From: a virus
Strand: one strand, 5' to 3'
DNA length: 31,281 nt
IMG/VR virus record: IMGVR_UViG_3300009431_000085
Coordinates: 1-31,281 of that record
A program made the position numbers and the translations under genes. This document shows positions 1 to 31,281 of this stretch, piece after piece. Under the pieces are notes generated by a model. The model worked only from the letters and a program-made list of their open reading frames with translations. It was not told the origin of the DNA and searched no databases. Position 1 is the first letter of the stretch. Every line of letters starts with the position of its first letter.

Positions 1-215
1 CCACGTCCAAGATTGGCTGGTGTGGAAGTGACGGGGCGGCGGGGGCTTACAATTTCGCGGGTCCTTCCCCCGCCCAAAAAAAGGTGGCTCAGGTAAGGTT
101 TTCGTGAAAAAGTGCGTGCGAAGTTTTTTGGGGGTTCCGTATGCATAGGACTGACAAGGGGTTAGGAGGCGGCGGCGGCGTGGGGACTCGAACGGGCCAA
201 GGGCGGTGCTGACAG
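1..215. other. Non-coding leader upstream of terminase; possible cos region
   Basis: No convincing complete gene lies here. A short open stretch ending with TGA at 29-31 could be the tail of an upstream gene, but it is too short to judge. The stretch is locally A/T-richer (about 95-150) than the genes beside it. In lambda-like phages the cohesive-end site lies just before the small terminase gene, so this is the expected place for cos. The G-rich run at 33-47 contains GGGCGGCG, which also occurs in lambda cosN, but in DNA this G+C-rich the match may be chance. No sigma-70 promoter is clear. Confidence 0.4.
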
Positions 216-917
216 ATGGCGAAACGGAATTCCCAGAGGGCTCCGGCGGGCGGCGGCCGCAGCCGGGCGCTGAGCGGTCCGGCCAGCAAGCGCGGGCGGT
301 CGGGATCCGCGGCGGCGAAGGGCCGGGAGCGGTCCTCGGGGCGGCCTGTATCTCGGCGGCCGAAGGGGCGGAAGCGGGTTCCGAGAGAGGCCCAGAAGGC
401 CGCATCCCCCTCCCCGCAGGGCTCGCATGGGCCGTCCGGGGCCGGCCCTGGCGTTGGGGACCCGGCGGGCCGGGTGACGACGCAGGGCGCGGTGGCGGAG
501 CATTTCGGGGTCACTGCCCGGACGGTGCGCGTGTGGCTGAAGAAAGCCGGCTTCCCGGCCCCGGTCGGAGGCGTGTACGACCTCGAGGCGATCGCGGACT
601 GGCGGGACGAGCGGTCCGGCCGGACAGACAAGTGGGTGGCCAAGCGTCGGGAGTTCCAGGCGAAGCGGGAGCAGCTCCGGTACGAGGTCGCTCGCGGCGA
701 GCTGGTGCGGGCGGAGCATGTCTATCGGGTCGTGACGCAGCACATCGTCGAGGCGCGGACGCTGCTCCTGACGCTTCCGGACCAGGTGCAGGTGCTGGTC
801 GACCCGGATTGTCGCGGTGAGGTGACGCGGAAGGTGCGGGCCGTGGTGCATTCGGCGCTGAAGGCGCTGGCGGACGGGCAGGGTCGGTTGCCAGGAGGCA
901 AGAAGAAAGGGGCGTGA
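216..917 (+). CDS. Terminase small subunit, Nu1-like
   Basis: A 233-residue protein that should recognise the packaging site and deliver it to the large terminase encoded just downstream. Residues about 1-85 form a basic, low-complexity extension. A winged-helix segment follows at about 87-132, with the order expected of lambda Nu1: VTTQGAVAEHFGVTARTV, then a W and a DLEAIADW end. The remainder is helical and charged, as expected for oligomerisation and for contact with the large subunit. Lambda Nu1 starts almost directly with the helix-turn-helix, so the long basic N-terminus is unusual and the true start could be further inside. The TGA stop lies three bases before the ATG of the next ORF. 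Position and the helix-turn-helix support the call. Confidence 0.72.
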   Translation: MAKRNSQRAPAGGGRSRALSGPASKRGRSGSAAAKGRERSSGRPVSRRPKGRKRVPREAQKAASPSPQGSHGPSGAGPGVGDPAGRVTTQGAVAEHFGVTARTVRVWLKKAGFPAPVGGVYDLEAIADWRDERSGRTDKWVAKRREFQAKREQLRYEVARGELVRAEHVYRVVTQHIVEARTLLLTLPDQVQVLVDPDCRGEVTRKVRAVVHSALKALADGQGRLPGGKKKGA

Positions 918-919
918 CG

Positions 920-1147
920 ATGGCGAGCAGGATTGAGTGGCTGGCGTGGCCGGGGTATCGCCCGGAGACGTGGAACCCGTGGATCGGGTGTACGCCGTGC
1001 TCGCCGGGCTGCGCGAACTGTTGGGCGAAGCGGGAGGAGGACGGGCGGTTCCGGCATCTGGGACGGTGTCGCCCGAACGCGAAGACCGGAGAATACTTCT
1101 GGAACGGGCCGTGGGAGCAGGGGGCGGGGCAGGAGACGCTGTGGTGA
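920..1147 (+). CDS. Truncated DUF5131 (phage Gp37/Gp68)-like protein
   Basis: A 75-residue ORF. I start it at the ATG at 920, eight bases after the Shine-Dalgarno-like AAAGGGG at 905-911; a GTG at 914 overlaps the small-terminase stop. The N-terminus, with IEW, TWNPWIGCTPCSPGC and ANCW, matches the opening signature of the phage Gp37/Gp68 (DUF5131) family, whose members are usually well over 200 residues with a Cys cluster near the N-terminus. Here the ORF ends shortly after that cluster, so it is either a remnant or a stand-alone Cys-motif mini-protein. The family's function is not settled. It sits between the two terminase genes, where lambda has no gene. Confidence 0.6.
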   Translation: MASRIEWLAWPGYRPETWNPWIGCTPCSPGCANCWAKREEDGRFRHLGRCRPNAKTGEYFWNGPWEQGAGQETLW

Positions 1148-1196
1148 TTGTGCAGAATGAGCGCCTAGTCTGCGGAAGTGGCGAGGGAAGCGCACG

Positions 1197-3164
1197 ATGA
1201 CGCGGACGGCAGTGGAACCCCGACGTGGCGAGCCCCGAGGGGGCGAGCTGCCGGCGGAGGTACGGGGGCGGTGGGCCCCGCCACCGTCGGTGGATCGGAC
1301 GAAGTGGGCGGCGGAGCACGTGCGGATTCCGGACAAGGTGGCGACGCTGGGGACGACGTGGGACCCGGACCTGTTTCCGTACGAGCGGGGCGTGCTGGAC
1401 GCGCTGGACAGCCCGGAGGTCCGGACGGTGGTGTTGATGTGGGCGACGCGGACGGGCAAGACGCAGGTGTGGCTGGTGTTTGTCGTCTCGAACGCGGTGC
1501 TGGACCCCGGCCCGACGATGATCGTGTCGGCGACGCAGGACTCGGCGCAGCGGCTGAGCCGGCTGCGGCTGTATCCGATGCTGGCGGCGTGCTCGGAGAC
1601 GGCGGGCCAGTTGCTTCCGAAGCACGAGCAGCAGTCGCTGCTGGTCGACCTGCGGGACATGCTGGCGCTGCTGGCGTGGTCGGGCAGTCCGACGATGGTG
1701 GGCGAGCAGGCGATCCGGTACCTGATGATTCCGGAGGCGGACCTTCACAGCACGGACGCGAGTGCGGAGGGGGACTCGGTCCAGCTCGCGCTCGAGCGGG
1801 TGAAGGGTTTCCCGAACAACAAGGTTTTGATCGAGTGCAGCCCGTCGGAGGAGGGGGCGAGCCGGATCGCGACGTGGTACGAAGCGGGTGACCGTCGGCG
1901 GTATTGGGTGCCCTGCCCTTTCTGCGGTCAGTTCCAGCCGTTGGACTTCGAGCAGGTGCGTTGGCCGGAGGCGAAGGGCGCGGACGGGCACACGCGGAGT
2001 GCGGAGGCGGCTCACGATGCGGCGTTCTACGCGTGCGTGCACTGCTACAACGAGGAGAAGCGGGAGCCGCGGATTCGCGACCGGCACAAGCCGGAGATGC
2101 TGCGTCGCGGGCTGTGGGTCCGCGAGGGGGAGGTGGTCGAGCTGCGGGAGGGCCAGCCGGTCGTGGTGGGCGAGGCGGCGAATCCGAGCCGGCACATTTG
2201 GAGCAGTCGGCTGAGCAGCTTGTACTCGCCGAACGTGACGTTTGGGGAGATGGCGGAGGCGTTTCTGCGGTGCGGGAAGCATCCGGAGCGGCTGAAGACG
2301 TTCTGGAACAAGTGGCTGGCGAAGCCGTGGCAGCCGATCACGGGGAAGCCGGACTGGGAGCAGGTGCGGGATCGGCTTCGGACGGCGCGGCGGCGTCGGG
2401 TGGTGCCGGAGGGGGCGTTCTTCTTGACGGGCGGGGTGGACGTCCAGAAATACGCGTTCTACTACACGATCAACGCCTGGGGGCGGGACGGCAAGGCCTG
2501 GCTGGTCGAGCACGGCGAGGAGGCACGGCTCGATCCGAGCTGGCAGACGATTCGGGATTTCGTGAGCAAGTTTGTTCTCGAGCCGGTGTTTCGGGACGAG
2601 GCGGGGACGGAGTGGCAGGTGAAGGTGGCGGGGGTGGACACGGGCTACGACACGAACCTGGTGTACGCGGCGATCGCGGACCTGGCCCCGGAGCGGGTGA
2701 TGGCGATGAAGGGGGACACGGGCCGCGGGACGCAGGGGAAGTTTTGGCGGTCGCAGGCGATCGAGGTTCAGCCGGAGACGGGGAAACCGTTCGCGGGGTC
2801 GATGCGGCTCTTTCACGCGAACACGCACTTCGGGAAGGAGCAGTTCTACTCGCTCATCGACGAGGGGACGGACCCGAGCGTGCGGTACGAGCTGCACGCG
2901 GAGCCGGACGAGAGTCTGGTGCGGCAGTTGACGGCGGAGAGCTTGGAGCCGCGTCGGCAGAAGCGGACGGGCCGGGAGGTGTTCGAGTGGGTGCTGGTGG
3001 ACCGGCAGGCGGGGAACCACTACCTGGACGCGACGGTGATGCAGTTGGCTGTGGCAGACATCTTGGGGATTCGCGGGATGACGGACCCGGACCGGCCGCG
3101 TCGCGAGGGGCGTCCTCGCGGGCGGGTCGAGATGCGTGGGCCGAAGGGGTACTGGCGCGGGTGA
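1197..3164 (+). CDS. Terminase large subunit, GpA type
   Basis: A 655-residue packaging motor of the lambda gpA family, which hydrolyses ATP to pump DNA into the prohead and cuts the concatemer. Visible features: Walker A-like WATRTGKT at 82-89; a Walker B-like strand ending IPEAD at 178-182, where the usual Asp before the Glu is Pro; a zinc-ribbon-like insertion with C240-x2-C243 and C280-x2-C283, as in other GpA proteins; and the start of the nuclease domain at GVDVQ (D415), followed by VDTGYD. The length fits the family (about 640 residues). The ATG at 1197 follows GAGGGAAGC. GpA-type terminases are typical of cos-packaging phages, which agrees with the Nu1-like partner upstream. Confidence 0.93.
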   Translation: MTRTAVEPRRGEPRGGELPAEVRGRWAPPPSVDRTKWAAEHVRIPDKVATLGTTWDPDLFPYERGVLDALDSPEVRTVVLMWATRTGKTQVWLVFVVSNAVLDPGPTMIVSATQDSAQRLSRLRLYPMLAACSETAGQLLPKHEQQSLLVDLRDMLALLAWSGSPTMVGEQAIRYLMIPEADLHSTDASAEGDSVQLALERVKGFPNNKVLIECSPSEEGASRIATWYEAGDRRRYWVPCPFCGQFQPLDFEQVRWPEAKGADGHTRSAEAAHDAAFYACVHCYNEEKREPRIRDRHKPEMLRRGLWVREGEVVELREGQPVVVGEAANPSRHIWSSRLSSLYSPNVTFGEMAEAFLRCGKHPERLKTFWNKWLAKPWQPITGKPDWEQVRDRLRTARRRRVVPEGAFFLTGGVDVQKYAFYYTINAWGRDGKAWLVEHGEEARLDPSWQTIRDFVSKFVLEPVFRDEAGTEWQVKVAGVDTGYDTNLVYAAIADLAPERVMAMKGDTGRGTQGKFWRSQAIEVQPETGKPFAGSMRLFHANTHFGKEQFYSLIDEGTDPSVRYELHAEPDESLVRQLTAESLEPRRQKRTGREVFEWVLVDRQAGNHYLDATVMQLAVADILGIRGMTDPDRPRREGRPRGRVEMRGPKGYWRG

Positions 3165-3200
3165 CCCCGTAGGAGCCCAGGACCGGGCCCTACAAGGCGG

Positions 3201-3482
3201 GTGAACGGAGTGGATGATGTGACGGCGAAAGATGGCGTTCGGGAGCCGGAGCACACGACGATGGAGCCGCGCCGGCTCGAGCACACGACGCTGCGGCCGC
3301 AGGACCCGCGTCACGAGGTGACGGGGGTGCAGCGGTACGGCCGGATCGTGCCGATCTGCCCGAAGTGCGGGTCGCGCGGGGAGGGGTTCTCGACGAAGCG
3401 GCTGACGGACGGCTCGCGGTTCCGATGGTACCGGTGTCCGAAGGGGCATTCGAACTTCAAGGTGCCGCGGCTGGGGAAGTAG
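3201..3482 (+). CDS. Small zinc-ribbon protein, unknown role
   Basis: A 93-residue protein, reading from the GTG at 3201; GTGs at 3210 and 3219 are alternative starts. The N-terminal half is charged and includes two similar EHTT segments. The C-terminal half carries CPKCGSR and, later, RWYRCPKGH, which looks like a zinc ribbon with two Cys pairs or a Cys3His site. It lies between the large terminase and the gpW-like connector. Zinc-ribbon mini-proteins near terminase genes are common in phages, but I know no assigned function for this one. Confidence 0.6.
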   Translation: MNGVDDVTAKDGVREPEHTTMEPRRLEHTTLRPQDPRHEVTGVQRYGRIVPICPKCGSRGEGFSTKRLTDGSRFRWYRCPKGHSNFKVPRLGK

Positions 3483-3529
3483 GGCCTTCAAACGGCCACT
3501 GGCTGGCCGAAATCACCGGTTCAAAAAAC

Positions 3530-3546
3530 ATACCCACAACGGGTAT
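3530..3546. repeat. Inverted repeat in the 3483-3616 gap
   Basis: The 134-base gap before the gpW-like gene is locally A/T-richer. It contains a perfect 6-bp inverted repeat, ATACCC at 3530-3535 and GGGTAT at 3541-3546, separated by ACAAC. There is no T-run on either side, so it is not an obvious intrinsic terminator. It could be a protein-binding site or an RNA hairpin. I see no gene in the gap. Confidence 0.35.
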
Positions 3547-3616
3547 CTCGGCACTACCGGCTGTGCTCGGCGTGCACCACAATGGATGCACATGACCTGA
3601 CCGCGCGGAGTCCGCC

Positions 3617-3847
3617 GTGGCATTCACGACTTGGTCGGCCTATCGGACGGCGCTGCTCGACGCGATGGCGAGCGGCACGTATTTGCACACGAGCTACACG
3701 ACGCCGGCGGGGACGAGCGTCTCGTTCCGCACCCTGAAGGAACTCGAGAAGCACCTGGAGTTCGTGGACCGGATGATCGCGATCGATGAGGGTGAGACGG
3801 GCGGGACGGTCACGTACGCGGACTTCAGGGATTTGGACTCGGCCTGA
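3617..3847 (+). CDS. gpW-like head-tail connector
   Basis: A 76-residue protein from a GTG start at 3617. Its size and pattern resemble lambda gpW: an N-terminal helix (AYRTALLDAMASG), a short beta hairpin with TPAGTSVSFRTL, and a second helix (KELEKHLEFVDRMIA). In lambda, gpW binds the portal after DNA packaging and prepares the neck for tail attachment. The position between the large terminase and the portal is the same as in lambda. The stop overlaps the start of the portal gene by one base, suggesting coupled translation. Sequence identity to gpW is low by eye, so the call rests on size, pattern and order. Confidence 0.65.
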   Translation: MAFTTWSAYRTALLDAMASGTYLHTSYTTPAGTSVSFRTLKELEKHLEFVDRMIAIDEGETGGTVTYADFRDLDSA

Positions 3848-5394
3848 TGGCGAACAAGAAGCGGCAGGGGACGTTGGGCGATCGGCTAGACCGAGCGATC
3901 GCGGTCTTGTTCCCGGCGGCGGCGGTGCGGCGGCAGGTGGCGCGGCTGGCGTACGACGCGGCGTCGCGGAGTTCGATTCGGCGTCGGTACGTCACGAGCA
4001 TCGGTGGCTCGGCGGACGCGCACGCGACGCCGTCGGACCTGTTCCGTCTGATCAATATGAGCCGCAACTTCGAGCGGAACAACCCGGTGGTGGCGGGGCA
4101 GTACGTGACGATGGCGAACAACATCGCGGGGACGACGCTGCGGGTTCAGAGCCGGGCGGGGCAGGGCCCGGGTCAACCGAAGGACGAGTGGAAGGCGTTC
4201 CGTGCGGAGCAGGAGCACGCGTGGACGGAGTGGGCGACGAGTCCGAAGGCGTGCGACGTGCAGGGGCGGCGGAGCTTCCACGCGATGGTACACGCTTCCG
4301 TGCAGACGCTCTGCCGCGACGGCGACATGCTGTTTTTGAAAGTGAACCAGGGGGACGGGGCGCTGCTGGCGTTCGAGGCGGATCAATGTGCGACGCCGCT
4401 GAAGGACCGGTCGGCGGGGAACGTGAGCTACGGCATCCGGGTGGACAGCTCGGGTCGTGCGGCAGCGTACCACCTGAGCGACGCGCACAGTTCGTCGGGC
4501 TACGAGACGCCGGGCGGGAACGGGGCGTGGTATCCGGCCAAATACGTGCTGCACCCGGCGCATCGGCGTCGGTTCAGCCAGACGCGCGGCTCGCCGATTC
4601 TGGTGGCGAGTTTCACGATGATCCAGGACATGCAGGAGGCGCTCGAGGCCTACATCCTGGGGACGAAGCTGGCGGCGAGCGTGGGGCTGGTGTTCCTACA
4701 GCAGGGCGGCCCGGCGTGGGGGAAGGCGCGGTCGACGGTGCAGGAGGATGGGGCGGGGAACGACCGTCGCGAGGAGAAGGTACATCCGGCGATGATTTTC
4801 CACGGCGAGCCGGGCGAGGAAGTCAAGACGATCGACATGAACCGGCCGACGCCGGACTTCGCGGAGTTTTTCAACTCGATGTGGCGTTGGGCGGGCCGTC
4901 CGACGGCGATGGCGGGCGAGCTGATTCTGCTGGACTTCAGCCAGAGCAACTTCAGCAACACGCGGCAGGCGATCATCGAGACGCGGCATGGGTTCACGGT
5001 GATGCGGAACGACGTGGTGATTCCACAGATCGTGCGGCCGACGTACCGATGGAAGATGGGCTGGTGGTGCCGGCCCGGCGGGCCGCTGGGGATGCGGGCC
5101 AAGGGGCTGCCGCCGGACTTTCTGGCGCACGAGGTGTCCTTCTCGGGCTGGGACTGGATCGACAAACTGAAGGACCTGAAGGCGGACGGCGAGGCGGTGG
5201 ACCGGGGTTTCGTCGCGCCGCAGACGGTGTCGGCGCAGCGCGGGTACGACCTCGAGGAGGTGTTGGTATCGAAGGGCGAGGCGATCAAGATCGCCCAGGA
5301 GGTGGCGCAGCGGCTGGGGCTCGAGGACTGGCGGGTGCTGCTGCCGAACGGATTGCTGAGAAAGACGACCGGCCCCGCGCCGGGAGGAGGTTGA
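3847..5394 (+). CDS. Portal protein, lambda gpB family
   Basis: A 515-residue protein that should form the dodecameric ring at the head vertex through which DNA enters and to which the neck binds. Typical features of the lambda-type portal family are the N-terminal NFERNNPVVAGQY motif, the central CRDGDMLFLKVNQ strand, the HPAHRRRFSQTRGSP segment, and the C-terminal FSQSNFSNTRQAIIE motif. The length matches lambda gpB (533). The ATG overlaps the gpW-like stop, and the protease gene begins two bases after the portal stop, behind a strong GGAGGAGG ribosome-binding site. Confidence 0.92.
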   Translation: MANKKRQGTLGDRLDRAIAVLFPAAAVRRQVARLAYDAASRSSIRRRYVTSIGGSADAHATPSDLFRLINMSRNFERNNPVVAGQYVTMANNIAGTTLRVQSRAGQGPGQPKDEWKAFRAEQEHAWTEWATSPKACDVQGRRSFHAMVHASVQTLCRDGDMLFLKVNQGDGALLAFEADQCATPLKDRSAGNVSYGIRVDSSGRAAAYHLSDAHSSSGYETPGGNGAWYPAKYVLHPAHRRRFSQTRGSPILVASFTMIQDMQEALEAYILGTKLAASVGLVFLQQGGPAWGKARSTVQEDGAGNDRREEKVHPAMIFHGEPGEEVKTIDMNRPTPDFAEFFNSMWRWAGRPTAMAGELILLDFSQSNFSNTRQAIIETRHGFTVMRNDVVIPQIVRPTYRWKMGWWCRPGGPLGMRAKGLPPDFLAHEVSFSGWDWIDKLKDLKADGEAVDRGFVAPQTVSAQRGYDLEEVLVSKGEAIKIAQEVAQRLGLEDWRVLLPNGLLRKTTGPAPGGG

Positions 5395-5395
5395 G

Positions 5396-6637
5396 ATGCC
5401 GTTGCCGAAGCCGAGGAAGGGCGAGAAGCAGGACGACTTCATCGACCGCTGCATGGGGGACGAGGTGATGAACAAGGAGTACCCCGACGCGCCGCAGCGG
5501 GCGGCGGTGTGCCACCGGCAGTGGCGGGATCGGAAGAAGAAGAATGAGGAGCCGGACGCGATGGCGGACAAGCTGAGGGCGGTGCCGGTGGCCGCGCTAC
5601 ATTTCGCGGACGAATCGGCGACGGTCGGGGTCGAGGGTGACGGTGACAAGAAGCGGAAGTTCAAGGTTTGGGCATACAGCGGCAAGCCCTTCGTGCACTT
5701 TTGGTGGGACAATTTCGCCATCGACCTGAAGGGCATCAAGCATCCGGACAAGATGGGTTTCCTCGACTCGCACTGGTCCAGCAAGCGGGTCGGCGTCATC
5801 AAGACGTTCCGCATCGATGCGGCGAAGGGCGTCTACGCCGAGGGCCCGGCGTTGCGGAACGAGCACGCCCGCGCGCTGCTCGACGACATGGACGACGAGT
5901 TCCCTTTCCAAGCATCCGTCTACGCGCGGCCGCTGAAGATCGAGGAGGTGCGGCGGGGTGCGACGGCGAAAGTGAACGGGCACACGCTCGCGGGGCCTGC
6001 GACGATCTTCCGCGAGGCGATGATCGAGGAGGTGTCGATCTGCGTGTTCGGCTACGACCGGCACACGCGAAGTATCGCCGCCGCGGGCGGCGAGGACATG
6101 GACCTGACGGATCGGTTGATTTCACAAGGAGGCGACAAGATGGCAACCAAGCCGGATCTGAAAGAGGCGTTGGACGGGGTGGACTTCGAGCAGATCAATG
6201 AGGCCAACCCGGAGCTGGCGGCGGCGCTGGTCGCCCGCGGCACGGTCGAGGCGAAGGTGACGCTGTCGGACGAGATGCGGCAGAAGGTCACCGAGCTGGC
6301 CGACGTGCTGGGCGACGAGACGGCCGCGAAGCTGGCGGTCGCGGACGGCGTCGAGCCGCTGGCGGCGGCGAAGGCGTTCATCGTCAAGCTTCAGGCCGAC
6401 CAGACGGCGGCGCTGGCGGCGAAGGACGCGGAGATCGCCAAGTTGGGCAACGGCGTCCCGCCCGCGCCGAAGGTGACGCCGGACGACAAGCCGTCGGGCG
6501 AGCCGCAGACGTGGCCCGAGGCGAAGGCCGTGGCGCGGCTCGAGCTGGGGTCGGAGGCGAAGCAGACGGCGGTCGACAAGCTGGCGGCCACGAAGTGGCC
6601 GAAGCTGTACGAGGAGGCCGACAAGCCGAAGAAGTAG
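5396..6637 (+). CDS. Prohead protease fused to scaffold (C/Nu3-like)
   Basis: A 413-residue protein in three parts. Residues 1-45 form a small module with two Cys (RCM and AAVCHRQW), often seen at the N-terminus of phage head genes. Residues about 60-235 look like a prohead Ser protease: His in DSHWSSKRVG, a candidate nucleophile Ser in PFQASVYARP, and a conserved Glu-rich strand REAMIEEVSICVFG. Residues about 250-413 are helical and highly charged, like a scaffold. An in-frame start at 6140 allows the scaffold to be made separately. A further in-frame ATG at 5561, behind GAGGAG, could skip the Cys module. The start at 5396 has a strong ribosome-binding site. It should process the prohead and be degraded on maturation. 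Confidence 0.82.
   Translation: MPLPKPRKGEKQDDFIDRCMGDEVMNKEYPDAPQRAAVCHRQWRDRKKKNEEPDAMADKLRAVPVAALHFADESATVGVEGDGDKKRKFKVWAYSGKPFVHFWWDNFAIDLKGIKHPDKMGFLDSHWSSKRVGVIKTFRIDAAKGVYAEGPALRNEHARALLDDMDDEFPFQASVYARPLKIEEVRRGATAKVNGHTLAGPATIFREAMIEEVSICVFGYDRHTRSIAAAGGEDMDLTDRLISQGGDKMATKPDLKEALDGVDFEQINEANPELAAALVARGTVEAKVTLSDEMRQKVTELADVLGDETAAKLAVADGVEPLAAAKAFIVKLQADQTAALAAKDAEIAKLGNGVPPAPKVTPDDKPSGEPQTWPEAKAVARLELGSEAKQTAVDKLAATKWPKLYEEADKPKK
6140..6637 (+). CDS. Nested in-frame scaffold protein (Nu3-like)
   Basis: This 165-residue product would start inside the protease gene, in the same frame. The ATG at 6140 is preceded by a near-perfect Shine-Dalgarno sequence, AAGGAGG at 6126-6132, with seven bases of spacing. 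That is stronger than needed by chance inside a coding region and is the reason for calling it. The product begins MATKPDLKEALDG and consists of the helical, charged C-terminal region without the protease. Lambda makes its scaffold Nu3 from an internal in-frame start in gene C in the same way. The two proteins sharing a C-terminus would co-assemble in the prohead. Confidence 0.75.
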   Translation: MATKPDLKEALDGVDFEQINEANPELAAALVARGTVEAKVTLSDEMRQKVTELADVLGDETAAKLAVADGVEPLAAAKAFIVKLQADQTAALAAKDAEIAKLGNGVPPAPKVTPDDKPSGEPQTWPEAKAVARLELGSEAKQTAVDKLAATKWPKLYEEADKPKK

Positions 6638-6780
6638 CCGCACGACAATCTGGACCGCCGTGTCCGACGGGGCGTGGTGGCCGGCCTCATCCGGCCGCCC
6701 GGCGGTGAAGCATCGATGGGGCGATGTTCGCGAGAGCATCGCCCTTTCTTTTTTGGCAACACACAGAAGGAGGACGGGCA
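6638..6780 (+). other. Structured leader element, copy 1
   Basis: A non-coding spacer before the decoration gene. It aligns almost end to end with the spacer at 7177-7318, from the CCGACGGGG block (6664) through GGCCGGCC and CGCCCGGCGG to the common TTTTTTGGCAAC. Most differences between the two are C/T or G/A changes that would keep base pairs, including G-U. It contains several nested G+C hairpins, ends in a terminator, and is followed by a strong AAGGAGG ribosome-binding site. It is probably an RNA element that sets the level or processing of head-protein transcripts. Confidence 0.65.
6719..6754 (+). terminator. Intrinsic terminator before decoration gene
   Basis: An 8-bp perfect stem, GGGCGATG at 6719-6726 with CATCGCCC at 6737-6744, closes a 10-base loop and is followed directly by TTTCTTTTTT. 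This is a standard rho-independent terminator. It sits in front of the next structural gene on the same strand, so it probably ends only part of the transcription, or is read through by antitermination in the late phase. Confidence 0.75.
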
Positions 6781-7176
6781 ATGTCTAGCGGTCAGACGAA
6801 CGACACGGGCTTCAAGACCTTCGTCGCCGGCGAGGCGCTGGAAGCGTATCGCCACGTGAAGGTCAAGGCCGAGGACAGCGTGCCGGCCAAGGTGGTCTAC
6901 GCCGACGCCGGGGAGCGAGGCGTCGGGGTGACGACGGAGGAGGCGCTCGCGGCGGGCGACAAGGTCGTGGTCGCGCTCTGGAACAAGCCGGGCTCGTTCT
7001 GCGTCGAGGTGGCGGCCGCGGTGGCGACGCCGGGCGTGGCGCTGTACGCCGCGGCGGACGGCAAGCTCTCGACGGTGGCGTCGAACGAGCAGGTGGCGGT
7101 TTCGCTGGAGGATGCCTCGGGCAGCGGTTCGCAGGTCGAGGTGTTCCCGCAGTACGACTACGTCGCGGCGTCGTAA
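6781..7176 (+). CDS. Head decoration protein (DUF2190-like)
   Basis: A 131-residue, largely beta protein rich in Gly, Ala and Val, with ERGVGVTTEEALAAGDKVVVAL near the middle and a QYDYVAAS end. Small proteins of this kind directly before the major capsid gene are usually head decoration or stabilising proteins, occupying the slot of lambda gpD. The ATG lies behind AAGGAGG. The gene stands alone between two terminator-bearing spacers, so it could be expressed to a different level from its neighbours, fitting a high-copy capsid component. The assignment rests on position, size and composition. Confidence 0.72.
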   Translation: MSSGQTNDTGFKTFVAGEALEAYRHVKVKAEDSVPAKVVYADAGERGVGVTTEEALAAGDKVVVALWNKPGSFCVEVAAAVATPGVALYAAADGKLSTVASNEQVAVSLEDASGSGSQVEVFPQYDYVAAS

Positions 7177-7318
7177 GCCGCGGCGCTGAATCCGCCGAGC
7201 CCCGACGGGGGCGTGGCGGCCGGCCCCATCCGGTCGCCCGGCGGCGTGGCACCGATGGGGCGGTGTCCTGACGGGCATCGCCCCTCTTTTTTGGCAACGG
7301 AGACGAAGGAGGAGAACG
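7177..7318 (+). other. Structured leader element, copy 2
   Basis: The second copy of the 6638-6780 element, placed before the major capsid gene. Shared blocks in the same order are CCGACGGGG, CGTGG, GGCCGGCC, CATCCGG, CGCCCGGCGG, CGATGGGGCG, the terminator stem and TTTTTTGGCAAC. The two copies differ mostly by transitions. The ribosome-binding site AAGGAGGA and the ATG of the capsid gene follow at once. It contains no ORF. Confidence 0.65.
7257..7292 (+). terminator. Intrinsic terminator before major capsid gene
   Basis: A 9-bp stem, GGGGCGGTG at 7257-7265 with CATCGCCCC at 7276-7284 (one G-U pair), encloses a 10-base loop and is followed by TCTTTTTT. It corresponds base for base to the terminator of copy 1. 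It is oriented so as to stop transcription entering the capsid gene from upstream unless read through. Confidence 0.75.
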
Positions 7319-8275
7319 ATGGGTGCATTTCCGAGCGCAGCCCTTCCGAAGCCGGAGATCGGCGCGAGTGTGATGGAGTACGCGATCGGTCCCGGTCGCG
7401 AGGGTTTCATCGGGCTGGACGTGCTGCCGCAGTTTCCCGTCGGCACCAAGGAGGGGACGTACGGCGTGCTGCCGCGCGAGGCCTTCACGGTGATTCCCGA
7501 CACGGCGCGGCTGTCGGACGGTTCGTACAACCGCCAGCAGTGGGCGTTCGAGACCGATACCTACGCGTGCGAGGAGCACGGTCTCGAGGAGCTGCTGGGC
7601 GACGACAAGGTCGAGCAGTACGGCGGCCTGTTCAACTACGAGGACGTGGTCAGCAAGAAGATCATGTGGCAGCTTCTGCTGGCGCAGGAGAAGCGGATCG
7701 CCGATCTCTGCCACGACGGCACGATCACGGGTGCCTCGGCGGCCGCGAAGTGGGACGTGCCGGCGAGCGCGACGCCGAAGGCGGACGTGGATGCCGGCCG
7801 GCAGGCCATCCGGGCCGCGACGGGCATGCTGCCCACCAAGATCGCGATGGACTGGGAGACGTTCCACTACCTGGTCAAGACCGACGAGGTGGTGGACGAG
7901 GTGAAGTACACCTCGCCCATCTCCCAGGCCCCGGAGGCCATCCAGAAGCAGATGCTGGCCGTCTACTTCGGGGTGGACGAGATCCTGCTCAGCAACCGGA
8001 TCTACAACTCGGCGGACAAGGGCCAGGCGTTCGCGACGGCGGCAATCTGGGACAAGACGAAGGTCCTGCTGTTCGTGCCGGCGACGGCGATGCTGGGGAT
8101 CGAGCAGCCCGCCCTGGGCGTCTCGATGCTCTGGACGGCGGACAGCCCGGACAACGTCGTGGCTGAGGAGTATCGCGACGAGCCCCGCCGGGGCAACGTG
8201 CTCCGTGTGCGTCAGCATCTCGACGAGGTGCTGGTCGCGAGCTCGCTGGGCTACGTGGTCGACACCGTCCTCTGA
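7319..8275 (+). CDS. Major capsid protein
   Basis: A 318-residue protein, the expected size for an unprocessed HK97-fold major head protein of about 35 kDa. It follows the protease/scaffold and decoration genes, as lambda E does. The N-terminal half carries YAIGPGREGFIGLDVLPQ and an E-loop-like stretch around YNRQQWAFETDTYACEEHG. The C-terminal half has MDWETFHYL and the LRVRQHLDEVLVASSLGY end typical of many such proteins. There is a strong ribosome-binding site, AAGGAGGA, seven bases before the ATG, and its own terminator-bearing leader, both consistent with being the most abundant product. Confidence 0.88.
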   Translation: MGAFPSAALPKPEIGASVMEYAIGPGREGFIGLDVLPQFPVGTKEGTYGVLPREAFTVIPDTARLSDGSYNRQQWAFETDTYACEEHGLEELLGDDKVEQYGGLFNYEDVVSKKIMWQLLLAQEKRIADLCHDGTITGASAAAKWDVPASATPKADVDAGRQAIRAATGMLPTKIAMDWETFHYLVKTDEVVDEVKYTSPISQAPEAIQKQMLAVYFGVDEILLSNRIYNSADKGQAFATAAIWDKTKVLLFVPATAMLGIEQPALGVSMLWTADSPDNVVAEEYRDEPRRGNVLRVRQHLDEVLVASSLGYVVDTVL

Positions 8276-8512
8276 CGGGCGGCCCCAGTAGCAGACGCTG
8301 AGGCGTCGCTACGCGGCGCTACTGAGCAAGCTCGGGGGCGGGGCGAGGGTCTCGCCCCCGACACAGAACGGCCCGACGCCGACGCGGCAACACGACAGGG
8401 GTTCCTGCGAGTCTAAAGGGCCGGACAGGGTGTCGGGCCGGCACTACGGCAGGGGACAAGGGAGCCCCGACAGTAGACCCCCGGGGGCCGCTGTGGGGCA
8501 AGGAGTGAGGCG
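8276..8512 (+). other. Structured spacer with two strong hairpins
   Basis: About 240 bases without a gene. At 8288-8312 is a hairpin with arms GTAGC/GCTAC and GACGC/GCGTC around TGAG, with a single bulged A. At 8340-8358, GGGGCGAG and CTCGCCCC pair perfectly around GGT. Neither is followed by a T-run, so they are not classical terminators. They could slow or process the transcript after the capsid gene. The last 15 bases carry the AAGGAG ribosome-binding site of the lipoprotein gene. Confidence 0.5.
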
Positions 8513-8962
8513 ATGAGAAAGTGTGTGTGGTTGCTGCCGGTGCTCTTCGTGCTGGCCGTTGGCTGTGCGATGCCACAGACGATCGAGGCGATCAACGTGA
8601 GCCGGGAGCTTGCGGACTCGACCATCGCCGCCGTTCACGCCGAGGCCGATCTGACCCGTGCGGCCATCGACGGCAAGACGGGCGAGGAGCTGGCGGCTAT
8701 TGCGGCGGTCGCGGCCGAGGCGAAGGCGACGGCGCTCAAGGCGGCGGCGGAGTTGGACGGCAAAGTGGACGCGGCGGTGGAGGCCGAAGCGGCACGGTGG
8801 GACGCGCTGACGGGGAAGGTGTCGGAAACGGTCGATGCCGTCGGCAGTGGCGACTTGGGCGGGGTCGGCAAGAGCTTGCTCGGGGCGTTGACGCTGATCC
8901 TCGCTGGCTCTGAGTGGCGGAAGTACCAGCGGGACAAAAAACGAGAGTCCAATGGTGCCTAA
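8513..8962 (+). CDS. Phage lipoprotein with helical body
   Basis: A 149-residue protein with a clear lipoprotein signal peptide: MRKC, a hydrophobic core, then LAVGC with the lipidated Cys at 18. The rest is Ala-rich and helical, probably coiled coil (about 25-110), followed by a Gly-rich hydrophobic stretch (GGVGKSLLGALTLILAG) and a basic C-terminus. It overlaps the next small membrane-protein gene by 11 bases. A coiled-coil lipoprotein paired with a membrane-anchored coiled-coil protein recalls spanin or holin-accessory pairs acting at lysis. A role in blocking superinfection is also possible. No enzyme motif is visible. Confidence 0.6.
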   Translation: MRKCVWLLPVLFVLAVGCAMPQTIEAINVSRELADSTIAAVHAEADLTRAAIDGKTGEELAAIAAVAAEAKATALKAAAELDGKVDAAVEAEAARWDALTGKVSETVDAVGSGDLGGVGKSLLGALTLILAGSEWRKYQRDKKRESNGA

Positions 8963-9155
8963 CAAGGACGACTGCGTCCTCGGAGCGGAGAACAAGACCC
9001 GGATTGACGGGCTCGAGGGCGACATCGCCGAGATGAAGGTGGCCATCGCCTGCATCCGCGACAAGCTGTTGGGCCGGCTGCCGAACTGGGCGACGCTGAT
9101 GATCACAGCGTTGACGGCCATCGCCGCCGGGCTCGTGGTCGCCCTCGTGAAATGA
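8952..9155 (+). CDS. XhlA-like small membrane protein (holin candidate)
   Basis: A 67-residue protein. An N-terminal coiled coil (KTRIDGLEGDIAEMKVAIACI, about 14-35) is followed by a C-terminal membrane helix (ATLMITALTAIAAGLVVAL) and a final Lys. This is the layout of the XhlA family, which helps holins release endolysin in several phages. It overlaps the preceding lipoprotein gene, which suggests that the two act together. No endolysin is visible in the window, so the lysis enzyme, if any, must lie outside or be of an unrecognised type. Confidence 0.6.
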   Translation: MVPNKDDCVLGAENKTRIDGLEGDIAEMKVAIACIRDKLLGRLPNWATLMITALTAIAAGLVVALVK

Positions 9156-9162
9156 GGCGAAT

Positions 9163-9540
9163 GTGACGCTGAAGGAACGCATCGCGGCGGACGTGTCGGA
9201 GCTCGCCCTGAACACGGGCGAGTTCGCGACGGCGGGCGTGACGTACACGCCGGACGGTGGCGACGCGGTCACGATCAGCGTCGTCTTCGGGGCGGCCGAC
9301 GAGACGCTCGCACGCGAGGAGATGGGCGAGACGCTGCGGAGCGGGATGACGGTCGTCGTCTCGCGGGGCGCGGCCGAGGGCGTGGCGAATCCGGCAACAA
9401 AGGACGAGATGACGATCGGGGGCGATGCGTGGGTGGTCGACTTGATCGAGCGGCAGGACGACTACGTGAGCGTGCTGCACATCACGCGGAAGGAGACGGG
9501 CGACCGCAAGCCGCGGACGTACGACCACGGAGGCGAATGA
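9163..9540 (+). CDS. Head-tail adaptor, lambda FII-like position
   Basis: A 125-residue protein from a GTG at 9163 (behind GAGGCGA), mostly beta: TYTPDGGDAVTISVVFG, GDAWVVDLIERQDDYVSVLHITRKE. Small beta proteins at this point, after the capsid and before the tail genes, are usually head-tail adaptors such as lambda gpFII or neck proteins. The stop TGA overlaps the ATG of the GT-D gene in ATGATG, so the glycosyltransferase is coupled directly to a virion gene. The identification is from position and fold-like pattern, not from a specific motif. Confidence 0.6.
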   Translation: MTLKERIAADVSELALNTGEFATAGVTYTPDGGDAVTISVVFGAADETLAREEMGETLRSGMTVVVSRGAAEGVANPATKDEMTIGGDAWVVDLIERQDDYVSVLHITRKETGDRKPRTYDHGGE

Positions 9541-10250
9541 TGCTCCCGACACCGGTTCGCATCGAAGACTATGTCTGGCTGCTCGAGCGGGGCCTGCCGT
9601 TCACGGTGGCCCGGTATGGCGACGGCGAGTGGTCGTGCATTCTCGGCCGGGTTGGTCGGAACGCCCAGGGCGAGGACTACCTGCCCGAGCTGCGGGAGGC
9701 GTTGATCGAGACGTTGCTCCATCCGCGGCTGACGTTCTACGGGCTCAGCCCTGGCCGGAAGCTCTGCCGTGAAGCAAATGATTGGATGCTTCACGAGCCG
9801 GGCCTGTCGCCCCGTCTCCGCTGGGCGCCGGTGGAGGTTTTGGCGGATGCGAACTTGGCGGGCGTGTTGGGCCCGTTCATTGCCGCGTTGGGCAAGTACC
9901 AGATCGTGCTCGTGGGCCCGTCGCATCTGCGGCCGCTGGACGTGCTAGCTCCGGTGGCGTTCGTCGAGGTACCGCTGCCGAACGCGTTTCTGGCGGTTGA
10001 CGAGACCGTGGCGCGCGTGCGTGAAGCCGTGCGTAAGGCGTTTCGGGGGCCCTGGCCGATTGTGGTGTGCTGGTCGGCGGGCATGGCGACGGCGGTCGGG
10101 ATGCATCGGGTCGCGAATGGCATCGGTGTGACGCAGATCGATTGCGGGGCGATCTGGGACCCGTACGTCGGCGTGCAGTCGCGGAAGAATTATCGGGCGG
10201 ACTGGTTTCAGGAGCGGATGGCGAAGAACCGCGCGGAGGCGGGGCTGTGA
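9537..10250 (+). CDS. GT-D-type glycosyltransferase (DUF1792-like)
   Basis: A 237-residue enzyme. The N-terminal VARYGDGEWSCILG contains the D29-G-E31 motif that marks the GT-D fold family (DUF1792), first described in streptococcal adhesin glycosylation. The later pattern also fits that family: a strand IVLVGPSHLRPLD, VPLPNAF, WPIVVCWSAGMATAVGM, and the end TQIDCGAIWDPYVG. It should transfer a sugar from a nucleotide-sugar donor; the acceptor cannot be read from the sequence. Its ATGs at 9537 and 9540 overlap the stop of the head-tail gene, and its own stop overlaps the GTG of the sulfotransferase, so the cassette is co-translated with structural genes. Confidence 0.8.
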   Translation: MMLPTPVRIEDYVWLLERGLPFTVARYGDGEWSCILGRVGRNAQGEDYLPELREALIETLLHPRLTFYGLSPGRKLCREANDWMLHEPGLSPRLRWAPVEVLADANLAGVLGPFIAALGKYQIVLVGPSHLRPLDVLAPVAFVEVPLPNAFLAVDETVARVREAVRKAFRGPWPIVVCWSAGMATAVGMHRVANGIGVTQIDCGAIWDPYVGVQSRKNYRADWFQERMAKNRAEAGL

Positions 10251-10876
10251 GGTTCGCGATCACGAGCATGGGCCGCTGCGGCACGATGTTTCTGGCGGAC
10301 GTGCTGGCTCGCAGTCGCGAGTTCATCGTCCGGCACGAGCACGCGGACGACCATCTCGGCTGGTTCGCCGTGCCCGGGCAGTACCGCCGCGACGCGCACT
10401 TGGTTCTGACGGCCTTGCGGTTCGCGGCGCACGACAACTACGGCGAGGTCAACTCATTTCTCCGGTTCCTGCTTCCCGATCTGCCGGTAGACCGCCGGGC
10501 GGTGATCGTGCGGCATCTTCCGGACATGTTGCTCTCGATCATCAACCGCGGCCGCCGGCGTTGGGCGGGCGTGCGTGGGATGGCGGAGCTCGTGGACCAC
10601 GTCGATGCGGCGATGCGGGCCGTCGCGACGCACATCGGGCAGGGCATCCCCGTCATTCGCTTCGAGCAGATGACGACGGACCCGGCGGAGCTGGAGCGTA
10701 TTTGCGGACTGATGGGCGTCACGGACGTCGACGTGTCGGAGGTCGACCTGGCGAAGAAGGTGAACGCGACGCAGCACCGGCACATCGAATCGCTCGCCGA
10801 GCTGCCGGACGACGAGCGGGCGGAGCTGCGGCGGCTGGACTGGGTGCTCGCCTGGGAGAGGGGGCTGCCGGAATGA
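10247..10876 (+). CDS. Sulfotransferase family protein
   Basis: A 209-residue protein starting at the GTG that overlaps the preceding stop (GTGA). The N-terminus, a hydrophobic strand then SMGRCGTMFLADVL (7-20), is the 5'-phosphosulfate-binding loop of PAPS-dependent sulfotransferases. The second signature, a strand followed by R89 and a helix up to S97 (VRHLPDMLLSIINR), corresponds to the 3'-phosphate-binding Arg and Ser. It is short for the family but both PAPS contacts are present. It should move sulfate from PAPS to a hydroxyl or amino group, most simply on a sugar added by the neighbouring glycosyltransferases. Its ATGA stop overlap couples it to the next gene. Confidence 0.78.
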   Translation: MRFAITSMGRCGTMFLADVLARSREFIVRHEHADDHLGWFAVPGQYRRDAHLVLTALRFAAHDNYGEVNSFLRFLLPDLPVDRRAVIVRHLPDMLLSIINRGRRRWAGVRGMAELVDHVDAAMRAVATHIGQGIPVIRFEQMTTDPAELERICGLMGVTDVDVSEVDLAKKVNATQHRHIESLAELPDDERAELRRLDWVLAWERGLPE

Positions 10877-12528
10877 TGCCGCCGCGCGGGGCCTGCGTCC
10901 TCTGCTTCGACCGCAAGCGCAATGGCGAGACGTACGGCCGACAGGCGTTCGGTCTGCTCGGCAGTCTCCGGCAGCACGCGCCGGAGCTCCCCATCACGGT
11001 GTTCGCGAACTTCGACCGCTGGGCGGAGAAGTGGCGCGAGGCGTTCGGCGTCAGCGTCGACGTGCTGGACATGCCCGACGAGCAGAACCGGCTGATCAAG
11101 ACGGCGATGCTCGAGCACAGCCCGTACGAGCGGACAATGCAGATCGATTGCGACGCGCTCGTACGGAGCCCCGAGCTGCTCAATGGCTTCCGCTGGCTCG
11201 ACCGCTGGGACGTGTGCCTGGCGACGCATCAGCACGAGCAGATGACGGGCGACCACCGCCGCCGGCCGTACGTGCAGGGGCTCGAGGCCGTCACCGGCTC
11301 GCTGGAGCACAGCTACTTTTGTAGCGGGGTTCTTTTCTTCGGCCGTGGCGTCCGTGTTCGCGACTTCTTCCGGCTCTGGCACGGGCTCTACGTCGGCGGC
11401 GCGTCCGAGCACCGCGACCCCCGGATCGTCGCGCAGGATATGTACCCGATGAACCTCGCGATCTGGCTGACGCAGGGCCTGAGCGTGTTCGACATGGGCT
11501 GGAAGTACTCGTGTGCCGAACCGGACAACGCGGCGGCGATCTGCGTGCACCAGGGCGGCCGGAACGGCAAGCCGCTGCCCGGGGCGATGCGGCACTACTA
11601 CCGCGAGACGTGCGACGAGATGCTCGGCGGGCTGCCGCCGGACGAATCGGCGGACAAGCGGCTGCTCATCGCCGGGCCGTACGTCGGCGAGCTGGGCTGG
11701 GAGATCGGCAACTGGATGCCGCACGTGCGGTGGACGGCCGAAAACGAGGGCTGGGACGCGGTACACGCCATCACGACGCCCGGCCGGGCGGGGCTGTACG
11801 GCTGGGCGGACAGCGTCGCCGAGGTGCCGTTCGGTGGCGAGGCGTGGCGGGCATCGAATCTGTTGCAGGACCCGCCCGACGAGGTGCGGGCCGAGTGGGA
11901 GGGGCTCGTGGCGGCGGCGTCGGAGCAGGTCGTCGCGGCGAGCGAGCTGTGGGGGGAGGTCGGGCATCGGTGTCCGACGCTCAGCTCGCGTACGGTGAAC
12001 TACAAGGACGCGCGGACCGCCGTGCGGCTCGAGCCGGAAGGCCGGCTTTACGAGAAGTGGCGGGGCCGCCTGGCCGGCCCGGCCCCCGTGGTCGTTCTAC
12101 CGGTCCGGATGCTGCGGCGTGGAAGCCGGAAGAACACCGATTGGGCGTTGCACAGCCGCATTGCCGAGGCGCTCCGGGCCATAGGCCTCTTTCCGGTCAC
12201 CGTGGGCCTGGCGGACGCCACAGGTGCGATACCGCACCTCCCGGGAGCGTGCTGGCTGAACGAGACGACGCTGGCGGACCTGGTCGCGATCTACTCGCTC
12301 GCGGCGTGCGTCGTCGGCCCGAGCACGGGCACGATGCACCTGGCGGCGGCGACGGGCACGCCGCACGTCACGTGGGGCGGCGACCGCGAGGTGGTGCGGA
12401 CGCGGTATCTGCGGACCTGGAACCTGAACGGGACGCCCGTACGGCACCTTGGGCTCGGCTGGACGGTCGAGCCGGAGGAGGTGCTGGCGGCGGTGCAGGA
12501 ATTGGTGGGCGAGCGATGCGTGGCGTGA
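10873..12528 (+). CDS. Two-domain glycosyltransferase (GT-A plus GT9-like GT-B)
   Basis: A 551-residue fusion. Residues 1-240 look like a GT-A sugar transferase: N-terminal strand ACVLCFD, helix YGRQAFGLLGSL, strand LPITVF, and a DxD-type metal site IDCDALV (92-94), then a FCSGVLFF segment. Residues about 254-551 look like a GT-B enzyme of the heptosyltransferase (GT9) kind, starting LLIAGPYVGELGWEIGNWMP and carrying the donor-site signature GPSTGTMHLA (482-491), then GTPHVTWGG. The two halves could add successive sugars. It overlaps the sulfotransferase stop (ATGATG) and the next small ORF. Which donors are used cannot be told. Confidence 0.75.
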   Translation: MMPPRGACVLCFDRKRNGETYGRQAFGLLGSLRQHAPELPITVFANFDRWAEKWREAFGVSVDVLDMPDEQNRLIKTAMLEHSPYERTMQIDCDALVRSPELLNGFRWLDRWDVCLATHQHEQMTGDHRRRPYVQGLEAVTGSLEHSYFCSGVLFFGRGVRVRDFFRLWHGLYVGGASEHRDPRIVAQDMYPMNLAIWLTQGLSVFDMGWKYSCAEPDNAAAICVHQGGRNGKPLPGAMRHYYRETCDEMLGGLPPDESADKRLLIAGPYVGELGWEIGNWMPHVRWTAENEGWDAVHAITTPGRAGLYGWADSVAEVPFGGEAWRASNLLQDPPDEVRAEWEGLVAAASEQVVAASELWGEVGHRCPTLSSRTVNYKDARTAVRLEPEGRLYEKWRGRLAGPAPVVVLPVRMLRRGSRKNTDWALHSRIAEALRAIGLFPVTVGLADATGAIPHLPGACWLNETTLADLVAIYSLAACVVGPSTGTMHLAAATGTPHVTWGGDREVVRTRYLRTWNLNGTPVRHLGLGWTVEPEEVLAAVQELVGERCVA

Positions 12529-12704
12529 CGATTGTTCCGATCACCGCGGCGGCGGTGCAGCGGCATTTGCGGCCGGACCCGGCGGAGCATTTCCCGTGCT
12601 CGCTGTTGCTGATCGACAACGAGCTCGCCTGCATCCGCGAGTCGAACGGGCGGATCGTGATCGAGCCGATCTCTGACGCTGGGCGCGACGAGGAGCAGGA
12701 CTGA
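12516..12704 (+). CDS. Small hypothetical protein
   Basis: A 62-residue ORF that overlaps the end of the two-domain glycosyltransferase by 13 bases and the start of the next gene by one base. It begins MRGVTIVPIT and has an acidic end (DAGRDEEQD). A short beta-rich centre (CSLLLIDNELACIRES, GRIVIEPIS) is the only visible pattern. I do not recognise it. The tight overlaps on both sides and its place at the cassette/tail boundary support it being translated. Confidence 0.5.
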   Translation: MRGVTIVPITAAAVQRHLRPDPAEHFPCSLLLIDNELACIRESNGRIVIEPISDAGRDEEQD

Positions 12705-13195
12705 TGGCGGTTATCCCCACGGGGCTTTTGAGCAAGCCGGTGGACAACTGTCGGACGCTGCTGGCGAATGTGGAGGCGGTGCGGACGTTCCTCGGCGCGG
12801 CCGACGTGGCGGCGGCGGAGGCGATGATCTACACGTTCTTCGCCGCGGCGTCCGTCGCGCGGCCGCTGATCGTCATCGGGCTGCCCCAGGGCGAGTACGG
12901 CTTCGAGCGGACGGGCGAGAACGCCTGGCTGCCGGTCGCGAACGGGCTCGAAATCTGTTTCGAACGGGCGGTGCCCGAGGAGTACCAGGCCGACGGCAGC
13001 GAGGTCGACGCGATGTACGACTTCACGAACCTCGTCGGGGCGGCGGTCGAGGGCATCGCCGAACTGGCCGGCACGGATGCGTACTTCAACGTCGTGGCCC
13101 TGACGCTGCAGACCGGCCCGGGCCGGGCGACGTTCGAGGACAAGACCGGCCGGGGCGACTTCATGCAGTGCGTGTTTCGCGCGGAGTGGCAGTGA
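12704..13195 (+). CDS. Tail completion/terminator candidate
   Basis: A 163-residue protein at the start of the tail module. It has an Ala-rich helical N-terminal third and a mixed alpha/beta remainder (RPLIVIGLPQGEYGFERTG, ALTLQTGPGR, FMQCVFRAEW). The position immediately before the gp10-like protein and the major tail protein is that of tail-completion or tail-terminator proteins (lambda Z/U). No catalytic motif is seen. Starts and stops overlap the neighbours by one base each (TGATG), indicating coupled translation. Confidence 0.5.
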   Translation: MAVIPTGLLSKPVDNCRTLLANVEAVRTFLGAADVAAAEAMIYTFFAAASVARPLIVIGLPQGEYGFERTGENAWLPVANGLEICFERAVPEEYQADGSEVDAMYDFTNLVGAAVEGIAELAGTDAYFNVVALTLQTGPGRATFEDKTGRGDFMQCVFRAEWQ

Positions 13196-13731
13196 TGCCC
13201 GTCGGCTACGACCGAATGAAGGTGACGCTGACGTACCGCGGCTGGCCGAACGTCCGCAAGCTGAACCTCATCGTGAAGGAGGGGCTCGCGGAGATCGCCG
13301 ACCACTGGTTTTTCACGTGGTTCAAGAAGCGTTTCTCCGGCCGGGCAGTCTCGGAGTACGGCTACAAGCCGCGCAAACCCTACTACGACAGGCTGAAGGA
13401 GATCGTCGCGGGCAAGACGATTCGCCGGTGGTTCCGGAAGCCCATCCGGCCGATCACCGTGGCCCGCAATCAGCCGCGACCGATTGTGCTGAGCGGCGAG
13501 ACGAAGCGGCAGGCGACGCGGGGAGCGTCGTTCTCCGGCACAAGCAAGCGGCACACAGTGTCGATCAACGTGCCGTGGTACGTCACAAAGGGCGCACACA
13601 AGGATCGCCTGGCGACGGAGCTGACGACGCTGAGCCAGCGCGAGATTGACATTCTCGCCCACAAGCTCGACCGCTTTGTCGAGCGCGAGATGAACGCCGA
13701 CCAGGAGGTCGTGACGAAACGCATCGCATAA
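13195..13731 (+). CDS. Minor tail/neck protein, gp10-like candidate
   Basis: A 178-residue basic protein beginning MPVGYDRMKVTLTYRGWPNVRK. It has a Trp/Phe-rich helix (DHWFFTWFKKRF) and a basic middle (TIRRWFRKPIRPITVARNQ). Its size, charge and place just before the major tail gene fit the HK97 gp10 / lambda Z group that joins tail to neck, but the motif evidence is weak. It overlaps the previous gene in TGATG and is separated from the major tail gene by 12 bases containing AAAGGAG. Confidence 0.5.
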   Translation: MPVGYDRMKVTLTYRGWPNVRKLNLIVKEGLAEIADHWFFTWFKKRFSGRAVSEYGYKPRKPYYDRLKEIVAGKTIRRWFRKPIRPITVARNQPRPIVLSGETKRQATRGASFSGTSKRHTVSINVPWYVTKGAHKDRLATELTTLSQREIDILAHKLDRFVEREMNADQEVVTKRIA

Positions 13732-13743
13732 AGGAGTGTTCCG

Positions 13744-14658
13744 ATGGCCCTTTCTGACAAAGTGCACCGACTGTACGGGGTCGTGCTGCTCGGCACGGAC
13801 GAGATCGACCAGAACGCGCAGGTGACGATCAACCCGGGCATCACCGAGATGCTGCTGAACGACGGGGTGGACAACAACTTCGTCGCGGTCAGCCAGCAGG
13901 ATGCCCGCATTCGCGTGATCACGTCCGCGGTTGCGACGGCGCTCGGCATCGCCGGGATTGGCGGCAAGAAGGTCGAGCCGACCGATGAAGAGCTCGTGAT
14001 GTTTCTGCGGAAGGTCGAGGAGCTCGGGACGTACGTCTCGGGCTCGAACCACGTCAAGATCACGGGCAAGAACGGGCTGTTCTATCCGCAGACGCTGAAC
14101 GCGGACAACGTGAGCGGCAGCATCGCGTACGAGTTCGTCCCGTTCTGGGACGGGACGAACGCGCCGCTCATCATCGCGACGGGCCAGGCGCTCTCCGGCA
14201 CGCCGACGATCGACGAGGCGTTCGTGCTGGGGCCCGTCAAGATCAACGGGACGCAGCTCGAGGGCGGGCAGTCCGTCAGCATCGGCTTCGGCATTCAGCC
14301 GATGGTGACGTTTGCCGATGGCGACGTGTGGCCGAAGTTCGTGGCCATCGCCCGCCGGCAGCCGATGATTCGCGTGCGGACCGTCGACGCGACGGTGCTC
14401 GACACGTTCGGGCTGAGCGGCACGGCCCAGGGCGCGACCGACAGCGAAATCTGGCTGCGGTCGGCGGAGAAGGACGGCGTCCGCCACGGCGACGGCGAGA
14501 GCGAGCACATCAAGATCCTCGTCGACGCTGGGATGATCACCGTCAACGACCTCGCGGCCGACCCGAACACCGAGTACGCCGCCGAGGTCGTGATCCGGCC
14601 GACGTGGGACGGGACGAACGACGTGCTCGCGATCACGACGGGCCAGGCCATCAGCTAA
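13744..14658 (+). CDS. Major tail protein candidate
   Basis: A 304-residue, beta-rich, Asp/Gly/Thr-rich protein without charged low-complexity regions, preceded by its own strong AAAGGAG ribosome-binding site. It lies directly before the frameshifting chaperone and the tape measure gene, the standard place for the tail-tube subunit (lambda V). A short internal repeat is visible: FWDGTNAPLIIATGQALS (about 137-154) recurs as TWDGTNDVLAITTGQAIS at the C-terminus, which suggests a duplicated surface domain. Confidence 0.72.
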   Translation: MALSDKVHRLYGVVLLGTDEIDQNAQVTINPGITEMLLNDGVDNNFVAVSQQDARIRVITSAVATALGIAGIGGKKVEPTDEELVMFLRKVEELGTYVSGSNHVKITGKNGLFYPQTLNADNVSGSIAYEFVPFWDGTNAPLIIATGQALSGTPTIDEAFVLGPVKINGTQLEGGQSVSIGFGIQPMVTFADGDVWPKFVAIARRQPMIRVRTVDATVLDTFGLSGTAQGATDSEIWLRSAEKDGVRHGDGESEHIKILVDAGMITVNDLAADPNTEYAAEVVIRPTWDGTNDVLAITTGQAIS

Positions 14659-14670
14659 CGGGAGCGAGTG

Positions 14671-15384
14671 ATGGGATTCGTCTACTACGTGCCGGGCCTC
14701 GGCGGGCCGAACGAGTCGGCCGTGCCTGGGCCGTTGCGGGCGGTACTGGGTGCCGGGGCGGTCGCGTTTCGTGGCGTGAGCGCGGGGCCGGACAAGGCGA
14801 GCGGGCAACTCGTCGGGCTGACCGATGCCATCGGCTACCAGCCAAACGAGCAGGAGTGGGTCGACACGGGCGACGGCTACTGGCTCGGCTGGACGACGGG
14901 CCGGCTGCCCGGGCCGCAGGACCTCGCCCGCGCGCGGATGGTGGCCGGGCACGACGTCCGGCTGGCCGACGAACGGCTCTGGCACATTCCCGCGGCGGCG
15001 CTGGCACCGCGTCGGATGGTGCTCGACGGCGACGAGTGGGTGGCCGGCGAGCCGATCGCGGCGTTTCGGCCGCTCGGCGACGCGGCCGCCCGCGTTTTCG
15101 AGCTGTTCGGCCAAGCGGGCAAGGGCGAGGATGACCGGCTGACGATCGAGGCGACGGACACCGAGCTGGTCGGGCTGGCGCTGGCGGGGATTGGGACGAA
15201 CTACCACGTCGGGCGGCACGAGGCGAACGCGCTCGGCCTGATTTCGACCGAGGCGACGTGGGCCGTGCTGGAGGCGGTGATCGATCTGCCGACGCTGGTC
15301 GCGATGGAGGCGGCCGCGTCAAAAAAAGCCGAGGCCGGGGGCGGGAGCGGCTCTGGGTCCACCGCCTCTGGCGACGCGGACTGA
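14671..15384 (+). CDS. Tail assembly chaperone, gpG-like
   Basis: A 237-residue protein from the ATG at 14671, six bases after GGAG. It lies between the major tail protein and the tape measure, where siphophages encode the chaperone that coats the tape measure during tail assembly. The middle contains DLARARMVAGHDVRLADE and a phrase around WVAGEPIAAF; the C-terminus is a Gly/Ser linker (GGGSGSGS) after the slippery codons AAA AAA. The in-phase heptamer at 15321-15327 would divert a fraction of ribosomes into the overlapping frame, giving a longer form. The N-terminal sequence itself is not a recognisable family to me; the position and shift site carry the call. Confidence 0.7.
   Translation: MGFVYYVPGLGGPNESAVPGPLRAVLGAGAVAFRGVSAGPDKASGQLVGLTDAIGYQPNEQEWVDTGDGYWLGWTTGRLPGPQDLARARMVAGHDVRLADERLWHIPAAALAPRRMVLDGDEWVAGEPIAAFRPLGDAAARVFELFGQAGKGEDDRLTIEATDTELVGLALAGIGTNYHVGRHEANALGLISTEATWAVLEAVIDLPTLVAMEAAASKKAEAGGGSGSGSTASGDAD
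15321..15327 (+). promoter_or_regulatory. -1 ribosomal frameshift site (A AAA AAA)
   Basis: Seven As in a row, phased in the gpG-like frame as xxA AAA AAA, are a canonical -1 slippery heptamer. A G+C-rich region that can pair follows. Slipping back one base leads into the frame that is open until TAA at 15441-15443, just inside the tape measure gene. This reproduces the conserved G/GT arrangement of long-tailed phages. Confidence 0.75.
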
Positions 15385-15443
15385 TGCCGGACCACCGCCC
15401 GACCTGGGCGGACGTGAAGATGCTCGAGGCCGAGAATGGCTAA
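15327..15443 (+). CDS. GT-like extension made by -1 frameshift
   Basis: This is the reading frame entered after the slip. It adds 38 residues (SRGRGRERLWVHRLWRRG, then the segment ending MLEAENG) to the first 219 residues of the gpG-like protein, giving a fusion of about 257 residues. The added segment is basic then acidic, with a W in PTWADVKML, and ends by overlapping the start of the tape measure gene. In lambda the T part of gpGT binds the tail-tube protein while G binds the tape measure. The extension here is short, but short T parts are known. Confidence 0.65.
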   Translation, partial: SRGRGRERLWVHRLWRRGLMPDHRPTWADVKMLEAENG

Positions 15444-16758
15444 GGTCAAGATGGAGTTCGACGCCCAGACGGGGAAGGCCGTGCAGGGCTTCCTCAAGCT
15501 CGCCGAGGGCCAAAAGAGGGTCGAGGGCGGCTCGGGGCGCATGGCCCGCTCGCACGGGAGAGCTTCGCAGGCGATGATGCGGCAGGTGGGGAGTGTTATT
15601 GCCAGCTACGTCGGCTTGCAGGCAATCCTCGGTACGACCCGGCGGCTGTTCCGAGAGTTGGCGGAGGATCGCCGTCGCGCGGCCGAGGAGACGCGGGGCC
15701 AGATGGCGACGATGGGCCAGCTGGCTCAGTTGGCCGGTCGCGACCCCCAGGAGCTCGCACGCATGCAGGACGCCGTCAAGGCGTCGCGGCTTGAGGTGGG
15801 GCTGACGAACGAACAGGCGACGGCGCTGCAATTCACGCTCGAGTCGACCGGGCTGGCTCGGCATCGGCGGATGTTCGCCGGCATGGGCCTGATCACCGAG
15901 ACGCCGTCGGAGCTGGTCCGGGGCGTGTCGAAGATGCAGGAGGCGTTGGGGGTTTCGGAAACGGGGGGTGCCCGGGCGGTCCTGAACAAGCTGTTGGCGG
16001 CGAGCAAGGCGAGCGAGACGCGGGTCGAGGAGTTCGCCCCGATGGCCTCGATCGCGGCTCAGGAATACAAGCCCTTGGGCGGGTCGGACGAGGAGCTGTT
16101 GGCAACGCTGTCCGTGCTGGCGAAGGCGACGAAATCGCCGGAGGCCGCGGGGAACATGGTGGCGGCGTTGTCGCGCGTGCTGACGAAGAAGGGGCTCAAG
16201 GGCGGACTGCTGGCCGGGGTGGAGCAGATCGAGGAGATGGGGCTGTCGGAGCAGGGGCTGATCAAGTACCTCGGCGAGGCGCGGGCGCTGCGCGGCTACC
16301 GAGCCATCCGCGACCAGATGGGGCAGATCGGTGCGATGGAGGAGACGCTGGCCAGGGAGGACCGCCTGTCGGGGAAGGGGGCGGACTATATCAGTGGGAT
16401 GCTCCAAAACCTAGCGGACGACAAACGCTTCCAGGCGGTCGTGGCGGGGCGGCAGCAGAAGCAGATTCTCGCACTCGAGCGGGAGAAGGACCTCGGCCCT
16501 GGGGCCGTGCTGATGGAGGCGGAGAGGGCGGGCCTGGAGGCGGCGGGCTATCGATTGGACAAGTCGGCGGTGACGCGCAAGGCCGAGGAGTGGATGACGG
16601 CCGCGTGGCAGGGAATTACCGGCATGCCGCTCGATCCGCAGATCGGGGCGAATCAGATGAAACGCGCGGCCGACGCGATCGTGGGAGCCGCGGGTGTGAT
16701 ACGGGATGCCGTGGCCGGCGGCGGGTTGGCCCCCTCCCCCGCCGTGGACGCGGAGTGA
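15436..16758 (+). CDS. Tape measure protein (short)
   Basis: A 440-residue, mostly helical protein, rich in Ala, Glu, Arg and Met, with few prolines. Helical segments run through most of its length, with a hydrophobic section near 50-66 (VGSVIASYVGLQAILG) and Gly-rich breaks. It sits immediately after the frameshift chaperone. Tape measures set tail length at roughly 0.15 nm per residue, so about 65 nm would be expected, short for a siphophage. No peptidase or muralytic domain is apparent. Its ATG overlaps the last codons of the frameshift extension (ATGGCTAA). Confidence 0.8.
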   Translation: MAKVKMEFDAQTGKAVQGFLKLAEGQKRVEGGSGRMARSHGRASQAMMRQVGSVIASYVGLQAILGTTRRLFRELAEDRRRAAEETRGQMATMGQLAQLAGRDPQELARMQDAVKASRLEVGLTNEQATALQFTLESTGLARHRRMFAGMGLITETPSELVRGVSKMQEALGVSETGGARAVLNKLLAASKASETRVEEFAPMASIAAQEYKPLGGSDEELLATLSVLAKATKSPEAAGNMVAALSRVLTKKGLKGGLLAGVEQIEEMGLSEQGLIKYLGEARALRGYRAIRDQMGQIGAMEETLAREDRLSGKGADYISGMLQNLADDKRFQAVVAGRQQKQILALEREKDLGPGAVLMEAERAGLEAAGYRLDKSAVTRKAEEWMTAAWQGITGMPLDPQIGANQMKRAADAIVGAAGVIRDAVAGGGLAPSPAVDAE

Positions 16759-16761
16759 GAG

Positions 16762-17163
16762 ATGGCGCATCCGACGATCGTGTACGGCGAGACGACGCAC
16801 ACGTTCCTCGTGCTGAGCGGGCAGTGGCAGTCGTACGGCGAGACGCTGGGCGACATCACCCGGGCGGGCGCGGATGGCACGGCCTACCAGAAGCGGGGCA
16901 AGAAGGCGGGCGTCTCGATCTGGCATTCCGTCCGGGACGCCGAGAACAAGGACCACGTCGCGACGATCGAGGCGGCGTACGAGGCGGCGAAGGGCCACTG
17001 GAGCGCTGTGACGACGGACGACACCAACACGCACTGGAGCGTGATGATCGTCGACGTGACGAACATCCGCTACCGCAAGATCACGACGGCGGTTGGCGGT
17101 CTGGAGGAGAACCCGTCGACGTTCGTCGTCGAGGCGGACTGGCATCTGCAACTGACGGAGTGA
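16762..17163 (+). CDS. Minor tail protein candidate
   Basis: A 133-residue, beta-rich protein with many aromatic residues, beginning MAHPTIVYGETTHTFLVLSG and ending FVVEADWHLQLTE. It follows the tape measure after three bases and precedes the other tail-tip genes, so it is probably a distal tail or tail-tip component. The central part (AGVSIWHSVRDAENKDHVA, then a helix IEAAYEAAKG) has no motif that I recognise. The assignment is by position only. Confidence 0.5.
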   Translation: MAHPTIVYGETTHTFLVLSGQWQSYGETLGDITRAGADGTAYQKRGKKAGVSIWHSVRDAENKDHVATIEAAYEAAKGHWSAVTTDDTNTHWSVMIVDVTNIRYRKITTAVGGLEENPSTFVVEADWHLQLTE

Positions 17164-17167
17164 CGCC

Positions 17168-17686
17168 GTGGTGACGATGCTCGAGCCGCAGTACCTCGGC
17201 GGGAACACGTGGCGCATCGCGTGGACCTCGGGCCTGGAGGATCCGACATTCACGATCTACCTGGACGGCGAGCTGTTCGCGACGACGGCGGCAACGCACC
17301 TGGACCTGTATGTCGAGCCCGGCAGCTCGCCCGTGCTCGAGGTCGTGGACGACGGCGCGGCGGCCTCGCAGGCGTTCCCCGGCCGGCTGAGGTTGCAGTG
17401 GGGGCGCGAGGACGACACGGATCACTACCTCATCGAGGAGGTTGTCGATGCGGCGTGGACGGAGCGGGCGCGCGTGCGGGACGACGGGCGGCAGTACTTC
17501 CACTGGCTGACGCGGTGGCTCGAGGACAGCACGTCGCATCAATTCCGGGTGACGCCGATCGGGACGAACGGGAACGCGGGCACGGCGGTGGCGTTCACGT
17601 GCCTGATGGTGCGGCATCCGGACCCGCCGGACGTGTCGATGAGCTACGACGAGGGCACGGGCGACCTGACGGTGAGTGCGGCGTAG
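17168..17686 (+). CDS. Tail-tip beta-sandwich protein (Fn3-like)
   Basis: A 172-residue protein. I keep the GTG at 17168, although the ATG at 17177 is also possible. Two beta-sandwich-like segments are suggested: one near 10-65 (WRIAWTSGLEDPTFTIYLDGELFATT) and one near 75-150, with LQWGREDDTDHYLIEE and HQFRVTPIGTNGNAG, which has the rhythm of fibronectin type III modules. Such domains are common in phage tail-tip and fibre proteins and may bind host carbohydrate. It lies within the tail operon before a CACGAAG repeat. Confidence 0.5.
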   Translation: MVTMLEPQYLGGNTWRIAWTSGLEDPTFTIYLDGELFATTAATHLDLYVEPGSSPVLEVVDDGAAASQAFPGRLRLQWGREDDTDHYLIEEVVDAAWTERARVRDDGRQYFHWLTRWLEDSTSHQFRVTPIGTNGNAGTAVAFTCLMVRHPDPPDVSMSYDEGTGDLTVSAA

Positions 17687-17688
17687 CT

Positions 17689-17717
17689 CACCACGAAGAG
17701 CACGAAGCGCACGAAGG
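17689..17717. repeat. CACGAAG repeat, three copies at 9-nt spacing
   Basis: CACGAAG occurs at 17692, 17701 and 17710, exactly nine bases apart, in the 39-base gap between two tail genes. From memory, tracts like this (read in another frame as HHEEHE) are common in intergenic DNA of planctomycetes and related bacteria, so it may be host-derived. It is not needed for either neighbouring gene. Confidence 0.6.
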
Positions 17718-17725
17718 GAAGCAAA

Positions 17726-18784
17726 ATGGCTGACGAAAAAACGGGGCCCGACAGCGTTCGGGTCTATCTGACGGGAGCGGCGTCGGACGGCGGGGCGCAG
17801 ACGGATCCCGACCTGGCCCTGGGGAAGTACCGGAGCAGCACGCTCGCGGACTTCCTCGGCGTCTCGATTGCGGACGCGATTTCGGGCATCACGGTCGATT
17901 TCGTCTCGGGTGCGAACGGGACGGGCGACGGCTCCCTCGCGGCGACCGGTGCGAGCGAGCTGAAGTGGACCGCGCCCGGCGGCAGCCAGGGCGACGGCGT
18001 GACGATCGCGAACGGCGAGACGAAGATCGTCCTCGACGGGACCGACCCCGAGAAGTTCGTCCGGGTGACGCGGACGAGTGCGGACGCGCTCTCGGGCACG
18101 GCGACGCTCACGCTGACGGACACGTTCAACGACGTGGTCGGCTACGACAACGTCAGCGCGGCCGAGCGTGCGGCGGGCGACACGGAGTATCGCTGCCTCT
18201 CTTTCAAGGTCGATGCGGCCGACGACATCATGGACCTGCTCGCGTGGCTCGGGACGCTGGGGACGGCGCGGGCGGTGAACGCGGACGGCGTCTCGACGGG
18301 AGCGGACACGTGCACGGCGAAGTCCGGGACGTTCGCTGATTGGCCCGATTCCGGCTACGTGTACAACACCGACAAGGACGAGGTGGCGTATTACAGCGAG
18401 CGGACGAGCACGGTGCTGACGCTGCCGGCGGCGGGCCGGGACGTGTGGGACGAGACGGGCGGCGGTGCGGGCGTCGGGGTGGCGTGGGACGAGGACGACG
18501 CCATCGAGGCCGTGCCGGGCCTTCGAATCGGGAAGGAGGCCCCGTCGGCGCAGCCGAGCGGCACATTCACGGACAAGACCGGCGCGGGCGAGGGCTCGCA
18601 GCCGGCGGGGGTGACGTTCGCCCATCCGATCGCCAGTGACGACGCGAACGTCATCGACATCGGCGACCTCGACGACGGCTACATTTACGGATTGTGGCTC
18701 GAGCGGATCATCATCGCGGGTGCGACCGCCGAGGCCTCCGTGCTCAACCTCGTCGAGTGGACGTTCGACGCCACTCCTCTCTGA
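17726..18784 (+). CDS. Tail fibre/tip protein candidate
   Basis: A 352-residue protein rich in Gly, Asp, Thr and Ala. The N-terminal part (VRVYLTGAASDGGAQTDPDLALGKYRSS, split at AASDGG) resembles the attachment regions of tail-tip proteins. The middle is beta-rich (DGVTIANGETKIVLDG, VRVTRTSADALSGTATLTLTD), and a C-terminal segment (DIGDLDDGYIYGLWLERII) is likely folded. There is no enzymatic motif. It is acidic and may be a receptor-binding or baseplate protein. It begins after GGGAAGCAAA and is followed by a 14-base gap to the next tail gene. Confidence 0.5.
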   Translation: MADEKTGPDSVRVYLTGAASDGGAQTDPDLALGKYRSSTLADFLGVSIADAISGITVDFVSGANGTGDGSLAATGASELKWTAPGGSQGDGVTIANGETKIVLDGTDPEKFVRVTRTSADALSGTATLTLTDTFNDVVGYDNVSAAERAAGDTEYRCLSFKVDAADDIMDLLAWLGTLGTARAVNADGVSTGADTCTAKSGTFADWPDSGYVYNTDKDEVAYYSERTSTVLTLPAAGRDVWDETGGGAGVGVAWDEDDAIEAVPGLRIGKEAPSAQPSGTFTDKTGAGEGSQPAGVTFAHPIASDDANVIDIGDLDDGYIYGLWLERIIIAGATAEASVLNLVEWTFDATPL

Positions 18785-18798
18785 GCAGCAGGTGATTG

Positions 18799-20481
18799 AT
18801 GTTTGAAGGCCGGCTCCCAACGCGTGACGACAAGCATCGGGAGCTGGCGCGCCGGCTGTTCATCGCCAAAGTGAGTGCTCTGCCCCTCTACCGCTGTTCC
18901 AAAGTAGAGACCATCGTCGATGGTGAGCCGTGCTGGGTGCCGAGCATCGCCGAGGCCCTTTCCGACGCCCATATCGGCTGGAGTCAGGTCGCCGACCTCG
19001 GCCGCCAGCAGCTCATCTATCTGACCAGAGCAGCTCCGCCCGGCCTGCCGCCTGACGCCCGTGTGCAGGACCCCGACGCGCTCGACTGGAACGCGCTGAT
19101 TCCGCCCCTCGCCGACGAGGCGGCGGGGCACTTCTCCGAGGCACACAACTACGAGCTCTACCACGAGCCGTTCGGCACCGCCTACGACCCGCTCTCGCTC
19201 TACACGCCGGACTTTGATGCGTTCTACAACAACGAGCTACGGAGTGTCGGCGGGGTCGTGCGGCACCGAACGGGGCAGACCAGCTCGGCTTACTATCGGT
19301 GGGTGACGGACGAGCAGCCGCCGGACGACTGTTCGGCTGAATGGGCATTCCTCGCATTGACGACTGTCACGAGCGGGGGCAAGGTCGCGAACGGCGTGTT
19401 GTTGCGGACGGACGCGGGCGCGAGCCCCGCCGAGTGGTATCGGGGGTACTTGCTTTACGACGAGACGTCCGACACGCTCGTCGCGAAAGTCGTCAAGTAC
19501 GTGGGTGGTGTGCTGACGACGCTGGGCACATCCGGCTCGATTTCCGGGACGCCGTCCAGCGGCTTGGGGCGGTTCGAGGCCGTGGGGTCGACGCTGAAGG
19601 TCTACTGCGATGGGAACGAGGAGCTGAGCGTCTCGGACGGCTCGCTTTCGTCGGGCTACGCGGGGCCGTACAGCTACCGGCTGGGCACGACGGGGCAGGA
19701 CCCCGAGCTGGACAATCTGAAGCTCTTCATCGCGACGGACAACTGGCTCGCCAGCGGCCGCGGGCGGTTCCTTTTCGGCATCAACCAGGGCGCGGCGCAG
19801 GGGCGGGGGGCGTTCTACATCGTCCAGAACCAGGGCGATCAGTCCGGGCTCGGGCTCTACCGCGTGGCGGACGCGAACGCGGCGCGGTACCAGCTCTGGG
19901 ACGGCGTGGACGGGAGCCCGGACCTGTCGGCTGCCGCCGACGCGACGTCGGCGACGCTGCCGATGGTACGCGCGCTCTCGGCGGACCACACGCATCACAT
20001 CGTGGTGCGGGAGCGGAACGCCTGGGCGCTGCTGAGCCAGAATGTGGGCGAGACGGTCTTCGAGATCGCGGCGGACGGGAGCGTGGTGAACCGTCCCTCG
20101 GCTCCACAGGACGTGGCCATCGAGGCGGCGGCCGCCGGCGCGGCGCGGGTGCAGGCGGCGTACTTCTACGAGGCGGACTCCTACGCGGCGGATACGTTCC
20201 TCGTCTATCTCACGTCCGACGGAACCGATCCCGACCCCGACGTGGACGTGCCGACCGAGGTCACGATGACGAAGTTCGACGGGGTCGCGAAGCTCGACTG
20301 GACGAGCGGGGTGCTGGGCGACGCGCTGACGGCGAAGGCGATCGTGCGGACGCGCCGCAGCGGGACGCCCGACGTGGACAGCGACAACACCGACATCGTG
20401 AGCTGCACGACCTCGACGTCGGGTCCGGACACGCCCGACGGGGACATTTTCTTCGGCCAGATGGCGAGGCAGGCGCAGTAA
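18799..20481 (+). CDS. Tail protein with LamG-like domain (receptor-binding candidate)
   Basis: A 560-residue protein from the ATG at 18799. The middle (about 150-320) has the strand pattern of a LamG/concanavalin-type beta sandwich: WAFLALTTVTSGGKVANGVLLRT, YRGYLLYDETSDTLVAKVV, LGRFEAVGSTLKVYCDG, and YRLGTTGQDPELDNLKLF. These domains bind carbohydrate or protein. The N-terminal part is rich in Tyr and Asp; the C-terminal third looks like another beta module (DVPTEVTMTKFDGVAKLDW). It precedes the hub gene with a TAATG overlap. A role in adsorption is likely but inferred. Confidence 0.6.
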   Translation: MFEGRLPTRDDKHRELARRLFIAKVSALPLYRCSKVETIVDGEPCWVPSIAEALSDAHIGWSQVADLGRQQLIYLTRAAPPGLPPDARVQDPDALDWNALIPPLADEAAGHFSEAHNYELYHEPFGTAYDPLSLYTPDFDAFYNNELRSVGGVVRHRTGQTSSAYYRWVTDEQPPDDCSAEWAFLALTTVTSGGKVANGVLLRTDAGASPAEWYRGYLLYDETSDTLVAKVVKYVGGVLTTLGTSGSISGTPSSGLGRFEAVGSTLKVYCDGNEELSVSDGSLSSGYAGPYSYRLGTTGQDPELDNLKLFIATDNWLASGRGRFLFGINQGAAQGRGAFYIVQNQGDQSGLGLYRVADANAARYQLWDGVDGSPDLSAAADATSATLPMVRALSADHTHHIVVRERNAWALLSQNVGETVFEIAADGSVVNRPSAPQDVAIEAAAAGAARVQAAYFYEADSYAADTFLVYLTSDGTDPDPDVDVPTEVTMTKFDGVAKLDWTSGVLGDALTAKAIVRTRRSGTPDVDSDNTDIVSCTTSTSGPDTPDGDIFFGQMARQAQ

Positions 20482-23384
20482 TGGCGGTCATCCAGATCAA
20501 GAATCCGGACGACACGGTCGACGTACGGGATGTCGTCCGGCCGGTCGTCTACACGAAGAAGCTCTGGTCCGACGACTGGGAGCGCCGGGACTATCTGCAC
20601 CCTGCCAGTGTCATGGACTGCCTCGAGCCGGCGATGCCGACCGCGCAGTTTCGGTTCCATTATGGGGAGATCAAGCGCGAGGACAAGGGGTGGTGGATGT
20701 TCCCGAAGCGGCAGCAGCTGCTCGGACACTACGTGCAGGTGCGGGCCGCGGCGCACGGCGCGCCCGAGCGGAACGGAGCTCCCGGGCTGATTCGGCTGTG
20801 GACGGGCGTCATCCCGACGCAGACGGACGCGATCCATGAAGGCGGCTCGGGCGAGCAGGGCATCACGGCCTACGGCCTGAGCTACCTGCTCGACCGCGTT
20901 CGCATCAGCACCGGCCACGTCTGGCAGAACGGCGAGGTGCTAACGATCGAGGGGTGCCCGACCTTCAATGAGCGGCATTGGCGCGGCCCGTCGGTACTGG
21001 GGAACCGGTCGACGGACAAACAGGGGATGAGCTACGTCTTCTCGTCCGAGGGCGAGCGGTGGACAGCGACGGAGATCATCGAGTACTTGATGCGTCGGCA
21101 TGCCGCGGACGGGCTGACGTGGAATCTGATCGGCGAGACGGACATGCTCGACGCGAGCAAGGGCGTCTACGGGCTGGACGGGATGACGGTGCGGCAGGCG
21201 CTGAATGTGCTGATCGACCGGCGGCGCGGGCTCTCGTGGTCGGTCGAGATATGGGAGGTGTTGGGGCTCGAGTGGCCGATGGTGCGGGTGCATTCGCGGT
21301 TCGAGCAGGACCTGGCCCAGGGGGAGCTGCAGATCGCGGCGAACAAGGCGAAGGTCAACGTGCACCTGAACGACTCGGAGCATCCGGAGCGGACGATCGA
21401 CATCAACGGTGCGGAGCTCATCAAGGACGCGGGCGAGCAGTACGACCACATTGTCGTCCGGGGGGACCCGGTCAAGAGCTGCTTCACGGTCACACACGGC
21501 CACGGGACACTCGAAGCCGGCTGGGACACGGCGGACGACGGGCTCGAGGACGCCTATCGGGTGGCGAAGGGCTCGGACGCGTCGCCGGAGGACAACGACC
21601 GCTATCGGCAGACGGACAAGTTCGCCCGGGTGTTTCAGAGCTATCGGCTGCCGCCGGACTTCAACTGGCTTGTCGGGCTTGGGGCGAAGTATCCGAATGT
21701 TGAGCCGACCTACGCGGCCTCACCGCAGGTGATCCCGGGGACGGTGCTGACGGACCAGGTACACGAGTCGTGGAACGCCTACGGCCGGCTCTGCCCGCGG
21801 CTGCCGCTTTACGAGGGCTGGAACTACGCGGAGAACCCGCCGGCGAGCGAGAACCCGGAGGGCTCCGAGCCGGAGTTCATGCGTCCGTTCGCGATCCTCT
21901 ATGATGAGGACGCCGAGAAGTCCGTCCTGGCGCACAACCTCCAGAGCAGCACGCAGGACGGGTCGTGCCACGTCCGGATGAGCAGCCGCGAGCTCGGCGT
22001 GGTCGTCTCCGCGCGGCCGCTGGCGCACCTGCTGGCGAAGGACCACTGGGAGGCGGGCTATCCCGACCCGCCGCCGCACGCGGGCAGCCCGAGCAACGTG
22101 CGCCCGAAGTTCGACTGGCAGTACATGTACGTCACGGTCTGCGCGGAGCTCGACCAGCGGCCGTATCAGGAGCAGGCGGTGCTGGACGGGGACGAGTTCG
22201 AGGCGACGCGCACGCTGACGATCGACGTGCCGGAGGCGGAGCTCTGGCTCATCAACACCGGGACGATCGTCGGCGTGGACGCGGACGGGGAGGCGCTGGC
22301 CTACTGCGGCCACGGCGAGATCGGGGACGGCATCTGCGTGCTGCGGGACGACACGGCGGTGCTGCAATCCGTCCTGCTCGCCGCCCGGGCGTGGTATGGG
22401 ACGCGGCGGCGCGCGGTGCACTACACGCGGCAGCGGATCGCGCTCGAGCACGCGCCGGGCACGATGATCGAGGCGGTGGTGACGGGGCTGCGGCAGGAGC
22501 AGGTGGGGACACTGGTCGAGCGGCGGGCGTGGAACTTCGACCGGATGACGACGGAGATCCGGACGGGGCTGGGGACGCCGGATTTCCGGGCGTTCGCCGG
22601 CCGGACGCAGGTGGGGAATCTGGGGCGGCAGGTGAAGCGGCTGACGCACGACGTGGACAAGCTGCGGAGGGAGCAGGACTCGGACCGGCCGGCGGACCCG
22701 CCGGTTCCGATCAAGCGCTGGGCGAAGTGCGCGCTGCCGGATAACCGTTCGGACGACTGCGCGTGGATCCGCCCCGCGACGGGCGATGGGTTCGTCTATG
22801 CGACGCCGTGCGAGCCCGACGGGTCGGGCGCGGCCGACGGGCTGACCGTCTCGCAGGCGAACGTCGAGGACTTCATCGTCATCACCTTCCCGGGCGCCGG
22901 AAACGGCTGCCCGAAGGAGCCGAACGTCCGGAAGGACCAGGTGGTCCCGTACTGGACGAGCGGCGACAACGTGCAGTCGTTCGGCCGCCGGCACTACTGC
23001 GATAGCGGCCCGTGCCTGGATGAGTCGCTGGGCCAGACCGCCACGTTTTCGGTCAGCTCGATTACGCCCACGGGGACGGCCACGGGCCCGAGACCTGGGT
23101 GGTTCTGGGTGGATGACGACGACACGGTCTACGCTCCGAACACGGACGTGAGCACGCTGGGCGTCGAGGTGACGAACCTGGACGGCCGCCAGACGGTCGC
23201 CGTCCATTCCGACCTGCAGGACGGCACCGGCTGGCCGACGGCAGCGTTTCCGACGGCGAAGTACCCTTATGTTCTCGGGCAGGGCGGCATCGGGTGGATC
23301 TTTGACCCGCAGGGGACCCTCAGCTATCCAACGACACTGAAGATGATGGGGCTGGGGCTGCGCTTGGCGCACCGGCTAAACTAA
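20481..23384 (+). CDS. Tail hub / tip attachment protein (gpJ-like position)
   Basis: At 967 residues this is the largest protein of the window and the last structural one. It starts at the ATG that overlaps the previous stop (TAATG). Regions: an N-terminal beta domain (to about 130, with WTGVIPTQTDAIHEGG) resembling phage hub and baseplate domains; a helix-bearing section around 195-265 (ATEIIEYLMRRHA, RQALNVLIDRR); a middle hub-like part; a helical segment near 710-735 (GRQVKRLTHDVDKLRRE); and a Cys-containing C-terminal tip. Its place and size match lambda J or Tal-type hub proteins that cap the tube and contact the receptor. Confidence 0.68.
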   Translation: MAVIQIKNPDDTVDVRDVVRPVVYTKKLWSDDWERRDYLHPASVMDCLEPAMPTAQFRFHYGEIKREDKGWWMFPKRQQLLGHYVQVRAAAHGAPERNGAPGLIRLWTGVIPTQTDAIHEGGSGEQGITAYGLSYLLDRVRISTGHVWQNGEVLTIEGCPTFNERHWRGPSVLGNRSTDKQGMSYVFSSEGERWTATEIIEYLMRRHAADGLTWNLIGETDMLDASKGVYGLDGMTVRQALNVLIDRRRGLSWSVEIWEVLGLEWPMVRVHSRFEQDLAQGELQIAANKAKVNVHLNDSEHPERTIDINGAELIKDAGEQYDHIVVRGDPVKSCFTVTHGHGTLEAGWDTADDGLEDAYRVAKGSDASPEDNDRYRQTDKFARVFQSYRLPPDFNWLVGLGAKYPNVEPTYAASPQVIPGTVLTDQVHESWNAYGRLCPRLPLYEGWNYAENPPASENPEGSEPEFMRPFAILYDEDAEKSVLAHNLQSSTQDGSCHVRMSSRELGVVVSARPLAHLLAKDHWEAGYPDPPPHAGSPSNVRPKFDWQYMYVTVCAELDQRPYQEQAVLDGDEFEATRTLTIDVPEAELWLINTGTIVGVDADGEALAYCGHGEIGDGICVLRDDTAVLQSVLLAARAWYGTRRRAVHYTRQRIALEHAPGTMIEAVVTGLRQEQVGTLVERRAWNFDRMTTEIRTGLGTPDFRAFAGRTQVGNLGRQVKRLTHDVDKLRREQDSDRPADPPVPIKRWAKCALPDNRSDDCAWIRPATGDGFVYATPCEPDGSGAADGLTVSQANVEDFIVITFPGAGNGCPKEPNVRKDQVVPYWTSGDNVQSFGRRHYCDSGPCLDESLGQTATFSVSSITPTGTATGPRPGWFWVDDDDTVYAPNTDVSTLGVEVTNLDGRQTVAVHSDLQDGTGWPTAAFPTAKYPYVLGQGGIGWIFDPQGTLSYPTTLKMMGLGLRLAHRLN

Positions 23385-24067
23385 TGATTCCACCGATCGC
23401 ACATTTCGTCTGGCTTCAGGAACAACTCCCGGACTGGGCGCGGCGGAACGTCGACCGGTTCGCCGAGCTGAATCCGGGCTTGGAGGTCCGCGTCCACCAC
23501 GGCGACGGCGAGCTCGATCCCGCCTACCGCCACCTCTACGAGCAGGCTCGGGATATGTGCGTCCGGAGCGACCTCGTCCGGTACTGCATCCTGCGGCGCG
23601 AGGGCGGGCTGTACTTCGACACCGATTGGGCGTGGGCCGCTCCGCTTCCGCGTCTGCCCGATGACGGGCGAATCTGGCACGTGGACTATGGGCACGCGCT
23701 CTGCATCGCCGGGCTGGCGTCTGCGCCGAGGGCCGAGGGTTGGGATGTTATCCACGAGAAGGTGCTCGCGCAGTCCCCGTACATGCGGCTGGCCGAGACC
23801 GAGGCCTTCAAGGCGGCCGTGCGCGACCGGCCCGATCTGTTCGCGGGGTTCCCGATCGAGTACTTCACTGCCGGCAACATGCACATCGACTTCCGGATCT
23901 ATTGCACGCTGATGGGGTTGGACGCGCCGGGGGTGCCGTGCGAGATCCCGGACGGGCTCATCGGCATTCACTTCTCAATGATGGGAAGCGACGGGGGGGA
24001 CTTCGCTCAAAGGGTCGAGACCCGGATCCGTGAGTTCGAGGCCTTCGGCGACCTGTACGCTCAGTAG
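23384..24067 (+). CDS. GT32-like glycosyltransferase
   Basis: A 227-residue protein starting MIPPIAHFVWLQE, the usual opening of GT32 capsule and mannosyl-type enzymes (I-P-x-x-I-H-x-x-W). Its signature, RSDLVRYCILRREGGLYFDTD with the catalytic D79-T-D81, is clear, and a C-terminal HFSMMGSD region matches the family's H-x-x-x-x-S/W end. It should transfer a hexose or related sugar from a nucleotide donor. The ATG overlaps the hub stop (TAATG), so it is produced with the virion proteins, at the distal end of the same operon as the 9.5-12.5 kb glycan cassette. Its last seven bases overlap the end of a convergent gene. Confidence 0.85.
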   Translation: MIPPIAHFVWLQEQLPDWARRNVDRFAELNPGLEVRVHHGDGELDPAYRHLYEQARDMCVRSDLVRYCILRREGGLYFDTDWAWAAPLPRLPDDGRIWHVDYGHALCIAGLASAPRAEGWDVIHEKVLAQSPYMRLAETEAFKAAVRDRPDLFAGFPIEYFTAGNMHIDFRIYCTLMGLDAPGVPCEIPDGLIGIHFSMMGSDGGDFAQRVETRIREFEAFGDLYAQ

Positions 24068-24741
24068 CCGCGCCAGATACGTGCTTCCTGGTGAGGCCAC
24101 CAGCGGCTCTGGCCGGTGTTCAGCACGCCGCCCTTGCCCCACATCCGCCCTTCGAGTCGGAGCAGGTTGCAGGAGCAGTCCGTCAGCGTGAGCGAGAGGT
24201 CGCCCGTCGGATGGCCGGCCGCGGCCGTCATCGACGCCGCCTGCACCGTCGCGGTGATGCGGATGGCACTGCCCTCGGTGATCCTCCGGTGATGCGTGCC
24301 CGGCCTCATGCCCGGTTCATCGATGATCTTCCGCTCCTTCAGTTCCCCGGCTGTCCGGGCCGTGCTGCCCGAGAGCTTGACGGTGACGTTGAAGCAGGTA
24401 TAGATCCCGCCGGGCCGAGCGACCTGGACGTCGCCGGCGTCGATGACGATGGTGCGGTTGTCGTCCTTGTCCAGGGGCCCGACGTGCGTGACCTCGCCGA
24501 CGAGGACGATCTGGCGGCCGACGACGTTGTCGGCGAGCCAGCCGTTGGCGGCGGTGACCGCCGCGGCGTTCCACGCGACAGAGCCCTTCTTGGTCGGCGC
24601 GTGCTTCTGGCCGTGCAGGCCCCGCACGAGCTCGACCACGCCGGGGATGGTGGGCGGATCGGCCAGGGCAGGCGTCACCAACCCCAACGGGGCAAGCAGG
24701 ACGACGACTGCCAACGGGGCGAGCCAGCTTCTGCGTCTCAT
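24061..24741 (-). CDS. Exported OB-fold-like protein A
   Basis: A 226-residue protein, started at the ATG at 24741 because it follows AAAGGAGG by seven bases. Residues 1-27 form a classical signal peptide (MRRRSW, hydrophobic core, TPALA then cleavage). The mature part has a short helical region (VELVRGL, AWNAAAVTAANGWLADN) followed by beta strands (GRQIVLVGEVTHVG, IRITATVQAA, LSLTLTDCSCNL) with an OB-like rhythm, resembling tRNA_anti-like periplasmic proteins. It shares this layout with the protein encoded at 24875-25564, and the two are paralogues. It converges with the GT32 gene. Probably a lysogenic-conversion gene, function unknown. Confidence 0.65.
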   Translation of the reverse strand: MRRRSWLAPLAVVVLLAPLGLVTPALADPPTIPGVVELVRGLHGQKHAPTKKGSVAWNAAAVTAANGWLADNVVGRQIVLVGEVTHVGPLDKDDNRTIVIDAGDVQVARPGGIYTCFNVTVKLSGSTARTAGELKERKIIDEPGMRPGTHHRRITEGSAIRITATVQAASMTAAAGHPTGDLSLTLTDCSCNLLRLEGRMWGKGGVLNTGQSRWWPHQEARIWRGY

Positions 24742-24831
24742 CTCACGCCTCCTTTCCTCCCCTTCCCTTCTATCACACGCGCGCGCCGTTGCCAAACAGA
24801 ATCCGGTTGCTATTTCGCTCACGTCAGGAGC

Positions 24832-24851
24832 TCGATGTCCGGGTCGTGGTC
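24832..24851 (-). repeat. Integrase-3'-end repeat, copy C
   Basis: Twenty bases here are identical to 26633-26652 in the integrase gene. Read on the minus strand, they still encode PDHDPDIE followed by LLT and a TGA stop at 24819-24821. The flanking RH...LPPDH is also integrase-like. No complete gene uses this frame; it looks like the remnant 3' end of an integrase gene left between two accessory genes. Confidence 0.7.
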
Positions 24852-24874
24852 CGGCGGAAGGTGACGTTTCCGCT

Positions 24875-25564
24875 CTAACGTCTCCGCCAGATTCTCTTGC
24901 GCCGGGCCTCCATGCCTCCCTGCTCTCCCCTGATCTGAACGATCCTGACGCGGGAGTCCTTCAGCCGGATCGCGAGGTCTGAATACTGGGTATCGAGAGC
25001 GTCGGGATGGATGGCCAGCCGGACCTCTTCGACCGTGCCCCTCACCACGACCATGCTGCCGGCGTGGATGATCTTCGTGAACTTGCCCGGCCGGCATTCC
25101 TGTCGCGTCGTCTTGCGCGGGTTGAGCCGGGCGAGTTTGGCGGCGGTCTTCTTCGGGTCGCCGGCGATCTCGGCCTGGACCGCCTTGCAGTCGAAGAGGC
25201 CGGTCGGATTTACGAGAGAGACCGGCCCCGCGTCGACCAAGAGCACCATCCCGTCGATGCTGAGGACCTCGGCTTCGAGGGTGAGCTGTCGTCCGGGCAG
25301 GTTGTCCTCGAGCCAGGCGTTCGCCTTGGCGACCGCGGCGGTGTTCCACGCGACCCGGCGTCCCTTCAGCGGGACGAAGTCGCGTGCGGCGAGGCCCCGG
25401 ACGAGCGCAGCGAGGGAGGGGATGGCAGGTCGCGCTTTCTCTGCGGCCGCCAGTGCGGGCGGGGCGGCGACGAGCCCGTTCGACAAGCTCAGGGCAAGGA
25501 GGACGACGAGCCCGTTCGGCAAGCTCAGGGCGAGCAGTGCGGCCAGGCATCTTGAGGGTTTCAT
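24875..25564 (-). CDS. Exported OB-fold-like protein B, signal peptide with tandem repeat
   Basis: A 229-residue protein from the ATG at 25564, seven bases behind AAAGGAGG, as in its paralogue at 24061-24741. The shared core is AWNTAAVAKANAWLEDNLPGRQ, followed by strands (LTLEAEVLSIDGMVLLVDAG, then later AGSMVVVRGTVEEVR and LAIRLKDSRVRI). The signal peptide is unusual: residues 10-21 (LLALSLPNGLVV) are repeated as 22-33 (LLALSLSNGLVA) because of a 36-bp DNA duplication. It is predicted to be exported or membrane-retained. Function is unknown; tRNA_anti-like OB fold is an inference from strand pattern. Confidence 0.62.
   Translation of the reverse strand: MKPSRCLAALLALSLPNGLVVLLALSLSNGLVAAPPALAAAEKARPAIPSLAALVRGLAARDFVPLKGRRVAWNTAAVAKANAWLEDNLPGRQLTLEAEVLSIDGMVLLVDAGPVSLVNPTGLFDCKAVQAEIAGDPKKTAAKLARLNPRKTTRQECRPGKFTKIIHAGSMVVVRGTVEEVRLAIHPDALDTQYSDLAIRLKDSRVRIVQIRGEQGGMEARRKRIWRRR
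25469..25531 (-). repeat. Two tandem TTCGRCAAGCTCAGGGC repeats inside a signal peptide
   Basis: A 36-bp unit occurs twice (starting at 25469 and 25505). In each, 27 bases are identical except one position (TTCGACAAGC versus TTCGGCAAGC). The sequence looks like the dispersed TTCGACAAGCTCAGG repeat that I remember from many bacterial genomes. Because the unit is 36 bp, it keeps the frame of the exported-protein gene and adds 12 residues to its signal peptide. Confidence 0.75.
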
Positions 25565-25651
25565 GTCGGGCCTCCTTTCTGCCTCCTTTCTACCACACAT
25601 TTCCGCGACTGGCAACATAGGACTTGATTTCTGTTCTGCACGGGCCTCACG

Positions 25652-25682
25652 CCAGCCGTTCGATGTCGGGGTCGTGGTCGGG
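25652..25682 (-). repeat. Integrase-3'-end repeat, copy B
   Basis: Thirty-one bases matching 26625-26655 with one mismatch. On the minus strand it reads DPDHDPDIERLA followed by TGA, the same ending as the integrase (PDHDPDIERLG, stop). It lies immediately after the stop of the HTH gene at 25687 and before the start of the exported protein gene, so it marks a cassette boundary. Confidence 0.8.
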
Positions 25683-25686
25683 GTCG

Positions 25687-26097
25687 CTAGGCGTGCTCGG
25701 CGAGGATTTCACGTAGCCGGTCGCGAAGGGTCGGCGAGCAGCGCCGCTCACCGCGCTCGATCAGATAGATGGTGTTGCGGCGGACGCCGGCGAGGGCGGC
25801 CAGCCGGTTGCCGCTGAGCCCCGCATGCGTGCGGAGTTGGCGGAGCCCTCGGAAGTAGTCGCCACCCCGTTGAGAGACGACCTGCCAGCCCGCCTTGCGG
25901 CGATTGCGGAGCGCCCTCTCCCGCGCGACGGCCGTGTCGAACACGCGCTCCTTCTCGAGCCGCCAGGGCGATTGTTTGCCGGACCGGCCGGACTGATGCG
26001 CCCGTTCGAACCGCACGACCAGGCCGTCGACGCTGACGCGCAGCAACCGTCGGCCGTTGTCGCGCGGGTCCCGCCTCGCCCACAACTGCACACGCAT
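25687..26097 (-). CDS. XRE-family regulator with N-terminal extension
   Basis: A 136-residue protein. The last 50 residues form an XRE-type helix-turn-helix (LRTHAGLSGNRLAALAGVRR, then NTIYLIERGERRCSPTLRDRL), a DNA-binding domain typical of phage and plasmid regulators. The first 80 residues are basic with a Trp/Arg-rich pattern (RVSVDGLVVRFERAHQSGR, SPWRLEKERVFDTA), which I do not recognise. The gene lies downstream of, and two bases from, the gene ending at 26100, with its AGGAGG inside that gene's last codons, so they form an operon. It may regulate its own promoter at 26509-26536, which contains a palindrome. Confidence 0.65.
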   Translation of the reverse strand: MRVQLWARRDPRDNGRRLLRVSVDGLVVRFERAHQSGRSGKQSPWRLEKERVFDTAVARERALRNRRKAGWQVVSQRGGDYFRGLRQLRTHAGLSGNRLAALAGVRRNTIYLIERGERRCSPTLRDRLREILAEHA

Positions 26098-26099
26098 TG

Positions 26100-26477
26100 T
26101 CAGTCCTCCTGTTGCTCCACCTTCGATTCAACCAGCCACCGGGGCGCGTAGATTCGGTCGAGAGGGCCGAGCTCACGAAGCCCCACCTCGATTTGGCTCT
26201 TTGGCCACCAGCTCTCAGGCACCTGAGCCCCGTCGGTGTTGTCGGGATCGTGTTGGCGGAAGAGGACGGCTTTGTCGGTCTCCCGCACGACGCGGCCGGT
26301 GAGTCGAATGGTATCGACCTTCATCCCTTCCGCGCGAGCGGCCTCGCGGTCCTCCCGCAATGTCCGCTCGACTCGTCTCCGTAGCCGCTCATCTGTGATC
26401 TGTTCCAGCGTGGACCGGCCTTCCTTGACCGATTCCGCACAGGCGTTGGCCTGCCACTGTTTGATCTTCTTCGCCAT
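26100..26477 (-). CDS. Hypothetical protein upstream of XRE regulator
   Basis: A 125-residue protein. I start it at the ATG at 26477 rather than a TTG at 26507, because the predicted promoter would start transcription downstream of the TTG. The N-terminal half is helical and highly charged (EQITDERLRRRVERTLRED). The C-terminal half is beta-rich with VDTIRLTGRVVRETDKAVLF and WWPKSQIEVG, IYAPRWLVESK, a pattern seen in small phage proteins of unknown function whose ends read W-P-K-S-Q-I. First gene of a two-gene operon with the XRE regulator; a toxin-antitoxin or regulatory pair is possible but not shown. Confidence 0.55.
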   Translation of the reverse strand: MAKKIKQWQANACAESVKEGRSTLEQITDERLRRRVERTLREDREAARAEGMKVDTIRLTGRVVRETDKAVLFRQHDPDNTDGAQVPESWWPKSQIEVGLRELGPLDRIYAPRWLVESKVEQQED

Positions 26478-26508
26478 CCTCTTCTCTCCGCTCTCCCCGC
26501 CTATCAAT

Positions 26509-26536
26509 AGTATACCGGGGTATACGGCAGAAGCAA
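26509..26536 (-). promoter_or_regulatory. Promoter with overlapping palindromic operator
   Basis: On the minus strand, TTGCTT (26536-26531) and TATACT (26514-26509, five of six consensus bases) are 16 bases apart, a sigma-70-like promoter for the operon starting at 26477. The palindrome GTATACCGGGGTATAC (26510-26525, 7-bp arms around GG) covers the -10 and part of the spacer. A repressor bound here would block the promoter; the operon's own XRE protein is the natural candidate. Confidence 0.6.
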
Positions 26537-26619
26537 GCGGAAAATGGCGATTTTCTGAGGTTTTTCTGTCGCCGTATAAGCGGCGTTGGTCGCTGGCGTT
26601 ACGGTCTGTCGCCCGCGCG

Positions 26620-27825
26620 CTACCCCAGCCGTTCGATGTCCGGGTCGTGGTCGGGCCGCATCGCCGCGTAGTGCCGCCGGCACACCTCGACCGAGTTCCC
26701 CATCCACGAGGCGACCTTGAAAATGCTCACCCCCGCCTGGACGAGGAGCGATGCGAACGTGTGCCTGAACGGCGTCCAGCCGATCCGCTCCCTCGGAACC
26801 TTCGGGGCCCGGGTCCGGAGCGTCTGCACGAGCAGGTTCGCCTCGTGGAACGCCGCCTGTTGCCCCTCCGGCCAGGGCACCACACGGCCGGGCCGTCCGC
26901 GGGTCGAGCGCAGCCGCTCGACGATGGGCTTGGCCAGGTCAATCACGCGTGGGCGGCGCGTCTTGGACTTCGGCACCGTCAACTTCCGACGCCGCAGATT
27001 GAGGTCGCCCCATTCGCACCGGATGATCTCGCCCCGCCGAAGGCCCGCGTAGAGCGCGAGCCACACGGCCAGCTCGCTTGGCAGCCCGGCGGCGGCCTTG
27101 AGCACCGTGTTCCGTTCCGCCCGGCTGAGATGCACGATCTGGCCCGCCTTCTCCTCGGGCAGTTTCGCGGTCTCGGCGAACGGATTGACGGCCAGCCCGC
27201 GCGTCCGCATCGCCCAGCGGTAGAGCCGACCGCACGCCGCTCGGGCCCGGTTCCGGGTCGCCGCCGACCGGACCACGCCCTCCCCCTGACGCGGCCCAGG
27301 CGTCTGAACGATGTGGTCGAGGAACGCCTCGGCAGTCGCCGGGTCGACCTGCTCGAGCGGCCGGCCGGCGAACGCCGCCAGCTCACGGAGCATCGCCAGG
27401 GATGTTCCCGCCCAGTTGTCGCCGACCGACGCCCGCAGGTGTTTCTCGTAGTCCGCCAGCCCCGACGGGGCCAGCAGCTCGGCCTCGGGCGCGGCGTCGC
27501 GTCTCGCGTGCGATCGCAGATACGCCTGGACCGCCGGGCGTTGCCGGGCCCACGCTGGCCATTCCTCGCCGCGGAGCGCCAGCAGGATTTCGAGCCGGCA
27601 CGTCTCCGCGTCGTGGTCCGACAGCCGGCCGATGCTCATCTCGTACGTGCGGCCGTCAGCCCACCAGAAAATTCTCTTGACGCCATCTCGGTTGCGGATG
27701 TTCGGCGTCGGAAACAGCGAGCGCGGCCGCCCGCTGCGCCGGCTTCCGGGCAGCACGCGGCCCTGTTTTCGTGGCGAGTTTCCATGGCGCTTGCGCGGTG
27801 TGCGGCTGGCCTTATCCCGTGCCAC
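26620..27825 (-). CDS. int: Tyrosine-recombinase integrase
   Basis: A 401-residue site-specific recombinase that would join the phage attP to a host tRNA-Gln gene. It starts at a GTG (27825) behind AAGGGG. A basic N-terminal arm-binding region precedes a SAM-like core-binding domain (about 120-215) and a catalytic domain. Catalytic residues: R263 (AGLRRGEI), K286/K288 (PKSKTRR), R354 and H355 (TPFRHTF), Y386 (RRHYAAM). Two usual residues differ: Thr351 is where the HxxR His would be, and N377 (MGNS) replaces the box-III His, a common variant. The start is 15 bases from the half-tRNA. Confidence 0.92.
   Translation of the reverse strand: MARDKASRTPRKRHGNSPRKQGRVLPGSRRSGRPRSLFPTPNIRNRDGVKRIFWWADGRTYEMSIGRLSDHDAETCRLEILLALRGEEWPAWARQRPAVQAYLRSHARRDAAPEAELLAPSGLADYEKHLRASVGDNWAGTSLAMLRELAAFAGRPLEQVDPATAEAFLDHIVQTPGPRQGEGVVRSAATRNRARAACGRLYRWAMRTRGLAVNPFAETAKLPEEKAGQIVHLSRAERNTVLKAAAGLPSELAVWLALYAGLRRGEIIRCEWGDLNLRRRKLTVPKSKTRRPRVIDLAKPIVERLRSTRGRPGRVVPWPEGQQAAFHEANLLVQTLRTRAPKVPRERIGWTPFRHTFASLLVQAGVSIFKVASWMGNSVEVCRRHYAAMRPDHDPDIERLG
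26625..26655 (-). repeat. Integrase-3'-end repeat, copy A (in the integrase gene)
   Basis: The parent copy, coding for the final PDHDPDIERLG of the integrase. Related copies without the rest of the gene lie at 25652-25682 and 24832-24851, each at the start of an accessory cassette and each keeping a stop codon in the integrase frame. Confidence 0.8.
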
Positions 27826-27840
27826 GGCAACCCCTTATGC

Positions 27841-27888
27841 TGGCTGGGGAAGGAGGACTCGAACCTCCACTACCTGATCCAGAGTCGG
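27841..27888 (-). other. attP: attP core: 3' half of tRNA-Gln(CTG)
   Basis: Read on the minus strand, this segment is the 3' half of a tRNA: an anticodon loop with CTG (27882-27880), anticodon-stem 3' arm, variable region, a perfect T arm (GGAGG, TTCGAGT, CCTCC), acceptor strand TTCCCCA, discriminator G, and encoded CCA. The 5' half is missing: no TGGGGAA acceptor partner or D arm lies where it should, and the 5' anticodon-stem arm pairs poorly. Half tRNAs next to an integrase gene are attachment cores, restoring the tRNA on integration. The flanks on both sides are phage-like, so attP is preferred over attL or attR. Confidence 0.75.
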
Positions 27889-27977
27889 TCGGTGACGGAC
27901 ATGCGGAAGTTATGGAGATCTGGGGCTTTGTGGGCCAAGCCCTTGCCATGTGGGGGGTAGCGGCCGGTTCGGGAAGC

Positions 27978-28004
27978 TGCCTGGGGTGCCTGGGCTGCCT
28001 GACG
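27978..28004. repeat. Three 9-bp direct repeats beside attP
   Basis: TGCCTGGGG, TGCCTGGGC and TGCCTGACG are head to tail at 27978, 27987 and 27996, about 90 bases from the attP core. Short direct repeats at this distance from the core are where tyrosine integrases bind with their N-terminal domain. No gene occupies the stretch 27889-28045. Confidence 0.45.
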
Positions 28005-28045
28005 CGCCGGGTTTTCTTGGCGGTTGTCATGGCTCAGTGTGGTCG

Positions 28046-28429
28046 TCATTCCTGTCGGAGCCGGGCGAGGATGCGGCCGTAGCGGTCGGTCGGTGGGCCC
28101 GGGGACTCGTCGAACTCAAGGGTGACGGTGCGGCCTTCGATCTGGCGGCGAAGTTGCTCGGCCTGGGCGCGTCCGCGGGCGAGGGCCTCGTCGGCCGAGA
28201 TTCCGGCGGCTTCGGCTTGGTGTCGGAGTCGTTTGCCGCGTCGGATCTCGAAGGCGTCGCGGTCGGTGAGCCGGACGATGCGGCCGTCGTCGAGTTCGAT
28301 GGTGTCGCCGTCGATGACGCGGCTGCAGACGGCGGTTTCGGTGCGGGGCGTGGTGGTGGCGGTGCAGCCGAGGGCGAAGCCCCAGAGGGGGGCAAGGCAG
28401 AGCGCGAGGATGGTGGCGTTGCGGCTCAC
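28046..28429 (-). CDS. Thermonuclease (SNase)-like lipoprotein
   Basis: A 127-residue protein from the GTG at 28429, which overlaps the previous stop (GTGA). A lipoprotein signal is present (hydrophobic core, then ALGC with C22). The rest follows the staphylococcal nuclease pattern: IDGDTIEL (D40), VRLTDRDAFE (R53, D58, E61) and DRYGRILA (R119), matching the Ca-binding and catalytic Asp, Arg, Glu and Arg of the family. The normal G-I-D-A-P-E is D-R-D-A-F-E here. The protein stops soon after DRYGR, so the C-terminal part of the domain is missing. Membrane-tethered and expressed with the repressor, it could cut incoming DNA, or be decayed. Confidence 0.7.
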   Translation of the reverse strand: MSRNATILALCLAPLWGFALGCTATTTPRTETAVCSRVIDGDTIELDDGRIVRLTDRDAFEIRRGKRLRHQAEAAGISADEALARGRAQAEQLRRQIEGRTVTLEFDESPGPPTDRYGRILARLRQE

Positions 28430-28833
28430 GGTTTGTCTTTCCGCTGGCGTTCGAGGTCGCGTCGGATGCTGGCGAGTTCGCAGGCGATGACGAAGAGGGT
28501 GAGTACGGCGAAGGCGCCGCACCAGGCGAGCATTCTGTTGAGCCGTACGATGTTGTGGAGCAGTTCGAGGGCGTCCGGGCCCGAGCCCACGATCCTGGCT
28601 CTCTCGAAACTCTCGTCGGCGGCGAAAAGGAACAGGCCGCCGAGGAACAAGACGACGACAAAGAGCATTCCGATGGTGCGGAGGACGCTGTCGCCGACGG
28701 CCAGTATGTTCGAGCCGTTGATTCGGTGCAGGGTGCCGCCGCAGTTTTCGCAGATGGCGTCGTGTCCGGAGAGGACGCGGCCGAAGGAGCAGCGCTGTCC
28801 GCAGCGGACACAGCGGTAGCGGATACGGGGCAT
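28426..28833 (-). CDS. Zinc-ribbon membrane protein
   Basis: A 135-residue protein started at the ATG at 28833 (AGGGG upstream). The N-terminus is a zinc ribbon: CVRCGQRC and, about 20 residues later, CENCGG. Two hydrophobic segments follow: one near 50-69 (IGMLFVVVLFLGGLFLFAA) and one near 98-117 (MLAWCGAFAVLTLFVIACEL), giving a two-helix membrane protein with a basic tail. It lies between the repressor and the nuclease-like lipoprotein genes, 8 bases after the first and overlapping the second. All three should be expressed in the lysogen. A surface or exclusion role is plausible. Confidence 0.65.
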   Translation of the reverse strand: MPRIRYRCVRCGQRCSFGRVLSGHDAICENCGGTLHRINGSNILAVGDSVLRTIGMLFVVVLFLGGLFLFAADESFERARIVGSGPDALELLHNIVRLNRMLAWCGAFAVLTLFVIACELASIRRDLERQRKDKP

Positions 28834-28841
28834 GGAGCCCC

Positions 28842-29474
28842 TCAGAAGAGGACGCCGACGACCTGGTAGGCCTCGAAGACTTGTTCGGGCCGGACGATGA
28901 CGGGGCGGTGTTTTTTGTTGGGGGATTCGAGGACGACGACGCCGAGGGCGCGGTCTTCGAACCATCGTTTGCAGAGCATCTGGCCGCTGTGGAGGTGGAC
29001 GACGGCGAGGTCTCCGTCGCCGACGGAGGCCTTGGTGTCGATGGCGATGCGTTGTCCGTCTCGGGCGACGGGTTCCATGCTGGAACCGTGGACGCGGAGG
29101 GTGAGGATGGAGTCTCCGAACCGTTCGGTTTCGTAGTCGCCGGGTTGTTCGGCGACGATGGATTGGTCGGAGCTTGCTCGGGCGACGCCTTCGGTGCGGA
29201 TTTCGCCGGTGAGGTGTGTGGCGACGGCGACGGGGGGCTGGGCGTTGCCGGCTTCGGTGCCGCGGACGGGGATGTCGGGGGCGACCTGCTGGGGAGTGAC
29301 GCCGAACGCTTTTGCGATCTGGAAGACGATGTCCATCCGCATCCTGGCTCCGGACTCGTAGCGGGTCCAGGTGGTCATGCCGAGGCCTGCGCGCTCGGCG
29401 GCATCACGCTGGCTGAGTCCGTGCTGGACGCGCAGCATTTTGAGAAACTTTTTATCTGGCACAAACGCCGACAT
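28842..29474 (-). CDS. CI/LexA-like repressor (XRE HTH plus S24 peptidase)
   Basis: A 210-residue lysogeny repressor. Residues 9-62 form an XRE helix-turn-helix (QRDAAERAGLGMTTWTRYE and following). Residues about 120-210 form an S24 peptidase domain with the Ser-Lys dyad: S132 in HGSSMEP and K169 in MLCKRW. An Ala-Gly pair at 75-76 (TEAGN) in the linker could be the self-cleavage site, so induction by RecA-type damage signalling is possible. The ATG at 29474 follows AAGGG. It is divergent from the early promoter at 29531-29559 and heads an operon with two membrane or exported proteins. Confidence 0.9.
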   Translation of the reverse strand: MSAFVPDKKFLKMLRVQHGLSQRDAAERAGLGMTTWTRYESGARMRMDIVFQIAKAFGVTPQQVAPDIPVRGTEAGNAQPPVAVATHLTGEIRTEGVARASSDQSIVAEQPGDYETERFGDSILTLRVHGSSMEPVARDGQRIAIDTKASVGDGDLAVVHLHSGQMLCKRWFEDRALGVVVLESPNKKHRPVIVRPEQVFEAYQVVGVLF

Positions 29475-29520
29475 GTTATACCCTTGCGACTAGCGCCCCT
29501 GCACTGACTACTTTTTTCCC

Positions 29521-29559
29521 TCAAGGTTGCTTGACTGATGCCGATAAGGATGATAGATT
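29521..29559 (+). promoter_or_regulatory. Early rightward promoter with operator candidate
   Basis: TTGACT (29531-29536, five of six consensus bases) and TAGATT (29554-29559, four of six) are separated by 17 bases, on the + strand and divergent from the repressor. The inverted repeat TCAAG-GTTG-CTTGA (29521-29534) overlaps the -35 box, a suitable repressor operator. Repressor bound here would shut the early genes. A matching promoter for the repressor itself could not be assigned. Confidence 0.6.
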
Positions 29560-29835
29560 GTCAGCAACGCCAGGGGAACGGATGTCACGATGGCAAGGAG
29601 CTTTGGGGCATTCGAGCGGCGGGCGGTTTCGTTCCCCCACCACCACCAAGCCCGCCGCGGGTGCCCCGCTAACGACAAAGCTCGCCCCGTTCGGATCGCT
29701 AACATTGGCGTTTCTCGTGGGTCGTGAGCTATTGGCCTCGCGTTTCGTTCCCTGCGTCTCCGCAGTTCAGAATACGGCGAGATCGGGGGCCTGTCAAGCA
29801 CATTTTATATCACTTTTCACCAGCGGAGGGGCGTC
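29560..29835. other. Untranslated early leader, no confident gene
   Basis: About 275 bases between the early promoter and the first clear early gene. Open frames exist on both strands, but their composition (TTTK runs, repeated W codons) and poor starts do not support them as genes. It is more A/T-rich towards the end (CATTTTATATCAC near 29800) and may hold a second promoter or a small RNA. I see no intrinsic terminator. Confidence 0.35.
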
Positions 29836-30069
29836 GTGGCCAGGGTGATTCGGGGCGTCGTGCGGCACAGGCGGCAGCCGGGGACGCGCGTGGGCCCGGC
29901 TCGGCAGGCGATTCGGTGCTTCTGCCTCGAGTGCGTGGGCTATCTGGCCAGGGACGTCGCGAGCTGCGCTGACACACAGTGCCACCTGTGGCCGTACCGG
30001 TTTGGGACGCACTCGCCGTCGCCGGATCGGGTCGTTTTGGCGGAGACCTCGGGGGCACAGCGTTCGTGA
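29836..30069 (+). CDS. Small Cys-rich early protein
   Basis: A 77-residue protein from a GTG preceded by GGAGGGG. It has a clear pattern, AIRCFCLECVGYLARDV, CADTQCHLWPYRFG, with CxxC, a distant C and CxLxPYRxG. This layout is shared by many small phage early proteins and suggests zinc binding. The function is not known. It is the first gene after the early promoter, so it is probably made right after infection or induction. Confidence 0.6.
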   Translation: MARVIRGVVRHRRQPGTRVGPARQAIRCFCLECVGYLARDVASCADTQCHLWPYRFGTHSPSPDRVVLAETSGAQRS

Positions 30070-30083
30070 CAGGCGAGGATACG

Positions 30084-30102
30084 CACCGCAGGGAGCGCAG
30101 GG
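30084..30102. repeat. CGCAGGG repeat at 9-nt spacing
   Basis: CGCAGGG occurs at 30087 and 30096 within CACCGCAGGGAGCGCAGGG. It has the same 9-nt rhythm as the CACGAAG tract at 17689-17717. From memory, both kinds of tract are common in intergenic DNA of planctomycetes and related bacteria. It lies in a 108-base gap between early genes. Confidence 0.5.
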
Positions 30103-30177
30103 CTGGGAGTTTTCGGGAACGCGACCTATCGGTCGGGCAGGAGGAAAGCGAGGGCTTGGGTGAAGAGGAGGGCAGTG

Positions 30178-30420
30178 ATGGCGGGTCGTAGACGGACGAA
30201 GCGGTGGTCGGTGGGGGATCAGGTGTTGGTGCGGCAGTACGCGAGCACGGGTGCGCCGCTGGCGGCGTACACGGTCGGGACGGTCGAGGCGATTGACAAC
30301 GGGATCGCATGCGTTCGGACCGCGCGCGGGCTGCTGTTTCGCAGGGCATCGGCGTTGCAGCGTCCTCCCGAGCCGCTGATGGAGGTGGTGGAGGAGGCGC
30401 TGGCTCAGTCGGGGTGGTGA
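30178..30420 (+). CDS. Small early protein, SH3/KOW-like
   Basis: An 80-residue protein started at the ATG at 30178 (GAGGAGGG upstream). It has a basic N-terminus, then a compact beta pattern: WSVGDQVLVRQY, YTVGTVEAIDNGIACVRTARG, LLFRRASALQR. This resembles small SH3-type or KOW-type barrels that bind nucleic acid or protein. It ends in an acidic helix (PLMEVVEEALAQSGW). No family name can be given with confidence. Confidence 0.5.
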   Translation: MAGRRRTKRWSVGDQVLVRQYASTGAPLAAYTVGTVEAIDNGIACVRTARGLLFRRASALQRPPEPLMEVVEEALAQSGW

Positions 30421-30592
30421 CCCTATGCGAGCCGAGAAGCGGGCCTTACAGGGCAGGGGCGAGGCGAAGGATACGAAATGAAAGCTCGGTCGGTCGCTGG
30501 GTGCGGGGCACGCGTTTCCTCGAAAACCCCCTCCTTTCGGGCGGGTGCTCGCTGCTGGCGGCTGGCCGGGCCTCCTATGAGAGGGCTGAGCG

Positions 30593-30934
30593 ATGAGTGA
30601 GGCGGTGAAGACGCTGGCCCCAACGGGGCAAGCGGAGCGGGAATGCAACGCGTGCGGGGCGGTGGTCGGCGGCTTCTCGTCGTCGGCGTGGGCGGGGCTG
30701 TACGGGCTGTGTGCGCGGTGTCGGTCGGCTTTGGGCCCGGTGGCTGCGGAAAACGCTTGGCGGCTGCACTGTGCGATCGAGCGGCTGCAGGCGGAGATCG
30801 AGCGGGTTCACGAGCATCTGGGCCTGAAGGAGGCGCAGCGGGCCGCTGAAGGAGATGGGCGAGCGGCCATCCCTTCAGGGCAGGGGCGACGGCAGAAGAA
30901 GGGGACGAAGGGTGCCGCGAAGTCGGGAAAGTGA
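30593..30934 (+). CDS. Zinc-binding early protein with coiled coil
   Basis: A 113-residue protein. CNACGAVV and, 20 residues later, CARCRSA make a two-CxxC zinc site. Then comes a helix likely to be coiled coil (HCAIERLQAEIERVHEHLGL, 58-77) and a basic tail (QGRRQKKGTKGAAKSGK). It could bind nucleic acid. The gap 30421-30592 before it contains no gene that I can support. It overlaps the next gene in a different frame. Confidence 0.6.
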   Translation: MSEAVKTLAPTGQAERECNACGAVVGGFSSSAWAGLYGLCARCRSALGPVAAENAWRLHCAIERLQAEIERVHEHLGLKEAQRAAEGDGRAAIPSGQGRRQKKGTKGAAKSGK

Positions 30935-31281
30935 GCCAACGGGGACGTGTGGGGCGTGCACGTGTACGCGGCCGGTGTACGGGACGCGGGTGTACTGTTC
31001 GCTGGCGTGCAAGCGTCGGGCGCAGCGGGACCGCGAGCAGCAGCGGACGCGGAAGTTCGTGGTGAAGCACGGGAACGACTGGCGGGAGCGGACCTGCCTG
31101 AACTGCGAGCGGACGTTTTGGTCGCCGGGGCCGGGCTACCGGATTTGCCGGGGGTGTTCGGCGGAGACGACGCGTCCGATTCGGCGTGCGAAGGCGTTGG
31201 GGCGTCCGGTACCGACGATGGGAGAGATGCGGCGCGGGTTGCGGCGGTGGCAAGGGGGGCTATCGGACGGGGAGCTTGAGA
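30912..31281 (+). CDS. Zinc-finger early protein, 3' partial
   Basis: Open to the right edge. I start it at the GTG at 30912 (AAGGGG upstream); an ATG at 30855 is in the same frame but lacks ribosome-binding spacing. The frame encodes two zinc modules: CGACTCTRPVYGTRVYCSLA, continuing CKRRAQRDREQQ, which has the common CxxC...YCSxxCK layout of small phage zinc proteins, and TCLNCERTF, then ICRGCSAE. A basic tail follows (RRAKALGRPVPTMGEMRRG). The overlapping frame that begins at 30947 lacks such motifs and is taken as a shadow. Function is unknown. Confidence 0.68.
   Translation, partial: MPRSRESEPTGTCGACTCTRPVYGTRVYCSLACKRRAQRDREQQRTRKFVVKHGNDWRERTCLNCERTFWSPGPGYRICRGCSAETTRPIRRAKALGRPVPTMGEMRRGLRRWQGGLSDGELE

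Follow-up and report, generated by a model that had tools for sequence, protein, structure and literature searches.

Phage-encoded sugar transfer is carried out by the gtrABC-type O-antigen conversion cassettes of temperate phages, which are characterized by a membrane flippase together with a membrane glycosyltransferase. Virion glycosylation is another form, and is known from mycobacteriophages such as Che8 (Freeman et al., 2023, via PMC11256854 and PMC12619734), in which glycans are attached to capsid and tail tube subunits (PMC12619734; PMC11256854). Phages have also been reported to carry sulfotransferase genes, classed as auxiliary (PMC10580990, e.g., in OM43 phages; PMC8290583), and the function of these genes in phage genomes has been called unclear (PMC10580990). 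Among the GT-D glycosyltransferases, an enzyme is known that adds glucose to the glycosylated protein Fap1, thus extending a protein-bound glycan (PMC5063993).

The window analyzed here is the whole of an IMG/VR virus record (31,281 bases), which possibly still covers only part of the phage genome. The plus strand of its left two thirds carries a virion block, in which a cassette of three ORFs (9537-12528) lies between the head-tail attachment gene and the tail genes (Table 1). As in the mycobacteriophages, the glycosyltransferases are phage-encoded, but the mycobacteriophage glycans were found on capsid and tail tube subunits, whereas the glycan of the present system is a predicted one; neither a sulfotransferase nor a GT-D enzyme is described for those systems in the accessible parts of PMC11256854 and PMC12619734, and phage Maravista has its glycosyltransferase genes close to the 3' genome end and not between head and tail genes. 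The gtrABC cassettes likewise encode sugar transfer, but the present cassette includes neither the membrane flippase nor the membrane glycosyltransferase, belongs to a virion operon and contains a sulfotransferase gene. Like the OM43-type sulfotransferases (PMC10580990), the window's enzyme is phage-borne and would have a sulfotransferase fold of the PF13469 clan, whereas its gene is embedded in an overlapping chain of glycosyltransferase genes inside the virion operon.

Phage sulfotransferases and virion glycosylation are therefore each already known singly, and the idea in the sequence-only reading of this DNA that a phage-encoded sulfation pathway would be new has to be narrowed: sulfotransferases as such had been reported (PMC10580990; PMC8290583), and it is the set of sulfotransferase, GT-D and other glycosyltransferase genes embedded in virion operons which appears undescribed. 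No report of virion modification by sulfated glycans in phages was found in a literature search that left most subscription journals and preprints outside its scope.

Table 1. Features of the window, with positions counted from its first base
Feature	Position	Strand	Basis or remark
GpA-type terminase	1197-3164	+	virion block
Lambda-family portal	3847-5394	+	virion block
Head maturation protease and decoration-like protein genes		+	listed between portal and major head protein
Major head protein	7319-8275	+	virion block
Head-tail attachment protein	9163-9540	+	PF05354 (Phage_attach), E 5e-8; directly upstream of the cassette, overlapping
Predicted GT-D glycosyltransferase, RYGDGEW family (237 aa)	9537-10250	+	viral homologues, profile to PDB, AF2/Foldseek
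Predicted small PAPS sulfotransferase (209 aa)	10247-10876	+	family profile, invariant PAPS-site residues
Predicted two-domain glycosyltransferase (550-551 aa)	10873/10876-12528	+	N-terminal probable GT-A (DxD), C-terminal GT9
59-aa ORF, function unassigned	12525-12704	+	GTGA and TGATG overlaps; joins the cassette to the next virion-block gene
Tape-measure-like protein	15436-16758	+	among tail genes downstream of the cassette
GT32-like (Gly_transf_sug) gene	23384-24067	+	PF04488, E 7e-8; end of tail block
Integrase	right arm		PHROG integrase, E 1e-32

The overlaps by which the sequence-only reading had linked the cassette genes to each other and to the head-tail gene upstream were found at each junction. 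The TGA of the head-tail attachment gene lies inside the ATGATG at 9537, around the start of the first cassette gene; the first and second genes meet in the GTGA at 10247, and the second and third in the ATGATG at 10873, which spans the TGA at 10874. The third gene and the 59-aa ORF, which gave no match in an NCBIfam search, share the GTGA at 12525, and the TGA of this ORF overlaps the ATG at 12704 of the following virion-block gene (TGATG). The overall GC content of the cassette (0.69) resembles that of the head and tail blocks (0.68 each). These five consecutive overlaps and the neighbor-like base composition indicate that the cassette genes are real and probably coupled. None of the four enzymes showed a convincing membrane segment; the 19-residue hydropathy peaks at 1.76, in the confidently folded, soluble GT-D model.

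Predicted enzymes of the cassette

When the first protein was used alone, direct profile searches including Pfam and NCBIfam gave no family match. IMG/VR was scanned for its relatives with a degenerate DNA motif encoding RYGDGEW. About 20 of the 35 stretches returned encode full-length or partial homologues (phmmer E-values down to 1.5e-30), in the alignment of which RYGDGEW, D202, G204, and D208 are invariant and the C-terminal D-x-G...D motif is kept. The best PDB matches of the family profile are the GT-D enzymes 4phr, 4pfx, and 5v4a (E 1e-4 to 3e-4), both the N-terminal DGE-type motif and the C-terminal motif align to GalT1 in the profile alignment, and several family members match PF08759 or PF22882. 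With the AF2 model (pLDDT 91.6), Foldseek again gave 4pfx, 5v4a, and 4phr, and no other structure below E 0.001. Judging by its fold and motifs, this product is a GT-D glycosyltransferase, as had been proposed from the DGE motif. It resembles the DUF1792/PF08759 enzyme GalT1/dGT1 of Streptococcus parasanguinis in fold (TM 0.60 by model comparison) and in the N-terminal R-[FY]-GDGE and C-terminal motifs common to both, but it belongs to a separate RYGDGEW subfamily from viral contigs, the window's protein alone misses the Pfam model, and its partners include a sulfotransferase and virion genes. A single scan of the GTDB genomes with a longer motif (RYGDGEW followed by two residues and I[LF]) gave no match, which fits a largely viral subfamily, although one scan does not prove absence from these genomes.

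The GT-D genes show some variations in structure. In two loci (L031:2165-3442 and L036:4557-5813), the GT-D domain follows an N-terminal domain that looks, by eye, like a SAM-dependent methyltransferase; L031 also carries a second, unfused GT-D gene. At L025:1903-2637, a frameshift or a sequencing error divides the GT-D gene into two ORFs.

The second protein alone likewise gave no family match in direct profile searches including Pfam and NCBIfam. Exact-peptide scans of the viral and genome collections with single cassette proteins yielded no relatives, and a scan with the MGRCGT motif returned only two contigs, carrying a different MGRCGT-type protein. Homologues were reached via the GE[LF]GWE motif of the third protein, in loci where a relative of the second protein is encoded beside or near a GT9-like gene: L153/L158 (E 1e-16), L124/L160, L125/L159, and, as a fragment, L074. 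Since the paired records are near-identical, three distinct phage lineages besides the window associate this sulfotransferase family with a GT9-like gene. All members of the family keep R10, G12, E31, R89, and S97. R10 and G12 belong to the 5' PAPS loop GRCGT (R10-C-G12-T13), in which the Walker A lysine is absent, and R89 and S97 form the 3' site; their spacing of eight residues is that of the classical 3'-phosphate site. The family profile matches the solved sulfotransferase 5x2b (PDB) over most of its length (E 6e-4) and the LPS sulfotransferase NodH (9vki) at E 0.04, and one family member matches PF13469 (E 2e-5). The hhalign comparison with Pfam-recognized phage PF00685 sulfotransferases gave a probability of 88 (E 3e-6), as against 0.3 for a GT-D negative control; with a second set of sulfotransferases, the probability was only 10. 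The structure model is of moderate quality (pLDDT 76), and its Foldseek list mixes P-loop kinases and sulfotransferases, the best of the latter (3rnl) ranking ninth. The kinase reading raised by this list was rejected because the sequence profile points to sulfotransferases and the loop has no Walker A lysine. The residues of both PAPS sites and the family profile thus identify the product as a small PAPS sulfotransferase, in line with the earlier proposal.

The homologue in L153/L158 lies on a 275-kb jumbo-phage contig, amid a long run of glycosyltransferase-like, methyltransferase-like, and several sulfotransferase-like genes.

The third protein had been read as a two-domain glycosyltransferase, and this assignment holds firmly for one of its halves. 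The C-terminal half matches PF01075 above the cut-off (E 7e-6), its viral homologues give a profile match to 1psw (E 7e-7), and this GT9-like family has more than 100 matching stretches in IMG/VR; its assignment to GT9 is solid. The N-terminal half is probably a GT-A enzyme: profile searches did not place it in a solved family, and its one homologue (L021:10083-10709), in which the DxD is kept, matches PF03407 weakly, just below the cut-off. The fourth enzyme is the GT32-like gene product, which was rightly said to close the tail operon and which may act with the cassette or independently of it.

Recurrence in other uncultivated viral loci

Looking for the same gene order in related phages had been suggested along with the sequence-only reading, and sets of GT-D and sulfotransferase genes were indeed found to recur. 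The loci were collected via the GT-D motif and not via sulfotransferases, and 15 distinct GT-D loci were left after near-identical pairs and two marginal partial homologues had been dropped. A Pfam-recognized sulfotransferase is encoded in seven of them (L023, L025, which has two, L026, L030, L031, L033, where the best match falls just under the Pfam cut-off, and L036). In 14 control loci with a chance motif and no GT-D homologue, local HMM profiles detected no sulfotransferase at E<0.01; the Pfam tally of these controls, which lists 25 of 55 families, would not alone exclude a weak one. The difference (7/15 versus 0/14, one-sided Fisher test by locus count, approximately 0.004) is indicative only, since the profiles used for detection derive from the positives themselves and the controls amount to 112 kb versus roughly 210 kb.

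The content and order of the cassette genes vary between loci. In L023, head completion and neck/tail completion genes are followed by the sulfotransferase, the GT-D, two GT4-type enzymes, a probable tail gene, and the tape measure gene, while L025 carries a sulfotransferase, an FkbM-like methyltransferase, the GT-D, a second sulfotransferase, two GT2-like genes, and a Pfam tail tube gene (methyltransferase and GT2-like assignments by eye). In both cases, as in the window, the set is located among virion genes directly before the tail genes. In L021, the glycosyltransferase genes, including the GT-D, come after the major head protein gene; those of L017 are flanked by a terminase-like gene and the portal gene. 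The gene set is invisible among the deposited phages searched, since tblastn gave no match in 50,697 phage records with any of six queries, namely the three cassette proteins (P0001, P0002, and P0003), a phage sulfotransferase, and two further GT-D proteins; the GT-D motif RYGDGEW provides a searchable marker for such phages.

The occurrence of similar sets in other uncultured phages suggests that such viruses may give their particles, or their host, a coat of sulfated sugars. We tentatively propose, at somewhat less than even confidence, that several lineages of uncultivated tailed phages decorate their own virions with sulfated glycans by means of a largely virus-specific GT-D family, along with sulfotransferases and other glycosyltransferases, whose genes are inserted into the virion operon, in many cases where the head and tail genes meet. 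This would give the sulfotransferases found there a concrete and testable role, the sulfation of a particle glycan.

Candidate acceptors of the glycan

As regards the window itself, we give even chances to the following reading: the cassette is expressed late by a temperate tailed phage, and its cytoplasmic enzymes assemble a sulfated glycan, for which virion proteins are the most likely carriers. Late expression, at a time when virion proteins are abundant new acceptors, is suggested by the location among the virion genes and by the overlaps that chain the cassette to the gene for head-tail attachment. The soluble-looking enzymes are those expected for cytoplasmic protein glycosylation, unlike gtrABC-type surface conversion, and the production of a sulfated glycan would follow from the enzyme set; together with the precedents of Fap1 and the mycobacteriophage glycans, late expression and solubility favor a virion protein as acceptor. 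The GT-D, GT9-like, and probable GT-A domains, and perhaps the GT32-like enzyme, would add sugars sequentially to a co-produced acceptor, for which a virion protein, such as a subunit of the head-tail joint or the tail tube, is the most likely candidate, and the sulfotransferase would transfer sulfate from host PAPS to that glycan. The resulting particle would bear a negatively charged glycan, with possible effects on phage adsorption, environmental stability, or recognition, and sulfation would thereby join the known virion modifications. Several observations count against this reading: the structure model of the sulfotransferase is moderate, with kinases mixed into its Foldseek list, some of the relatives are found in large glycan arrays of jumbo phages, away from the head-tail boundary, and the partner genes differ from locus to locus, so that the product need not be identical.

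The same enzymes might alter the host surface late in infection by glycosylating and sulfating a surface polysaccharide precursor in the cytoplasm, which would block superinfection or keep progeny from adhering to debris. Those GT9 enzymes whose function is known are LPS heptosyltransferases, an LPS sulfotransferase (NodH) is among the profile matches, and the integrase suggests that the phage is probably temperate. We nevertheless hold a host-surface target to be rather unlikely, given that no flippase, polymerase, or membrane glycosyltransferase gene lies beside the cassette, that the cassette proteins show no convincing membrane segment, and that a virion-block location is expected to be silent in the lysogen and late in lysis.

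The genes could also be independent passengers of a variable region of the virion block, each with a target of its own and no joint sulfated product. The differences in content and order noted above are those of a gene-capture site, but all three genes overlap and retain catalytic-type residues, and the pairs GT-D plus sulfotransferase and sulfotransferase plus GT9-like each recur, which makes unrelated passengers improbable. The glycosylation, and possibly sulfation, of hypermodified DNA bases as a defense against restriction is the least probable alternative and a very unlikely one: sulfated DNA is not known to us, the genes lie among virion genes rather than replication genes, and no base hydroxymethylase or other hypermodification gene was recognized in a non-exhaustive survey by eye of the window's ORFs, although DNA hypermodification by phage glycosyltransferases is known (Pyle et al., 2024, as cited in PMC12619734).

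Other features of the window

Between the major head and head-tail attachment genes (8513-9155), there are genes for a lipobox (VGCA) protein and for a small protein with one strong membrane segment; these products are possibly lysis or envelope proteins. In the right arm, a 45-nt stretch corresponding to the last 14 or so codons of the integrase gene (PDHDPDIE-L) recurs twice downstream of this gene (24810-24854, 25638-25682, and 26611-26655; spacings 973 and 828 nt). The intervals are associated with an XRE-like gene (25687-26097) and two paralogous secreted-protein-like genes (24061-24822 and 24875-25618, minus strand). This arrangement resembles the successive capture of small cassettes at an att site located in the final part of the integrase gene.
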